Assembly (NCBI GenBank): GCA_003213715.1
Contig: QCMN01000001.1
Coordinates: forward strand, 121,956-180,708
Reading direction: 5' to 3'
DNA length: 58,753 bases
From: Pelagibacteraceae bacterium AG-422-B15
Lineage (GTDB): Bacteria > Pseudomonadota > Alphaproteobacteria > Pelagibacterales > AG-422-B15
The notes beneath the pieces were generated by a model that was not told where the DNA came from, did not search any database, and was given only the letters and a program-made list of their open reading frames with translations. Of the stretch, positions 1 to 58,753 are shown in pieces. Each line of letters starts with the position of its first letter. The stretch's first letter is position 1. Made by a program: the position numbers and the translations under genes.

Positions 1-253
1 TTATATCCAAATTCATTTCTTGTAGTTTGTTTAATTCCTCTGATGAACTAATCGAAGGAGGTGAGCTAATTTCTATATTTTCAGCTTCAGCAAATTCTGC
101 TACTGGTGAAATTGATAATTTCATTCCTCGGTTAGCCTTTTTTGCTGGAGATGTATATACACCTACCAAATGATTGTTTGAAGAAAAAATTTTTTTTAAA
201 GATGGCACTGCGAATGGGGCTGTGCCCATGAATAGGATGCGATAATTTTTCAT
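1..253 (-). CDS. fmt: Methionyl-tRNA formyltransferase, N-terminal 84 residues (cut by window edge)
   Basis: Formylates the amino group of initiator methionyl-tRNA using 10-formyl-THF, in the cytoplasm. The visible protein starts MKNYRILFMGTAPFAVPSL, which matches the Fmt N-terminal Rossmann-like signature (R-x-x-FMGT-x-x-FAVPSL). It continues through a VGVYTSPAKKANRG stretch of the kind that precedes the folate-binding region. The ATG lies 5 bases after the def stop, so def and fmt form one minus-strand operon, the usual bacterial pairing for adding and removing the formyl group. The remainder lies outside the window, so it is partial by position, not a pseudogene. Confidence 0.93.
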   Translation of the reverse strand, partial: MKNYRILFMGTAPFAVPSLKKIFSSNNHLVGVYTSPAKKANRGMKLSISPVAEFAEAENIEISSPPSISSSEELNKLQEMNLDI

Positions 254-258
254 TTTAT

Positions 259-795
259 CTAAGCGACGATTCGTTCTTTTTTTGATTGTTTTTTTGTTTT
301 GATGAGCTTCTTTACAATCATGTTGCGTTTCATATTTGATAAATGATCAATAAAAAGAATTCCCTCAAGATGATCCATTTCATGTTGGATGCAGGTCGCT
401 AATAATCCTTTAGCGTTTAGAGTTGACTTTTTTCCATTATAATCAAGAAAATTTATTTCACATTCTTCTGGACGATCAATTTCTGCGTATTGATCTGGGA
501 CCGATAAACATCCCTCTTCATACGTTGAGAGATTTTTTGTTTTTACTGTAATTTCAGGGTTAACAAAATAAAGAGGTTCTTTTATGCCCTCTTCATTTCT
601 CCAGCTTATATCCATCACGATTACACGCAAAGGAACTCCAATTTGAACTGCTGCTAAACCTATTCCAGGTGCGTCATACATGGTATCCAACATGTCATCC
701 ATTAGATCCTGGATCTCTTTAGTTACTTCATCAACTGGTTTTGAAATCTGCTTTAAAAACGGATCTGGAGCAGTTAAAATCTTTTTTACAGTCAT
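259..795 (-). CDS. def: Peptide deformylase
   Basis: Removes the N-formyl group from nascent proteins. All three metal-site motifs are intact: GIGLAAVQ at residues 44-51, EGCLS at 94-98 with the metal-binding Cys96, and HEMDH at 137-141 giving two metal histidines and the catalytic Glu138. The 178-residue length is normal. It sits directly upstream of fmt on the minus strand with a 5-base gap, so formylation and deformylation are co-transcribed. The C-terminus is lysine-rich. About 70 bases separate it from recR. Confidence 0.97.
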   Translation of the reverse strand: MTVKKILTAPDPFLKQISKPVDEVTKEIQDLMDDMLDTMYDAPGIGLAAVQIGVPLRVIVMDISWRNEEGIKEPLYFVNPEITVKTKNLSTYEEGCLSVPDQYAEIDRPEECEINFLDYNGKKSTLNAKGLLATCIQHEMDHLEGILFIDHLSNMKRNMIVKKLIKTKKQSKKERIVA

Positions 796-864
796 AATCT
801 TTAGATAGGCTAACTTAGATATAAGGTCAAGATTGAATAAAAAAATTGAGAAAATACAATAAAA

Positions 865-1470
865 CTAAATTTTTTGTCGTGCACTGAGAGCGGCGGCAAT
901 AGTTCCTTCATCCATGTAATCCAACTCACCGCCAACAGGTACACCGTGACCTAAGCGACTCACTTCAACACTGTGTTTTGACAATGTATCTGCTACGTAA
1001 TGAGCGGTTGTTTGGCCATCAACTGTTGCACTTAAAGCCAATATGACTTCGTCAATTTTCTCACCTTCAATTCGATCAATCAGTTTTTTTAAATTTAAAT
1101 CATCGGGCCCAATGCTGTTTATAGCAGATAGGTTGCCACCCAGCACATGATACAGTCCATTAAATACTTCAGATTTCTCAAGCGCCCATAGATCTGCGAT
1201 ATTTTCAACAACACAGATTTGATTTTTAGATCGACCCTCATCTGTGCAGATCATGCATGGAGAATTTACATCGATGTTTCCACAAATTTCACATGTAACA
1301 ATATTTTCACTCGATGATAAAAGCGACTCTGCGAGTGGGACCATTAACTGTTCTTTGTTCTTTATTAAATGAAGTGCTGCTCTGCTCGCAGATTTGGGTC
1401 CAAAGCCAGGCAGTTTACTAATTAAAAGTATTAACTTATCAATTTCTGGATTAGATGTACGGGATTTCAT
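865..1470 (-). CDS. recR: Recombination mediator protein RecR
   Basis: Part of RecFOR, which loads RecA at single-strand gaps. The order of parts is canonical: an N-terminal helix-hairpin-helix region (PGFGPKSASR, residues 21-30), a four-cysteine zinc site (Cys60, 63, 72, 75), then a Toprim domain from about residue 82, with the typical end HGVPVGGELDYMDEGT near residues 174-189. Length is 201 residues, normal for the family. The start codon is 1 base from the ybaB stop. The dnaX-ybaB-recR order is widespread in bacteria and implies one transcript. Confidence 0.96.
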   Translation of the reverse strand: MKSRTSNPEIDKLILLISKLPGFGPKSASRAALHLIKNKEQLMVPLAESLLSSSENIVTCEICGNIDVNSPCMICTDEGRSKNQICVVENIADLWALEKSEVFNGLYHVLGGNLSAINSIGPDDLNLKKLIDRIEGEKIDEVILALSATVDGQTTAHYVADTLSKHSVEVSRLGHGVPVGGELDYMDEGTIAAALSARQKI

Positions 1471-1471
1471 G

Positions 1472-1795
1472 CTAGAAAGGCAGTTTCATTCCTGGAGGAA
1501 GTTTTATACCACCGGTAAGAGAACTCATTTCATCTGCGATTTTTCTTTGAATTTTGTCTCTCGCATCATTAAAGGCTGCAACTATCAAATCTTCTAAAAT
1601 TTCTTTCTCATTTTTATCTATCGCTGTTTCGTCAATGTTCACAGAAGTCACATTATTTTTTCCATTAATAGTTATTTTAACTATACCTCCACCTGAGATA
1701 CCCTCGGCTTCAAGTGTTTCTACCTTTTCCTGAGCCTCAGCCATCTTTTTTTGCAAGTCTTGAGCCTGCTTTATCATATTGTTAAAATTATTCAT
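1472..1795 (-). CDS. ybaB: YbaB/EbfC family nucleoid-associated protein
   Basis: Small DNA-binding protein of the YbaB/EbfC family, 107 residues. The N-terminal half is a long charged helix (residues 1-30, heptad-like, MIKQAQDLQKKMAEAQEK). The middle has the family's conserved GGGIVKITINGKNNVTSVNI strand region. The C-terminus is the usual flexible proline/glycine-rich tail (GGIKLPPGMKLPF). It lies between dnaX (2-base gap) and recR (1-base gap), the normal context for this family. Its precise cellular role is not well defined in the family. Confidence 0.92.
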   Translation of the reverse strand: MNNFNNMIKQAQDLQKKMAEAQEKVETLEAEGISGGGIVKITINGKNNVTSVNIDETAIDKNEKEILEDLIVAAFNDARDKIQRKIADEMSSLTGGIKLPPGMKLPF

Positions 1796-1797
1796 AT

Positions 1798-3072
1798 TTA
1801 TTTCTCTTCAATTTGTTCAACTTCAGTTCCAGGAAAGAAATCAATAATTTCTTTTACCTTTGGATCCATTTCTGATGATGTTTCTACTGATTTATCCTGT
1901 ATTTTATTATCATTTTTTTCAACCAAATTATTTAGTTCACTTATTAATTCATTAGGTTTTGGTATATCATTTAAATAAATGATCCTAATGATCAACATTT
2001 CAAGAGAAGTTATAGGAGAAAATGAGTCCGTAACTTCATGCAATCCCTTATTTAACATTTGCCAGATCATTGAGAGAGTGGATACATCAAGATTACCTGC
2101 TACCTCTTGCACTGCATTGTATTCACTGTCTGTAAGTGAGCTTTTAACTCCCTCAGCTGCATCGATATTTATCATAGTCAAACTATGAACAGTTTCTATA
2201 AGATCTTTTACAATCATTGATGGATCAGCTCCGTTGTCATAAAGTTCATTTATTTTTTCAAGTGACTGTTGAGTTTGGCCAGCAGTAATGAATTTGATTA
2301 ATTCTAAAATTTTGGTTGGATCGTTTAAACCAATCATTTCTTTCACTTGCTCTTCAGAAATATGCTTTCCTGAAAATGCAATAGATTGATCGAGTATGGA
2401 TAGGCCATCTCTTACAGATCCATCTGCAGCTCTTGCAATAATTTTTAATGCACCTTCTTCAAAATCAACTGACTCCTTTTCACATATAGATTTTAAAAAA
2501 ATTACTAAATCATCAGGTTCAACCCTTTTTAAATCATATCTTTGGCATCTTGATAGTATCGTTGTTGGTATTTTTCTAACCTCAGTCGTTGCAAAAATAA
2601 ATTTCACATGAGGCGGCGGCTCTTCTAATGTTTTAAGCAATCCATTAAAGGCTGCGGTCGATAACATGTGAACTTCATCTATAATATAAATTTTAAACTT
2701 TGATGACACAGGTGAGTATTGAACACCTTCAATCAGCTCTCTAATATCAGCTATTCCAGTACGCGATGCTGCATCCATTTCATAAACATCAACACTTCTG
2801 GACTCTGTTATCGCTTTACAATTGTCACAAACCCCACATGGCTCGTTGTTGTCTTGCTCCGATATGTTCAAACAATTTAATGATTTTGCGATAATTCTAG
2901 CTGTCGTTGTTTTCCCCACACCTCTAACCCCTGTGAGCAAATAAGCGTTGGCAATTCTATTCATCTCAATTGCATTTTGTATTGTCTTAGACATGAGATC
3001 TTGACCAATAAGTTCACTAAATTTTAGTGGCCTATATTTTAATGGAATAGGTATATTGGTTGTTTCGGACAT
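1798..3072 (-). CDS. dnaX: DNA polymerase III clamp-loader subunit gamma/tau, short form
   Basis: ATPase of the DNA polymerase III clamp loader. Walker A is GVRGVGKTT at residues 48-56. The four zinc cysteines are at 67, 79, 82 and 85, Walker B is IDEVHML near 131-137, and a sensor-1 ATTEVRKIPTTILSRCQR stretch follows. At 424 residues it is clearly shorter than the roughly 600 usual for alphaproteobacterial tau. Domains I-III are present, but the linker and polymerase-binding part are reduced to a tail of about 60 residues. That tail still ends with a conserved-looking IIDFFPGTEVEQI segment. The ATG follows the SRP RNA terminator directly and no Shine-Dalgarno is visible. First gene of dnaX-ybaB-recR. 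Confidence 0.95.
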   Translation of the reverse strand: MSETTNIPIPLKYRPLKFSELIGQDLMSKTIQNAIEMNRIANAYLLTGVRGVGKTTTARIIAKSLNCLNISEQDNNEPCGVCDNCKAITESRSVDVYEMDAASRTGIADIRELIEGVQYSPVSSKFKIYIIDEVHMLSTAAFNGLLKTLEEPPPHVKFIFATTEVRKIPTTILSRCQRYDLKRVEPDDLVIFLKSICEKESVDFEEGALKIIARAADGSVRDGLSILDQSIAFSGKHISEEQVKEMIGLNDPTKILELIKFITAGQTQQSLEKINELYDNGADPSMIVKDLIETVHSLTMINIDAAEGVKSSLTDSEYNAVQEVAGNLDVSTLSMIWQMLNKGLHEVTDSFSPITSLEMLIIRIIYLNDIPKPNELISELNNLVEKNDNKIQDKSVETSSEMDPKVKEIIDFFPGTEVEQIEEK

Positions 3073-3094
3073 AAAAAATCACTAATCTTTAGTG
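3073..3094 (-). terminator. Intrinsic terminator of the SRP RNA
   Basis: On the minus strand a six-base-pair stem (CACTAA / TTAGTG) with a three-base loop is followed by A and six T residues. It follows the closing stem of the 4.5S RNA and shares its last base. The U-run ends exactly where the dnaX ATG begins, so dnaX must depend on read-through or on a promoter inside the RNA gene. The stem is AT-rich and probably leaky. Confidence 0.7.
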
Positions 3095-3183
3095 GGAGAT
3101 CAACGTAACCCAAATATCTTCGTTACGGCTGCTTCTTTTCAGACCTGACCGGATTGGCGAATAACTTGTCTACTCAATCTCCC
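3094..3183 (-). ncRNA. ffs: 4.5S signal recognition particle RNA (small bacterial type)
   Basis: RNA scaffold of the signal recognition particle; binds Ffh and targets nascent membrane proteins. The minus strand carries the SRP domain IV core, CAGGTCTGAAAAGAAGCAGC, differing from the common GTCCGGAAGGAAGC form by a coordinated change of the loop-closing pair (C-G to U-A) and a GAAA tetraloop. The ends pair as GGGAGAT / ATCTCCC, giving a 90-base hairpin. An extended -10 element lies just upstream and a terminator just downstream. Lying between dnaX and nudC, it has no overlapping protein gene. Confidence 0.92.
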
Positions 3184-3188
3184 AAAAT

Positions 3189-3197
3189 ATTGTATCA
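3189..3197 (-). promoter_or_regulatory. Extended -10 promoter of the SRP RNA
   Basis: The minus strand reads TGATACAAT, a TGn extended -10 with hexamer TACAAT, five bases before the first G of the RNA stem. No convincing -35 box was seen at the usual distance. The distance to the RNA start and the strong -10 support it as the promoter. It is the nearest candidate promoter for dnaX-ybaB-recR as well. Confidence 0.55.
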
Positions 3198-3235
3198 TAA
3201 CGAAAATAAAATGTTGTTTAATAAATAATAAATTA

Positions 3236-4159
3236 ATGAACAAAATAATATTTGCGAATAATCCTCTGGATAGAATGTCAGGTTTTAGAAGCAATAAAGA
3301 CTGGCAAAAAGCAAATTTATTAGACAATGAAACACGTTTTGTTGTTTTTCACTCAGGGAAACCATTAATACACGTGAGTAGTGAACCTGGCTCAAATTCA
3401 ACAATTTTTTTAGCTACATATGATCAAATAAAAAATTTTATTAAAGATGCTTATTATCTTTTCCTGGGTAAGTTAAAAGATAAAAGCTACTACGCAATAG
3501 ATTTATCAAAAAGTAACAAAGACTTAGACAAAACTGCATTTCCTAACTGTAAATTTATTGATCTAAGATCCATAGCGCAGAGTATTTCCCCAGAAGACAC
3601 AGGTATTCTTGCTCAGGCTAAGTCGATGGTCGAATGGAATTCATCTAATATTTTTTGCACCAGATGTGAAAGTTCCCGGCTTGAAACTGTAGATGCAGGT
3701 TGTAAAAAGATTTGCAAAAATTGCAATATGGAACTATTTCCTCGCGTTGATCCTGTCGTAATCATGCTTCCTATTTTTAAAGACAAATGTTTACTCGGTC
3801 GCCAAAAAATATTTCCTCCTAGAATGTTTTCAGCACTGGCAGGTTTTTTAGAACCAGGTGAAACCATCGAAGACGCAGTTATCAGAGAGGTTAAAGAAGA
3901 AGTGGGATTAAATGTTACAAGTGTTGACTATAAATTCACACAACCATGGCCATTCCCCTCTCAATTAATGATCGCATGTTTCTGCCAGACAGATGGTGAT
4001 ACAACAGATTTAGATCAGGATGAAATTGAAGATGCAGTATGGTTATCTAGAGAAGATTTAAATCGTATATTTGTCGGTAAAAGCCCTAACAGGATATGGA
4101 TACCTCCTGCAATGGCTGTAGCCCATCAATTAATTGTTGCATGGATGCACAATAAGTAA
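3236..4159 (+). CDS. nudC: NAD+ diphosphatase / NAD-cap RNA hydrolase NudC
   Basis: Nudix enzyme that cleaves NAD(H) to NMN and AMP; homologues also remove NAD caps from RNA. A zinc ribbon is formed by Cys141, Cys144, Cys160 and Cys163. The Nudix box runs from Gly203 to Leu225 (GFLEPGET..., REVKEEVGL). Just after it comes the NudC-specific array, here TQPWPFPSQLM (usual SQPWPFPxS), which separates NudC from other Nudix proteins. Length of 307 residues is normal. It is divergent from the SRP RNA and converges on pheA with a one-base gap, so no terminator fits between them. Confidence 0.95.
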   Translation: MNKIIFANNPLDRMSGFRSNKDWQKANLLDNETRFVVFHSGKPLIHVSSEPGSNSTIFLATYDQIKNFIKDAYYLFLGKLKDKSYYAIDLSKSNKDLDKTAFPNCKFIDLRSIAQSISPEDTGILAQAKSMVEWNSSNIFCTRCESSRLETVDAGCKKICKNCNMELFPRVDPVVIMLPIFKDKCLLGRQKIFPPRMFSALAGFLEPGETIEDAVIREVKEEVGLNVTSVDYKFTQPWPFPSQLMIACFCQTDGDTTDLDQDEIEDAVWLSREDLNRIFVGKSPNRIWIPPAMAVAHQLIVAWMHNK

Positions 4160-4160
4160 A

Positions 4161-4994
4161 CTAATTATTTCTATATGAATGTTTTGGATAAACACCTAAG
4201 ACTTTTAGTTTTTCAGTATAAAAGGATAATTCCTCTAAGGCTCCTTTTACTGATTGATCTTCGGCATGACCATCTAAATCAATATAGAATTGAGCTTTAT
4301 TAAAATCACCATCAACAATGAAACTCTCTAATTTAGTTAAATTGACTCCGTTAGTTGCGAAACCACCGAGTGCTTTATAAAGAGCTGAAGGCACACTTTT
4401 TACTTCAAATATACAACTAGTAAGGTATGATAGGTTTTTGTTTCTTTCTTGCTGAAGTTCTTTTGACATTATCAAAAAGCGAGTTGTATTATTTTTCATA
4501 TCTTGAATATTTGTGTCGATTATATCTAATCCATAAATATCAGCCGCTAATGTTGAGGCGATCGCTGAGTCTTCAGTTGTCCCATACTCACTAATGAATT
4601 TAGCAGAACCTGCAGTGTCTGCCATTATAATGGCATCTAAATTATATTTTTTTATAGCAGCATTACATTGTCCAATAGCCATAGAATGACTACGTACATT
4701 TTTAATTGTATCTAAGGAGACACCTGGTTTTGCCATTAATTGATGATTGATCTCTTGGAAATGCTCTGAATATATTTTTAAATCGTACCTGCCAAGTAAA
4801 TAGTGAATATCCGCTACCCTACCTGCAACTGAGTTTTCAATTGGTATCATGGCTAAATCACAATCTGATGCATTGACTTGCTCCATGGCAGACTCAAATG
4901 TTCTGCACGCAACAGGATTATGATCAGGTGCAGCTTCATTACACGCAAGATGTGAATAAGCTCCGAGTTCACCTTGGAAAGCTATTTTTTTCAT
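4161..4994 (-). CDS. pheA: Prephenate dehydratase with ACT regulatory domain
   Basis: Converts prephenate to phenylpyruvate in phenylalanine synthesis. The protein opens IAFQGELGAYSHLA, the start of the PDT domain, and carries the catalytic Thr-Arg-Phe at residues 171-173 (NNTTRFLIM). An ACT domain follows from about residue 190; its ligand motif is ESFIV where many enzymes have ESRP, so phenylalanine feedback could differ. There is no chorismate mutase domain, as usual for alphaproteobacteria (277 residues). The ATG overlaps the kdsB stop by four bases (ATGA), so the two genes are translationally coupled. Confidence 0.95.
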   Translation of the reverse strand: MKKIAFQGELGAYSHLACNEAAPDHNPVACRTFESAMEQVNASDCDLAMIPIENSVAGRVADIHYLLGRYDLKIYSEHFQEINHQLMAKPGVSLDTIKNVRSHSMAIGQCNAAIKKYNLDAIIMADTAGSAKFISEYGTTEDSAIASTLAADIYGLDIIDTNIQDMKNNTTRFLIMSKELQQERNKNLSYLTSCIFEVKSVPSALYKALGGFATNGVNLTKLESFIVDGDFNKAQFYIDLDGHAEDQSVKGALEELSFYTEKLKVLGVYPKHSYRNN

Positions 4995-5734
4995 TTACTC
5001 AATATTTTTCTAATTTCTTCTAAGTCATCCGGAGTATCAACTCCGAGAGGCAAAAAGTCAATTAAACCAATTTTTATTTTCATATTGTTATCAAGTGCTC
5101 TTAATTGCTCTAATTTTTCATTTTTTTCTCTCTCAGTTTGAGACAAAGTGACAAACTTTTCTAAAGCATCTCTTTTAAAAGCATAAATACCTATGTGATG
5201 ATAAAGACTCTTTGCATCATAATCTCCCTGTTTTCTTACAAAATTCTCTGCATAAGATTCTGTTTCAGTACCAGATAAATTACAAATTGCTTTCACAAAT
5301 TGCTCTTTCTTTATATCTTCCTCACTCTCAAACTGGGTGACTAATGTACCAATTTCATCTTCTTCTGAAGATAATAAATTAATAACTTTCTTCAAAGCCA
5401 TCGAGTTAATTGTAGGCAAGTCGCCTTGTAAATTAATGATGTAATGAATCATTTTACCTGGATCAATTACTTGAAGCGCTTCATGCATGCGATCAGTACC
5501 TGTCTGATGATTTTCAGAAGTCATACATACATCACCCCCAAGACTTTCAATACACTTGGCGATTTCATCACTGTCTGTAGCAACCACTACTCGACCCAAA
5601 TCAGAAGCAATGGCTGACTCCCAAACATGTTGGATCATTGGTTTGCCAGCAATGTCGAGCAAAGGCTTATTTGGTAGCCTGCTCGCTTGTAATCTGACCG
5701 GGATGATTATCGCTGTGTTTTCTTGGCTTATCAT
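4991..5734 (-). CDS. kdsB: 3-deoxy-manno-octulosonate cytidylyltransferase (CMP-Kdo synthetase)
   Basis: Activates Kdo as CMP-Kdo for the lipopolysaccharide inner core. The nucleotide-binding N-terminus IIPVRLQASRLPNKPL, then GKPMIQHVWESA, VVATDSDEIA, NLQGDLP and HHIGIYAFKRDAL are all family motifs. An in-frame TTG lies two codons upstream, but the ATG at 5734 is preferred, giving 247 residues. It overlaps pheA by four bases and diverges from the cytochrome c gene; kdsB, pheA and cycM are neighbours in other alphaproteobacteria. Together with kdsD and lptCAB later in the window it shows a Kdo-containing envelope. Confidence 0.95.
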   Translation of the reverse strand: MISQENTAIIIPVRLQASRLPNKPLLDIAGKPMIQHVWESAIASDLGRVVVATDSDEIAKCIESLGGDVCMTSENHQTGTDRMHEALQVIDPGKMIHYIINLQGDLPTINSMALKKVINLLSSEEDEIGTLVTQFESEEDIKKEQFVKAICNLSGTETESYAENFVRKQGDYDAKSLYHHIGIYAFKRDALEKFVTLSQTEREKNEKLEQLRALDNNMKIKIGLIDFLPLGVDTPDDLEEIRKILSK

Positions 5735-5822
5735 AAACAAATTATGCGACTAGAAGACGCATAAAAACTTGATTAAATTCGGTTATTGTTTAAATAATTA
5801 TCTAATTACGTCAAGAGACATC

Positions 5823-6377
5823 ATGGATTCATTCGAAATTAATAAAATTGTAGCCTGTGTATTAGTTGTGGCCCTTGTATTTATCGGTTTAGCAAACTTC
5901 AGTGAGATTTTATATCATGTTGAAAAACCTGAGGTAGCAGCCTATCAAGTTGAGGGCGCTGAAGATATGGTGGTGTCTGCATCAGCAGCAATGGCAGACG
6001 ACACTGCTACTGCGGAACCTGAAATACCAATTCAGACTCTGCTTGCATCAGCAGATATAGAAAAAGGTGCAAAGGTCTTTAAGAAATGTTCACAGTGTCA
6101 TGTTGTAGAAAAAGGTGGAGCAAATAAAATTGGTCCAGCGCTCTGGGATATAGTAAATAAAGATATTGGTTCAAAAGAGGATTATAAATACTCAAATGCA
6201 ATGGCGGCATATGGAGGCAACTGGACATACGAGCAACTTAACGGATATCTTTTGAATCCAAAAAAATATATTGAAGGTACAAAAATGTCTTTTGTGGGTC
6301 TAAAAAAAGAAAAAGATAGAGCAAACGTCATACTTTATCTTAGAAGCTTCAGCGATAATCCTGCACCAATTGAATAA
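5823..6377 (+). CDS. cycM: Membrane-anchored cytochrome c (CycM / c552 type)
   Basis: Electron carrier between the bc1 complex and terminal oxidase, anchored in the inner membrane with its haem domain in the periplasm. A single N-terminal helix (about residues 8-28) is uncleaved. An Ala/Glu-rich linker follows, then a class I domain with haem site CSQCH (residues 89-93) and Met155 (GTKMSF) as likely sixth ligand. A start 18 codons upstream would place extra residues before the anchor; the ATG at 5823, preceded by AAGAGA, is preferred. 184 residues. Divergent from kdsB. Confidence 0.9.
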   Translation: MDSFEINKIVACVLVVALVFIGLANFSEILYHVEKPEVAAYQVEGAEDMVVSASAAMADDTATAEPEIPIQTLLASADIEKGAKVFKKCSQCHVVEKGGANKIGPALWDIVNKDIGSKEDYKYSNAMAAYGGNWTYEQLNGYLLNPKKYIEGTKMSFVGLKKEKDRANVILYLRSFSDNPAPIE

Positions 6378-6400
6378 GTCCGAATAATCTGCAATATATT

Positions 6401-6414
6401 GATTGACGTCAGTC
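6401..6414. promoter_or_regulatory. Near-perfect 14-base palindrome upstream of ampG-like gene
   Basis: GATTGACGTCAGTC is a dyad centred on TGACGTCA with one wobble mismatch. It sits 27 bases before the ATG of the AmpG-like permease and 23 bases after the cytochrome c stop. It may be an operator or the stem of an RNA hairpin; there is no T-run, so it is not a standard terminator. No regulator can be named from the sequence. Confidence 0.35.
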
Positions 6415-6440
6415 GGCACTATTACCTATTCTAATATTTA

Positions 6441-7772
6441 ATGACGAGAGAAAATGTAGGATTATCAATTTATTTTGATAACAGAATGCTGCGCATCTTG
6501 CTGCTTGGAGCAATTAGTGGTTTTCCTTGGGTGATAATTGGAAGTGCTCTTTCACTTTGGCTTAAAGATTATGAATTATCAAGAAGTACAATTGGATGGG
6601 CGGGCCTTATTTTTAGTGTATATGCAATTAACTTTATTTGGGCTCCAATTATTGACCGTGTAAAAATTCCTTTCTTGACACAAAAAATTGGCCACAGGAA
6701 ATCGTGGATCATTTCTTTACAGGCAACAATACTGGTATGTCTATTTATTTGGACAACTCTCAATCCTGTTACAAATTTAGAATTAATTATTTTACTTGGA
6801 TTATTGATAGCTGTTTCCTCGGCATCTCAAGATATAACAATTGATGCTTTAAGAATTGAGCAAATAGGTGAGAATGAAAAAGCATCAATGGCAGCTGGCG
6901 CATCAATAGCTGTGGTTGGTTGGTGGACGGGTTATAAAATAGGTGGAATGCTCACACTTTTTGTTGCTGATTATTTTGAACAGCAAGGCTTAGCTAATTA
7001 TTGGCAATTAACTTTTCTGTTCATTTGCTTAATCATTTTTCTTTTTAATATTGGACTTTTATTTATTCCAGAAGATCTATCGAATAAAAGGCAAATTGCT
7101 CAAAAAAGTGATCAAGATCGTTTAAAATTAAATAAATTTTCAGCCTGGTTTGTAAGTACTATCATAAGTCCTCTGATCAGTTTCTTCAAAAAAAATGGGT
7201 TAACCATCAGTCTGTTGATTATCGGGTTCATATTTTTATTTAAAATTGGTGAAGCATTTTTGGGACGTATGTCCATAATATTTTACGACGAAATGGGATT
7301 TTCAAAATCTGATATTGCAATTTACTCAAAAGGACTTGGATGGATAACAACAATTGTATTTACATTATTGGGTGGTTGGTTTTCCATAAAATCAGGTGTT
7401 GTTAGAGCGCTATTCATTTCAGGAATTGCAATGGCGATTACAAACATAATGTTTAGTGTAATGGCATGGTCTGAGAAATCAGTTTTACTCTTTGCTGCCG
7501 CAGTATTACTTGATGATTTGGCTGCAGCTTTTGCAACTGTGGCTTTTGTTACCTTTATTTCGCTACTTGTTGACCGAACGTATACCGCAACTCAATATGC
7601 CCTTTTGGCATCGCTTGGAACAGCTGGAAGAACACTAATGGCATCATCTTCAGGATCATTAGTCGACTGGTTGCAGGGAGATTGGGGTGTTTTCTTTATA
7701 ATTACCGCTGTCATGGTAATTCCTTCATTGATTTTGCTTTGGTTTATTAGAAATAAATTTTCATTCAATTAA
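6441..7772 (+). CDS. ampG: AmpG-family MFS permease (probable muropeptide importer)
   Basis: Twelve-helix major facilitator protein of the AmpG/SLC33-like branch. AmpG imports anhydro-muropeptides from the periplasm for cell-wall recycling. The N-terminus (ISGFPWVIIGSALSLWL, then LSRSTIGWAGLIFS and FIWAPIIDR) is characteristic, as is SSASQDITIDALRIE in helix 4-5 with its acidic residues. 443 residues fits AmpG lengths. Downstream and convergent, one base away, is an NlpC/P60 peptidase that could act on the same muropeptides, which supports a recycling role. The substrate remains inferred. Confidence 0.82.
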   Translation: MTRENVGLSIYFDNRMLRILLLGAISGFPWVIIGSALSLWLKDYELSRSTIGWAGLIFSVYAINFIWAPIIDRVKIPFLTQKIGHRKSWIISLQATILVCLFIWTTLNPVTNLELIILLGLLIAVSSASQDITIDALRIEQIGENEKASMAAGASIAVVGWWTGYKIGGMLTLFVADYFEQQGLANYWQLTFLFICLIIFLFNIGLLFIPEDLSNKRQIAQKSDQDRLKLNKFSAWFVSTIISPLISFFKKNGLTISLLIIGFIFLFKIGEAFLGRMSIIFYDEMGFSKSDIAIYSKGLGWITTIVFTLLGGWFSIKSGVVRALFISGIAMAITNIMFSVMAWSEKSVLLFAAAVLLDDLAAAFATVAFVTFISLLVDRTYTATQYALLASLGTAGRTLMASSSGSLVDWLQGDWGVFFIITAVMVIPSLILLWFIRNKFSFN

Positions 7773-7773
7773 T

Positions 7774-8604
7774 TTACAATCTTCCAAGCTTTTTTATCTT
7801 ACCATTTGATTTTAATATTCTTTTTTTCGCTGTGCTTAGTGGCTCAATCGCAGTTTTCATATGAAAGGCGTTTGCATGAATGATATTCGAATTATCAATC
7901 ATCATTGCAACGTGCCCTTTCCAAAATACTAGATCTCCCGCTTTGAGATCTTTTTCGTACTTTACTTCATTAGTAACGAATATCTCTTGCATATCTGTAT
8001 CCCTTGGAAAAGGCCTATTATTAATCTGATGAAGATTTTGGATTAACCCTGAACAATCTATGCCCATTGAGTCTCTTCCACCCCATAGATAAGGGGTATC
8101 TAAGTATTGTTTTGACAAATCTATATGATTGAATTTGCTACTTTTAACCTTTACAAGATCTAAACTTGGACACCAACCCAAATTTTTAATTAAAGAATAT
8201 TTTCCCTTAATTTTAATTACCTCAACTAATGAGTTAAAACTTAAGTAACCTTTTGTGGCACTTTTTATATCTGGTTTAGTGTAAATAACTGTTCTTAAGG
8301 AGATTACTTTTGAATTAGGTTTATAAGTTTTTCTCGTTAGATTAATAGAAGGAGTATATCCAACATAATTATCTCTTCGAGACTGAATCCAAGACCACCC
8401 ATTTTTAGTTTCAAAAACATCGCATTCTTCACCATACAGTAATTGAGTACTTAATTTTGAACCTTTATTTGAATAAAGTGGAGAAAATGTGCTCTTAACT
8501 GTAGCCAGCTTTGCGTTCACATATTTTTTTCTTTTTACAATAGCTTTATATGCAGATGAAGCTAAATCTCTTCTAATTGGGGTAATTCTTGTATCAAATA
8601 TCAC
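7774..8604 (-). CDS. NlpC/P60 cysteine peptidase with SH3-like domains
   Basis: Probable peptidoglycan peptide hydrolase (gamma-D-Glu to diamino acid bond, as in the YkfC-type family). Two bacterial SH3-like segments occupy about residues 35-155 (for example GEECDVFETKNGWSWI). The NlpC/P60 domain follows, with the catalytic Cys in GIDCSGL near residue 185, His in GHVAMMI and a third polar residue in IIHAN. No signal peptide is seen, so it may act on imported peptides in the cytoplasm, fitting the neighbouring AmpG-like importer. The start is GTG with a weak ribosome site. 276 residues. Confidence 0.88.
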   Translation of the reverse strand: MIFDTRITPIRRDLASSAYKAIVKRKKYVNAKLATVKSTFSPLYSNKGSKLSTQLLYGEECDVFETKNGWSWIQSRRDNYVGYTPSINLTRKTYKPNSKVISLRTVIYTKPDIKSATKGYLSFNSLVEVIKIKGKYSLIKNLGWCPSLDLVKVKSSKFNHIDLSKQYLDTPYLWGGRDSMGIDCSGLIQNLHQINNRPFPRDTDMQEIFVTNEVKYEKDLKAGDLVFWKGHVAMMIDNSNIIHANAFHMKTAIEPLSTAKKRILKSNGKIKKLGRL

Positions 8605-8613
8605 TTCGTAAAA

Positions 8614-8934
8614 TTAAAGGGCAATACCGAGATAGAGAAAAACAATTATTAAAATACCAATTCCACCAAAGATCATGGTCGCCCTAATCGTGACATCTAA
8701 CTCCCTAGCTGCAAATAGGTGATAGATTAATGAGCCGATTAAAGGAATGAACATGACAATAAACGTCCAAATTACTTTTCCAGTCGTGCCTCTGTATTTT
8801 GAAAGAAATAAATCAAATAATGCAGTAGAAGTCCATGTCGCATATAAAAATATGGGGAGATAGTAGCCATAAAAGTTAAAAAATAATGATAAAAACGGTA
8901 CATCATTTAATGGAAAAAAAGTAACACCTGGCAT
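8614..8934 (-). CDS. Small membrane protein, PLDc_N-like
   Basis: 106 residues with about three transmembrane helices (residues 12-36, 51-73, 84-105). The segment GKVIWTFIVMFIPLIGSLIYHL resembles the PLDc_N family (tryptophan, then a long hydrophobic run with a proline, then Gly and Tyr), seen alone or before phospholipase D domains. No phospholipase domain follows here. A clear Shine-Dalgarno AGGAG lies 7 bases before the ATG. It lies between the cupredoxin lipoprotein gene (37 bases upstream) and the NlpC/P60 gene (9 bases downstream), probably in the same minus-strand operon. Function unknown. Confidence 0.7.
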   Translation of the reverse strand: MPGVTFFPLNDVPFLSLFFNFYGYYLPIFLYATWTSTALFDLFLSKYRGTTGKVIWTFIVMFIPLIGSLIYHLFAARELDVTIRATMIFGGIGILIIVFLYLGIAL

Positions 8935-8971
8935 CTAAAATCTCCTGTAAATAGGTTAAACAATTAAACTA

Positions 8972-10630
8972 TTAGTTCAAATAGTTTCTTGCTTCTTCTG
9001 GTAATTCAATATCATTCAGTACATCTTCGAATTGTTGAAAAACCTCGACAGCTGGCTTTACAGACTTTCTGATCATATAGGTAGGTAAATTTTTCTTATC
9101 ATATCCTTGATTTAACAACTTTTCCATAATTGGCATATTTGGTTGATTTTCAGGTTTAGGAAAAGATCTCCAGTCACCTTGTTGATATCCACCGTCACTC
9201 GCATGAATAATTCTTGCAAGCGATGACCACATACCTGAGAGATCTGAGCTAAGTGGAATGTACCCTGCGTCACAATTATTTAAAGACTGTAATCCTGGCG
9301 GTATAGAAGTATTAAAATAGTTTCCTTTAAAACAATTACCAAGATTGGATACGCCACTAATTGCCATGTCTGCCCTGTTAGATGATAAAATTAGATTATC
9401 TTCAACTCTGTTTCCATGGGCTGGCCAATAATTCACATCAGCTGCTGCAGTAAGAATGACGCCATATAAATCATGGTTAGCAATCACATTATTTTTAATT
9501 ATGTTATTATTGCCACCAGCAATGATTACGCCGTTGCCAAAAGATAAGTAAGTTGATTTTGTAGCAGGAGCATCCTTGTTGTTATTATTTTCTATTAAAT
9601 TTCCAATAATGAATGTCTCTCTTTCAGGAGGTAGTAATTCAGAATCTAATGTATTTGGAGCTAGACCTCCTTTATTATTTCTAAATACTGAACTAATAAT
9701 GTAGAGAGAACCTCCAGAATTAGTTCCGGAATAACCTAGTCCGTTATTTTCTGAAATAACATTATTTACAATTGCATCACATGGATAGCATTGCCCAATA
9801 TAAAAACCTGCATCAGGAGATCCTGATGCATATGAATGTTCTAATACACCATCAACTGCATCAAATGCATAAACACCATAGTCACCATTATTATAAGCTG
9901 TTAAATATGACCCTCTGTAACCCTTTACTGTTGCCCAATAAAAACCATTAAGCAATGCGTTACGTGCGGTTATATTTTCAATTGCTACACCGTCTACTCC
10001 TGCAACAAGAACACCATTACCTCTTTCAAATTCACCATCGATAATTGTATTATTTCTATCCCAGCCACGAATTGTTATTGAAGGAACATTGACAACAACT
10101 TCTTCATAGTAAATTCCAGGTTTAATAAGAACTAAGTCCCCAGGATTTGATGCATTAACAGCATCTTGAATTGTCTCATAATCATCAGGTACATTTCTCA
10201 CTGATCCGGAGAAGGATGGAACTACGTCCATTTTTGAGAAGTTTGTATAATCCTCATAATTTATATCACCAACAACAACAGACCCAACCATTCCCCACTC
10301 ACCATCAGGTGATGCATGAAAAGAGCAAAGATATTTATATAATCCCTCAGCTTCATAAGTAATATCTAAGTAATCACCTTTAGGAATCTCTTCGTATGAA
10401 CCCCAGGTTTCATCAACGGCAATTACATTATGTGGATTATTGCCCCAGTTATTGAATCTAACCTTCCCTCCTTCATTTATTCTTACTACTGGTGGAGAGT
10501 ATGAGTTATCAATTACTCGCACTCCAGTAAATGCAGCTGATTGATTTGGATCATTATCGCAAGAAGTAAAAAAAATCAGAGACGATAAGAAGAAGATTAT
10601 GACAATAAAACTTTTTTTTGCAGCTATCAT
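8972..10630 (-). CDS. Lipoprotein with cupredoxin domain fused to a NosD-like parallel beta-helix
   Basis: 552 residues. The N-terminus has a lipoprotein signal (hydrophobic residues 8-22, then FTSC with Cys24). Residues 33-122 are a plastocyanin-like domain with a complete type 1 copper set: His67 (NNPHNV), Cys102 (KYLCSFH), His105 and Met114 (EWGMVG). From about residue 145 to 470 there are repeated right-handed beta-helix turns of the NosD/PbH1 kind, with many Asn residues and motifs such as NVISENN and NNIIKNNVI. It should be a periplasmic or outer-membrane-anchored copper protein. Neither NosZ nor other denitrification genes are nearby, so a role in nitrous oxide reduction is not supported. 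It starts 2 bases after the 72-residue gene with no ribosome site, implying coupling. Confidence 0.82.
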   Translation of the reverse strand: MIAAKKSFIVIIFFLSSLIFFTSCDNDPNQSAAFTGVRVIDNSYSPPVVRINEGGKVRFNNWGNNPHNVIAVDETWGSYEEIPKGDYLDITYEAEGLYKYLCSFHASPDGEWGMVGSVVVGDINYEDYTNFSKMDVVPSFSGSVRNVPDDYETIQDAVNASNPGDLVLIKPGIYYEEVVVNVPSITIRGWDRNNTIIDGEFERGNGVLVAGVDGVAIENITARNALLNGFYWATVKGYRGSYLTAYNNGDYGVYAFDAVDGVLEHSYASGSPDAGFYIGQCYPCDAIVNNVISENNGLGYSGTNSGGSLYIISSVFRNNKGGLAPNTLDSELLPPERETFIIGNLIENNNNKDAPATKSTYLSFGNGVIIAGGNNNIIKNNVIANHDLYGVILTAAADVNYWPAHGNRVEDNLILSSNRADMAISGVSNLGNCFKGNYFNTSIPPGLQSLNNCDAGYIPLSSDLSGMWSSLARIIHASDGGYQQGDWRSFPKPENQPNMPIMEKLLNQGYDKKNLPTYMIRKSVKPAVEVFQQFEDVLNDIELPEEARNYLN

Positions 10631-10632
10631 TT

Positions 10633-10851
10633 TTAAAAACCAACTAACAATCTTCTTGCAAGTCCAATGATAGGTGCAAGAAATCCTAAATTGCCTCTAG
10701 TTAACATAAAGACAACGGCAATTATGATTGCAGCAAAAATAATAATCTTTATGACACGGGATAATTTGCCAGGCTCAGTGTTAACTAAAGCCCTGATTAT
10801 AAAGTATAGAGTTGCTGCCCCGAGAACAAAAAAAACTAAAATTTTAATCAT
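10633..10851 (-). CDS. 72-residue membrane protein resembling the N-terminus of TIM14-like DnaJ proteins
   Basis: Two hydrophobic helices (residues 2-22 and 35-54) with a final RGNLGFLAPIIGLARRLL segment. The layout (membrane helix, basic loop, second helix, then TRGxLGxLxPLxGL) recalls the membrane-bound N-terminal part of alphaproteobacterial DnaJ-domain proteins, where a J domain would follow. Here translation stops and no HPD motif is present in the following sequence. The gene abuts the cupredoxin lipoprotein gene (2 bases), so the pair are very likely co-translated. The relationship is by pattern only; function unknown. Confidence 0.6.
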   Translation of the reverse strand: MIKILVFFVLGAATLYFIIRALVNTEPGKLSRVIKIIIFAAIIIAVVFMLTRGNLGFLAPIIGLARRLLVGF

Positions 10852-10902
10852 GACAAATTTTCCAATTAAAGATTAATTTGACTGGGAAAATAAATCAACT
10901 GG

Positions 10903-11466
10903 TTAAAGATTATTCTCTAGCTCATATTTCTTTATTGCTTCAGCTAACTCGATTTTTTCTGAACAATTGAAGATACAGATATCTGTTAATATTGCTAGGT
11001 TTTCAAGGGCCATTTCGTATCGATCTGTTTGTAAATAAAGCTCACCTTGATAGGCCAATATATCGTCATGTCGAGGCTCAATTTCTAAACCTGTATTATA
11101 ATATAGTTCTGCGTCATCAAATTTGCCCAGTTTGCGACTTGCAAAGCCAATTAAATTCCAACCGTTTGCATTTTGAGGATTTTCATAAACATAAATTTCT
11201 AAGTCTTTGAGCGCACCTTGATAATTCTCATTCTTTTCGATTTCAAACAGAATTCGTTTTAACTCCTTATCATAGCCAGTGCTTCCCGAATAACTTCCTC
11301 CTCCACTATCAGAACTACCTCCTGAGCTGCCTCCAGAACTACCACCTGAGCTGCCTCCAGAACTACCTCCAGAACTACCTCCTGAGCTGCCTCCACCGTC
11401 ATTTTTGGCTGAAACAGAAAAAGCCAAGCTGATACTGATAAGGATGATAAAGATTATATTTTTCAT
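10903..11466 (-). CDS. Exported TPR protein with Gly-Gly-Ser-Ser repeat linker
   Basis: 187 residues from the ATG at 11466, chosen because AGGA lies 5 bases upstream and the protein then opens with a clean signal peptide (MKNIIFIILISISLAFSVSA). A start 32 codons further upstream would spoil it. After the cleavage site is a low-complexity Gly/Ser linker with seven GGSS units, then tetratricopeptide repeats from about residue 75 to the C-terminus (for example NPQNANGWNLIGFASRKLG, YNTGLEIEPRHDDILAYQGE). It is predicted to be periplasmic and to bind proteins. It leads the minus-strand operon with the 72-residue and cupredoxin genes. Confidence 0.82.
   Translation of the reverse strand: MKNIIFIILISISLAFSVSAKNDGGGSSGGSSGGSSGGSSGGSSGGSSGGSSDSGGGSYSGSTGYDKELKRILFEIEKNENYQGALKDLEIYVYENPQNANGWNLIGFASRKLGKFDDAELYYNTGLEIEPRHDDILAYQGELYLQTDRYEMALENLAILTDICIFNCSEKIELAEAIKKYELENNL
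11311..11394 (-). repeat. Seven 12-base tandem repeats encoding Gly-Gly-Ser-Ser
   Basis: Exactly 84 bases made of seven 12-base units of two sequence variants, GGAGGTAGTTCT and GGAGGCAGCTCA, in a non-random order (B A A B A' B A on the coding strand). The pattern suggests expansion by multi-unit duplication. Because the unit is a multiple of three, changes in copy number alter linker length without breaking the frame. Confidence 0.9.
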
Positions 11467-11509
11467 ATTTTCCTGAAATAATTCTAATGTTATACATTTC
11501 AATAGAAAA

Positions 11510-12334
11510 ATGACTGAATTAGACATATACGCATATGGCATACCAATTGTTCTATTACTCATTACAGCAGAGGTAATTTACTCAACTGTAAATGGGTTAG
11601 GTTTGTATAAATTTAGAGATACCCTAGCGGGTCTAGGATTGTTAATTGGAAATTTTATGATTGGGCTTCTAACAAAAAGCTCAATTTTTTTTCTATACAT
11701 TTATCTTTACCAATTCAAATTTATTACAGTGAATGAACTGCTTCCAACATGGGCTGTTTGGATCGTAACTTTTGTAATGATTGACTTTGTATACTACTGG
11801 TATCATCGCTTTTCGCATAGAGTTCGTTTCATGTGGGCAGTTCACATGAACCATCATTCTAGTGAGGAAATGAACTTTACTGTTTCATTGAGGCAAGCTT
11901 GGTTTGGGCCGATAACAAAAGTGCCATTTTTCATTGTAATGCCGTTAATAGGATTTGATCCAATTATTACTGCTGTAGCAGGAGTTGCGTCTACACTTTG
12001 GGGCGTAATTGGGCACACGCAATGGATAAGACGACTAGGTGTTTTAGAATACATTTTAGTTACTCCTTCATCACACAGAGTTCACCATGGCAGCAATGAA
12101 TGCTACATTGATAAGAATTACGGTAACTTACTAATCGTATGGGATAGACTTTTTGGAACTTTTGCAGAGGAAATTGAGCCTGTAAGATTTGGTATCAGAG
12201 AAAATGTGAAAACATTTAATCCTATCAAAATAACTTTTATGTTTTGGCAGCAAATGGTTTCGGATTTTAAAAATTCAAAAAACCAAAAGGAAAGATTCCT
12301 CTCATTCTTTGGTAAGCCTGAGTGGAAGCCGTGA
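11510..12334 (+). CDS. Fatty acid hydroxylase / sterol desaturase family protein
   Basis: Integral membrane di-iron oxygenase. The eight-histidine signature is present: HRFSH at 99-103, HMNHH at 112-116, and HRVHH at 189-193, with His169 (IGHT) between them and the family's NYGNLLIVWDRLFGTF at 203-218. About four hydrophobic helices precede and surround the motifs; 274 residues is typical for the bacterial subfamily. The substrate (lipid, carotenoid or hopanoid) cannot be told from sequence. It is divergent from the TPR gene (43 bases) and its stop directly abuts the convergent 75-residue gene. Confidence 0.88.
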   Translation: MTELDIYAYGIPIVLLLITAEVIYSTVNGLGLYKFRDTLAGLGLLIGNFMIGLLTKSSIFFLYIYLYQFKFITVNELLPTWAVWIVTFVMIDFVYYWYHRFSHRVRFMWAVHMNHHSSEEMNFTVSLRQAWFGPITKVPFFIVMPLIGFDPIITAVAGVASTLWGVIGHTQWIRRLGVLEYILVTPSSHRVHHGSNECYIDKNYGNLLIVWDRLFGTFAEEIEPVRFGIRENVKTFNPIKITFMFWQQMVSDFKNSKNQKERFLSFFGKPEWKP

Positions 12335-12562
12335 TTATCTTGGATTATTTTGAATAAATTCAATAAATTTCTCAAGTTCGGGTATTTTATCGTCTTCTAT
12401 ATCTTTATATGACATTCCAAAGTGATTTTTTATTTCAAGTGCAATATGAGCATAAGGATTTCGACCTTTTGGGTGTGAGGGATGGTCGGGCAACCTACCA
12501 ATAAGTTCGTCACCAGTTTTCTGAATTAATTTCCAAATTTTTTTTTTATTATCTTCATTCAT
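12335..12562 (-). CDS. Conserved-looking small soluble protein, unknown function
   Basis: 75 residues, highly charged, with no signal or membrane segment. Two predicted helical ends (residues 1-19 and 56-73) surround a Pro/His/Gly-rich middle, LPDHPSHPKGRNPYAH, and a GMSYKDIEDD turn. The composition and exact abutment with the convergent hydroxylase gene argue that it is a real gene and not an antisense shadow. I do not recognise a family. Confidence 0.6.
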   Translation of the reverse strand: MNEDNKKKIWKLIQKTGDELIGRLPDHPSHPKGRNPYAHIALEIKNHFGMSYKDIEDDKIPELEKFIEFIQNNPR

Positions 12563-12639
12563 ATTTAGCTGAAATATAAAAATAAATAAAAACAGTTAGT
12601 TAATATTTATTATTCTAATATATGCCGCCAATCTGGCAA

Positions 12640-12680
12640 ATAATTATTATTAATAATTATCCATACTATTTAATAATAGT
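12640..12680. promoter_or_regulatory. Two adjacent palindromes before the MarR-like gene (candidate operators)
   Basis: Positions 12640-12660 form a perfect 10-base inverted repeat about a central T (ATAATTATTA/TAATAATTAT). Positions 12665-12680 form a second dyad, ACTATT-TAAT-AATAGT. Both lie within 70 bases of the MarR-like ATG. Winged-helix regulators of this kind commonly bind such dyads at their own promoters, so autoregulation is inferred. The AT-richness of the genome means chance palindromes are possible. A GCC/GGC mini-hairpin lies just upstream near 12624-12637. Confidence 0.4.
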
Positions 12681-12706
12681 TTCTGAATTCACTATTGAGG
12701 TATTTT

Positions 12707-13084
12707 ATGAAAACTGAAAAAATTTTTGAGCAAGTTATAAAACAAATTAAAGTTTTTGAAAGTGCTGGTGACAGAAAGGTTTTCAGCCGTTTAAGTCACT
12801 TTCGCCGATCAGTCTATGGTATAAGAATATGCTATGAGATAATGAGACTATATTTTGATTCAAATATTAATAAAATTGAGTGCACTAAAGAATATCTAAC
12901 AAAAAACATGTCAGATCTTGCTTCGAGAGCAACTATAATTAATTTTATTAACGATGAAATAAGCAAAGGATCACTTGTTACTCAAGTCAGCTCAAAAGAT
13001 AAGAGGGTTAAGATAATCCAGCCAGCAAGTGAATTAATTGATGAATTCACAATGTGGCTAGATATGATAGATAAAGCAGCTTAA
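12707..13084 (+). CDS. MarR-like winged-helix transcriptional regulator
   Basis: 125 residues from the ATG at 12707, preceded by GAGG at a spacing of 6; an in-frame TTG 4 codons earlier is less likely. The central part resembles a helix-turn-helix (LTKNMSDLASRATIINFINDE), followed by a probable wing, SSKDKRVKIIQPASELI, matching the MarR pattern of Asp/Lys-Arg-x-Lys then a hydrophobic strand and a helix. The N-terminal half is helical and could dimerise. Two palindromes upstream are possible self-operators. It abuts the convergent cold-shock gene. The ligand and targets are unknown. Confidence 0.65.
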   Translation: MKTEKIFEQVIKQIKVFESAGDRKVFSRLSHFRRSVYGIRICYEIMRLYFDSNINKIECTKEYLTKNMSDLASRATIINFINDEISKGSLVTQVSSKDKRVKIIQPASELIDEFTMWLDMIDKAA

Positions 13085-13291
13085 TTATTCTGCAGCTTGT
13101 AGATTTACTGCTGAGACTTTTCCATCTTTTTCCTCAGCGTCGTATGATAGTTTTTGGCCTTCATCCAATTTTTTCATACCAGCAGCTTGAACAGCTGTGA
13201 TGTGAACAAAGATATCTTTATCGCCTTCTTCAGGAGCAATAAATCCATAACCTTTTTTTGGATTAAACCATTTAACAGTACCAGTAGCCAT
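13085..13291 (-). CDS. Cold-shock domain protein
   Basis: 68-residue single cold-shock domain that binds single-stranded nucleic acid. The RNP1 motif KGYGFI and RNP2 motif DIFVH are intact; the N-terminus [14 protein letters not shown] is standard. A Shine-Dalgarno AAGGAA lies 8 bases before the ATG. The gene is divergent from a MATE pump across about 190 bases, enough for a leader of the kind cold-shock genes often carry, though I see no specific structure. It abuts the MarR-like gene stop codon to stop codon. Confidence 0.95.
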
Positions 13292-13483
13292 AGTTGTTAT
13301 TCCTTTTTTATTAAATTTAGACTTCGTATTACTCCAAAAAAAGGAACAAAAACGTAATCTTTAGACGGATCTTATAACTATATATAGACTAAAAGTAAAT
13401 TGTTTTAATTTTAATTATTCAATTAACTTAACATTTAGATTTGCATAATACTCATATCTAAATAAAAGGTATAACTTGATGTT

Positions 13484-14845
13484 ATGGATCTCACTAAAGA
13501 TAATATTTCAACTTTAATAAGGCAAATTGCAATACCTTCAAGTATTGGTACTCTTTTTCAAACACTCTATAACATCGTAGATGTTAAGTTTGCTGGATTA
13601 ATATCGCCAGATGCTATCACTGCTATTGCAAAATCATTTCCAATTTACTTCATTATTATTGGATTTACTGCAGGTTTATCCATAGGAGTTACAGCACTAA
13701 TTTCAAATGCCCTTGGAAAAAATGATGAAAAAAAAGCATCGCTCCTTCTTGCGCAGGCTATTATTACTAGTTTAATTGCATCTGTTCTAATTACATTAGT
13801 TGGAATTTATGGAACAGAACCTATTCTTGTATTTTTGAAAACAAATCCTGAAATTATATTCTATGCAAAGGACTATATGGATATAATTTTCATTGGTGCC
13901 TCACTGTTTTTTTTACAATTGACTATTAATTCATTTCTAGCTTCTAAAGGGGATACAAAGTCTTTGAGAAATGTCCTAATTATTTCATTCTTTCTTAATC
14001 TAGTTTTGAATCCCACATTTATTTATGGGATATATTTCATTCCTGCAATGGGAGTGAAGGGTATAGCCTTAGCAACATTATGTTCACAACTGTTTGGACT
14101 AATTTATATTGTTATGACGGTAAATAAGACAAATTTAAAGAAATTTCTTTACCCGCAATGCTTCGTGCCCAAATTTAATTTACAAAAGGAAATTTTAACT
14201 CAAGCAGTTCCCGCAACAATTTCAATGATGTTCATTGGTTTGGGGGTTTTTGTCTTATTGTTTTATGTTTCAACCTACGGGGATTATTCAGCAGGCGGGT
14301 ATGGTGCAGCAATCCGCTTTGAACAACTTTTCCTATTACCTGTTTTAGGCTTAAATGCTTCTACTCTTGCTTTAGTTGGTCAAAATTTTGGTGCTATGAA
14401 TTTTAGTAGAATTCATGAGACTTATAATAAGTCAATTTTTTATGGAACTTTCTTTATGGCTATATGTGGACTATTTATTTTCTTTTTATCAGACTACATC
14501 ATGTACTTTTTTAGCGATAATAAAGAAATTATTTTTTATGGATCAACCTACTTGAAGATCGCTGCATTTGCCGGACCTTGCTATCCAATTTTCTTTATAT
14601 CGTCAGCATTACTTCAAGGACTTAAAAAACCAAATTATCAAATGATAATTAATTTAATGAGAATGGTGATATTGCCAGTCTGCGGACTGTCCGTTGCAGT
14701 TCTCTATTTAAAAGTTGATTTTACTACAATGTTTTTAGTGATATTGATAATTAACTACATATTTGCAGCAACTGTCTACAAGTTTTCGACTTACCAAATT
14801 GGCTTTATGCAAAAAAACTATAATCCAAACTTTGATGCCGTTTGA
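13484..14845 (+). CDS. MATE family efflux transporter
   Basis: 453-residue inner-membrane antiporter with about twelve helices in two MatE repeats (residues 14-170 and 235-395). It opens IRQIAIPSSIGTLFQTLYNIVD, the usual first helix, with VKFAGLISPDAITAIA and NPTFIYGIYFIPAMGVKGIALATL as further family landmarks. It would export cationic or drug-like compounds using a proton or sodium gradient; the substrate is unknown. Its 3' end overlaps the convergent binding-protein gene by 28 bases. Confidence 0.9.
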   Translation: MDLTKDNISTLIRQIAIPSSIGTLFQTLYNIVDVKFAGLISPDAITAIAKSFPIYFIIIGFTAGLSIGVTALISNALGKNDEKKASLLLAQAIITSLIASVLITLVGIYGTEPILVFLKTNPEIIFYAKDYMDIIFIGASLFFLQLTINSFLASKGDTKSLRNVLIISFFLNLVLNPTFIYGIYFIPAMGVKGIALATLCSQLFGLIYIVMTVNKTNLKKFLYPQCFVPKFNLQKEILTQAVPATISMMFIGLGVFVLLFYVSTYGDYSAGGYGAAIRFEQLFLLPVLGLNASTLALVGQNFGAMNFSRIHETYNKSIFYGTFFMAICGLFIFFLSDYIMYFFSDNKEIIFYGSTYLKIAAFAGPCYPIFFISSALLQGLKKPNYQMIINLMRMVILPVCGLSVAVLYLKVDFTTMFLVILIINYIFAATVYKFSTYQIGFMQKNYNPNFDAV

Positions 14846-15582
14846 TTGAAAAATCCTTTATTTTTTTGATCTGAAATCCAATGATTTATAAAGTTTATCC
14901 ATTCTTGGTCACCTCTCGGTAACAAGATTGCGAATAGTTTTGCATTTTTAGGCTCATCAATATTTATGATTGATAGCTCTGGATATAAGTTGATAAGCTT
15001 CAAAGCGTCAACTTTGCTTGTTAATGATACATCAGCTCTTCCTGATAACACTTCCTGATATTCACGTGCAGGAGCTTCAACCATCACAATTTTAGAATCT
15101 GGAAACGATTTTTTAGCTTCATTTTCAAAGACTGTTCCGAGCGTAACAGCAACTGTTGTATTGGCATTATTGATGTTATCCCAGCTTCCAATATTGTCTA
15201 AATTCTTAGCCAGTGTCATTGCTACCGTTCCAGTACCATAATATGAATTCGAATAACCAGCAGTAAGTGCTCTCTGAGTCGTTATTGAAGCACTGGATGT
15301 CATGTGGTATTTAGAGGCCACCACACCTGAAACAAGATTTTTCCAATCTGTTGCAACAAATTCAATATCAACACCCATATCTTCAGCTAGTTTTTTTGCT
15401 ACATCAATATCGTAGCCTTCATATTCATTCGTTTCAGGATTCATAAAGCTCCAGCTTGGAAAATCGCCGGTTGTTCCGACTTTAAGTACACCAGTTTTCA
15501 TAATTTCATCTAGTGTCGATGCATGTGATAAAGATGAGATAAATAATGCTATAGAAATTAATAGGGCTTGAATGAGCTTCAT
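14818..15582 (-). CDS. Periplasmic substrate-binding protein, amino-acid ABC type (SBP family 3, PheC-like)
   Basis: 254 residues with a cleavable signal peptide (MKLIQALLISIALFISSLSHA). The mature protein starts TLDEIMKTGVLKVGTTGDFP, a family 3 binding-protein opening. GTTGDF and the YEGYDIDVAKKLAEDMGVDIEFV region resemble cyclohexadienyl dehydratase-like members as well as true amino-acid receptors, so an enzymatic role cannot be excluded. AGAGGA lies upstream of the ATG. It is divergent from an amino-acid permease gene (73 bases between), which favours transport. No ATP-binding subunit is encoded in the window near them. Confidence 0.85.
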   Translation of the reverse strand: MKLIQALLISIALFISSLSHASTLDEIMKTGVLKVGTTGDFPSWSFMNPETNEYEGYDIDVAKKLAEDMGVDIEFVATDWKNLVSGVVASKYHMTSSASITTQRALTAGYSNSYYGTGTVAMTLAKNLDNIGSWDNINNANTTVAVTLGTVFENEAKKSFPDSKIVMVEAPAREYQEVLSGRADVSLTSKVDALKLINLYPELSIINIDEPKNAKLFAILLPRGDQEWINFINHWISDQKNKGFFNQTASKFGL

Positions 15583-15655
15583 ATGATTTTCCTCTTTTTA
15601 ATATTTTTTAAAAATTATACGTTTATATTTAAATAATATAATTATATTTTTTATC

Positions 15656-16411
15656 ATGAATTTCAACATAACTGGAAAAATCAATGTCTACTTGCTTTTG
15701 TCTTTATTAGTATTAGCAGGATGTTCATCAAATTATCAATGGGGTTGGTATGTAATTCTGCCAAATAATAAGATTGGAATATCGAATATAGAATTCTTAA
15801 TTGGTGGTTTGGGTTACACCATAATCTTATCGGTAATTTCAATTATAATAGCAATATTTTTGGGCTTAATTGTATCTGTTGCGAGCATTTCAAGAAATAG
15901 AGCTCTTAACTACATAAATGTCGGCTATACAGAGATAATTCGAGCAATACCAGTTTTAGTCATGATTTTGTGGGTTTACTATGGATTACCTGTTTTGCTA
16001 AACTTAAATTTTACTGCATTTACTGCAGGGATCATCGCATTGAGTATCTGCGAAAGCCCATTTATAGCAGAGATTTTCAGATCTGGAATCCAAGCCGTGC
16101 CAAAGGGTCAAAAAGAAGCCGGTTCGTCTATGGGCTTGAATTTTTTTCAAATTTTCTACCACATCACGTTACCTCAAGCGGTTAGAATAATTTTACCTGC
16201 ATTGGGCAATCAATTTGTGTACATGCTCAAGATGTCATCACTTGTATCAATCATCGGTCTAAATGAGCTTACAAGAAAAGCTAATGAGCTCGTAGTTAGT
16301 CAGTATCGACCTTTAGAAATTTATACATTTTTGGTATTAGAATATTTAGTCCTAATTTTAGTAGTTTCTTTTTTAGTAAGACGCCTTGAAAAGAGACTGA
16401 AGGTTTATTAA
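15656..16411 (+). CDS. Amino-acid ABC transporter permease with lipoprotein-like N-terminus
   Basis: 251 residues of the HisM/GlnP type. About five transmembrane helices surround the ATPase-contact EAA loop (QKEAGSSMGLNFFQIFYHIT, near residues 159-178). ELTRKANELVVSQ near the end is typical of polar amino-acid permeases. The N-terminus is unusual: LLSLLVLAGCSSNYQWGW reads as a lipobox with Cys23. The gene shares a divergent promoter region with the binding protein and overlaps the convergent selO stop by four bases. Its ATPase must lie elsewhere. Confidence 0.88.
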   Translation: MNFNITGKINVYLLLSLLVLAGCSSNYQWGWYVILPNNKIGISNIEFLIGGLGYTIILSVISIIIAIFLGLIVSVASISRNRALNYINVGYTEIIRAIPVLVMILWVYYGLPVLLNLNFTAFTAGIIALSICESPFIAEIFRSGIQAVPKGQKEAGSSMGLNFFQIFYHITLPQAVRIILPALGNQFVYMLKMSSLVSIIGLNELTRKANELVVSQYRPLEIYTFLVLEYLVLILVVSFLVRRLEKRLKVY

Positions 16412-17868
16412 GTCCCACAAAAAGTTTTATAGGGAATATTTGTTTTGCTTGGTGTTTCCAAATATTTGATATTTACTTTTTTTAACTGGTAAGGTGAAGA
16501 AATGATTTCATTAAGCTCATTAAATTTATCAAACTTGCCGTCTGTTTCTGCTTCACTAAGTGCTTCTTCAACCAAATAATTTCTTGGAATTAAAGTTGGA
16601 TTACAGCTAATCATCACATCTAAATATTCCTTACTTTCAACTCTTTTTTTCCATTCTCTTTTCCAATTATTAAACTCATCATCTTCAAATTCTTCATCGT
16701 CTGCATGATCATATTTCATTAAATTACAAAAAGTATTTGTAAAATCCGGTTTTTTTTGTTGCATCCATTTGATTAAGTTATTGATGAGTTCTTCATCATC
16801 TTCACTCTGATCTTTAATACCTAGTTTTTTTTTCATCATTTGAAGCCATTTGTCCTTAAACAATGAACTAAAAGTGTTGATTAAGTTTTGAGCTATTTCA
16901 ATTGATCTTTTCTCATCTTTATCGATGAGTGGTAATAAGCACTCTGCTAACCTCACTAAGTTCCATTGAATTATTGAAGGTTGATTGGCAAAAGAATATC
17001 TTCCTTGCGTATCAATTGAACTAAAAACTGTATTGGCATCATAATGATCCATGAAAGCACATGGCCCATAATCAATTGTCTCTCCTGATATTGTTGAATT
17101 ATCTGTATTCATTACCCCATGAATAAATCCAACACGCATCCATTCTACAATCAAATTAATCTGTTTTTGCATGACAGCTTTTATGAATTCAATCGCTAAA
17201 TTTTCCGAAAATATTAAATTACTGAAATGTCTTTTTATTGAGAAATCCAAAAGAGATTTCATGCCTTCATAATCTTTATGTGCCGCTAAAAATTGAAAAG
17301 TACCAATTCTTATATGGCTACTTGCTACTCGTGTTAAAATAGATCCTTTTAATGGAACTTCTCGGTAGACTTTTTCGCCAGTCTCAACAACTGCTAAGCT
17401 TCTTGTTGTTGGAATACCTAAATAATACATTGCTTCACTTATCAAATATTCGCGTAACATTGGTCCCAATGCAGCCTTACCATCTCCGCCTCTTGAATAA
17501 GGTGTTCGCCCTGAGCCTTTATACTGGATATCAAATATTTCACCGTCTGGAGTTATTTGCTCACCAACGATGTGGGCTCTACCGTCTCCAAGAATTGTAA
17601 ATTGTCCAAATTGGTGTCCTGCATAAGCCTGTGCAAATGGCTTTGAACCATGAGGCAGTGAATTTCCTGAGAATAAATTGGATAAGTCTTCTTCCGAGAT
17701 ACCTTTTAAATTTAGGCCAAGCTTTTCGGCCAGTTCATTATTAACAATGACAGTACTTGGATTAGTAACTGCATCTGGTTTTAATTCTGAAAACAGCTTG
17801 TCAGATAATTGGGTATAACTACTTTGTAAATTCCACCCTGAATCAGAAAGGGATACATTATTTTTCAT
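16408..17868 (-). CDS. selO: SelO (YdiU) protein adenylyltransferase (pseudokinase fold)
   Basis: Transfers AMP from ATP to protein Ser/Thr/Tyr; implicated in redox homeostasis. Landmarks are YAGHQFGQFTILGDGRAH, YKGSGRTPYSRGGDGKAAL, REYLISEAMYYLGIPTTRSL and the active-site NTDNSTISGETIDYGP with the DYGP metal residue. 486 residues is normal. The extreme C-terminus is TFCGT, keeping a Cys near the position where eukaryotic SelO has selenocysteine. The ATG is 44 bases from the divergent yjbQ gene; the stop overlaps the permease stop by four bases. Confidence 0.94.
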   Translation of the reverse strand: MKNNVSLSDSGWNLQSSYTQLSDKLFSELKPDAVTNPSTVIVNNELAEKLGLNLKGISEEDLSNLFSGNSLPHGSKPFAQAYAGHQFGQFTILGDGRAHIVGEQITPDGEIFDIQYKGSGRTPYSRGGDGKAALGPMLREYLISEAMYYLGIPTTRSLAVVETGEKVYREVPLKGSILTRVASSHIRIGTFQFLAAHKDYEGMKSLLDFSIKRHFSNLIFSENLAIEFIKAVMQKQINLIVEWMRVGFIHGVMNTDNSTISGETIDYGPCAFMDHYDANTVFSSIDTQGRYSFANQPSIIQWNLVRLAECLLPLIDKDEKRSIEIAQNLINTFSSLFKDKWLQMMKKKLGIKDQSEDDEELINNLIKWMQQKKPDFTNTFCNLMKYDHADDEEFEDDEFNNWKREWKKRVESKEYLDVMISCNPTLIPRNYLVEEALSEAETDGKFDKFNELNEIISSPYQLKKVNIKYLETPSKTNIPYKTFCGT

Positions 17869-17912
17869 TGTTGCTGTAAACTTAATTTAATTTTACATAT
17901 ATTTATATCAAA

Positions 17913-18335
17913 ATGTTAATTCAAAAAGAACTTGAAATAGTAGTTGAAGGAAAAGGGCTCTATAATATTACAGATATTATAAATCAAGCTATTAGCAAAC
18001 ATAGAATATCAAAAGGTATCTGCACTATTTTTATCAAACACACATCCGCATCTCTAATTATTCAGGAAAACGCTGACCCTAACGTCCTTAAAGATTTAGA
18101 AAATTACTTCGACAAAATAGTACCCGAAAACGATAATTATTTACATAGTGAGGAAGGTCCGGATGATATGCCTGCACATATTAAATCTTCTCTGACAAAC
18201 GCAACGCTAAGTATTCCAATTAAAGAAAAAAAACTTGACCTTGGAATATGGCAGGGAGTGTATTTATTTGAGCACCGATATAAGAATAATGATTTAGGAA
18301 TAAAAAGAATTATTTCAATGACAGTGATTGCTTAA
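17913..18335 (+). CDS. yjbQ: YjbQ family protein (UPF0047, secondary thiamine-phosphate synthase-like)
   Basis: 140 residues. Conserved family blocks are present in order: HTSASLIIQENADPNVLKDL, HSEEGPDDMPAHIKSSL and LGIWQGVYLFEHR, with several histidines likely to bind metal. E. coli YjbQ has weak thiamine-phosphate synthase activity, but the physiological role is uncertain. It is divergent from selO and overlaps the convergent cytochrome c' gene by four bases (shared TTAA). No thiamine genes are nearby. Confidence 0.9.
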   Translation: MLIQKELEIVVEGKGLYNITDIINQAISKHRISKGICTIFIKHTSASLIIQENADPNVLKDLENYFDKIVPENDNYLHSEEGPDDMPAHIKSSLTNATLSIPIKEKKLDLGIWQGVYLFEHRYKNNDLGIKRIISMTVIA

Positions 18336-18784
18336 TGAGGCATTCTAAATTTATCGTGGCAAGCTTTGCAACTCGACCAAATTAAATTCTTCTGAGCCTC
18401 TTTTAATTCATCTCCTGCAAGGCTAGCAGCAATCTGGGTAAATTTTTTAACTTTGTCTGAAGTTTCAATCATCAAAGCATTAAATTCATCTTTTTGAAGC
18501 CAAATAGTAGGCAAAGCTTCTGTATCATAACCCGTTTTTGAATTTTCAGGAAAAAGATCAATGAGTTTATCGTAATTTGCGCTCATTTTTTCAGAAAGCT
18601 CTATGACTTTATCATTATTGCCTTTTGCTATTTCTGCAGACATTTTTTTTGCATGGCTATAATTTTGCTTAAATAATGATTTTCTTTCTTTTATAATTTT
18701 TCCATGGTCGTCAGCAAAACCAATAAAGACGAAAAATAAAGATGCTAAGATTGACGAAAGCAGTATTTGCAAAATTATTCTCAT
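18332..18784 (-). CDS. Cytochrome c' / c556 (class II cytochrome c)
   Basis: 150 residues with a signal peptide (residues 1-23, MRIILQILLSSILASLFFVF then cleavage near GFA-DD). It is predicted to form a four-helix bundle with haem attached at the C-terminal CKACH motif (residues 139-143), the class II arrangement. It is periplasmic. It diverges by 16 bases from a cytochrome b561 gene, so the two probably share a regulatory region and may exchange electrons. Class II cytochromes can bind NO or CO; which applies here is not visible. Confidence 0.9.
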   Translation of the reverse strand: MRIILQILLSSILASLFFVFIGFADDHGKIIKERKSLFKQNYSHAKKMSAEIAKGNNDKVIELSEKMSANYDKLIDLFPENSKTGYDTEALPTIWLQKDEFNALMIETSDKVKKFTQIAASLAGDELKEAQKNLIWSSCKACHDKFRMPH

Positions 18785-18800
18785 ATTTTAAATATATATT

Positions 18801-19328
18801 ATGAAAATTAAAAATGACAATAGTACTTATGGGGTTCTTGCTCGACTCTTTCATTGGCTCACTTTTTTAATCCTATTAATTCAATTACCTCTAGGACTTT
18901 ATTTGGACAATTTGGAGTTTTCTGAATTTAAATTAACTGTTGAAAATATGCACATCATAATTGGTATGAGTATTTTTTACATAACATTATTAAGAATGAT
19001 TTGGAAATTTTGGAATCCAAAGCCAATAACTTCAACTGTGAATAAATTACAATTAATAGCATCAAAGGCAGTACATGGACTTTTTTATATTACTCTTCTT
19101 TTAATTACAATCAGCGGAGTATTAAAACTTTTACTTTCCGGCGAGGAAGTTAATTTGATTATTTCCACGATATACATTGACTATTTTAACTACGAGCTTG
19201 CAGACCGATTCCAAACTGTTCATGTTATTTCAGCATATTTTTTGATACTTCTTTTCACTATTCATTTAGGAGCTGTTGTGTATCATCATCTCATACAAAA
19301 AGACCCAATTTTAAAAAAAATGCTGTGA
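18801..19328 (+). CDS. Cytochrome b561 family membrane protein
   Basis: 175 residues with four membrane helices. Histidines placed for two b haems occur in LARLFHWLTF (helix 1), MHIIIGMSIF (helix 2), KAVHGLFYIT (helix 3) and VHVISAYFLI plus TIHLGAVVYHH (helix 4), the bacterial b561 pattern. It would shuttle electrons between quinone and a periplasmic acceptor; the divergent cytochrome c' is an obvious candidate. Six bases separate its stop from the carboxyltransferase ATG. Confidence 0.88.
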   Translation: MKIKNDNSTYGVLARLFHWLTFLILLIQLPLGLYLDNLEFSEFKLTVENMHIIIGMSIFYITLLRMIWKFWNPKPITSTVNKLQLIASKAVHGLFYITLLLITISGVLKLLLSGEEVNLIISTIYIDYFNYELADRFQTVHVISAYFLILLFTIHLGAVVYHHLIQKDPILKKML

Positions 19329-19334
19329 TCAAAT

Positions 19335-20852
19335 ATGACCGATAATCCTAATTTGTCTCAATTTCTCGATAGGCTGGAAAAATTAAGTGACGAAACTCGA
19401 ACTGAAGCAAAAAACAAAAGGCATAAACTTGGATTAAGAACAGCAAGAGAAAATCTCGATCACTTAGTTGATGATCAAAGTTTTTTAGAATACGGCGCCT
19501 TTGCGGTAGCAGCACAAAGAAACAGAAGAAAATACGAAGATCTTCAAATTGATACTGCGGCAGATGGTATTATTACTGGATTTTGTAAAATCAATTCTGA
19601 TCTTATTGGTGAGGAAAAGTCTGATGCGGTCAGTATTATTTACGACTATTCAGTATTGGCAGGTACTCAGGGTTTTTTTCACCACATGAAACTTGATCGC
19701 ATCTGTGAAAAAGCAAAAGAGTTTAAACTTCCAATAGTCATTTATACTGAAGGTGGAGGTGGAAGACCTGGTGATACAGATGTAACAACATCTGTTGCTG
19801 GTTTGCATGTCCCATCTTTCGCACTCTGGGCAAGTTTGTACGGTAGATGTTTGAGAATTGCTATAAATAATGGATTTTGTTTTGCTGGAAATGCAGCTCT
19901 TTTTGGAAGCGCAGACATCAGGATTGCTACAAAAAATTCCTGGATAGGAATGGCAGGTCCTGCAATGATTGAAGGTGGTGGACTTGGAAAGTTTGATCCA
20001 AAAGAAATAGGACCGTCAGACATTCAAAAAAATAACGGAGTGATTGACTATGTTGCTGAAGACGAAAAAGAGGCAACTATTATTGCTAAAAAAATACTCT
20101 CATACTTTCAAGGAGACATTAAAGATTGGAAAGCTGATGATCAGACTCAACTAAGTAATATTATGCCCAAAGATAGAAGATGGTCTTATCCAGTAAGAGA
20201 CATTATAAAAATTATTTCTGATATTGAAGAATGCACCGAAATAAAACCCGAATATGGAAAAGGAATTGTAACGTGCTTTATTAGAATAGAGGGAAAGCCT
20301 TTTGGGTTATTGGCAAATGATAGTCAACATTTAGGAGGCGCAATTGACTCCGAAGGAGCTGACAAAGCATCTTCTTTTATTGAAATGTGTAGTGAATATG
20401 GTTTGCCGCTTATTTCATTAGTTGATACACCTGGATTTATGGTGGGGCCAGATAGTGAGAAAGAAGGGGCTGTAAAAAGAATGTCAAATCTCTTTAAGAT
20501 TGGGTCGAAAGTAAAAGTACCTTTAACAGCAATTTTTTTAAGAAAAGGTTATGGGCTTGGAGCTCAGGCAATGGTTGGTGGTAGTCTTCATGAACCAGTG
20601 TATACAGCAGCCTGGCCAACAGGTGAGTTTGGAGCAATGGGGTTAGAAGGAGCTGTAAAACTTGGGTTTAAAAAAGAGTTAGAAAAGATTGAAGATAATT
20701 CAGAAAGAGAAAAATTATTCAATAGTTTAGTTGAAAAGCTCTATGATAAAGGAAAAGCCATAGAAGCTGCTGCTCACCTTGAAATCGACGCAGTAATTAA
20801 TCCATCAGAAACACGAAGTGTTATCTTAAAATCACAAAAGGCCTTTGTATGA
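19335..20852 (+). CDS. Acyl-CoA carboxyltransferase family protein (PccB/AccD5-like)
   Basis: 505-residue protein with the two crotonase-fold halves of the biotin-dependent carboxyltransferases. Landmarks are TARENLDHLVDD, TEGGGGRPGDTD, NSWIGMAGPAMIEGGGLG, the C-terminal VDTPGFMVGPDSEKEGAVK and KGYGLGAQAMVGG. True partners would be a biotin carboxylase/carrier subunit, but none is nearby. Instead it overlaps by four bases an Asp/Glu-racemase-like gene, implying coupled translation and function. The substrate is therefore open; propionyl-CoA or malonyl-type acyl groups are only inferred. It probably forms an operon with cytochrome b561. Confidence 0.87.
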   Translation: MTDNPNLSQFLDRLEKLSDETRTEAKNKRHKLGLRTARENLDHLVDDQSFLEYGAFAVAAQRNRRKYEDLQIDTAADGIITGFCKINSDLIGEEKSDAVSIIYDYSVLAGTQGFFHHMKLDRICEKAKEFKLPIVIYTEGGGGRPGDTDVTTSVAGLHVPSFALWASLYGRCLRIAINNGFCFAGNAALFGSADIRIATKNSWIGMAGPAMIEGGGLGKFDPKEIGPSDIQKNNGVIDYVAEDEKEATIIAKKILSYFQGDIKDWKADDQTQLSNIMPKDRRWSYPVRDIIKIISDIEECTEIKPEYGKGIVTCFIRIEGKPFGLLANDSQHLGGAIDSEGADKASSFIEMCSEYGLPLISLVDTPGFMVGPDSEKEGAVKRMSNLFKIGSKVKVPLTAIFLRKGYGLGAQAMVGGSLHEPVYTAAWPTGEFGAMGLEGAVKLGFKKELEKIEDNSEREKLFNSLVEKLYDKGKAIEAAAHLEIDAVINPSETRSVILKSQKAFV

Positions 20853-21580
20853 GAGATTATGAATTGGATGACAATGGATATTACAAAGCAAGATTAGGAT
20901 TGATCGTTCTTCAGAGCGATGAAACTATCGAGCAAGAATTCAGAACCATTCTTGATCAAAGTGTATCAATCAATCACTCACGCATTTACTGTGACAATAT
21001 TGTAAGTAATGAAAATCTTGGACTTATGGAAAAAGAATTGCCAGCAGCATCTGCATTATTACCTGATATCCAGTATGATAGTATTGGATATGCTTGTACA
21101 TCAGGCGCAACAATTATTGGCTCAGATAAAATTGAAAGTCTTATAAATAAAAAACATAAATCGACATTTGTAACTGATCCAATAAGAGCTGTAAAAAAAG
21201 CTATGAGTACGTTAGGCTGTAGAAAAATAAATTTTGTATCACCTTATCAAGAGTCGGTAACAAAATCTTTACGTGATCATTTGCATGCTAATAATTTTAT
21301 AATTCAAAACCAAATTTCTTTTAATGAGTCCGATGATAGAAATGTTGCAAGGATTTCAGATAAAGACAGCCTAGAAGCTATAATAGAAGTTGGTAAACAG
21401 GATTGTGAAGCTGTATTTATTTCATGTACTAACCTTAAAACATTTAAGATTATCAACGAAGCAGAGAAAGTATTAGATAAACCAGTAATCTCATCAAATC
21501 AGGCGATTAGCTGGCAAATGTTAAGAGAGGCTGGAATTAATAGTACGGCTGGTCCAGGAATTCTTTTTTCAAAACATTAG
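20849..21580 (+). CDS. Asp/Glu racemase superfamily protein (maleate isomerase / arylmalonate decarboxylase-like)
   Basis: 243 residues. Two cysteines occupy the paired catalytic positions of the superfamily: ACTSGATIIG (about residue 92) and ISCTNLKTF (about residue 193). DPIRAVKKAMSTLG and NQAISWQMLREAGI are also typical of the maleate cis-trans isomerase and arylmalonate decarboxylase branch. It starts inside the carboxyltransferase stop (ATGA), so the two are translationally coupled. Either isomerisation or decarboxylation of a diacid is plausible; the sequence alone does not decide. Its stop overlaps the convergent lysE stop. Confidence 0.82.
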   Translation: MRDYELDDNGYYKARLGLIVLQSDETIEQEFRTILDQSVSINHSRIYCDNIVSNENLGLMEKELPAASALLPDIQYDSIGYACTSGATIIGSDKIESLINKKHKSTFVTDPIRAVKKAMSTLGCRKINFVSPYQESVTKSLRDHLHANNFIIQNQISFNESDDRNVARISDKDSLEAIIEVGKQDCEAVFISCTNLKTFKIINEAEKVLDKPVISSNQAISWQMLREAGINSTAGPGILFSKH

Positions 21581-22203
21581 CTAAGAGCTAACCAAACACC
21601 AACACCTACCATTAAGAAACCTGCTAACCCATTAATAAGCCTGATATTATTTTGTTTTTTTAACATAATGCCTAAAGCTTGACCTCCTGTTGCGTAAATC
21701 ATAAGTGAAATAAACTCAATTATAAGAATAATTATCACGAGTGCTGACATTTGCGGAATTAAATTTGCTTCATAATTAATAAATGCAGGTACCATTGCAA
21801 TGAAAAATGCCCAACCTTTTGGGTTTGCAACAGCAGTTATAAAACCCTGCATTGCTAATTTAAAAAAATATATTTCAAATGAGTGTGAACCATCCAAATT
21901 TAATGCTAGTGATCCTCTTGAGTTAATCATCTGATACCCAACAAACATCAAATAAAGACCTCCTCCATATTTGAAAACGGCAAATGCAATTGGAAATGAT
22001 GAGATGATCGCTCCACCTCCTACCACCGCTGTACCTGCCACAATTAAAACTCCAATTAATTCTCCAACCATCATTTTCATTGTATTTTTTACACCTATTG
22101 TAATTCCCATTGTTAAAGCAAGTGTCATGCATAAACCTGGTGTAATGGATATTATGAAAAAAACTGGTATGAAAAAGTAAAGTAATGAGAAATCAAAGAT
22201 CAT
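21577..22203 (-). CDS. LysE/RhtB family exporter
   Basis: 208 residues from the ATG at 22203; an in-frame TTG four codons upstream is less likely. About six membrane helices. The family opening is ITPGLCMTLALTMGITIGVKN and the middle block is NPKGWAFFIAMVPAF. It would export amino acids or homoserine-like compounds from the cytoplasm. It lies 29 bases downstream of the T-run of the GC-rich RNA on the same strand, so that RNA could be its leader. It converges on the racemase gene with a four-base overlap. Confidence 0.9.
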   Translation of the reverse strand: MIFDFSLLYFFIPVFFIISITPGLCMTLALTMGITIGVKNTMKMMVGELIGVLIVAGTAVVGGGAIISSFPIAFAVFKYGGGLYLMFVGYQMINSRGSLALNLDGSHSFEIYFFKLAMQGFITAVANPKGWAFFIAMVPAFINYEANLIPQMSALVIIILIIEFISLMIYATGGQALGIMLKKQNNIRLINGLAGFLMVGVGVWLALS

Positions 22204-22231
22204 AAGAACGAGCAATAGTATTTAAGGGAGC

Positions 22232-22282
22232 AAAAAAAAACGGGGCGCAACACAAACCCCTAAAGGTCTCCATTCCGCCCCG
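22232..22282 (-). terminator. Strong intrinsic terminator ending the GC-rich RNA
   Basis: Seven G-C base pairs (CGGGGCG with CGCCCCG), a 28-base apical region with a possible inner ACC/GGU hairpin, then nine consecutive T on the minus strand. It is the strongest terminator-like structure seen in the window. The large apical region suggests that the stem also has a structural role in the RNA. Confidence 0.75.
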
Positions 22283-22340
22283 AAACTCGGCTTCCCGCCG
22301 ACAAACTCCCCGAAGGGCTTTCGTTCTTTGTTCGTCCGAT
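22233..22340 (-). ncRNA. GC-rich structured RNA, family not recognised
   Basis: In a genome of about one third GC, positions 22241-22340 hold about 59 G/C in 100 by hand count. On the minus strand they form three successive hairpins: CCC-UUCG-GGG (22308-22317), UCGGC-GGGAA-GCCGA (22287-22301), and a GC-pure seven-pair stem CGGGGCG/CGCCCCG (22276-22282 with 22241-22247) followed by nine T. An extended -10 lies just upstream. No plausible protein is encoded. It could be a free small RNA of about 108 bases or a leader acting on lysE. I could not match it to SRP RNA, 6S, tmRNA, RNase P or a known riboswitch. Confidence 0.72.
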
Positions 22341-22346
22341 GAATAA

Positions 22347-22355
22347 ATATTAGCA
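22347..22355 (-). promoter_or_regulatory. Extended -10 promoter for the GC-rich RNA
   Basis: The minus strand reads TGCTAATAT, a TGn extended -10 with hexamer TAATAT, about 7 bases before the start of GC-rich sequence. A weak TTTAAA lies 17 bases further upstream as a possible -35. The position supports an independent transcript. Confidence 0.5.
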
Positions 22356-22405
22356 AATAGGAAAAATATTTTAAATAAGTTTTATTAAAAAAACTCCTTA
22401 TAAGA

Positions 22406-22423
22406 TGTGGATAAGTGGATAAA
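22406..22423 (-). promoter_or_regulatory. DnaA box plus adjoining half-match
   Basis: The minus strand carries a perfect consensus DnaA box TTATCCACA (22406-22414), directly preceded by TTTATCCAC, which matches 7 of the first 8 consensus positions but lacks a full box. The pair sits about 50 bases upstream of the RNA promoter. It might let DnaA regulate the RNA; two sites alone do not make a replication origin. Confidence 0.45.
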
Positions 22424-22466
22424 TAGTTTTTACTATAAGAATCAATATTTAATAAAAAATACTTAA

Positions 22467-22691
22467 TTAAGATTCCATGCCCCAAGATAAAGAATTCCAT
22501 ATTCTTTCATGAAAATAATAAATAGTTACCTTTGTAATTACTTCTAATGCAGCAATTAAACCAGCAGTTTCAAGAACCGAAAAATCTGATTTTAAAATTA
22601 CTAGGTAACTGATTAAGAATGTGTCTGCTGTTGCAGTTACTCTCCAGGTAAGAGCTTTTACCAATGATCTTTTTTTTGAACTATTAGGCAC
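22467..22691 (-). CDS. DUF2061 family small membrane protein
   Basis: 74 residues with the family signature KALTWRVTATADTFLISYL at 12-30 and AALEVITKVTIYYFHERIWN at 47-66, including the conserved Glu, Lys and HERxW residues. Two membrane helices. The first codon is GTG; no ATG lies upstream in frame near it. Its function is unknown in the family. About 75 bases of AT-rich sequence separate it from the MFS gene, with an AAATATA/TATATTT dyad near 22720. Confidence 0.85.
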   Translation of the reverse strand: MPNSSKKRSLVKALTWRVTATADTFLISYLVILKSDFSVLETAGLIAALEVITKVTIYYFHERIWNSLSWGMES

Positions 22692-22768
22692 AATATTTAA
22701 TTAGTTATCTAAAAAAACATTTCAAATATAAGTTTTTTTATATTTGTTCAAACAATTAAACTACTGAT

Positions 22769-23971
22769 TTAATTTGCCATTTTGACTAGTGGTGTTTCTT
22801 TAATTGGAAAATGAACTACCGCAGAAGCAAACCCTAAAATCACACAAGCCCACCACATAATATCATAAGAACCATAATAATCATAAAACCTGCCTCCAAA
22901 CCATGATCCAACAAACGAACCGACTTGGTGAGATAAGAAAGTAAAACCATACAGCATAGACATATATTTTGATCCAAAAATAACTGATATTATTCCACTG
23001 GTAAGAGGCACTGTAGATAGCCATAGAATTCCAAGAAGTGACGCAAAAATTAAAACTGTTATTTCAGTTTTTGGCAAAAAGATAAAAATTAAAAACAGTA
23101 GGGCACGTAGAGTATACAAGATTACCAACAGATTTTTTTTAGACCTTAGGTCACCTAAGTGACCAAAAACAAGTGTGCCTATTACATTAAATAAACCGAT
23201 TAGTGCTAAAGACCAGGAACCGATCCACATGGGCAAAGATAAATCATCGAGGTATGCGGGTAGATGAGTTGCTATAAAAGAAATATGAAAACCACAAACA
23301 AAAAAACCAATTGTCAGTAAGACATAGCTCTTATTTGCAAAGGCTTCATTTAAAACAGATGCTAAAGTTCTATTAACTTCATCATTTATTCCACTTTTGG
23401 ATGAATGCTTTGTTAATACTAGTGAGAATAAAATCATGATAAGTGAAATAAAACAAAGATATAAGATTGATCTTTGCCAATCACTCATTTCTATTAAGAA
23501 GCCTGTAAGAGGAACAATTAAGAATTGACCCAGCGAACCTGCAGCCATTACAACACCTAGAGATAATGTTTGATATTTACCTGTTACAGCTTTACCAACA
23601 GCCCCTAATATTACAGCAGTACCACATCCAGCGCATCCAAATCCAAAAATTATTTGTGAAACGATAAGAAGTATTGAACCTTCAACAAGTGACATTAAGT
23701 AAAGTCCAATTAAAAAGAAAATTACTCCTAATAGGCCAGCTACCGATGAACTATATTTATCTGCTATAGCGCCAAAAATTGGTGATCCGATGCCAATCAT
23801 AAGAAATTGTATTGCAATGGCAAACCCAAATACTTCTCTACCAGTTTGTATATGTTCAGAAATTGGGATCAAATAAAGTCCGGAAGAATGCCTTATACCG
23901 AATGAGACAAGCAAGAGTATGCAGCCTCCAATAATCACTAATGTTGAATAAGAATGTCTAAATAACTGCAT
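22769..23971 (-). CDS. MFS transporter (OxlT/monocarboxylate-like)
   Basis: 400 residues with twelve predicted helices. GIGSPIFGAIADKYSSS between helices 2 and 3 is the MFS loop motif, and VFGHLGDLRSKK is its repeat in the C-terminal half. The opening SFGIRHSSGLYLIPISEHI resembles the oxalate/formate and monocarboxylate branch, which suggests a small organic acid as substrate, without certainty. It is divergent from the small 54-residue ORF. Confidence 0.87.
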   Translation of the reverse strand: MQLFRHSYSTLVIIGGCILLLVSFGIRHSSGLYLIPISEHIQTGREVFGFAIAIQFLMIGIGSPIFGAIADKYSSSVAGLLGVIFFLIGLYLMSLVEGSILLIVSQIIFGFGCAGCGTAVILGAVGKAVTGKYQTLSLGVVMAAGSLGQFLIVPLTGFLIEMSDWQRSILYLCFISLIMILFSLVLTKHSSKSGINDEVNRTLASVLNEAFANKSYVLLTIGFFVCGFHISFIATHLPAYLDDLSLPMWIGSWSLALIGLFNVIGTLVFGHLGDLRSKKNLLVILYTLRALLFLIFIFLPKTEITVLIFASLLGILWLSTVPLTSGIISVIFGSKYMSMLYGFTFLSHQVGSFVGSWFGGRFYDYYGSYDIMWWACVILGFASAVVHFPIKETPLVKMAN

Positions 23972-24017
23972 GTTTTAATTTATATACTTCCAACGTCGAA
24001 TTGATACTATAAATCAC

Positions 24018-24182
24018 ATGATATTTACAATTATATACCTTCTGGTCTTGGTAATACTTTTATCTATGGTGATTTATAAGCAGGCGAAGAAAATTGAGAG
24101 TACAAGAGCATTTAATGAAAGAACAATGTTAATCTTATGGCTTGTACTTGGAATGGTTGGTCTCATCACTGGAGGCTTGTAA
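24018..24182 (+). CDS. 54-residue two-helix membrane protein, unknown
   Basis: Begins MIFTIIYLLVLVILLSMVIY and ends LWLVLGMVGLITGGL: two hydrophobic helices (residues 3-20 and 38-53) separated by a charged KQAKKIESTRAFNERT loop. The last part is repeated almost exactly downstream of ggt (26024-26080), which shows selection at protein level (15 of 18 residues the same, mostly silent base differences). No clear ribosome site. I recognise no family. It sits 40 bases upstream of ggt, on the same strand. Confidence 0.6.
   Translation: MIFTIIYLLVLVILLSMVIYKQAKKIESTRAFNERTMLILWLVLGMVGLITGGL
24123..24182 (+). repeat. Upstream copy of a 60-base direct repeat flanking ggt
   Basis: Encodes the C-terminal helix of the 54-residue protein. 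It shares a 23-base identical core (24132-24154, beginning TCTTATGGCTTGTACTTGG) with 26021-26080; outside the core most differences are synonymous. Confidence 0.8.
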
Positions 24183-24222
24183 CACCTAAACATTTATTCA
24201 CTGGTATGATGATCTGGTTTTT

Positions 24223-26013
24223 ATGCAAAAAATTTTACTTGTATTTTTAATATTATTTTTCTCACTAAAAAATTCATATTCTGACAATAATATTAAGGAT
24301 AATTCTCCAGAAATATTTGAAGGAGTCTCAGTAGAGCTTGATAGATTAGAAATTCAAGAGTCACTCAATCTCAAAGAAAATGGAAAATCTGTTTCAAGTA
24401 AAAACTGGATGATTGTTACGGCAAACGCCTATGCTTCAGCTGCTGGTGCAAAAATATTACAATCTGGAGGTACAGCAGCAGATGCAATGGTTGCAGCTCA
24501 ATCTGTGTTAGGCTTAGTCGAGCCTGAGTCATCAGGAATTGGTGGGGGTAGTTTCTTATTATGGTATGACGGTGTAACGGGTAAAATAGTTACTTTAGAT
24601 GGTCGTGAGACTGCACCACAAAACTCAACTTCAAATCAATTTCTAAAAAGTGATGGAACTAAAATGAAGTTTTTTGATGCTGTCATAGGTGGTCTATCGG
24701 TTGGTACACCTGGAACTCTTGCATTAATGTTTGATGCTCAAAAGAAATGGGGTAATCAAAACTGGGAAAACCTCTTTGATGAAGCAATTTTCCTAAGTAA
24801 AAATGGTTTTAAAGTTTCAAAAAAATTATCCTCATCAATTGAAAGAGATAAAGATAGACTTAGCAAAATAGAAAAAACGAAAGAATATTTTTTACCAAAC
24901 GGGAATAGTTTAAAGCACAAGCAGGTATTGAAGAATTATGCTTATGCAAGCACAATGCAAAACATTGCTAACAATAACATTGAAGATTTCTATAAAGGAT
25001 CAATTGCGCAGGACATTATTAGCACAGTAAAAAATCACACCAAAAATCCTGGCTTTCTAGAAGCTGAAGATTTGGGCAACTATAATGTAATAGAAAGAGA
25101 TCCAGTTTGTGTAAACTATAAGGTATACAAAATATGTGGCATGGGCCCACCATCGTCTGGAGGAGTAGCAGTCGCGCAAATATTAAAAATTTTAGAGCCT
25201 TATGATCTTCAGGCTCTGGGCTATTCAAATCCTATAACATGGCAAATAATTGGAGATGCGACTCGTCTTGCATTTGCTGATCGCGATCGATACTTGGCAG
25301 ATAGTGATTATGTCAGTGTACCTTTGTCTGGTCTTTTAAATGACAATTATCTGATTGAAAGGTCAAATAAAATTAAAGTTGGAACGAAAACTGAAAATGT
25401 AACCTCAGGTAAACCGTCTAAAGACTTTGTTTACAATTACGGAATAGACAACTCATTAGAGCTGCAATCTACAACGCATATTTCAATTTATGATCAGTAT
25501 GGAAACGCACTCTCGATGACATCGTCAATTGAGAATGCATTCGGATCAAGATTGATGACGGAAAGTGGTTTTTTACTTAATAATCAACTTACTGATTTTT
25601 CATTTAATGAAAGAATTGATGGCAAGCTGATTGCAAATAGATTAGAGCCTGGGAAAAGACCAAGATCATCCATGGCGCCAACAATTGTACTAAAAAATAG
25701 AAGACCTATCATTATTATTGGCTCTCCAGGTGGTAGCAATATTATCAGCTTTGTAGTCAATTCAATTATCGCATTACTTGAATGGGATATGAATATTCAA
25801 GAAGCAGTCTCTCATCCTCATGCAATTAATAGGTGGGGGAAATTTGAAATAGAAGAATCTCTTTACTCTTCAAATCTTGAAAATTCTCTAAAGGCCATGG
25901 GATACGATACTAAAATAAGAAAATACTATTCAGGTCTAAATGGAATATACATTGATACTGAAATTTATGGAGGCTCAGACCCTAGACGTGAGGGAATTGC
26001 ACTGGGCAATTAA
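24223..26013 (+). CDS. ggt: Gamma-glutamyltransferase (glutathione hydrolase), exported
   Basis: Periplasmic Ntn-hydrolase that cleaves gamma-glutamyl bonds of glutathione and related peptides. A signal peptide occupies residues 1-20. The autocleavage site and nucleophile is Thr417 in STTHISI, starting the small subunit. ESSGIGGGSFLLW, LDGRETAP, GMGPPSSGGVAV and IIGSPGGSNIISF are family blocks around the gamma-glutamyl pocket. 596 residues is typical. Its product could supply glutamate and cysteinylglycine. It is bracketed by two copies of a small membrane-protein sequence, suggesting a duplication or insertion history. Confidence 0.95.
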   Translation: MQKILLVFLILFFSLKNSYSDNNIKDNSPEIFEGVSVELDRLEIQESLNLKENGKSVSSKNWMIVTANAYASAAGAKILQSGGTAADAMVAAQSVLGLVEPESSGIGGGSFLLWYDGVTGKIVTLDGRETAPQNSTSNQFLKSDGTKMKFFDAVIGGLSVGTPGTLALMFDAQKKWGNQNWENLFDEAIFLSKNGFKVSKKLSSSIERDKDRLSKIEKTKEYFLPNGNSLKHKQVLKNYAYASTMQNIANNNIEDFYKGSIAQDIISTVKNHTKNPGFLEAEDLGNYNVIERDPVCVNYKVYKICGMGPPSSGGVAVAQILKILEPYDLQALGYSNPITWQIIGDATRLAFADRDRYLADSDYVSVPLSGLLNDNYLIERSNKIKVGTKTENVTSGKPSKDFVYNYGIDNSLELQSTTHISIYDQYGNALSMTSSIENAFGSRLMTESGFLLNNQLTDFSFNERIDGKLIANRLEPGKRPRSSMAPTIVLKNRRPIIIIGSPGGSNIISFVVNSIIALLEWDMNIQEAVSHPHAINRWGKFEIEESLYSSNLENSLKAMGYDTKIRKYYSGLNGIYIDTEIYGGSDPRREGIALGN

Positions 26014-26020
26014 CTAAATA

Positions 26021-26080
26021 ACAATGCTTGTCTTATGGCTTGTACTTGGAATGATAAGTCTAATTACCGGTGGACTTTAG
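26021..26080 (+). repeat. Downstream copy of the 60-base direct repeat flanking ggt
   Basis: Pairs with 24123-24182 at a distance of about 1.9 kb. The two copies enclose ggt and its 40-base leader and little else, which is what a duplication with ggt inserted between the copies would leave. Confidence 0.8.
26024..26080 (+). pseudogene. Truncated copy of the small membrane protein gene
   Basis: ATG to TAG encodes 18 residues, MLVLWLVLGMISLITGGL, equivalent to the C-terminal helix of the 54-residue protein at 24018-24182. Stop codons lie just upstream, so the N-terminal helix is missing. It starts 10 bases after the ggt stop and ends 6 bases before the convergent acdS stop. It could be a remnant or a minimal translated peptide. 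Confidence 0.6.
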
Positions 26081-26086
26081 ATGTAT

Positions 26087-27103
26087 TTATCCATTACGGT
26101 AGGTATATGAGTAGCCATTAATAGCTGGAACTCCGCCAAGATGAGCATAGAGTATTTTAGATCCTTTTTTAAAGTAACCTTTCCTGGCTAAATCAATCAT
26201 TCCTTGCATAGATTTGCCCTCATAAACAGGATCGGTAATCATGGCTTCAGTTTTTGCTGCCATACGAATAGCCTCATTAGTTTCTTCACTCGGAACTCCG
26301 TATGCTGGATATGCATAGTCAGGAATTATTATTATTTCATCATCTCTAATTGTTCTTCCAAGTTCAACTAAATCAGCTGTATTATCTACAATTTCTCTTA
26401 CTTGCTTGACTAATTTATCTGGTGTACCCGATCCATCAATGCCTATGACTCTGTGTGCACGGTCATCTTCTGCGAACCCAACGATCATCCCCGCCTGAGT
26501 TGAGCCAGTAACTACACACACAATGATGTAATCAAATTTTAATGACATATCTTTTTCTTGCATTCGAACTTCTTCAGCAAATCCTACGTATCCCAGTCCA
26601 CCATATTTATGAACAGATGCCCCAGCTGGAATTGGATAAGGCTTACCACCGCTATCTTTCACGGATTGAATTGCGTCTTCCCAACTTTTCCTAATCCCAA
26701 TATCAAAACCATCAGGTACTAGCCTGCTATCTGCTCCCATCAAACGCGTCATTAAAATATTACCAACACGATCATAAACTGCATCTTCATGAGGAACCCA
26801 ACTTTCTTGAACAACAACACACCTCATGCCAATTTTAGCTGCAGTTGCAGCTACCATTCTAGTATGGTTAGATTGAACACCACCAATAGAAACTAATGTA
26901 TCAGCTCCGGATGCAATAGCGTCTGGAACGATGTATTCTAGTTTTCTTAGTTTATTCCCACCCATAGCCAGACCTGAATTACAGTCATCTCTTTTGGCGT
27001 ATATATCGACATCAGCTCCTATTTCTTTGGTTAAACGAGGCAAATATTCTATTGGAGTAGGACCAAAAGTAAGTGAATATTTCTCAAATTTATCTAAATT
27101 CAT
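26087..27103 (-). CDS. acdS: 1-aminocyclopropane-1-carboxylate (ACC) deaminase
   Basis: PLP enzyme that splits ACC, the plant ethylene precursor, into 2-oxobutyrate and ammonia. With the ATG at 27103 it has 338 residues, and every diagnostic residue falls on the number known for the Pseudomonas enzyme: Lys51 ([10 protein letters not shown]), Ser78, Tyr268, Tyr294, and especially Glu295 and Leu322, which separate true ACC deaminase from D-cysteine desulfhydrase. An alternative ATG two codons upstream would break this numbering. It is convergent with ggt. No lrp-type acdR regulator is adjacent. It may equally be used on marine sources of ACC. Confidence 0.88.
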
Positions 27104-27149
27104 ATCCATCAGATTATAGGAAAATTTTTCAATGAAAATAACTTTAAAA

Positions 27150-27207
27150 TGGCGGAAAGGATGGGATTCGAACCCACGATACGGTCACCCGCATACACGC
27201 TTTCCAA
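27150..27207 (-). repeat. Duplicated 3' part of tRNA-Ser (attachment-site copy)
   Basis: 58 bases identical to 27837-27894, from the CCA end through the T arm, variable arm and anticodon loop of tRNA-Ser(GGA). Identity stops at the anticodon loop, a usual crossover boundary for tyrosine-integrase elements. It lacks the 5' half and cannot be a functional tRNA. Confidence 0.9.
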
Positions 27208-27305
27208 TTCATGAGTCCAAGATTAGAGGATAATTTTTATAAGTAAACGGGGAATTAAATTATGGGAAGTTATAAATTATATTCTTTGGTTGGAATGAAG
27301 ATGGG

Positions 27306-27725
27306 CTAAGGATTTGAGAGAAAGTTTGATGCATCCTCCTCTTCCATTTCATACATCCACCCATTTATCTTTCTAACTTTTTCATAAAATTCTTTATCGC
27401 GCATAGCTTCATATAGCAAGTTTTGACTTGTGCCTTTTTTGTTAGCGCGATGTATTGCGATCATAATAGAAAATCCAGGTATAAACCACCACCATGCAGA
27501 TGTAATACTTAAATATATAGAATATCCAAATATTCCTACAGCTACGCATGACCAAAAGTGCATTGCGATAGAACTTAACATAGACTTGGGAGAGTAATCC
27601 AAACTATCAGCTAACCTTATAGATAAATCATTTTCCATGCCAAGATTAAGTTTTCCTGATTTTCTTAACTCAATCATTTGCTCATGTGTTAGACTCACTT
27701 CGTGAGATGAGTATCTTTTCTTCAT
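27306..27725 (-). CDS. Membrane protein carried between tRNA-Ser att repeats, unknown
   Basis: 139 residues. A soluble N-terminal part (SSHEVSLTHEQMIELRKSGK, then NDLSIRLADSLDYS) precedes two hydrophobic helices (about residues 54-73 and 75-92) and a charged C-terminal helix (LYEAMRDKEFYEKVRKINGW). I recognise no family. It is the only gene between the two attachment-like repeats and so is presumably cargo. Its stop codon overlaps a TGGGCTAA repeat. Base composition looks like that of its neighbours. Confidence 0.55.
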   Translation of the reverse strand: MKKRYSSHEVSLTHEQMIELRKSGKLNLGMENDLSIRLADSLDYSPKSMLSSIAMHFWSCVAVGIFGYSIYLSITSAWWWFIPGFSIMIAIHRANKKGTSQNLLYEAMRDKEFYEKVRKINGWMYEMEEEDASNFLSNP

Positions 27726-27836
27726 TATAAAATACTCTATTTACTTTCTGACTAATTAAAAGTCTAAATTGTGTGGGCTAAAATTGGGCTAAATGAAAGT
27801 ATTTTTATAAACTTTAGATTAAGTTTTTTCTAGAAA

Positions 27837-27926
27837 TGGCGGAAAGGATGGGATTCGAACCCACGATACGGTCACCCGCATACACGCTTTCCAAGCGTGC
27901 GCCTTCAACCACTCGGCCACCTTTCC
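27837..27926 (-). tRNA. tRNA-Ser (GGA)
   Basis: 90 bases including an encoded CCA. The acceptor stem GGAAAGG pairs with CCTTTCC, and the long variable arm and GGTTCGAATCCC T arm fit class II tRNA-Ser. The anticodon stem CACGC/GCGTG holds loop TTGGAAA, anticodon GGA (reads UCC/UCU). Its 5' base directly follows the lepA stop, so it may be processed from the lepA transcript. Its 3' part is duplicated at 27150-27207. Confidence 0.96.
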
Positions 27927-29726
27927 TTATTCAACTTTTAAAGCAGCTATAAAGGCCTCTTGTGGAATATCGACCTTACCGTAAGTTCTAAGTCTCTGTT
28001 TTCCTTTTTTCTGCTTATCAAGTAATTTTCTTTTTCTGTCTGTAGCTCCGCCACCATGTATTCTCTCAATAACATTTTTACGGTATCCTCTGACAGTTTC
28101 GCGAGCAATAATTTTTCCACCAATTGCTGCCTGGATTGGAATATGGAATTGATGACGAGGAATTAATTCCTTCAATTTTTCACAGACTGCTCGACCTTTT
28201 TTTTCAGAAAAACTTCGGTGAACAATGATTGATAGCGCATCTACTGATTCATCATTTACCAATATACTCAATCTGACCAGATCACTTTCAATATATTCAT
28301 CAATCTCATAATCAAAACTTGCATATCCACTAGAAATTGACTTCAAGCGATCATAAAAATCAAAAACAATTTCATTTAAAGGCAGCTTATAATTTAGAAT
28401 TACTCTTGATCCAGAATAAGATAATTCTGTTTGCATACCTCTCTTATCTTCACAGAGAGATATGATGCTGCCTAAATATTCATCGGGACAAATAATTGTT
28501 GCTTTAATCCAAGGCTCAGAGATGCTTTTAATCTTCATAACTTCAGGCATATCTGCTGGATTATGTAATTCAAATGAGCTTCCGTCGTTTAAAACTAAAT
28601 TATAAATAACGCTTGGAGCTGTAGTTATTAAATCTAAATTGAATTCTCTATCAAGTCTTTCAACAATAATTTCTAAGTGTAATAATCCAAGGAAACCACA
28701 TCTAAAACCCATTCCAAGAGCTGCTGAGGTTTCTTGTTCGAAATGAAAACTAGAGTCATTTAGCTTTAACTTCGCTAATGCGTCTTTCAAGAATTTAAAA
28801 TCAGCTGCATTTGTTGGGAATAAACCACAAAATACCACAGGCTGACTTGGCTTGAATCCAGGTAAAGGCTCTGTCTGTTTGTCATTCGCCAGCAATATTG
28901 TATCCCCAACCTTAGTTTGGGCTACTTCTTTAATTGCAGCAGTTATAAAACCTAATTCACCAGTATTGATGTACTCATTATCAATCATTTTTGGCGTGAA
29001 ACAGCCAATTCTTTCTATTAAATGTTTTGTATTAGTTTGATGAAAACGAACCTCCATACCTTTTTTTAGAATTCCATCTATCACTCGAACCAATATTACA
29101 ACACCTAGGTAAGCATCATACCAACTATCTACTAACATTGCTTTTAATTGTTTGCTTTCATCACCTACTGGAGATGGTAATTCGTTTACAATATTTTCTA
29201 AGACTTCTTCAATGCCGAGACCTGATTTAGCAGAAATTTCAATTACATTACTGGTATCAATACCTAAAATATCTTCTATTTGTTTTTTTACTCTCTCGGG
29301 GTCAGCTGCTGGTAAATCTATTTTATTTAAAACGGGTATAATTACGTGATCATTTTCTACTGCTTGATATAAATTAGCTAATGTTTGAGCTTCAACGCCC
29401 TGACTAGCATCAACAACTAAAAGTGATCCCTCGCAAGCAGATAATGATCTGTTCACTTCGTAACTAAAGTCAACATGGCCAGGCGTATCAATAATATTAA
29501 GTGTGTACGTTTCACCATTTTTTGCCTTGTATTTTAATTGTACAGTTTGAGCCTTGATTGTTATTCCACGTTCTCTTTCAATATCCATAGAGTCAAGCAC
29601 CTGTGCTTTCATTTCTCTTTCAGATAGCCCACCACAGAATTGGATCAACCTATCAGCTAAAGTAGATTTTCCATGATCAATATGAGCTATAATAGAAAAA
29701 TTTCTTATGTTTTTAGTGCCAGTCAT
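27927..29726 (-). CDS. lepA: Elongation factor 4 (LepA)
   Basis: Ribosome-associated GTPase affecting translocation and initiation under stress. G1 [10 protein letters not shown]3 DTPGHVDF and G4 NKIDLP are at about residues 15, 79 and 133. Domain II, two EF-G-like domains and the LepA-specific C-terminal domain with [12 protein letters not shown] and [10 protein letters not shown] follow. 599 residues is standard. It lies 12 bases after pheT and its stop touches tRNA-Ser. Confidence 0.97.
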
Positions 29727-29738
29727 AATATTTTTAAT

Positions 29739-32126
29739 TTAGGATCTAACAGTTCCGGAAGTAGACTTTTCCACAGATTCAATTATTTTTGAACTTATTT
29801 CAGAAATGTCATTTTCGGCAAGAGTTTTTTCGTTAGATTGCAATGTAACCTTAATAGCAATAGACTTTTTGTCTTTTCCAAGACTATCATCTTCAAATAA
29901 ATCAAAGATTTCAACATTTCTAATTAATTCCTTATCTACCTTAAAGGCTGAAGTAACAACTTCTTCGCTTTTTACTTTTTTATCAATAACAAAGGCAAAG
30001 TCTCTTGTGACAATCTGAAAATCACTTAAGTTAAGTACAGGCTTGTTGGTAGTTTTCTTTTCTGTGTTAGGCAGTTCATCAAGGTATAACTCAAATATAT
30101 TTGTTTTATTCTTAATCTTAAATTGATTTGCAACTCTTGGATGTAACTCTCCAAAATATCCAGCAATTACCGAATTATTAATTTTTATCGAACCAGATCT
30201 TCCTGGATGATACCAGGAAGGACAGTCATTAGAGAGAGATATTTTTTTGTTACCTGGCATTAAATAGTCAATTAAGGAAGTTAAATCTTGTTTCACGTCA
30301 TATATATCAAATTCCGTCTGCATATTCTTCCAAGATTTTTCTGTCTTAATTCCAGATTTAATTCCACATGCAACGTTCAACTGATCCTCAGGAAAGGTTG
30401 ATCTGTACTGACTACCTATCTCAAAGATCGAGAATGAGTCAAAGTTTCTATTCTTATTTTTTTTAATTGCTTGAAGAAGATTGGGTAAAAGATTAGGTCT
30501 TAATATATCTAGCTCCTCAGAGATGGGATTTACAATTTTTAATTTATTTATATCGCCAAATACTTCACAATTTTTTGAGTCTGTGAAAGAAAATGTTACT
30601 AATTCATCATATTCAATTGAAGCAATAAAGTGTCTCGCTTTCATCAACTTCTTTTGTGCGTAATTTAAGATATTTTTATTAATTTTACTTTTTAGTCTAA
30701 TATTACTTGTCGGAATATTTTCATATCCTTTAATACGAATAACTTCTTCACTTATGTCAGCTTCGCCGTGAATATCTTGTCTCCAAGAAGGTATTGAACA
30801 TTTGATAACATCGCCTGTTTGGCTCGTTTCAATTCCTAAAGAACTAAGTATTGATATCAATTCTTTGTCAGACACTTCAAAACCAAGTCTTCTTGAAATA
30901 TAACTACTGGAAGTTGATACCTCATTTTTATTTTCTTTTATATTTCCAGCCAACTCAACCTCACTACACTCACCACCACATACTTCAAGAATTAATTGTG
31001 TTGCAAGGTCTATCCCTTTTAAAGTTGAATTTGGATCAATGCCTCTTTCAAAACGATATCTTGCATCACTTAGAATTGACAAGTTTCTTCCCGTCTTGGC
31101 TGTATTAATCTCATCAAATAAGGCTGATTCAAGTAAAACGTTCTTTGTCTCAGTGCTGCAACCTGTACTTTCGCCCCCCATGATACCCCCTAAGCCTAGT
31201 ACTTTTTTTTCATCTGCTATTACGCACATACCATTCTTTAGGTGATAATCTTTTTCATCTAGCGCTAGGAAACTTTCTCCATCATTTGCTGCGCGTACTA
31301 TAATTTTGCCATTTATTTTGTCTGCATCGTATACGTGAAGTGGCCGGTTCTCGTCATACATTACAAAATTAGTTATATCTACCAGGGCAGATATTGGCCT
31401 TAAACCTATTGACTTAAGTTTGTTTTTAAGCCACTCGGGGCTTTCAGTATTTTTTACATTTCTAAAATATCTTCCAGCAAAAGCCGAGCATATTTTATTA
31501 TCTTGTATTTCAATTTTAACTGGTGATTTAAAGGAGCCTTTTTCTCTAGATATTTTTCTCTCTAACAATTCCCCCATACCAGCTGAAGCAAGATCTCGGG
31601 CAATTCCTTTTACACCTAGACAATCTTGTCGATTAGGAGTGATACCAATTTCTATTACAATATCATTAAGGCCATAAATCTCTGAAAAAGATCTTCCAAT
31701 AGTTTCTTTTTCCTCAAGTCGAATTATTCCATCATGCTCATTTGAGATGCCAAGTTCATATTCTGAACACATCATTCCATAGGATTCTATCCCTCTAATC
31801 TTGGCAGCTTTAATTTTTATTTGATTAACCGGAATAGTTGAGCCAACTGGCGCATAAACCACTTTCATGCCTTTTTCTACATTTGGTGCACCACAAACTA
31901 CATCAACCTTTTCCTTACCAATATCAACTTTGCATAGTTTTAATTTATCCGCATTTGGATGTTTTTTTTCTTCAAGCACCTGTCCAACAATAAAATCCTT
32001 GTATGCTTTACCCGTATCTTGAATATCTTCAACTTCAAGACCGATAGAAGTGAGTTTCTTTTCAATTTCTTCGAAATGAGCATTTGTCTTAAGATGCTCA
32101 GTTAACCAAGAATAACTAAATTTCAT
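29739..32126 (-). CDS. pheT: Phenylalanyl-tRNA synthetase beta subunit
   Basis: 795 residues. The N-terminal EMAP-type tRNA-binding domain (IVGQVLEEKKHPNADKLKLC) is followed by the B3/B4 editing region, the B5 domain (YISRRLGFEV and following), the inactive synthetase-like core, and a C-terminal FDX-ACB anticodon-binding domain from about residue 700. Full length, so bacterial PheT with editing. The ATG follows the pheS stop with no gap (TAGATG), and GGAG 12 bases upstream lies within pheS. Confidence 0.97.
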   Translation of the reverse strand: MKFSYSWLTEHLKTNAHFEEIEKKLTSIGLEVEDIQDTGKAYKDFIVGQVLEEKKHPNADKLKLCKVDIGKEKVDVVCGAPNVEKGMKVVYAPVGSTIPVNQIKIKAAKIRGIESYGMMCSEYELGISNEHDGIIRLEEKETIGRSFSEIYGLNDIVIEIGITPNRQDCLGVKGIARDLASAGMGELLERKISREKGSFKSPVKIEIQDNKICSAFAGRYFRNVKNTESPEWLKNKLKSIGLRPISALVDITNFVMYDENRPLHVYDADKINGKIIVRAANDGESFLALDEKDYHLKNGMCVIADEKKVLGLGGIMGGESTGCSTETKNVLLESALFDEINTAKTGRNLSILSDARYRFERGIDPNSTLKGIDLATQLILEVCGGECSEVELAGNIKENKNEVSTSSSYISRRLGFEVSDKELISILSSLGIETSQTGDVIKCSIPSWRQDIHGEADISEEVIRIKGYENIPTSNIRLKSKINKNILNYAQKKLMKARHFIASIEYDELVTFSFTDSKNCEVFGDINKLKIVNPISEELDILRPNLLPNLLQAIKKNKNRNFDSFSIFEIGSQYRSTFPEDQLNVACGIKSGIKTEKSWKNMQTEFDIYDVKQDLTSLIDYLMPGNKKISLSNDCPSWYHPGRSGSIKINNSVIAGYFGELHPRVANQFKIKNKTNIFELYLDELPNTEKKTTNKPVLNLSDFQIVTRDFAFVIDKKVKSEEVVTSAFKVDKELIRNVEIFDLFEDDSLGKDKKSIAIKVTLQSNEKTLAENDISEISSKIIESVEKSTSGTVRS

Positions 32127-33197
32127 CTAGCTTAAGTCTCCTATGATCGAAGGTATGTTTAAAGGTGAAAAGCCATAATGCTTATTCCATCTAAGATCAC
32201 TATCAAAGAAAGTTCTTAAATCACTAATTCCGTACTTGAGCATTGCAAGCCTCTCTATACCCATACCAAATGCATAGCCTTGATATTCATTTGAATTGAT
32301 ATTTACATTTTCAAGCACGTTTGGATGAACCATTCCGCATCCTAAAATTTCCAACCAATCCTCGCCCTCTCCGATAATTAATTGATTTCCTTTCTTAGTA
32401 TATCCAATATCAACCTCTGCAGATGGTTCAGTAAAGGGAAAATGACTAGGTCGAAATCTCATATTTAATTTATCAGTCTCAAAAAAAGTCTTGAGGAATA
32501 TTTCTAAACAACCTTTGAGGTGGCTCATGTTGCTTTCTTGATCTATTACTAAACCCTCAACTTGATGGAACATAGGAGAGTGCGTTTGATCATTATCACA
32601 TCTAAACGTTTTTCCAGGAGCGATTAATCGAATTGGTGGTTTTTGCTTTAACATACTTCTTATTTGAACTGGCGAGGTATGAGTTCGCAGAACATTTGGC
32701 ATTCCATCAGTCTCAGTTTCAACATAAAAAGTATCATGCATTTGTCGTGCAGGGTGGTGTTCAGATGTGTTTAAAGCAGTAAAATTATTGTAATCGGTTT
32801 CAACTTCAGGTCCTTCAGCAACAAAGAAATCTAAGTCGCCAAATATAGTTATAACTTCCTCTATAACCTGACTGATTGGGTGAATAGTTCCGTATGACTT
32901 TGAAGTAGATAGAGTGATATCTAAAGTTTCAGAGTTAAGTTTTTTTTCTAATTCCTCGCTATTTAACTCTTCAGTCTTTGAAGCTATTATTTTTAGAACA
33001 GAGTCTTTAATTTTATTTAATTTTTCAGCATACTGCTTTCTTTCATCACCAGAAAGACTGGCTAGCTCTTTCATTTCGAGGGAAATAATACCTTTCTTAC
33101 CAAGAAATTTTATCTTAAATTCATTTATGCTTTCGATATTTGTAAATTTATCTGAAGCTTTTTTTATTTCAGTTTCTAACTCTCTAAAATCTTTCAT
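32127..33197 (-). CDS. pheS: Phenylalanyl-tRNA synthetase alpha subunit
   Basis: Catalytic subunit, 356 residues. An N-terminal coiled coil (residues 1-100) binds tRNA. Class II motif 2 is FRCDNDQTHSPMFHQVEG and motif 3 is GYAFGMGIERLAMLKYG. It forms an alpha2-beta2 enzyme with pheT, to which it is directly joined. The 71 bases to rplT hold a stem-loop at the rplT stop. No PheL-like leader peptide or attenuator with a T-run was seen, so the E. coli control is not evident. Confidence 0.97.
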   Translation of the reverse strand: MKDFRELETEIKKASDKFTNIESINEFKIKFLGKKGIISLEMKELASLSGDERKQYAEKLNKIKDSVLKIIASKTEELNSEELEKKLNSETLDITLSTSKSYGTIHPISQVIEEVITIFGDLDFFVAEGPEVETDYNNFTALNTSEHHPARQMHDTFYVETETDGMPNVLRTHTSPVQIRSMLKQKPPIRLIAPGKTFRCDNDQTHSPMFHQVEGLVIDQESNMSHLKGCLEIFLKTFFETDKLNMRFRPSHFPFTEPSAEVDIGYTKKGNQLIIGEGEDWLEILGCGMVHPNVLENVNINSNEYQGYAFGMGIERLAMLKYGISDLRTFFDSDLRWNKHYGFSPLNIPSIIGDLS

Positions 33198-33258
33198 CGT
33201 AGAACAACAATATCAGATTTAGTTTTTTCTGTAATAATAATATGCTTGAGAATATGAT

Positions 33259-33277
33259 GCCAAATGAATTATTTGGC
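33259..33277 (-). promoter_or_regulatory. Stem-loop spanning the rplT stop codon
   Basis: A perfect seven-pair hairpin, GCCAAAT/ATTTGGC, with a five-base loop. The rplT TAA falls inside it. There is no following T-run, so it is more likely an RNA stability or processing element between rplT and pheS than a full terminator. Confidence 0.4.
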
Positions 33278-33625
33278 TGAGGACTGAACCTGTTTTGCTA
33301 AATGCTCAAAAGAAGTAGGTTCATTCATAGCAAGATCAGCTAAAATTTTACGATCTAATTCGATGTTTAATTTTTTAAGACCATTCATGAAAACTGAATA
33401 AGAAATTCCATGTAATCTGGCTCCAGCATTTATTCTTTGTGTCCAAAGTGATCTAAACTCTCTTTTTTTTACTCTTCGATCACGATAGGCATACTGCATT
33501 GATTTTTCTACAGCTTGCTTTGCGACTTTAAAAGTATTCTTTCTTCTGCCTCTATATCCTTTGGCTTGCTTAATTACTTTTTTATGTCTTGCGTGTGCAG
33601 TAACTCCTCTTTTAACTCTTGCCAT
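33269..33625 (-). CDS. rplT: 50S ribosomal protein L20
   Basis: 118 residues, normal length, very basic. Opens [20 protein letters not shown] and contains [30 protein letters not shown] and [18 protein letters not shown], all L20 landmarks. Member of the infC-rpmI-rplT operon, 16 bases after rpmI. L20 represses the operon in E. coli; I could not identify its mRNA binding site here. Confidence 0.98.
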
Positions 33626-33641
33626 TATATCTTCCTATTTA

Positions 33642-33839
33642 TTAAGCGTAGGGTAAAAACTTTTTAACTATTCGGGCATCTTGATCAGATAAAATTGTAG
33701 AACCTCTTTGGTTTCTTATCTGATTATTTGTTCTTTTAATCATACCGTGTCTTTTTCCACTTTGATATGATTTAACTTTACCAGAAGCTGTAAGCCTAAA
33801 TCTCTTGTTAGCGCCTTTTTTTGTTTTTAATTTACTCAT
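33642..33839 (-). CDS. rpmI: 50S ribosomal protein L35
   Basis: 65 residues from the ATG at 33839 ([20 protein letters not shown]), the standard L35 start; a longer reading frame upstream adds 14 unrelated residues. [18 protein letters not shown] is the conserved core. It lies between infC (78-base gap) and rplT. Confidence 0.97.
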
Positions 33840-33917
33840 ATTGGATGAACGGTTTATAGACCCTAGGTAAGAAAAAATCAAAAGTTTTTTATTAATGATA
33901 AGAATTAACTACTGCTG

Positions 33918-34466
33918 CTAATTTGCAGTGAAAATCATGGTAAATTGGCGACCTTCAAGTTTTGGCTCTTGCTCGATTTTACTTGTCGTACCCATTGTTT
34001 CGCGAATTCTTTCCATCAAATTTTCAGCAATATCATGATGTTCGAACTCTCTACCTTTAAATCGGATAGTAAATTTTACTTTATCGCCTGCAGCGATAAA
34101 TTTTTGAGCAGCCTTTACCTTGAAGTCGTAATCGTGAACATCAATTCCCGGTCTCATCTTAATTTCTTTAATTGTAATTTCTTTTTGTTTTTTCTTGGAC
34201 GTACTAGCTTTTTTTTGGGCCTCATATTTAAATTTTCCAAAATCAAGAATTTTGCAAACAGGGGGGTCAACTTGTGGTGATACTTCAACTAAATCAAGGC
34301 CTGCATCTGAAGCTTTTTGCATCGCCTCATCAGTATTAACAACCCCTAAGTTGTTACCTTTTTCATCAATTAATCTTACAGTGAAAGAAGTTATAAATTC
34401 GTTTATGCGAAACTTTGGACCTTTAGCAGATAGCTGGGCTCTATTATTTTTTCTTTGAAGTGCTAT
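33918..34466 (-). CDS. infC: Translation initiation factor IF-3 (non-ATG start)
   Basis: 182 residues when started at ATA (34464-34466). Frame and homology run unbroken upstream of the first ATG at 34322: PKFRINEFITSFTVRLIDEK is the N-domain that IF-3 needs. Between the thrS stop and that ATG the frame holds no ATG, GTG or TTG, so the start must be ATA or the ATT two codons earlier. GGAG lies 6 bases before ATA but directly against ATT, so ATA is preferred. Rare start codons let IF-3 repress its own synthesis, as known for E. coli AUU. C-domain intact (KMRPGIDVHDYDFKVKAAQK). Confidence 0.93.
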   Translation of the reverse strand: MALQRKNNRAQLSAKGPKFRINEFITSFTVRLIDEKGNNLGVVNTDEAMQKASDAGLDLVEVSPQVDPPVCKILDFGKFKYEAQKKASTSKKKQKEITIKEIKMRPGIDVHDYDFKVKAAQKFIAAGDKVKFTIRFKGREFEHHDIAENLMERIRETMGTTSKIEQEPKLEGRQFTMIFTAN

Positions 34467-34472
34467 TTTAAT

Positions 34473-34476
34473 CTCC
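34473..34476 (-). promoter_or_regulatory. Shine-Dalgarno that fixes the infC start
   Basis: GGAG in AAAGGAG, between the thrS stop and infC. Its 6-base spacing to ATA is good; spacing to ATT is zero. It is the main evidence for AUA initiation. Confidence 0.7.
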
Positions 34477-34481
34477 TTTGT

Positions 34482-36221
34482 CTATTGATGAAACGGCATC
34501 ATACATTTTTTTTGAAAAAAATCATTTAATTTTTCAAATTTAATTTTTTCTTGCTTGTCATTACCAAACTCCCTCAATGTTATAGTATTGTCTTCCATTT
34601 CATTCTTACCTAGGATTAATTGATAAGGTATTTTTTTTAGAGAGTTTTCTCTAATTTTATAGCTTATCTTCTCATTTCTTAAGTCCTTTTCAACTCTAAT
34701 ACCATTATTTTTAAGAGATGAAAAAACACTCTCTGCATATTCGTTTATGTCAGAAGTAATCGGCGCTACCACAGCCTGAACTGGTGACAACCAAATAGGC
34801 AAATTACCAGCGTAATGCTCTATTAAAATTCCAATAAAACGCTCTAAAGATCCAAATAATGCTCTGTGTAACATAACTGGATTGTGCTTTAAACCGTCTT
34901 CGCCTACATAAGTAGCATCAAGTCTTTCAGGTAAATTTAGATCAACTTGCAACGTTCCACACTGCCATTCTCTTCCAATTGCATCCTTGAGAATAAATTC
35001 TAGTTTCGGACCATAAAATGCTCCTTCACCTGGATTTAAAGTATATTCTAATCCTGTAGCTTCCATTGCCTCACGAAGAGCAGCCTCAGATTTGTCCCAT
35101 ACATCATCATTGCCCACTCTTTTTTCAGGACGGTCAGAAAATTTAATTGATACATTTTCAAATCCGAAATCTTTATAAATACTTAAAACTAGATCGCATA
35201 CCTTTTTGCTTTCTTCGGTAATTTGGTCTTCAGTACAAAATATATGTGCATCATCTTGTGTAAATGCCCTGACTCTCATTAAACCATGAAGAGCACCCGA
35301 TGGCTCATATCTGTGAACTTTTCCAAACTCAGCAACTCTCAAGGGGAGGTCTCTGTAACTTTTAAGTCCTTGTTTATAAACTTGTACCCCACCAGGACAA
35401 TTCATTGGCTTGAGAGCATATACTCGATCCTCTCTTGGTTCAGTAGTAAACATATTGTCACCAAATTTTTCGAGGTGCCCTGATTTTACCCATAAGGACT
35501 TATCCATTATATCTGGTGTATTAATTTCTTCATACCCAGCCTCTTCTTGTCGCTGACGCATATAATCAATAAGTGTCCTAAACAATGTCCAACCATTGTT
35601 ATGCCAGAAAACTGAACCTTGAGCTTCCTCTTGAAAATGAAATAAATCTAATTCTCTTCCAAGTTTCCTGTGATCTCTTTTTTCAGCTTCTTTAAGTATG
35701 TTTAGATGATTATCTAGTTCTTCCTGAGACTCCCAAGCTGTTCCATAAATTCTTTGAAGCATGGGGTTATTTGAATCTCCACGCCAATAAGCGCCTGCTA
35801 CTTTAGTCAATTTAAATGCTTTTCCAATTTTACCTGTTGATTCTAGATGAGGCCCCTTGCAAAGATCAAACCAGTCACCGTGATAGTATACTTTGAGTTC
35901 TTCACTCTCAGGTAGGTCCTTAATAATCTCTACCTTATAGTTCTCTCCCTTATCAGAAAATAGCTTAATCGCATCTTCCCTGTTCATTACTTTGAATGAA
36001 GTCTTTTCGTTACGATTAACAATCTCTTTCATTTTCTTTTCAATGGTTCCAAGATCTTTTTCGGTAAACGGCTCTTTTCTGTCAAAATCATAATAAAAAC
36101 CATTTTCAATTACTGGGCCAATCGTAACTTGCGTATCAGGAAACAACTCCTGTACAGCCATAGCTAAAACATGGGCAGTATCATGTCTTAAAGTATTTAT
36201 AAATGGTTCTTCGTTACTCAT
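34482..36221 (-). CDS. thrS: Threonyl-tRNA synthetase lacking the TGS domain
   Basis: 579 residues. It begins [20 protein letters not shown], the start of the N2 editing domain, so about 60 residues of N-terminal TGS domain are absent. The editing residues remain: His13 and His17, and the DLCKGPHL Cys/His. The class II core has [21 protein letters not shown] and a motif 3 near [13 protein letters not shown], followed by an anticodon domain. Only 25 bases separate the ATG from the upstream glycosyltransferase stop, so no hidden TGS exon exists. It starts the thrS-infC-rpmI-rplT-pheST-lepA order. Confidence 0.95.
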
Positions 36222-36246
36222 AAGGCTTAAGTATTATATCATCTAT

Positions 36247-37170
36247 CTATAAATGAGAATCTATTTTATCGAAGACTTCTTCCATACTAATATTTCTAAT
36301 ATTTTTGGAAGAAATTGATAAAAAACTGCCTGTTTCAATACTTACTTTCTCTGGTGTAGTGTGGCCACCAAATAATGCTAAACCTCTGCATCCTAAGTGA
36401 GCGGCTAAATGTGCAGGTCCTGTATCATTTGAAATTACATATTTTGCACCAATAAGCAATTTCGCTAATTGAAAAAAATTTGTTGGCTGATTGTTATGTA
36501 AACATAACTTTACATTATATTTTCTTGCTGCATTTATTTCTCCTGGTCCTGGAGCAATAACAATATCTATTTCAAATAACTTTGATTTAAGCTTTGAAAT
36601 GAGCTCTTCATAATAAGGCCAGATTTTTTGATGATGTTTTGGAGAACAAAAAGGAAATAAAACTATGTAATTTTTTTTAATTTCAGAAGAAATATGAAAA
36701 TCATCATCTATCATCCAAGAAACTTGGGGTTTTTCCGCGAACTGCGTATCTATTTTTGATCTTGATAATTGTAATTTAAATCTTTCTAAAATACTTTTTT
36801 TATCAAATTCTTCTTTTGTTTCATTAAATCTTAACATTGTCCTTGAAGAGATCCATTCAGAAGAAGATAGATACTTTCGATAAAATTCAGTTCGATGGGA
36901 ATTTTGTAAATCAAAAATTCTTTCAAATTCATATTTGCTGAAAACTTTCTTCAATTGATATAGGTAAGTTAAATTCCATCGAGACTTCCTCTTATCTAAA
37001 ATTACTTCATCAATAAAAGGGCACTTACCAAAATAATTATTAAATGCCGGTGTAGTTAAGATATATATTTTATGTTTTGAGTAATGCTCTCGAATATCTT
37101 TTAAACATCCATTTATTTGAATAATATCTCCAAAAGAACCGTGCTTAATTACCAAAATATTTTTAACCAT
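36247..37170 (-). CDS. Glycosyltransferase family 9 (heptosyltransferase-like)
   Basis: 307 residues with the GT-B two-domain fold. It opens KNILVIKHGSFGDIIQINGC, the GT9 N-terminal motif, and carries SNDTGPAHLAAHLGCRGLALFG near residue 250, the sugar-nucleotide site typical of ADP-heptose:LPS transferases. It probably adds a heptose-like sugar to the LPS core, on the cytoplasmic face. Its ATG touches the stop of the upstream GT4 gene, so the two act together. The acceptor is unknown. Confidence 0.88.
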   Translation of the reverse strand: MVKNILVIKHGSFGDIIQINGCLKDIREHYSKHKIYILTTPAFNNYFGKCPFIDEVILDKRKSRWNLTYLYQLKKVFSKYEFERIFDLQNSHRTEFYRKYLSSSEWISSRTMLRFNETKEEFDKKSILERFKLQLSRSKIDTQFAEKPQVSWMIDDDFHISSEIKKNYIVLFPFCSPKHHQKIWPYYEELISKLKSKLFEIDIVIAPGPGEINAARKYNVKLCLHNNQPTNFFQLAKLLIGAKYVISNDTGPAHLAAHLGCRGLALFGGHTTPEKVSIETGSFLSISSKNIRNISMEEVFDKIDSHL

Positions 37171-38310
37171 TTAATTTATAACTTCTTTGTAAAAATTTAT
37201 TGTTTCCTCACACATTTTAATTTTTGAATATTTTTCTCTAACATGTGCAATGCATGCTTCTGAAGTCTTTTGTGATTTATATTTTTCATTAGAAATTGCA
37301 TCAATAATTTTTTTGCATAGATCCTCAGCGTTATTATTCTCAAATAAGTAGCCTGTTTCACCGTTATTCACTGTCTCGACTGACCCTCCATGATTTGACG
37401 CTATTACAAATTTACCCATTGCTTGGGCCTCAACAGAAATTCTACCAAAAGCTTCTGGATCAGTTGACGCAGATATTACTAAATCAGCCAAACTATAAAA
37501 ATTATTCAGATCAGTTCTTGAGCCCACAAAATGCAGAGATTGTGAAAGGTTGTGTTCATTTGCAAAATTTTTTAGTGAATTCTTTAGTTTATAATTTTCA
37601 TCAGGACCAACAAAAATTATCTCGAATTTATGATTTGTTTTTTTAATAATAGAAGAAATCGCTTGAAGAAGAAGTTTATGTCCCTTCCACCCCGTTATTC
37701 TTCCAGCAAGAAGGATCTTAATAGCATCATAATCAATATTGAATTCTTTTATAATTAATTCTACCTGCTGAGCTTTAACGTTATTTGGATCAAAAAAATT
37801 GAAGTCTATGCCTCTAGAAATAGTTCTAATATTATAATTTTTAGTTGGGTAACAATTATTTATATGATCATTAATAAATTCTGAAATTGCTATTGTTCCA
37901 TTTGTTTTTAACATAATGGAGTTATAGTATTTTTTTAGTGGGTTACTAAAGTTGTATGTACCATGAAATGTAGTAATAAATTTTGCGCCAGTAACAACGC
38001 ATGCAAAGTATGAACTCCATGCAGGTGCTCTACTTCTAGCGTGAACAATTGTTATATTTAGTTTTTTAATAAGTTGTATAATTTTAATTGTATTAAAAAA
38101 AATTTTAAGTGGGTTTTTAGAGTTAACGGGGGCATAAAAAACTTTTTCATTAGAGTCTTTTACTTCTATTGATTTAGGTCCTGAATGAGTAAGAATATAA
38201 GAATTATAGTTCTTCTCTGACAAAAAATTTGCAACATCAACACACCCTTGAGAAGCACCACTTACATCAAGATTAGGTATTACTTGTAATACGCAAATTT
38301 TTGATTGCAT
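37171..38310 (-). CDS. Glycosyltransferase family 4
   Basis: 379 residues. The N-terminus has VIPNLDVSGASQGCVDVANFL, and the C-terminal half has LLAGRITGWKGHKLLLQAI and SASTDPEAFGRISVEAQAMG, the GT4 donor-binding region with its E-x7-E glutamates. It is a retaining transferase acting on polysaccharide or LPS core. The stop abuts the GT9 start. Divergent from the alpha/beta hydrolase gene across 40 bases. Confidence 0.9.
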   Translation of the reverse strand: MQSKICVLQVIPNLDVSGASQGCVDVANFLSEKNYNSYILTHSGPKSIEVKDSNEKVFYAPVNSKNPLKIFFNTIKIIQLIKKLNITIVHARSRAPAWSSYFACVVTGAKFITTFHGTYNFSNPLKKYYNSIMLKTNGTIAISEFINDHINNCYPTKNYNIRTISRGIDFNFFDPNNVKAQQVELIIKEFNIDYDAIKILLAGRITGWKGHKLLLQAISSIIKKTNHKFEIIFVGPDENYKLKNSLKNFANEHNLSQSLHFVGSRTDLNNFYSLADLVISASTDPEAFGRISVEAQAMGKFVIASNHGGSVETVNNGETGYLFENNNAEDLCKKIIDAISNEKYKSQKTSEACIAHVREKYSKIKMCEETINFYKEVIN

Positions 38311-38350
38311 ATAGTATTTCTAATAGTTAAATGATTAATAGTAAATCATT

Positions 38351-39097
38351 ATGCAAAATAAAATTAATTACATCAATTCTTCTTTTGATGAACAAATCGC
38401 TTATTCAAAAGATGATCTAAAGTCTCATACAACAATTTTCTTCTTTGGAGGGTACAGCTCAAGCATGGATGGAACTAAGGCAACTGCTTTGAGTAAATGG
38501 TGCATTGAAAATAAATTGAATTTTTTGAGATTTGACTATTCTGGTCATGGCGTGTCAAAGGGTAGATTTGAAGACGGCGGAATTAGTAAGTGGTCAATAG
38601 AAGCAACTGAAATATTTGAAAAATTTAAATCAAATAAAAATATTATTATCGGTTCGAGTATGGGTGGATGGATTTCTTTGATCGTATCTAAGCAAAAATC
38701 AAATTATGTACATGGTCTAGTGGGTATAGCATCAGCACCGGATTTTGTTGTAGGTGAATGGAATAGGCTAAGCGTTGAACAAAAAAAACAAATTAAGTCT
38801 GAAGGTAAAATTATAATTAATTGGGATAAGTACGCTGAAGATTACACCATAACTTATAAATTTCTTGAAGATGGAAAAAAAAATATGCTCTTAACAAAGC
38901 CAATAAATATCTCTTGTCCTGTAAGGCTTCTTCATGGAAGGAAAGATCAGGTAGTAAGTTTTACAACCTCTGAGAAAATTATTGAATTATTGGAAAGTAA
39001 AAATAAAAAACTGACAATTATTGAAGATGGAGATCATAGTCTTTCAAGAGAAACTGATCTAAATACTTTATACAAAAATATCGAAGAATTATTGTAA
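38351..39097 (+). CDS. Alpha/beta hydrolase
   Basis: 248 residues, no signal peptide, so cytoplasmic. The nucleophile elbow is GSSMGG (Ser near residue 98), the acidic residue is in LLHGRKDQVV and the His in DGDHSL. FDYSGHGVSKG and the lid-less layout resemble esterase/peptidase-like or carboxylesterase YbfF-type proteins. The substrate is unknown. The stop and the next ATG share one base (TAATG), so it is coupled to the EamA exporter. Confidence 0.88.
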   Translation: MQNKINYINSSFDEQIAYSKDDLKSHTTIFFFGGYSSSMDGTKATALSKWCIENKLNFLRFDYSGHGVSKGRFEDGGISKWSIEATEIFEKFKSNKNIIIGSSMGGWISLIVSKQKSNYVHGLVGIASAPDFVVGEWNRLSVEQKKQIKSEGKIIINWDKYAEDYTITYKFLEDGKKNMLLTKPINISCPVRLLHGRKDQVVSFTTSEKIIELLESKNKKLTIIEDGDHSLSRETDLNTLYKNIEELL

Positions 39098-39987
39098 TGA
39101 ATTCAACTCTTAATAATTATTCACTTTTGGTATTTCTTGGTGCTGTTTGGGGAGCCTCTTTTGTGGCCATAAAGTTTTGTAACTCTATGTTTAATCCAAT
39201 TGAAATAGGGTTTTTTAGAACATTTATTGGGGCGATTTTTCTTCTTTTAGCAGTTCTATATAGAGCAGGAAACCTTCAGCTTTTTAAAGAAAATACTTTT
39301 ACTTACGCAATCATTGGATTATTTAACGCCGCAATCCCTTTCACTTTGATCCCTTACGGATTATTAACTCTGCCTAGCAACATAGGTGTCATTATAATGT
39401 CAGCCAACCCTTTTCTTGCGTTGATATTGGCACATTATTTTACAGATGATGAAAAATTAAACCTTAGAAAAATGATAGGAACTATAATTGGTTTTTCTGG
39501 AGTTGTGTTCGCGGTTGGCGTGCAAGTTTTTGTAACTGATATGTCAAGTTTTATCGGCGCTCTAGCGATTTATTTAGCGGGTTGTTCATATGTGGTATCA
39601 AATTTAATTATTCGAAAAGTTTCAAACTTGCCTTCTGATATGGTTACGATGAATACGCTCGCATGGGGAAGTATATGGCTTATTCCATTGATGCTATTAT
39701 TTGCTGAACCAATAAATTATGAATTGAATCTTACGGCGATTTCTGCATTGTTTTATTTAGGTATAATTCCAACTGGCTTAGCATTTAGTCTGAGACAAAT
39801 ATTGATTAGAACTGCGGGAACTACTTTCATGATGCAGGTGGCATATTTAATTCCTGTATTTGGAATATTTTATGGCTGGGCATTAATGAATGAACCACTG
39901 AAATTCTCATTATTAATTGGTGTTATACTTGTAGTAATTGGGATCGCAATTAGTAGATTACAAGTTGAGTCAAATACAGGAATTTAA
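39097..39987 (+). CDS. EamA/DMT family transporter
   Basis: 296 residues, ten helices in two EamA repeats. LGAVWGASFVAIKFCN opens repeat 1, and PTGLAFSLRQILIRTAG plus YLIPVFGIFYGWALMNEPL close repeat 2. It is probably an exporter of small metabolites. Coupled to the hydrolase upstream; overlaps the convergent SDR stop by four bases. Confidence 0.9.
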   Translation: MNSTLNNYSLLVFLGAVWGASFVAIKFCNSMFNPIEIGFFRTFIGAIFLLLAVLYRAGNLQLFKENTFTYAIIGLFNAAIPFTLIPYGLLTLPSNIGVIIMSANPFLALILAHYFTDDEKLNLRKMIGTIIGFSGVVFAVGVQVFVTDMSSFIGALAIYLAGCSYVVSNLIIRKVSNLPSDMVTMNTLAWGSIWLIPLMLLFAEPINYELNLTAISALFYLGIIPTGLAFSLRQILIRTAGTTFMMQVAYLIPVFGIFYGWALMNEPLKFSLLIGVILVVIGIAISRLQVESNTGI

Positions 39988-40832
39988 TTATTTAAATTAA
40001 TGATTTGATTATAACCTTCTTTATATGAGGGATATTCTAAAATAATACCAAGTTCTTCTTTGATAAGCCTGTTGTTCACTTTTTTATTTTCAGAAAAAAA
40101 ACTTTCTGTTTGCTCTTTTTTACTTAACGTTTCATAAAGAACTTCATTGGGTATGGTAATTGAAATCTTTTTTGAAATATAGTCAATCACATCATCAAGA
40201 GTCGACGGACAGTCGTCAGCAATATTGTATATAGAAATAGGATTCGGCTTATTCATTGAAGCTAAAATAATATTTGTTAAATCGTTGATGTATATTCTTG
40301 AAAAAAAATGTCCCTTTTTTATTATTCTTGTGAAATTTCGAGATTGAATTCTCCCAAGAATATTTCTTTCTGGTCCATATATGCCAGCAATTCTAAAAAT
40401 ATGTAAGGGTAGATTATATTTTTTAGATAACTGACTCCACTGATCCTCTGCAAGCTGGCGGCTAATTCCTCTTTTAGACTTAGCGAGTAATCTTGAGGTT
40501 TCACTCACAAATTGACCGTCATGATCGCCATAAACACTGGTGGCAGATAAGTAGCCAATCCATTTAAGATTAATTAATTCATGTAAATTAAAATTTATAT
40601 TTTTTAAAAAAATATCACCACTTTGATCTGGTGGCACAGATATAACTAAATGAGTTATTTCATTTTTATATTTTTCGAGAATATTTGGGGTCTTCAAAGG
40701 GTCAATAATTTGAATGTTTTTTTGATTTATTTGTAAACTATTTAGCTTTCGAGAAGTGGCAAAAATTTTTTTATCACTTACCTTGCTTGCAAGATGTTTG
40801 GCTGTATATCCATAACCAAAAATAAAAATCAT
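39984..40832 (-). CDS. NAD-dependent epimerase/dehydratase-like SDR protein
   Basis: 282 residues. An N-terminal FGYGYTAKHLASKV replaces the usual GxxGxxG and suggests the YeeZ-like atypical SDR group. GYLSATSVYGDHDG has the Ser/Tyr region and FRIAGIYGPERN the typical sugar-epimerase block. Its substrate is unknown. It is 4 bases downstream of queG and probably co-transcribed with it. Confidence 0.8.
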   Translation of the reverse strand: MIFIFGYGYTAKHLASKVSDKKIFATSRKLNSLQINQKNIQIIDPLKTPNILEKYKNEITHLVISVPPDQSGDIFLKNINFNLHELINLKWIGYLSATSVYGDHDGQFVSETSRLLAKSKRGISRQLAEDQWSQLSKKYNLPLHIFRIAGIYGPERNILGRIQSRNFTRIIKKGHFFSRIYINDLTNIILASMNKPNPISIYNIADDCPSTLDDVIDYISKKISITIPNEVLYETLSKKEQTESFFSENKKVNNRLIKEELGIILEYPSYKEGYNQIINLNN

Positions 40833-40836
40833 AAGT

Positions 40837-42012
40837 TTAATTTAACCATTCTTCTTGGACATTTTCATTTTTTTCAAGAGCGAAATATTTTTTTTTATAT
40901 TTTTCGATATGATTACTATCAATTACTTGCTTTAATGACCAAACAGCCATTGCTCTTACAGTAGAAGATTCATCTTCTAAAAGTGCCTCAATATCTTTCT
41001 TGTATTTTTTTTCTTTACTATTTCCAACTGCGATCAATACATTTCTTAAAAATCTATCTCTTCCAATCCTTTTAATGCTGGATTTAGAAAACTTTTTTCT
41101 GAAATCTTCATCTGTTAAACTTAAAAAATCACCTAAATCAGGCTTGATAAGGTCATCTCTTGGATAAAAACTAATTTCTTTAGATTTTTTTGCAAATTTA
41201 TTCCAGGGACAAACTGCTAAACAATCATCACAGCCATAAATTCTATTTCCAATTAGTTTTCTCATATTTTTATCTATAATTCCTTTATGTTCTATTGTGA
41301 GATATGAAATACATTTAGTCGCATCTAATTTGTATGGCTCAACAATTGCATTAGTTGGACATATATCAATACAGTTTGTACATGAACCGCAATGGTCAAT
41401 TTCTGGGTGAGTATTATTTATTTTTTTATCAACAAAAATCGATGAAAGAAATAACCATGAACCAAAGTCTTTTGAAACTAGGTTTGTATGTTTACCTTGC
41501 CAACCAATGCCACCTTTCATAGAAATAGGCTTTTCCATAACAGGTGCTGTATCAACAAAGTATTTAAAACTGCAATCAAGCAACTTTGAGATTTCCATTG
41601 AAAGACTTTTCAATTTTTTTTTAATTATTTTATGATAATCAGAATTTCTCGAATAAACAGAAATTATACCCTTGTTTTTTTCAGACAATAACTCGAGTGA
41701 ATTACATTCAAAATGATAGTTGATCCCAAGAACAATTATTGACTGAGCTTCATCCCACAAAACGTTTGGATTAGACCTATAATTGGATCTTTTCTCCATC
41801 CATACCATTTCGCCGTGATGATTTTTTTCCAAGAACTCGTCTAGTTCTTTTTTAAAATCCAAGTTCGGGTTTATATCTACAATACCAAAAGTATCAAAAC
41901 CATGCTGCTCTATTATTTTTTTAAGTTTATTACTTTTATCTAGTTGACTTTCTTCAAATGATCTTTGAATTCTAATGGCTGAGGAAGAATGTTTACTATC
42001 TCTTTTGGACAT
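40837..42012 (-). CDS. queG: Epoxyqueuosine reductase QueG
   Basis: Last step of queuosine synthesis in tRNA; uses cobalamin and two [4Fe-4S] clusters. Cys clusters are CGSCTNCIDICP and CDDCLAVCPWN, and the corrin-binding part includes VDTAPVMEKPISMKGGIGWQ. The C-terminal HEAT-like helices (ALLEDESSTVRAMAVWSLKQ) bind tRNA. 391 residues, about 30 more at the N-terminus than needed. Its only plausible ATG lies 73 bases inside gltB in another frame, so the N-terminus is less certain than the rest. Confidence 0.93.
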   Translation of the reverse strand: MSKRDSKHSSSAIRIQRSFEESQLDKSNKLKKIIEQHGFDTFGIVDINPNLDFKKELDEFLEKNHHGEMVWMEKRSNYRSNPNVLWDEAQSIIVLGINYHFECNSLELLSEKNKGIISVYSRNSDYHKIIKKKLKSLSMEISKLLDCSFKYFVDTAPVMEKPISMKGGIGWQGKHTNLVSKDFGSWLFLSSIFVDKKINNTHPEIDHCGSCTNCIDICPTNAIVEPYKLDATKCISYLTIEHKGIIDKNMRKLIGNRIYGCDDCLAVCPWNKFAKKSKEISFYPRDDLIKPDLGDFLSLTDEDFRKKFSKSSIKRIGRDRFLRNVLIAVGNSKEKKYKKDIEALLEDESSTVRAMAVWSLKQVIDSNHIEKYKKKYFALEKNENVQEEWLN

Positions 42013-45000
42013 ACGTGAATAAATTTTTGTATTTCAGTTTCCCAGTTGTCTAATATGCTTTTCGCATGAAGACTTCCTGTATTTTGATAATGTGAAAGAA
42101 TAATTTGGTTAAGTTCATTTGTCCAATAATCAGATGCTATAGTATCAAAAATTAGAGTTTCAGCGTTAACTCTCTGATTAAATTTTTTATCCTCATCATA
42201 AATAAAAGCCATGCCTCCTGTCATACCTGCTCCAAAATTATCTCCAGTTTTTCCAAGCACAACAACAGTGCCGCCAGTCATGTACTCACAGCCGTTAGAG
42301 CCACATCCTTCTACAACTGTAATCGCCCCTGAATTCCTAACGGCAAACCTCTCACCTGCTTGCCCAGCGGCATATAACTCTCCTGAAGTGGCACCGTAAA
42401 GAACTGTATTTCCGATTATTGTATTTTCATTTGTAACTAAATTACTATTCTTATGAGGTCGAATTGAAATAGTTGCACCAGATAAACCTTTACCAACATA
42501 ATCATTTGAGTCTCCATAAAGATTTATTTTTAGTCCTTTAATAGCAAAAGCTCCTAGTGACTGACCCGCTGACCCCGTTAGATTGATGGTTAAATGCTCT
42601 TTATTAACTTCTTTATCTTTGAAAGTTCTGTATATAGTCGATGATAATCTTGTACCAACAGCTCTATCGGTATTTCTAATGGGATAGTTTAGTTCAGTTT
42701 TCTGACCTGTTTGTAAAAATTTAGATGCATCCTCAATAATTTTTTGGTCAAGTGTTGACCCAACGTCATTGATAATGGAGTGGTTAAAGTATTCTGCGTT
42801 TGGATCCTTTTCCGCTTGAATGAGCAATGAATTAAGGTCTAAGTCATCTAAATGAGTTGATCCCCTTGATATTTGATACAAAAGGTCAGTTCTTCCAATA
42901 ATTTCGTTTAGGCTTTTGAATCCAAGTTTTGCTAAGATCTCTCTTACCTCTTCAGCTATATAGCTAAAAAGGTTAACCACTTTTTCAGGGCTACCTGAAA
43001 ATCTCGCCCTTAAGTCCTCATCTTGGGTACAAACTCCAACTGGACATGTGTTTGAGTGACATTGCCTTACCATTATACAGCCCATCGCAACGAGTGAAGT
43101 TGTGCCAACACCAAACTCCTCTGCGCCCATGATTGCAGCAATTACAACGTCACGACCTGTTTTGATACCTCCATCAGTTCTAAGCACAACGTTTTGCCTT
43201 AAGCCGTTGAGTGTTAAAACTTGATTCACTTCTGTTAAGCCCATTTCCCACGGGATACCCGCGTATTTAATACTTGTTTGAGGACTTGCTCCAGTGCCAC
43301 CATTGTGCCCTGAAATTAAAATGACGTCAGCTTTAGCCTTCGCAACACCTGCCGCTATTGTTCCAATTCCAGATGATGCTACAAGCTTTACACAAACTCT
43401 AGCATCTGGGTTTGCCTGTTTAAGATCATAAATAAGTTGAGCAAGATCTTCTATTGAATAAATATCATGATGTGGTGGAGGGCTGATTAGTGTAACACCT
43501 TCTGTTGAGTGGCGAAGCTTGGCTATCTCAGCAGTTACTTTAAATCCAGGAAGCTGACCACCCTCACCAGGCTTAGCTCCTTGCGCTATCTTAATTTCTA
43601 TTTCCTCACAGTTATTCAAATATTCAGTTGTTACACCAAACCTAGCTGAAGCTACTTGTTTTACTCTTGAGTTGGCACTGTCTCCATTATTGAGAGGCTT
43701 CGATCTTTCAATCGATTCACCACCTTCGCCTGAACAAGAAGCACCTCCGATCCGGTTCATTGCTATTGCTAGTGTTTCATGGGCCTCCTTTGAAAGTGCT
43801 CCATGTGACATACTTCCTGTACCGAAGCGCTTTCTGATAGAAGTTATTGACTCGACTTCGCTTAATTCGATTGAACTTTCACTTTCTTTAAACTCGAGCA
43901 AATCTCTAATATTGATTGGAGCAAAGTTGCTCATGGAGTTTGAATATTTTTTAAACATCTCATAAGAGTCATCCGCAACCGCTGTTTGTAGAAGGTGTAT
44001 CAACTTGCCTTCATAAGCATGAGTTTCACCACCGTTTCTGTACCGATATATACCACCGATAGGCAATGTTTGCATGCTATCTGAATACGCATAATTATGA
44101 AGATCGGTTAGTTTTTTTTCAATTCCAGATAGGCCAATGCCTGACATACGACTTTGTACACCAAGGAAATATTCATTGACCATTGAGCGGCTTAAGCCAA
44201 CAGCTTCAAAATTAAATCCGCCCCTGTAAGCACTAATAACTGAAATTCCAAGCTTAGACATAACTTTAAGCAAGCCTTGGTCTACTGCTTTTTTATATCG
44301 CTCAACACATTCCTCGTAAGATAAATTTCCGAAAAGTCCCTTTTGTTGTCTTTCATAAATACAGTCTAATGCTAGGTATGGGTTTACTGTCGTGGCACCA
44401 ACACCAATGAGTACTGCAAAGTAATGAGTATCCAGACACTCTGCAGACCTTACGTGCAATGATACAAAAGATCTTATACCTTTACGTGTCAAATCTGTGT
44501 GAACTGCAGCGGTGATCAATATCATTGGTAAAGATAATTTGTCGTGATCCGCACTAATATCAGACAGCACGATATGAGACTTTCCGCTTAAAACTGCAGT
44601 CTCTGACTCGAATTGAATACGCTTTATTTCCTCTTTTAAATTAAAATTATCCTTATGAACTGTACAATCAATCACAGTTGTAGATTCTTGTCCTCGAGTA
44701 GAAATCTTTTTGAACAATCCATTTGTTATAAATGGACTATCAATTACAAAAACATTTTCTTCATACGGATTGGGAGATAGAATATCTTGCAAATTTCCAA
44801 ATCGAGTTTTTAAACTCATTCTGCTTTGCTCTCTTAGACTATCAATTGGAGGGTTTGTTACCTGACTAAACTTTTGTCTAAAAAAATGAGATAAAGGCCG
44901 ATACTTGTCTGATAATACAGCAACAGGAGTATCATCACCCATGCTTCCAGTAGATTCCTTGGCATCACTTACCATTGGATGAAGAATAAGCTCTAGTTCT

Positions 45001-46460
45001 TCCATTGTGAAACCAGCCGCAATCATTCTCTTTCTTAATTTTTCAGCTTCTATAACTGTCGACTCTCTTGAAACTGTTACACTTTTATCTAGTCTAATTA
45101 TTTTTTTGACATACTCTTCATAAGGAGCTTCTTTCGCAAGATAGTCTTTTAAATCTGAGTTACGATAAATTTTTCCTTCCTTTAAATTTATTCCAATTAT
45201 ATCTCCAGGGCCCAGTCTGCCTTTTTCAACAATCTTCGATTCATCAACTCTGACCATTCCTGTTTCAGAACCAACGTATATTATTTTATCATTTGATACA
45301 GAGTACCGCATTGGCCTTAAACCATTTCGATCCATACCACCAATAATCCAATTTCCATCAACTGCAGCTATTGCGGCAGGTCCATCCCATGGTTCAACAA
45401 TAGCGTTAGAAAACTCATACATATTTCTATGCTCGATTGGCATCAGTTCACTTCTTTTTGACCATGCCTCTGGTATTAGAAGAGTTTTAACAAGAGGAAC
45501 TGATCTTCCAGCTCTAACATATAATTCAAATGCGGCATCTAAGGCGGCAGAGTCAGAAACATTTTTTTCTATAATTGGTTTAACTTGTTCACTATCATCA
45601 CCAAAAATTTCTGATGTAATTCTTGTTTGATGATTTCTCATCCAGTTTGTATTTCCAGAAATTGTATTTATCTCCCCATTGTGAGCCAACATTCTAAATG
45701 GCTGCGCCAAACCCCAGGATGGAAAGGTATTTGTAGAATATCTTTGATGAAACACTGCATAAGAAGAAACAAAATTATTATTAGCTAAATCAGGATAGAA
45801 TATGGAAAGTTGTTCAGCTAAAAATAGTCCCTTGTAGATGATTGACTCAAAACTTAAAGAGCATACATAAAATCCATTAATTTGCTGTTTTGCTATTCTC
45901 TTTTCAAGTCGACGTCTTACTAGATATAATTCTTTTGAATAATCAAAATTATTTTCTCTTTCAATGTTATTAACGAACATAACCTGCTCAATCTCAGGTC
46001 TAGTTGAATTAGCTTTATCACCAATAACACTATTATTAATGGGCACCTGTCTCCAGCCATATATGTAGTACCCATGATCAAGAAGTTCCGACTCGATTAT
46101 TGTTCGACATTTTTCTAATGCTGCATAGTCGTTTCTTGGCAAAAACATCATACCAATGCCTAGAGGCTCATCTCTTTTTTCATGACCAGTTTTAGCAATT
46201 TCGTCATCAAAGAAGTTTATAGGTATTTGCGTAAGTATGCCGGCACCATCCCCTGTCTTACCGTCAGCATCAACGGCACCTCTGTGCCACACAGCTTTTA
46301 GCGCATCGATACCGCCTTCTACAACTTCTCTTCTTTGCTTTCCATCAACTGATGCTACAAAGCCAACACCACATGCATCGTGCTCTTGTTTAGGATTATA
46401 AAGGTGCCCTTCTTCCAAGACTTGCTTATTTTTTCTGTATCTATTTAAATCTGAGCTCAT
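41940..46460 (-). CDS. gltB: Glutamate synthase (NADPH) large subunit
   Basis: 1506 residues. An N-terminal propeptide is cleaved before Cys30 (EHDACGVGF), the Ntn amidotransferase nucleophile. The central and FMN-binding domains follow (SGHNGGTGASPQTSIK, LRTDGGIKTGRDVVIA), with the 3Fe-4S site CIMVRQCHSNTCPVG and a C-terminal beta-helix GXGXG domain. It converts glutamine plus 2-oxoglutarate to two glutamates. The start overlaps gltD by four bases. The 3' end overlaps queG. Confidence 0.97.
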   Translation of the reverse strand: MSSDLNRYRKNKQVLEEGHLYNPKQEHDACGVGFVASVDGKQRREVVEGGIDALKAVWHRGAVDADGKTGDGAGILTQIPINFFDDEIAKTGHEKRDEPLGIGMMFLPRNDYAALEKCRTIIESELLDHGYYIYGWRQVPINNSVIGDKANSTRPEIEQVMFVNNIERENNFDYSKELYLVRRRLEKRIAKQQINGFYVCSLSFESIIYKGLFLAEQLSIFYPDLANNNFVSSYAVFHQRYSTNTFPSWGLAQPFRMLAHNGEINTISGNTNWMRNHQTRITSEIFGDDSEQVKPIIEKNVSDSAALDAAFELYVRAGRSVPLVKTLLIPEAWSKRSELMPIEHRNMYEFSNAIVEPWDGPAAIAAVDGNWIIGGMDRNGLRPMRYSVSNDKIIYVGSETGMVRVDESKIVEKGRLGPGDIIGINLKEGKIYRNSDLKDYLAKEAPYEEYVKKIIRLDKSVTVSRESTVIEAEKLRKRMIAAGFTMEELELILHPMVSDAKESTGSMGDDTPVAVLSDKYRPLSHFFRQKFSQVTNPPIDSLREQSRMSLKTRFGNLQDILSPNPYEENVFVIDSPFITNGLFKKISTRGQESTTVIDCTVHKDNFNLKEEIKRIQFESETAVLSGKSHIVLSDISADHDKLSLPMILITAAVHTDLTRKGIRSFVSLHVRSAECLDTHYFAVLIGVGATTVNPYLALDCIYERQQKGLFGNLSYEECVERYKKAVDQGLLKVMSKLGISVISAYRGGFNFEAVGLSRSMVNEYFLGVQSRMSGIGLSGIEKKLTDLHNYAYSDSMQTLPIGGIYRYRNGGETHAYEGKLIHLLQTAVADDSYEMFKKYSNSMSNFAPINIRDLLEFKESESSIELSEVESITSIRKRFGTGSMSHGALSKEAHETLAIAMNRIGGASCSGEGGESIERSKPLNNGDSANSRVKQVASARFGVTTEYLNNCEEIEIKIAQGAKPGEGGQLPGFKVTAEIAKLRHSTEGVTLISPPPHHDIYSIEDLAQLIYDLKQANPDARVCVKLVASSGIGTIAAGVAKAKADVILISGHNGGTGASPQTSIKYAGIPWEMGLTEVNQVLTLNGLRQNVVLRTDGGIKTGRDVVIAAIMGAEEFGVGTTSLVAMGCIMVRQCHSNTCPVGVCTQDEDLRARFSGSPEKVVNLFSYIAEEVREILAKLGFKSLNEIIGRTDLLYQISRGSTHLDDLDLNSLLIQAEKDPNAEYFNHSIINDVGSTLDQKIIEDASKFLQTGQKTELNYPIRNTDRAVGTRLSSTIYRTFKDKEVNKEHLTINLTGSAGQSLGAFAIKGLKINLYGDSNDYVGKGLSGATISIRPHKNSNLVTNENTIIGNTVLYGATSGELYAAGQAGERFAVRNSGAITVVEGCGSNGCEYMTGGTVVVLGKTGDNFGAGMTGGMAFIYDEDKKFNQRVNAETLIFDTIASDYWTNELNQIILSHYQNTGSLHAKSILDNWETEIQKFIHVCPKEIVNILPQPLEFKDHLKKVN

Positions 46461-47896
46461 GATGCTTTAACCTTACTAACCTCTGCCAGTTTTTTAGCTT
46501 CGATATAACTGTGTATTGAATTGGCCACATCTCGACCATCCCTTATTCCCCAAACTACTAATGAAGCCCCTCGAACAATATCTCCTGCAGCAAAGACTCC
46601 ATCAATATCAGTCATCATAGTATTGAAACCAACTCTTACTGTGCCCCACTTTGTCACCGGTAAGTCTTTAACATTAAAAAGAACGGGTAAATTTTCGGGA
46701 GAAAAACCTAGAGCAGCTATGACCATATCAGCCTTCAAATTAAAATCAGATCCATCTATTTGTTGAGGTGTTCTTCTTCCATCGGCATCAGGCTCACTCA
46801 ATCTCATTTTGACACATTCAATTTGGTAAGCATTTTTTATAACATTCATATTAATTGGAAGAGATTGCCACATGAATTCGATGCCTTCCTCTACAGCATT
46901 ATTTACCTCTCTTGCAGAGCCAGGCATATTTTCTTTATCTCTACGATATAAACATTTCACAGATTTAGCCTTTTGTCTTACAGCAGTTCGTACACAGTCC
47001 ATTGCTGTGTCACCGCCACCAATGACAATAATGTCTTTACCTTTTGCATCCAACTCACCTTCATCAAATTTCTTAACTTCATCTCCAAGTCCTTTTCGAT
47101 TAGATGCGGTTAAGTATTCTAATGCTGGAATTATTTTACTTGTACTTTCGCCTAGGTTAATTTCTTTGGCTTTGTAAACACCTGTAGCTATTAAAACTGC
47201 ATCATGTTTTTTTTGAAGGTCTTCAAATTTTATATCTTTTCCAATTTCAACATTGAGATGAATATTAATTCCAGAATCTTTTAAGTATTGCATTCTCCTT
47301 TGAACGATATCTTTTTCTAATTTAAAATTTGGGATACCGTAAATTAACAATCCACCAGCTCTATCGTAACGATCATAAACGTGAACCTTGTAACCTTTTT
47401 TTCTAAGCTCTTCTGCCGCTGCTAGTCCTGCTGGTCCTGCACCAATTACACCTATGCTATTTTCTTTTTCTATGTTCTTTTCAACCTTGAGAGGAGTAAT
47501 CCATCCATTCTCAAATGCATTATCTGTTAAGTATTTCTCTACTGAGCCAATTGTAACGGATCCATGTCCTGATTGCTCGATTACGCAGTTACCTTCACAT
47601 AATCTATCTTGAGGACAGATCCTGCCACATATCTCAGGCATATTATTTGTACTTGATGAGATTTCATAAGCCTCTTCCAACCTGTCCTCTGCGGCAAGCT
47701 TTAGCCAATCAGGTATATGGTTATGAAGTGGACAGTGGACTGTACAATATGGAACGCCACATTGTGAGCATCTGCTAGACTGCTCTTTTGCAGTATTTTT
47801 AATGAAATTATCATAGATTTCTCGAAAGTCTTTTTTTCTATCTTTTGATAATCTCTTATCTGGATACTCTTGATTTAGATCAGTAAACTTAAGCAT
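46457..47896 (-). CDS. gltD: Glutamate synthase (NADPH) small subunit
   Basis: 479 residues. Two [4Fe-4S] cysteine groups at the N-terminus (CSQCGVPYCTVHCPLHN, CGRICPQDRLCEGNC), an FAD site GAGPAGLAAAEELRKKGY and NADPH site GGGDTAMDCVRTA. Supplies electrons to GltB. First gene of the gltD-gltB order; a dyad lies in the 160-base region upstream. It is the main ammonia-to-glutamate route visible here. Confidence 0.97.
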   Translation of the reverse strand: MLKFTDLNQEYPDKRLSKDRKKDFREIYDNFIKNTAKEQSSRCSQCGVPYCTVHCPLHNHIPDWLKLAAEDRLEEAYEISSSTNNMPEICGRICPQDRLCEGNCVIEQSGHGSVTIGSVEKYLTDNAFENGWITPLKVEKNIEKENSIGVIGAGPAGLAAAEELRKKGYKVHVYDRYDRAGGLLIYGIPNFKLEKDIVQRRMQYLKDSGINIHLNVEIGKDIKFEDLQKKHDAVLIATGVYKAKEINLGESTSKIIPALEYLTASNRKGLGDEVKKFDEGELDAKGKDIIVIGGGDTAMDCVRTAVRQKAKSVKCLYRRDKENMPGSAREVNNAVEEGIEFMWQSLPINMNVIKNAYQIECVKMRLSEPDADGRRTPQQIDGSDFNLKADMVIAALGFSPENLPVLFNVKDLPVTKWGTVRVGFNTMMTDIDGVFAAGDIVRGASLVVWGIRDGRDVANSIHSYIEAKKLAEVSKVKAS

Positions 47897-47906
47897 AACT
47901 TTTAAT

Positions 47907-47927
47907 TATGTCATAATTATTGACATA
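47907..47927. promoter_or_regulatory. Dyad in the gltD-uppP divergent region
   Basis: Seven-base perfect arms TATGTCA/TGACATA around seven bases of TAATTAT, starting 11 bases upstream of gltD. The plus strand also reads TTGACA at 47920-47925 with ATAATT 17 bases later, a possible promoter. A related TATGACATA occurs at about 47994-48002. It may be an operator for gltDB; no regulator gene is adjacent. No other feature is seen in 47928-48056. Confidence 0.4.
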
Positions 47928-48056
47928 TATAGAATCTCATTAATAATTTTAATAGTCTTATATCAGTCTAATATTATATTAATAGTCATACATTATGACA
48001 TAAATAGAACTTTTGCTTGCCTATTTGGCGTAAAACTCTATTTTTTCATATCTATT

Positions 48057-48854
48057 ATGCATATCTTTCCAGTAATTATTTTAGCAATTATTCAAGGAAT
48101 AACTGAATTCCTGCCAATTTCAAGTTCAGCTCACTTGCTAATTAGTGCAGAAATGATGAACATAAGTGAAAATTTATCTCTCGATATAAGCCTTCATTTA
48201 GGCACTTTGATGGCTGTATTGATTTTTTTTAGAACTGAGGCACTTAACTTATTTAAATTTATGTTGCCTTTCCTTACTTCGAACAAAATATCCAAAACAA
48301 AGATGAATCAAAATTTAATCGTTGCATCATTACCGATAATATTTATTGGTGGCTTAGCTTATATATCTGGTTTTGCTGAAATCTTTAGAAATCTACAATT
48401 TATAGGTCTATCAACTATAGTCTTTGGTTTAGCGCTTTATTTTGCAGATATCAGATCTAATGAGGGAGGTCTTAAAGTAGATAATCTTTCTTATAAGAAA
48501 TCTCTTATTGTTGGTTTTTTTCAAATTTTCGCAATTGTTCCAGGTGCTTCAAGGGCAGGTGTAGTTTATACGGGTTCAAGAATAGTTGGCTTAAATAGAG
48601 TAGAGGCTGCAAAATTTTCAATGCTTTTGTCAATACCTGTAATACTAATATCAGCCTCAATTCCTGCTATTGAAATAGCGAATGACTCAATTGCAATAAA
48701 TTTTTTGTATTTATTTGCTGGTTTTATTATTTCTTTCATTATTGCGTACTTATCAATAAGTATATTGTTGAATTGGGTAAAAAATAATACGATGACGCCA
48801 TTTGTAATTTACCGAATAATACTTGGAACAATAATTTTGATTTATTTCACTTAA
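48057..48854 (+). CDS. uppP: Undecaprenyl-diphosphatase (bacitracin resistance protein UppP/BacA)
   Basis: 265 residues, about eight helices. The two active-site blocks are intact: GITEFLPISSSAHLL at residues 15-29 and PGASRAGVVYTGSR near 162-175. It recycles the lipid carrier for peptidoglycan and LPS. It is divergent from gltD and converges with one base on the NDUFA9-like gene. Confidence 0.95.
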   Translation: MHIFPVIILAIIQGITEFLPISSSAHLLISAEMMNISENLSLDISLHLGTLMAVLIFFRTEALNLFKFMLPFLTSNKISKTKMNQNLIVASLPIIFIGGLAYISGFAEIFRNLQFIGLSTIVFGLALYFADIRSNEGGLKVDNLSYKKSLIVGFFQIFAIVPGASRAGVVYTGSRIVGLNRVEAAKFSMLLSIPVILISASIPAIEIANDSIAINFLYLFAGFIISFIIAYLSISILLNWVKNNTMTPFVIYRIILGTIILIYFT

Positions 48855-48855
48855 A

Positions 48856-49761
48856 CTATGAAATATATGTACTTATAATATTTTTTGGCGAACTTGGTTC
48901 AATTCCTAATTTTTCTAAACTATATTCAGTTTTAGAGACGACATTGTCTTTTCTAAGAAGTTTTACTTGATCAAACGTTATAAGTGGAGAGGGTAAGGGC
49001 AGCATCATAAACGCAATAAAGTTTGCAAAAGATAATGGAACTGGAACTATTAGTCTTTTGATTTTTAAAGTATCTAAAATTAATTGGTATATTTCTTTTA
49101 GACTCATTGTTTCTGGTCCACCAAATTCAAATATCTTACCATTATATTTATCATCTAAAATAAGTCTGTTTATAGCTGTGGCGATATCTTTAACATAAAC
49201 ACATTGGTATTTATTATTAGCGAACAACGGTACAACTGGTAAATTTTTTAATAATTTAGCTTGAACAGAAAAGAAACCGTCACCAGGTCCAAATACTATT
49301 GATGGTCTAATTATAATTGTATTGGGATAACTCTTTTGAATATTTTTCTCTCCCAAGCCTTTTGATTGTTGATATTTTGAGTCGCTTTCGATATCAGCTC
49401 CAATAGATGAAAAATGTATAAATTTTTCAATCTTATATTTTGCAGACAAATCTGCGATATTTTTAGGTCCTAAAGAATGACAATTTTCGAAAGATTGACC
49501 ACCAGAACTATCATTTAAAACACCTACAAAATTTATGACAACATCCGAGTTTTTTATATATGGCTCAATTGTATGCTTAAGCATAATGTTACCTTTTACA
49601 ATATCTAATTGTTCTATTGGCGCCATCATTCTCAAGTGACCAGCCAAATGAGGATTTCTGCATACAATTTTCAAATTGTGACCCTCATTTAGAAGTTGGG
49701 AAATACAATATTTAGCCAAAAACCCAGATCCGCCAATTAATGTGATCGTTTTTTTCTTCAT
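48856..49761 (-). CDS. Complex I NDUFA9-like NAD(P)-binding SDR protein
   Basis: 302 residues from the ATG at 49761; an earlier ATG at 49815 would overlap rnd and precede the nucleotide motif by 18 poor residues. TITLIGGSGFLAKYC is the atypical SDR glycine motif. FGPGDGFFSVQAKLLKNLPVVPLF and YVKDIATAINRLI resemble the alphaproteobacterial NDUFA9 family linked to respiratory complex I. The catalytic Tyr-Lys pair is not obvious, so it may be structural. No nuo genes adjacent. Confidence 0.82.
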   Translation of the reverse strand: MKKKTITLIGGSGFLAKYCISQLLNEGHNLKIVCRNPHLAGHLRMMAPIEQLDIVKGNIMLKHTIEPYIKNSDVVINFVGVLNDSSGGQSFENCHSLGPKNIADLSAKYKIEKFIHFSSIGADIESDSKYQQSKGLGEKNIQKSYPNTIIIRPSIVFGPGDGFFSVQAKLLKNLPVVPLFANNKYQCVYVKDIATAINRLILDDKYNGKIFEFGGPETMSLKEIYQLILDTLKIKRLIVPVPLSFANFIAFMMLPLPSPLITFDQVKLLRKDNVVSKTEYSLEKLGIEPSSPKNIISTYIS

Positions 49762-49814
49762 ATTTTTTAAATATACCTTTATGTACAGATTTGAAATAGA
49801 GTAAATCTTACACA

Positions 49815-50426
49815 ATGCAAACTATTTTACATAAAAATGATTTAAGTAATGGCATTAATTTTTCAAACATTATTGCAGCTGACTGCGAAATGATGGGACT
49901 ACAACCTAATAGGGACCCACTTTGCTTGATACAACTATATGATGGAAAAGGCGATTGTCATTTAGTTCAATTTATTGACCAAAATTTTGATGCTCCAAAT
50001 CTGAAAAAATTATTAGGTAGCGATAAAACATTTATATTTCATTATGCCCGACATGATTTAGCGGCAATTAAACATGATTTAAATATCATGATAAAAAACA
50101 TTTATTGCACTAAAATTAGTTCAAAAATAGCAAGAACTTATTCGCAAGGACATGGCTATAAAGACTTATGCAAAGAACTATTGAATATTGATATTTCAAA
50201 AAAACAGCAATCAAGTGATTGGTCAAATCCAAATTTGTCCGAAGAACAAATTAATTACGCTGCAACAGATGTAATTCACTTACATGAGATTAGAGAAAAA
50301 TTAGACGAAATTTTAGAGAGACAAAATAGAAGAAAGCTTGTTCAGGCTTGTATAGAATTTTTGCCTACACGAGTTGAGTTAGATTTGAGGGGCTGGAATA
50401 ATGATATATTCTCACATTCTAGTTAG
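49815..50426 (+). CDS. rnd: RNase D-like 3'-5' exonuclease (DEDDy, no HRDC)
   Basis: 203 residues. The DEDDy motifs are AADCEMMGL (Asp, Glu), FHYARHDLAA (Asp) and YAATDVIHL (Tyr-Asp). Long RNase D has an HRDC tail; this is the short form common in alphaproteobacteria. It trims RNA 3' ends, including tRNA precursors. It lies 3 bases before kdsD in an operon with the LPS transport genes. Confidence 0.9.
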   Translation: MQTILHKNDLSNGINFSNIIAADCEMMGLQPNRDPLCLIQLYDGKGDCHLVQFIDQNFDAPNLKKLLGSDKTFIFHYARHDLAAIKHDLNIMIKNIYCTKISSKIARTYSQGHGYKDLCKELLNIDISKKQQSSDWSNPNLSEEQINYAATDVIHLHEIREKLDEILERQNRRKLVQACIEFLPTRVELDLRGWNNDIFSHSS

Positions 50427-50429
50427 AAA

Positions 50430-51395
50430 ATGACAAAAAATATAATAATCAACAACGGTAAAGAAGTTATTAATACTGAATTACAAGGTATAAAAAAACT
50501 TAATAAGATAATAGATAAGAATTTTGACAAAGCTGTTAGGGCCCTCGCAAAAGTAAAAGGAAGAGTTATTATCACTGGAGTAGGAAAATCTGGTCATATT
50601 GCTAGCAAAATATCTAGCACAATGAGCTCAACCGGAACCCCATCACAATATTGTTCTCCAACCGACATGAGTCACGGAGACTTAGGCATTATTTCAAAAA
50701 AAGATGCACTTATTATAATTTCTAATTCAGGAAACAGTAATGAATTGGTAAATCTTTTAAATTTTGCCAAAAAAAACTCAATCTCAATTATAGGAATATC
50801 CTCAAATTCTGAAAGTGAGCTTATTAAAGCTTCAAATATTAGCTTAATTATACCAAATGCGGCTGAGGCATGTTCAATAGGAATGGCGCCTACAACCTCA
50901 ACAACTATGGCACTGATTGTAGGAGATGCTTTATGTGTTTCTCTGATGAAATTGAAAAAGTTCAAAATTTCAGACTATAAGAAGTTACATCCTGGCGGAT
51001 CGCTGGGAATACAGATGCTTCAAGTTAAGGACATCATGCATACTAAAAAGAAAATGCCAATTGTAACAGAGAATGCAAATATGAAATCTGTAATTATTGA
51101 AATGACAAAAAAATCATTTGGTCATGTAGGTGTAAAAAATAAAAAAAGTGAATTAATTGGAGTAATTACCGACGGTGATTTGAGAAGAAATATAAATAAT
51201 CATTTAATTGAAAGTAAAGCCAAAATGATAATGACGCAGAGACCTAAATTAGTTAATCAAAACATATTTGTTATTGATGCCTTGAATATAATGAATAAAA
51301 ATAAAATTACTTGTTTATTTGTAGTAGACAAAGAAAAAAATAAGTCTCCTATAGGTATTGTACATATTCACGATTGCATAAGATATGTTAATTAA
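50430..51395 (+). CDS. kdsD: Arabinose-5-phosphate isomerase (KdsD/KpsF)
   Basis: 321 residues: SIS domain (residues 35-180; VIITGVGKSGHIASKISSTM, SPTDMSHGDLG) then two CBS domains (VKDIMHTKKKMP and KAKMIMTQRPKLV onwards). Makes arabinose-5-phosphate for Kdo. It overlaps lptC by 11 bases. Together with kdsB this shows the Kdo pathway. Confidence 0.95.
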   Translation: MTKNIIINNGKEVINTELQGIKKLNKIIDKNFDKAVRALAKVKGRVIITGVGKSGHIASKISSTMSSTGTPSQYCSPTDMSHGDLGIISKKDALIIISNSGNSNELVNLLNFAKKNSISIIGISSNSESELIKASNISLIIPNAAEACSIGMAPTTSTTMALIVGDALCVSLMKLKKFKISDYKKLHPGGSLGIQMLQVKDIMHTKKKMPIVTENANMKSVIIEMTKKSFGHVGVKNKKSELIGVITDGDLRRNINNHLIESKAKMIMTQRPKLVNQNIFVIDALNIMNKNKITCLFVVDKEKNKSPIGIVHIHDCIRYVN

Positions 51396-51897
51396 GTTAT
51401 TGAATCTAGATAATCTATTATCGTCTCTTACTATTTTATTTATATTAACGTCCCTTACATATAGTGAGGAAGTGTTTATTGAAATTGATAATCCAAGATT
51501 TTCCGAAAAAGGTTTAAGCGATAAAACCTATGAGATAAAAGCGGAGAAGGGGCTAAAATCTGATAATGAACTAAAACTATTTGCGATTGAGGGTAAATTT
51601 AAAACTGTTAAAGATGGCAAATGGATTTACTTAGAGGCTGACAAGGGAAATTATTCTCAAGATAATAATTTTATAGAATTACAAGAGAATATCATTTTTT
51701 ATACTGATGATGGAGAAAAACTTAGTTCAAATTATGCAACATTTGATATGCAAAATGATATTATTGAGTTAACAGAAAATGTTAGTCACGAGAGTGTGAG
51801 GGGATTAATTTTGTCTGACAGTTCTATTATTACAAATAATTTTAATAAAATTACTTATTTTGGAAATGTTGAATCATTAATAAACACCTCAGAGTGA
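51385..51897 (+). CDS. lptC: LPS export protein LptC
   Basis: 170 residues. One N-terminal membrane helix (residues 8-25) and a periplasmic jellyroll of the LptC/OstA type, with repeated short beta strands (NFIELQENIIFYTDDGEKLSS). It links the LptBFG pump to LptA. It overlaps kdsD and lptA. Typical length; sequence divergent as usual. Confidence 0.85.
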   Translation: MLIKLLNLDNLLSSLTILFILTSLTYSEEVFIEIDNPRFSEKGLSDKTYEIKAEKGLKSDNELKLFAIEGKFKTVKDGKWIYLEADKGNYSQDNNFIELQENIIFYTDDGEKLSSNYATFDMQNDIIELTENVSHESVRGLILSDSSIITNNFNKITYFGNVESLINTSE

Positions 51898-52346
51898 TGT
51901 TTAAAAAATCTTTTAATATTATTATTATAAACTTAATACTAATAATAAATAGTTATTCAAATGAACTAAAAATTACTTCGGAGAATCTTGAAGTTGATCG
52001 TGAGAATAAGATTACAGTTTTTTTAGGTGATGTGTATGCATATAACAAAGATATAAAGATTTGGTCTGAGAAACTAATTGTTAAGTTTGATAATAAAGAG
52101 AATGAGATAAAGCAATTGAACGCTGAGAATTCTGTTAAAATAATAAAAGAGGAAATTACTGCATCGGGTGATATAGGCTTATATTATCCAAAATCAGAAA
52201 TACTTAAATTATTGGGTAATGTAGAAGTTATTGAAAACAATAATTATGTTAAATGCGACGAATTATATCTAGATATAAAAAACTCTACCAGTATAATGAA
52301 AAGTAATTCATCGAATAGGATTGAAGCATACATAACTAATAATTGA
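51897..52346 (+). CDS. lptA: LPS export periplasmic protein LptA
   Basis: 149 residues from the ATG at 51897 (a GTG just before is less likely). Signal peptide at residues 1-21, then OstA-type strands (ENLEVDRENKITVFLGDVYA, LLGNVEVIENNNYVKCDELY). It forms the periplasmic bridge for LPS. Start overlaps the lptC stop by one base (TGATG). Confidence 0.87.
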   Translation: MFKKSFNIIIINLILIINSYSNELKITSENLEVDRENKITVFLGDVYAYNKDIKIWSEKLIVKFDNKENEIKQLNAENSVKIIKEEITASGDIGLYYPKSEILKLLGNVEVIENNNYVKCDELYLDIKNSTSIMKSNSSNRIEAYITNN

Positions 52347-52355
52347 TATTTAAAA

Positions 52356-53108
52356 ATGACAATAAAACCTAAACTAGTTTCATCCAATAATGGTCTTGTA
52401 GTTAATAAACTTAGAAAAACTCTCTCACAAAAACAAATAGTGAGAGATGTGAGTCTAAAGCTTGAACGAGGGAAGACGATCGGATTACTTGGCCCAAACG
52501 GTGCTGGAAAAACGACAACATTCTATATGATCATGGGCTTAATTGATTGTGATGGAGGTGAAATATTACTAGACGATATTCATCTTACATCTCTTCCGAT
52601 GTATAAGAGGGCTAAATTAGGCATAGGGTTTTTACCGCAACAGCCATCAATTTTCAGAGGCATGTCAGTTGAAGACAACCTGCTATCGATACTAGAAACT
52701 CAGAATCTTCCAAAAGATCAAAAACAAAACATGCTGGAAGAATTACTCACTGAGTTTTCTCTCACACATTTAAGAAGAGCAATGCCTCACATGCTAAGTG
52801 GTGGAGAAAGAAGAAGAACAGAAATTGCAAGATGTCTTTGTTCTAATCCAAGTATAATACTTATGGATGAGCCTACTGCTGGTGTTGATCCTATAGGTAT
52901 AGATGATATCAAAGTTCTCATAAAACAATTAATGAATAAAAATATTGGAGTTTTAATTACCGACCATAACGTTAGGGAAGTTTTAGATATTTGCGACTAT
53001 TCTTATGTAATGCATTCAGGAGAAATAATTGCTGAGGGCGAAAGTGACACTATACTTGGCAATAAAGAAGCTCGTAAATTTTACTTAGGAGATTCATTTA
53101 AGTATTAG
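52356..53108 (+). CDS. lptB: LPS export ABC ATPase LptB
   Basis: 250 residues. Walker A GPNGAGKTTT, signature MLSGGERRRTEIARCL, Walker B IILMDEPTAGVDP and the switch histidine in DHNVREVLDICDY are as in LptB. It drives LPS extraction with LptFG, not in this window. In many alphaproteobacteria rpoN follows lptB; here the stop touches a convergent tRNA-Ala instead. Confidence 0.96.
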   Translation: MTIKPKLVSSNNGLVVNKLRKTLSQKQIVRDVSLKLERGKTIGLLGPNGAGKTTTFYMIMGLIDCDGGEILLDDIHLTSLPMYKRAKLGIGFLPQQPSIFRGMSVEDNLLSILETQNLPKDQKQNMLEELLTEFSLTHLRRAMPHMLSGGERRRTEIARCLCSNPSIILMDEPTAGVDPIGIDDIKVLIKQLMNKNIGVLITDHNVREVLDICDYSYVMHSGEIIAEGESDTILGNKEARKFYLGDSFKY

Positions 53109-53184
53109 TGGTGGAGCTAGTCGGACTTGAACCGACCACCTCGTCACTGCCAGCGACGCGCTCTCCCAGATGAGCTATAGCCCC
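53109..53184 (-). tRNA. tRNA-Ala (GGC)
   Basis: 76 bases with encoded CCA. Acceptor stem GGGGCTA/TAGCTCC contains one G-U pair; D arm AGCTCATCTGGGAGAGC, T loop GGTTCAAGTCC. The anticodon loop CTGGCAG reads GGC (GCC/GCU codons). It starts right at the lptB stop and lies 2 bases downstream of the FYDLN gene on the same strand, a common alphaproteobacterial placement beside aroA. Confidence 0.96.
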
Positions 53185-53186
53185 AA

Positions 53187-53555
53187 TTATTGTTCTTCTA
53201 TATTTTCGTGATCACTGTCACTTATATCTAAGTCATCAACCTCATCTGACATGACTTGATCATCACTCTCTGAGTCTTCAAGACTAATTGTATCGTCATC
53301 AATAGCATCTTCCATCTCTAAATCTTCAACCTCCGCGATAGACTCTGATGCATCACTTCCTACTAAATTAGTATCAGTAACTGTATCAACTTCATCTGTA
53401 AAAACTTGCTTAGCATTTGTTGGGGTCGAGTCTAAAGCGGGCTCGATATATTCAGTGCCACAATTAGGACAAACTGCAGGTTTTCTATTCAAATCGTAAA
53501 ACTTAGTTTCACAATTAGAACATACTACTTTTTTCCCCCACTCAACTTTTGACAT
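53187..53555 (-). CDS. FYDLN zinc-ribbon acidic protein (TIGR02300 family)
   Basis: 122 residues. N-terminal zinc ribbon with Cys12, Cys15, Cys29 and Cys32 around the name-giving FYDLN motif (residues 19-23), then a long Asp/Glu-rich disordered tail (residues 60-122). Typical of alphaproteobacteria and usually divergent from aroA, as here. Function unknown. Confidence 0.93.
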   Translation of the reverse strand: MSKVEWGKKVVCSNCETKFYDLNRKPAVCPNCGTEYIEPALDSTPTNAKQVFTDEVDTVTDTNLVGSDASESIAEVEDLEMEDAIDDDTISLEDSESDDQVMSDEVDDLDISDSDHENIEEQ

Positions 53556-53652
53556 GATTATTCCTCGAATATTTACGGTGTAAAATTTTGATACAACTCA
53601 AAAATAAATAATATATAACTTTAGACTAAGAACATAAATTGACAATATAAAA

Positions 53653-54933
53653 GTGGTTAAATTCAAAGGTTCATTAAAAATCTCAGGAGATAAATCTATT
53701 TCACATAGAGCTCTGATATTATCAGCCATGGGTACAGGTAAAGCTAGAATAACTAATTTATTAGAATCAGAGGATGTTATGAGTACATTAAATATTTTAC
53801 GGGAATTAGGAATTAGAATAATTAAAGAGGGTAATAGCTGGATTGTTTACGGCAATGGTACCGGGGGATTCATTGAACCTAGAAAACCTTTGGATTGTGG
53901 TAATAGCGGAACAACCGCTCGCTTAATGATAGGTGCAGTATCTTCAAATCCAATTAATTGTACTTTTATTGGTGATAATTCACTGAGTAAAAGATCGATG
54001 TCAAGGGTGACAAAACATTTAGAAGAAATTGGAGCAGTTGTTCATCTTACAAAAAAAGACTATTTACCTCTAATTATACATGGAAGTGAAAAATTGTTAC
54101 CTATGAAGCACAATATTATGAAAGCTTCAGCGCAAATCAAGTCAGCATTAATTATTGCAGCCTTGAACATACATGGAAAAACAAAAATTGTTGAAAATAT
54201 TGCAACCAGAGATCATACTGAGAGGCTTTTGAAGTTTCTTAATATTAAATTTAAAATTAAAAAGAAAAAGAATAAGACTTCTCAAATAGAATTAAACGGA
54301 CCATATGAATTCAAAGCAAAAAATATTGATGTTGCAGGAGATCCCTCAAGTGCATCTTTTTTTATTGTAGGAGCATTAATTTTACCTAAGTCAAAGGTTA
54401 CACTAAAAGATGTTATGCTTAATACATCAAGAATTGCTTTTATAAAGGTACTTAAAAGTATGGGAGGAAAAATAAAAATAAAAAAAACAAAACAAATTTG
54501 CGGTGAAGATATTGGCAATATAACAGCTGAATATAGCAAGTTAAAAGGAATTAATATTCAAGCTAAGCAGTCAGCATATTTAATTGATGAATATCCAATT
54601 CTATCTATAGCTGCCTCTCAAGCAAAAGGTAAAACAACAATGAGAGGCTTAGATGAACTTAGACATAAAGAGAGTGATAGAATAGAAAGTATTCTTCTCA
54701 ATTTAAAAAAAGTTGGTGTTGCGGTTGAGGAAGAAAATAATAATTTACATATTTTTGGTAAAAAATTAAAAGTTAATAAAAACATAAAAATTAAATCTTT
54801 TGGAGATCATAGAATAGCTATGTCATTTTCTATTCTTAATATGCTTCACGACAATAAACTTAAAATCGATAATAAGAAATGTATCAATATCAGTTATCCT
54901 GATTTCACAAAACACCTAAATTATCTACTATAA
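53653..54933 (+). CDS. aroA: EPSP synthase (3-phosphoshikimate 1-carboxyvinyltransferase)
   Basis: 426 residues with GTG start; no ATG or other in-frame start with a ribosome site precedes. GDKSISHRALIL at the N-terminus, DCGNSGTTARL near 80, and LDELRHKESDR and GDHRIAMSF near the C-terminus hold the shikimate and PEP residues. It makes chorismate precursor for aromatic amino acids, including the product of pheA. It starts aroA-cmk-rpsA-ihfB. Confidence 0.95.
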   Translation: MVKFKGSLKISGDKSISHRALILSAMGTGKARITNLLESEDVMSTLNILRELGIRIIKEGNSWIVYGNGTGGFIEPRKPLDCGNSGTTARLMIGAVSSNPINCTFIGDNSLSKRSMSRVTKHLEEIGAVVHLTKKDYLPLIIHGSEKLLPMKHNIMKASAQIKSALIIAALNIHGKTKIVENIATRDHTERLLKFLNIKFKIKKKKNKTSQIELNGPYEFKAKNIDVAGDPSSASFFIVGALILPKSKVTLKDVMLNTSRIAFIKVLKSMGGKIKIKKTKQICGEDIGNITAEYSKLKGINIQAKQSAYLIDEYPILSIAASQAKGKTTMRGLDELRHKESDRIESILLNLKKVGVAVEEENNNLHIFGKKLKVNKNIKIKSFGDHRIAMSFSILNMLHDNKLKIDNKKCINISYPDFTKHLNYLL

Positions 54934-54941
54934 AATTAATT

Positions 54942-55571
54942 ATGGTTGAGATAATTGCAATTGATGGTCCCGCTTCAGTTGGAAAATCAACTCTTGCAAA
55001 GAAAATATCAAATTATTACGAAGTACCGTTGTTAAATAGTGGAAGACTCTATCGTGCAGTAGCATTTAAAATAATTAATAACAAAATTAATATTAATGAT
55101 AAATATAAAATACTTCAGTACGCCAAATCTCTGACAGATGAAAACATAAAATCACATAGATTATTTTCTAGTAAAATAGATAAAATTGCATCTGAAATTT
55201 CCTCAAAAAAATATCTAAGAAAGCAACTAATGATCTACCAAAGAGAATTTCCAAGAAAATATGCTAAAGGTAAGAAATTTGCTGTTATAGAAGGAAGAGA
55301 TATTGGAACAGAGATATTTCCACAAGCTAAAATCAAAATTTTCATGTGGGCAGATGCAAAAGTTCGAGCTAAAAGAAGGCAACTACAAATTAAAAAAAAG
55401 GGCAGAAAAACTGGCTTAAAGCAAATTTATGACGAAATAGTTGCTCGTGATATGAACGATTTAAACAGAAAAATTGCACCTCTTAGACCTGCAGTAAATT
55501 CGGTATTGCTAGATACTAGTTATCTTGATATAGAACAGGCTTTTAATGCGATTAAAAGAACACTTAATTAA
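54942..55571 (+). CDS. cmk: Cytidylate kinase
   Basis: 209 residues. P-loop IDGPASVGKSTLAKKI at 6-21, CMP-binding SGRLYRAVAF and GRDIGTEIFP, and ADAKVRAKRRQLQ and ARDMNDLNRKIAPL lid region. Phosphorylates CMP and dCMP. It has the usual place between aroA and rpsA, 8 bases apart from each. Confidence 0.95.
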   Translation: MVEIIAIDGPASVGKSTLAKKISNYYEVPLLNSGRLYRAVAFKIINNKININDKYKILQYAKSLTDENIKSHRLFSSKIDKIASEISSKKYLRKQLMIYQREFPRKYAKGKKFAVIEGRDIGTEIFPQAKIKIFMWADAKVRAKRRQLQIKKKGRKTGLKQIYDEIVARDMNDLNRKIAPLRPAVNSVLLDTSYLDIEQAFNAIKRTLN

Positions 55572-55579
55572 TTAATTAT

Positions 55580-57277
55580 ATGAAGCAAATATCCCTTAAT
55601 GAAATCAAATCAACTGAGTTCGACTCATTATTAGCTGAGTCCATAAATAACAACAAACTTAAAGAGGGAACAATTATTAAAGGTACGATTGCTGAAATTG
55701 AAGACGACGCAATAATAGTTGATATTGGTGCTAAAGTAGAAGGAAGAATTTCTAAAAGAGAATTTGCATTTCAAAAAGATCAAAAGGAATTATCAATTGG
55801 CGATACTATCGATGTATATCTCGATAAAATAGAGAATCATAACGGGGAATGTATTCTCTCAAGATCAAAAGCTAAATCAAAAGAAATTTGGGGTGAAATT
55901 GAAAAATCTTTTGAGTCAGGAGAGCTTGTTGAAGGGGTAATCACTGGAAAAGTTAAAGGTGGTTTATCGTGCGAAATTGGGGTTACTGCTTTTTTACCGG
56001 GAAGCCAAATTGACACAAGGCCTGTTAGAGACGTCAGTCACCTAATTGACGTTCCACAAAAATTTAAGATTCTTAAAATGGATTTAAAGAGAAATAATAT
56101 TGTAGTTAGTAGACGAGCTGTTCTCGAGGAAATGAATAAAGAAGTAAGGGAAGAAAGATTCCTTCAATTAAAGCTTGGAGATATAGTTGATGGTAAAATT
56201 AAAGCTATTACAGACTATGGTGCCTTTGTAGATTTAGGAAGCTACGACTCTTTACTGCATAGTAGCGATATTACTTATAAAAGAATAGGTCATCCTTCAG
56301 AAGTACTGAAGATTGATCAGCAGGTAAAAGTAAAAATTATTAAAGTTGACCCTGATAAAAATAGAGTTTCTGTTGGAATGAAGCAACTTGAAGAAGATCC
56401 TTGGAATAAAGTTAAAGATAAGTTTAATGTAAACGATAAAGTAACCGGTGTTGTAACAAATGTTGCTGATTATGGAGTATTTATTGAAATTGAAAATGGT
56501 GTTGAAGGGCTATGTCATAAAGACATGCTAACTTGGAGTGCAAAACAAAATTCAAAGCCTGGTAATTTATATGCAAGATCTCAATCAGTTGATTGTCAGA
56601 TACTTGAAATTGATCATGAGAAAAGAAGATTAAGTCTCGGTATCAAACAATTAATGCCAAATCCTTGGCAGAAATTTAATGATGAAAATCCAATTGGAAA
56701 GATTTTAGATACATCAATTACAAATATAAAAGATAATATACTATTTTGTAATCTTGATGGGGAAATAGATGGTGCTATTTTTAGTAAGGATCTTTCGTGG
56801 GAAGCTGACCCTAAAGAAGAAATAAAAAAATATAAAGTTGGCGATCAAATTAAAGTAAAGATAATTTCTAACGATAATGAAAAGGTAGCACTTTCTGTAA
56901 GAGAGGTTGATGGAAATCCATTTGATGAAATAAGAGATAAAGTAAAAGGTGATATAGTTACATGCACGGTCATTGAAACTGGAGATTTTGGTGTGAAAGT
57001 CAAAATTGGAGATAAAGGGCCATCATCGATTATAAAAAAATCTGACCTTGCACTCAGAAAATCAGATGCGAGACCGGATCGCTGGGCTAAAAATGATAAA
57101 TTAGATGCAACAATCACTTATATAGATATAGCAAATTATAAAATAAATTTGTCAATTCGTACCATGGAAGAACAAATTGAAAAAGAAGCAATGGAAAAAT
57201 ATGGTTCTAAAGACTCTGGTGCTTCCTTAGGCGCTATTCTAGGAAAAGCTCTTGGCAGAGACAAAAAAGAAGATTAA
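55580..57277 (+). CDS. rpsA: 30S ribosomal protein S1
   Basis: 565 residues with six S1 OB-fold repeats. The third and fourth, GDIVDGKIKAITDYGAFVDL and NDKVTGVVTNVADYGVFIEI, are best conserved. It unwinds and recruits mRNA, which matters for a genome where many genes lack a clear Shine-Dalgarno, as here. Length is normal for alphaproteobacteria. Confidence 0.97.
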   Translation: MKQISLNEIKSTEFDSLLAESINNNKLKEGTIIKGTIAEIEDDAIIVDIGAKVEGRISKREFAFQKDQKELSIGDTIDVYLDKIENHNGECILSRSKAKSKEIWGEIEKSFESGELVEGVITGKVKGGLSCEIGVTAFLPGSQIDTRPVRDVSHLIDVPQKFKILKMDLKRNNIVVSRRAVLEEMNKEVREERFLQLKLGDIVDGKIKAITDYGAFVDLGSYDSLLHSSDITYKRIGHPSEVLKIDQQVKVKIIKVDPDKNRVSVGMKQLEEDPWNKVKDKFNVNDKVTGVVTNVADYGVFIEIENGVEGLCHKDMLTWSAKQNSKPGNLYARSQSVDCQILEIDHEKRRLSLGIKQLMPNPWQKFNDENPIGKILDTSITNIKDNILFCNLDGEIDGAIFSKDLSWEADPKEEIKKYKVGDQIKVKIISNDNEKVALSVREVDGNPFDEIRDKVKGDIVTCTVIETGDFGVKVKIGDKGPSSIIKKSDLALRKSDARPDRWAKNDKLDATITYIDIANYKINLSIRTMEEQIEKEAMEKYGSKDSGASLGAILGKALGRDKKED

Positions 57278-57332
57278 ATATTCTTTACAATCAATCGTTT
57301 ACAATACGTTTTAATGTCATATAATTATTTAT

Positions 57333-57641
57333 ATGAGTTTAATAAAATCAAAACTTATTCAAAATATTACTGAAGCAAACCCTCATCTTTTTGTAAGAGA
57401 TGTTGAGAGAATTGTTAACACAATCTTCAATGAAATAACACAATCTTTAGCTGACGGTAAAAGAGTTGAATTAAGAGGCTTTGGAGCGTTTTCAGTTCAA
57501 CACAGAAAACAACGTACTGGTAGAAATCCAAGAACCGGTGAAGCAGTTAATGTTGAGGAAAAATATATACCTCGCTTTAAGACTGGAAAAGAACTTAGAT
57601 TAAAACTAAATAAACAAGAAAACTCTTCTAACGAGAGTTAG
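57333..57641 (+). CDS. ihfB: Integration host factor beta subunit
   Basis: 102 residues of HU/IHF type. [20 protein letters not shown] is the DNA-minor-groove arm with the intercalating proline. It bends DNA and supports site-specific recombination and transcription. Placed after rpsA as usual. The ihfA partner is not in the window. Confidence 0.95.
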
Positions 57642-57664
57642 AAGGATTTCATAAAACAAAAATT

Positions 57665-58357
57665 TTGAGTAAAAACCCAATTTACTGTGCTATTGATACG
57701 AGTTGTATTGATGATGCAGATAGAATTATTAATGAAATTTCACCTTATATTGGCGGAATCAAATTAGGACTCGAATTCTTTACATCTTGTGGTGTCAGGG
57801 GTATTGAAAAAATTGCAAAATATGAACTTCCTTTATTTCTAGATTTTAAACTCTACGACATACCCAATACAGTAAAAAAATCACTTCAAAATATTCTTTC
57901 TTACAATCCTACATATACAACACTTCACGTTTCAGGAGGTTCCCGTATGTTAAAAGAATGTATCGATTTAAAAAAAGAATTAAATAGTAATACAAATTTA
58001 ATTGGTGTCACAATGCTAACAAGTTTTGATGATGACTCAATCAATGAAATTGGTATGAGTGGCACAGTTAATAGAAATGTAGATAATCTTTCTGCGCTTG
58101 CATTTGACTGTGGAATGGATGGTATTGTTTGTAGCGCAATGGAGATCAGAAAAGTTAAAGAAACATTCGGATCTAAATTAAAAGTTATTGTACCTGGAAT
58201 AAGAAATCAAACAGACAATAATAATGATCAAAAGAGAACTCTTTCAGCTAAGAAAGCAATTGAGTTTGGTGCAGATGTCATTGTCGTGGGAAGGCCAATA
58301 ACTTCAGCTGACTCACCTGGAAAAGCAGCTGAAATTTTTTATCAAAGCATAAAGTGA
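57665..58357 (+). CDS. pyrF: Orotidine 5'-phosphate decarboxylase
   Basis: 230 residues. Catalytic LDFKLYDIPNT (Asp-Lys-Asp) near residue 59, GVTMLTSFDDDS, and VPGIRNQTDNNNDQKR with the phosphate-binding GADVIVVGRPI. Last step of UMP synthesis. The start is TTG with AAGGA 17 bases away, so the start is weakly supported (ATT just before is an alternative). It overlaps trpF by four bases. Confidence 0.94.
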   Translation: MSKNPIYCAIDTSCIDDADRIINEISPYIGGIKLGLEFFTSCGVRGIEKIAKYELPLFLDFKLYDIPNTVKKSLQNILSYNPTYTTLHVSGGSRMLKECIDLKKELNSNTNLIGVTMLTSFDDDSINEIGMSGTVNRNVDNLSALAFDCGMDGIVCSAMEIRKVKETFGSKLKVIVPGIRNQTDNNNDQKRTLSAKKAIEFGADVIVVGRPITSADSPGKAAEIFYQSIK

Positions 58358-58753
58358 CTAAGGCTTACATTAAAATTTGTGGGGTAAAAGATATTAAAAT
58401 TGCTAAACACGCAATTAATTGTGGTGCATCTTTTTTGGGCTTTGTTTTTTTTGAAAATTCAAGCAGAAATATATCAATCAGTAAATGTGCAGAAATTTTA
58501 GATGAAATAAATGGCAAAGTGAATACTGTTGCAGTAACTGTAAACCCAACTCCTAATGATTTAATGACTTACTCAAAAATGAAGTTTACACACATTCAAT
58601 TACACGGAAATGAAAGTTTAAATGAAGTAAGAAAAATCAATGAAGCTTATAATTTTAAAATTATAAAATCTTTTAGCATATCGACAAAGTCTGATTTAGA
58701 TAAAATAAGAGAATATTGTCCTTTCGTTGACCATATTCTATTAGACTCAAAAC
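58354..58753 (+). CDS. trpF: Phosphoribosylanthranilate isomerase, N-terminal 133 residues (cut by window edge)
   Basis: GTG start overlapping pyrF (GTGA). The visible part starts TKAYIKICGVKDIKIAKHA, the TrpF opening with the catalytic Cys, and has FVFFENSSRNIS, IQLHGNES and LLDSK at the edge. Third step of tryptophan synthesis. In alphaproteobacteria trpB-trpA-accD usually follow; not visible. Partial by position. Confidence 0.93.
   Translation, partial: MTKAYIKICGVKDIKIAKHAINCGASFLGFVFFENSSRNISISKCAEILDEINGKVNTVAVTVNPTPNDLMTYSKMKFTHIQLHGNESLNEVRKINEAYNFKIIKSFSISTKSDLDKIREYCPFVDHILLDSK

Follow-up and report, generated by a model that had tools for sequence, protein, structure and literature searches.

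The tRNA-Ser(GGA) locus

In the window (the whole 58,753-bp stretch of Pelagibacteraceae bacterium AG-422-B15 that was analysed), a short unit with a single open reading frame (ORF) lies beside a tRNA-Ser(GGA) gene, between two host genes (Table 1). The unit is bounded by a 61-bp direct repeat whose two copies (27147-27207 and 27834-27894) are 100% identical and start 687 bp apart. The right copy corresponds to the 3' part of the tRNA gene, and its end falls in the anticodon loop, a usual crossover region for tyrosine integrases. The tRNA is whole at the right end of the unit, and a truncated copy of it marks the far (left) end. The original prediction of a 687-base unit with one cargo gene and no integrase agrees with these measurements; its identical repeats do end at the anticodon loop, at a length of 61 bp rather than the 58 given.

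The octamer TGGGCTAA occurs three times within the 687 bp (one copy on the left, two on the right), against 1.8 copies expected in all 58,753 bp. The original prediction placed such repeats near both ends of the unit; this holds for the two right copies, whereas the left arm has one good repeat only, its second period being degenerate, and is less complete than the right arm. We regard the repeats as meaningful, as putative arm-type integrase sites.

Table 1. Features of the tRNA-Ser(GGA) unit and its flanks (window coordinates)
Feature	Position	Strand	Remarks
Distal flanking host gene, resembles 1-aminocyclopropane-1-carboxylate deaminase (by inspection)	26087..27109	-	in relatives with an empty site, directly adjoins their one tRNA copy
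Distal attachment-site copy (truncated 3' half of tRNA-Ser(GGA))	27147..27207		61-bp perfect direct repeat; no second copy in nine empty-site relatives
Core-proximal left end, ~76 bp	27208..27283		77-97% conserved among otherwise different units at the same tRNA (G041, G030, G003, G039, G020, G046)
Left putative arm-type integrase site TGGGCTAA	27302..27309	+	second period TTTGAGAG degenerate; overlaps the ORF stop codon
Cargo gene	27306..27725	-	139 aa, with two membrane segments predicted by inspection; belongs to no known family
Right putative arm-type pair TGGGCTAA-N3-TGGGCTAA	27774..27792	+	11-bp period; copies at 27774-27781 and 27785-27792
tRNA-Ser(GGA), intact	27837..27926	-	3' part 27837-27894 is the second attachment-core copy
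Proximal flanking host gene lepA, elongation factor 4 (by inspection)	27927..29726	-	adjoins the tRNA across the family

The cargo gene was found in none of the 147 relatives searched and in no other genome of its family. A homologue with 60% identity was identified in a genome of another SAR11 family (G394), where it lies just inside a tRNA-Thr 3' half, in a unit whose visible part on the contig has similar repeats at either end. Based on a pN/pS of 0.36, the gene is under purifying selection, which indicates that it encodes a real protein. The product had no match in Pfam, NCBIfam, PHROG or PADLOC, a search for viral relatives of the protein found none, and its predicted structure was poor (pLDDT 62, pTM 0.27).

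No integrase is encoded within the unit. The assembly to which the window belongs (1.09 Mb, 36 contigs, 86% complete) contains only two PF00589 proteins, both Xer-like and on other contigs; their length and their conservation throughout the family suggest XerC and XerD. The relatives that share the tRNA core are recorded as uncultured Pelagibacteraceae or Candidatus Pelagibacterales (SAR11), and nearly all have AG- isolate names, which we take to denote GORG single cells.

Empty and alternatively occupied sites

In nine genomes of the same genus (G033, G034, G028, G004, G029, G031, G014, G021 and G026), the matches to the two flanks of the unit overlap by exactly 61 bp: the left-flank match stops at the end of the left repeat, and the right-flank match begins at the start of the right repeat. 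The insertion at the tRNA is therefore precise and polymorphic, and the unit is mobile in evolutionary terms. Perfect repeat identity, on which the original prediction based its argument for recency, is weak evidence, as the tRNA half hardly varies within the genus; recency is better argued by the empty sites, since the flanks of those relatives are 93-97% identical. The original prediction would have been refuted by a unit fixed in all distant relatives, with neither empty sites nor other contents. Both were found, the latter as different units in ten further family genomes, and the unit is not fixed in all relatives.

Units are present in 11 of the 43 family genomes with a readable tRNA-Ser locus (window counted), and their contents differ. 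They measure 1024 bp (G041), 1389 bp with a truncated second unit (G030), 757 bp (G020), 1922 bp (G039), 3152 and 823 bp (G003), 1898 bp (G047), 2575 bp (G050), ~1356 bp (G046), 1325 bp (G049) and 853 bp (G040), those in G030 and G003 being arranged in tandem. Some of these units look decayed, such as the one in G041, with a distal core at 91.7% and arms that do not match. Units at tRNA-Ser are also present in the other SAR11 family examined (L141, L142, L143 and L156).

Among the cargo of the other units are prepilin-like proteins, a protein similar to GcvT, a cupredoxin together with a cytochrome c, and a T5orf172 protein. The last is carried by the G030 unit with the 198-aa ORF (L046) and matches the candidate defence family PDC-S57 (E 4e-71); cassettes of this kind may therefore spread phage defence. 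Prepilin-like genes (KGFTLIELLVVVAIIGVLAAVG) are recurrent cargo in L046, L054 and L283, with three consecutive genes in L054, which hints at variation of pili and of receptors for phage or DNA uptake.

Putative arm-type sites and their distribution in SAR11

Direct repeats with an 11-bp period were identified in ~14 of 18 units; they lie ~79-99 bp inward from the left core and ~50-82 bp ahead of the right core. The repeated word varies between units and agrees across both ends of a single unit: in the window's family the words are TGGGCTAA, GTGACCA, GCGGTCA, GCGGCAA, TGTGGAAG and TTTGACACC, and in the other SAR11 family GACGGCA, GACGACC and GACGCCC. The mean left-right match score of a unit's own pair was 11.08, compared with 8.19 (SD 0.44) for permuted pairs and 7.36 in shuffled sequence, and none of 20,000 permutations scored as high. 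For the window unit the match is modest (rank 4 of 18); the case for arm sites is made by the whole set of units, not by the window unit alone.

The pair TGGGCTAA-N3-TGGGCTAA was found nowhere else in 397 SAR11 genomes. Matches in viral contigs numbered 57, mostly chance-like, and only two of them adjoin integrases. These two lie just past the integrase stop codon in non-SAR11 prophage contigs (L227 and L265), and one of the two repeat pairs adjoins a tRNA-like attachment site, which suggests an arm-site class common to distant hosts. The stretches concerned, in which the repeat directly follows the integrase gene, are L227:10809-12045 and L265:1799-3006; the L265 contig is groEL-adjacent. In two further prophages (L271 and L269), a core beside an integrase has TGTGACCA pairs on either side. 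Mycobacteriophage attP sites likewise have two pairs of 11-bp arm repeats around the core (PMC3203893). Since real prophages have these repeat pairs on either side of an attachment core next to an integrase gene, the repeats of the units can be read as integrase arm-type sites, and the anatomy of a unit as an attP without an integrase gene. The window unit has two features expected of lambda-type attP, attL and attR sites, namely a duplicated tRNA 3' core ending in the anticodon loop and direct repeats of arm type on two sides. The attP of mycobacteriophage CrimD (PMC3203893) and those of L271 and L269 resemble it in their tRNA-matching core and their 11-bp-period pairs on both sides; however, they lie beside their own integrase gene, whereas the attP of a SAR11 unit encloses cargo only.

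We also searched the 397 SAR11 genomes for TGTGACCANAGTGTGACCA, allowing up to two mismatches; this analysis identified 27 matches in 25 genomes, compared with two for a reversed control pattern. Nineteen of the 27 matches lie ≤250 bp from a tRNA or a tRNA 3' fragment, at recurring distances, against a background of 25 of 200 windows that is conservative because the windows were taken from tRNA-Ser loci. The adjoining tRNAs are Thr(TGT), Ser(GGA), Glu(TTC), Leu(TAG) and Val(TAC). Partial tRNA copies mark units at tRNA-Thr (one to three per locus), tRNA-Leu and tRNA-Glu; no second tRNA copy was found in the extended tRNA-Val loci. One-to-three-gene units of like design are thus present at tRNA-Ser and at least three other tRNA genes in many SAR11 relatives.

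The tRNA-Thr(TGT) gene is a second hotspot, where L306, L310, L312 and L314 (G088, G221, G213 and G266, all Pelagibacteraceae) carry one to three tandem units bounded by 3'-half copies and lacking an integrase. In L314, the tRNA copy farther from the tRNA is the more diverged (96% versus 100%), which is the order expected if new units insert at the tRNA end. The tRNA-Thr cargo proteins in L285, L290 and L292 are unrelated, albeit with a near-identical signal peptide (MKKLLGIVVLGLLLS...), as if secreted domains had been swapped behind one leader.

The arm-like repeats might instead be sites for a transcription factor or another host protein, with the tRNA-half repeat arising from homologous recombination rather than from an integrase. 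Short AT-rich motifs do arise by chance, as most of the 57 viral matches to the TGGGCTAA pair appear to have done; nevertheless, the unit-specific matching of the two ends, the constant distances from the core, the enrichment beside tRNAs and the motifs beside prophage integrases all count against host sites, and repeated cuts in the anticodon loop of several tRNAs are not what homologous recombination would produce. We therefore regard this explanation as very improbable indeed.

Integrase searches and probable recombination in trans

A six-frame search of all fetched tRNA-Ser loci detected no integrase, and positive-control integrase loci were detected. No integrase was found beside the units at tRNA-Thr, tRNA-Leu or tRNA-Glu; one conserved Xer-like recombinase lies ~5 kb from the tRNA-Glu unit. 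Since many of the genomes are incomplete, a single cell may have an integrase on a contig that was not assembled, but this is not plausible for all of them. No helper integrase with the core or the arm variant of the window was found in IMG/VR, GenBank phages or SAR11 genomes. Searches of IMG/VR with the tRNA-Ser core, exact and degenerate, returned no match or three unrelated contigs, and in INPHARED the core matched phage tRNA genes, the remaining matches being weak.

The few integrases of the family that are not Xer-like are located in other islands, none of them beside tRNA-Ser: on a prophage contig (G050), in an island near tRNA-Lys (G049), near tRNA-Gly (G007) and in a satellite-like island (G032). 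The prophage-like stretch in G050 (L105, contig C19, 6582-12622) encodes a 519-aa integrase and a phage-type DNA polymerase; the tRNA-Ser core was not found in this stretch, which by its class is a possible helper candidate. The island in G007 (L107, contig C14, ~3195-9000), beside tRNA-Gly(GCC), encodes a 177-aa protein similar to HUH replication initiators and two tyrosine recombinase-like genes; it resembles a rolling-circle or filamentous element that has integrated into SAR11. The ~8-kb satellite-like island in G032 (L108, contig C1, ~9434-17538), near ggt, encodes an integrase and an 809-aa primase/helicase-like protein.

Two other candidates were rejected. A 325-aa tyrosine recombinase (L305:3673-4647, in G061) has orthologues with 62-95% identity in 13 further genomes of the other SAR11 family (L323-L334) and scores 69 bits against XerC/XerD cut-offs of ~330; as a resident integrase it was dismissed, being absent from the window's family and with no arm-binding domain seen. 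Integration that exploits XerC/XerD was ruled out, as the core is a tRNA half.

The original prediction left two explanations, a decayed island or a minimal satellite that borrows an integrase. Under decay, a larger integrase-bearing element at the tRNA would have lost its integrase and other genes and left an immobile remnant. Integrase loss is an accepted origin of many non-autonomous elements (PMC11389934), and in some units, such as that of G041, one arm is gone or the cores have diverged. However, units occupy 11 of the 43 readable tRNA-Ser loci and none has an integrase. Most retain intact arms and cores at both ends, with cargo ORFs taking up the interval from one arm to the other, and units with other cargo and other arm variants recur independently. 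Had decay acted alone, intermediates holding part of an integrase would be expected, and none was seen. We consider decay quite improbable, and for the window unit, with both arms, both cores and the ORF intact, the borrowed integrase is favoured, although that integrase itself was not found.

Based on this evidence, the unit is very probably an integrative cassette that is not autonomous: its attP is complete, and the integrase that recombines it comes in trans. As a circle, it would carry a complete phage-type attP, with a 58-61 bp tRNA-Ser core and arm sites on both sides, ~60 bp from the core on one side and ~95 bp on the other. A tyrosine integrase of the phage or arm-binding class, encoded elsewhere, would recombine this attP with the 3' half of tRNA-Ser(GGA); after integration the tRNA would remain whole and a truncated copy would mark the far end, and excision would be the reverse reaction. 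We infer that the integrase would come from infecting or co-resident phages or satellites, and that different arm variants may correspond to different helpers; the chances that the helper is specifically a phage are about even. The DNA could pass between cells by co-excision with a neighbouring element, by transduction, or by (natural) transformation.

A related explanation is a co-mobilised cassette similar to cis-mobilizable elements (CIMEs), whose movement depends entirely on an autonomous element that inserts in tandem, after which both excise as a pair. Given the shared cores and the tandem arrays, excision across the outer cores would be possible, and such accretion has been described for integrase-less tandem islands in Dehalococcoides (PMC3146451). 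Like CIMEs, the window unit has attL and attR without recombination or transfer genes; however, no autonomous mobilising neighbour was found in tandem at the tRNA-Ser, tRNA-Thr, tRNA-Leu or tRNA-Glu units, including the tRNA-Ser and tRNA-Thr arrays, and each unit has kept its own two-sided arms, which co-excision does not need. We judge this explanation unlikely. It is compatible with a cassette recombined in trans, since the integrase acts in trans in both, and the two differ in whether the cassette leaves alone or with a neighbour.

The Dehalococcoides ssrA islands that lack an integration module (PMC3146451) are similar to the SAR11 units in being bounded by copies of an RNA-gene 3' end, in their tandem arrangement, and in carrying cargo and no integrase. 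Whereas about half of the Dehalococcoides islands carry a recombinase, a serine recombinase (PMC3146451), none of the SAR11 units does, and these are 0.7-3 kb long with putative two-sided arm-type sites of a tyrosine integrase. The locus conforms to an additive flexible genomic island in having variable cargo behind repeated tRNA 3' ends at one site. Within the accessible text of PMC10872708, the additive islands of 'Ca. Methylopumilus' at tRNA-Lys have a 20-nt repeat, range from 330 bp to 42 kb and contain mostly unknown genes; they share with the SAR11 units the recurring tRNA 3'-end repeats beside a tRNA in streamlined aquatic bacteria, but that text describes neither arm sites, which the SAR11 units putatively have, nor a trans-acting mechanism. 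The SAR11 cassettes differ from CIMEs and additive islands in three respects: their size, the lack of any recombinase at the loci of the family, and putatively helper-specific arms on both sides.

Tycheposons, as summarised in PMC10872708, are also marine, integrate at tRNAs and carry cargo; however, they span 4-200 kb and carry an internal tyrosine recombinase, whereas the window unit is 687 bp long with no recombinase. CALINs and MITEs (PMC11389934) are similarly non-autonomous, with a recombinase or transposase acting in trans, but the SAR11 units have a tRNA core with arms in place of attC sites or inverted terminal repeats, and the enzyme class differs; the window unit is bounded by tRNA halves rather than by the attC hairpins that IntI recognises in integron cassettes. 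Phage satellites (PICI, P4-like) have their own integrase and genes for replication or packaging interference, whereas the window unit has a single ORF of no known family. We found no description of such cassettes in the literature searched, which leaves out most subscription papers.

SAR11 are among the most abundant bacteria in the ocean, with small genomes and few obvious mobile elements. There is perhaps an even chance that they share a pool of tiny, tRNA-targeted, recombinase-less cassettes of one to three genes, arrayed like integron cassettes, moved only by the integrases of passing phages or satellites, and switching helpers by a change of arm sites. Existing metagenomes can be searched for the predicted circle junctions, and the arm motif can serve as a tag for pairing each cassette with its helper integrase. 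Cassettes with complete attachment sites at several tRNAs would provide a concrete route by which the variable genes of SAR11 arrive and, if the pool exists, a streamlined genome could try out genes for the cell surface and for defence without the cost of mobility genes.
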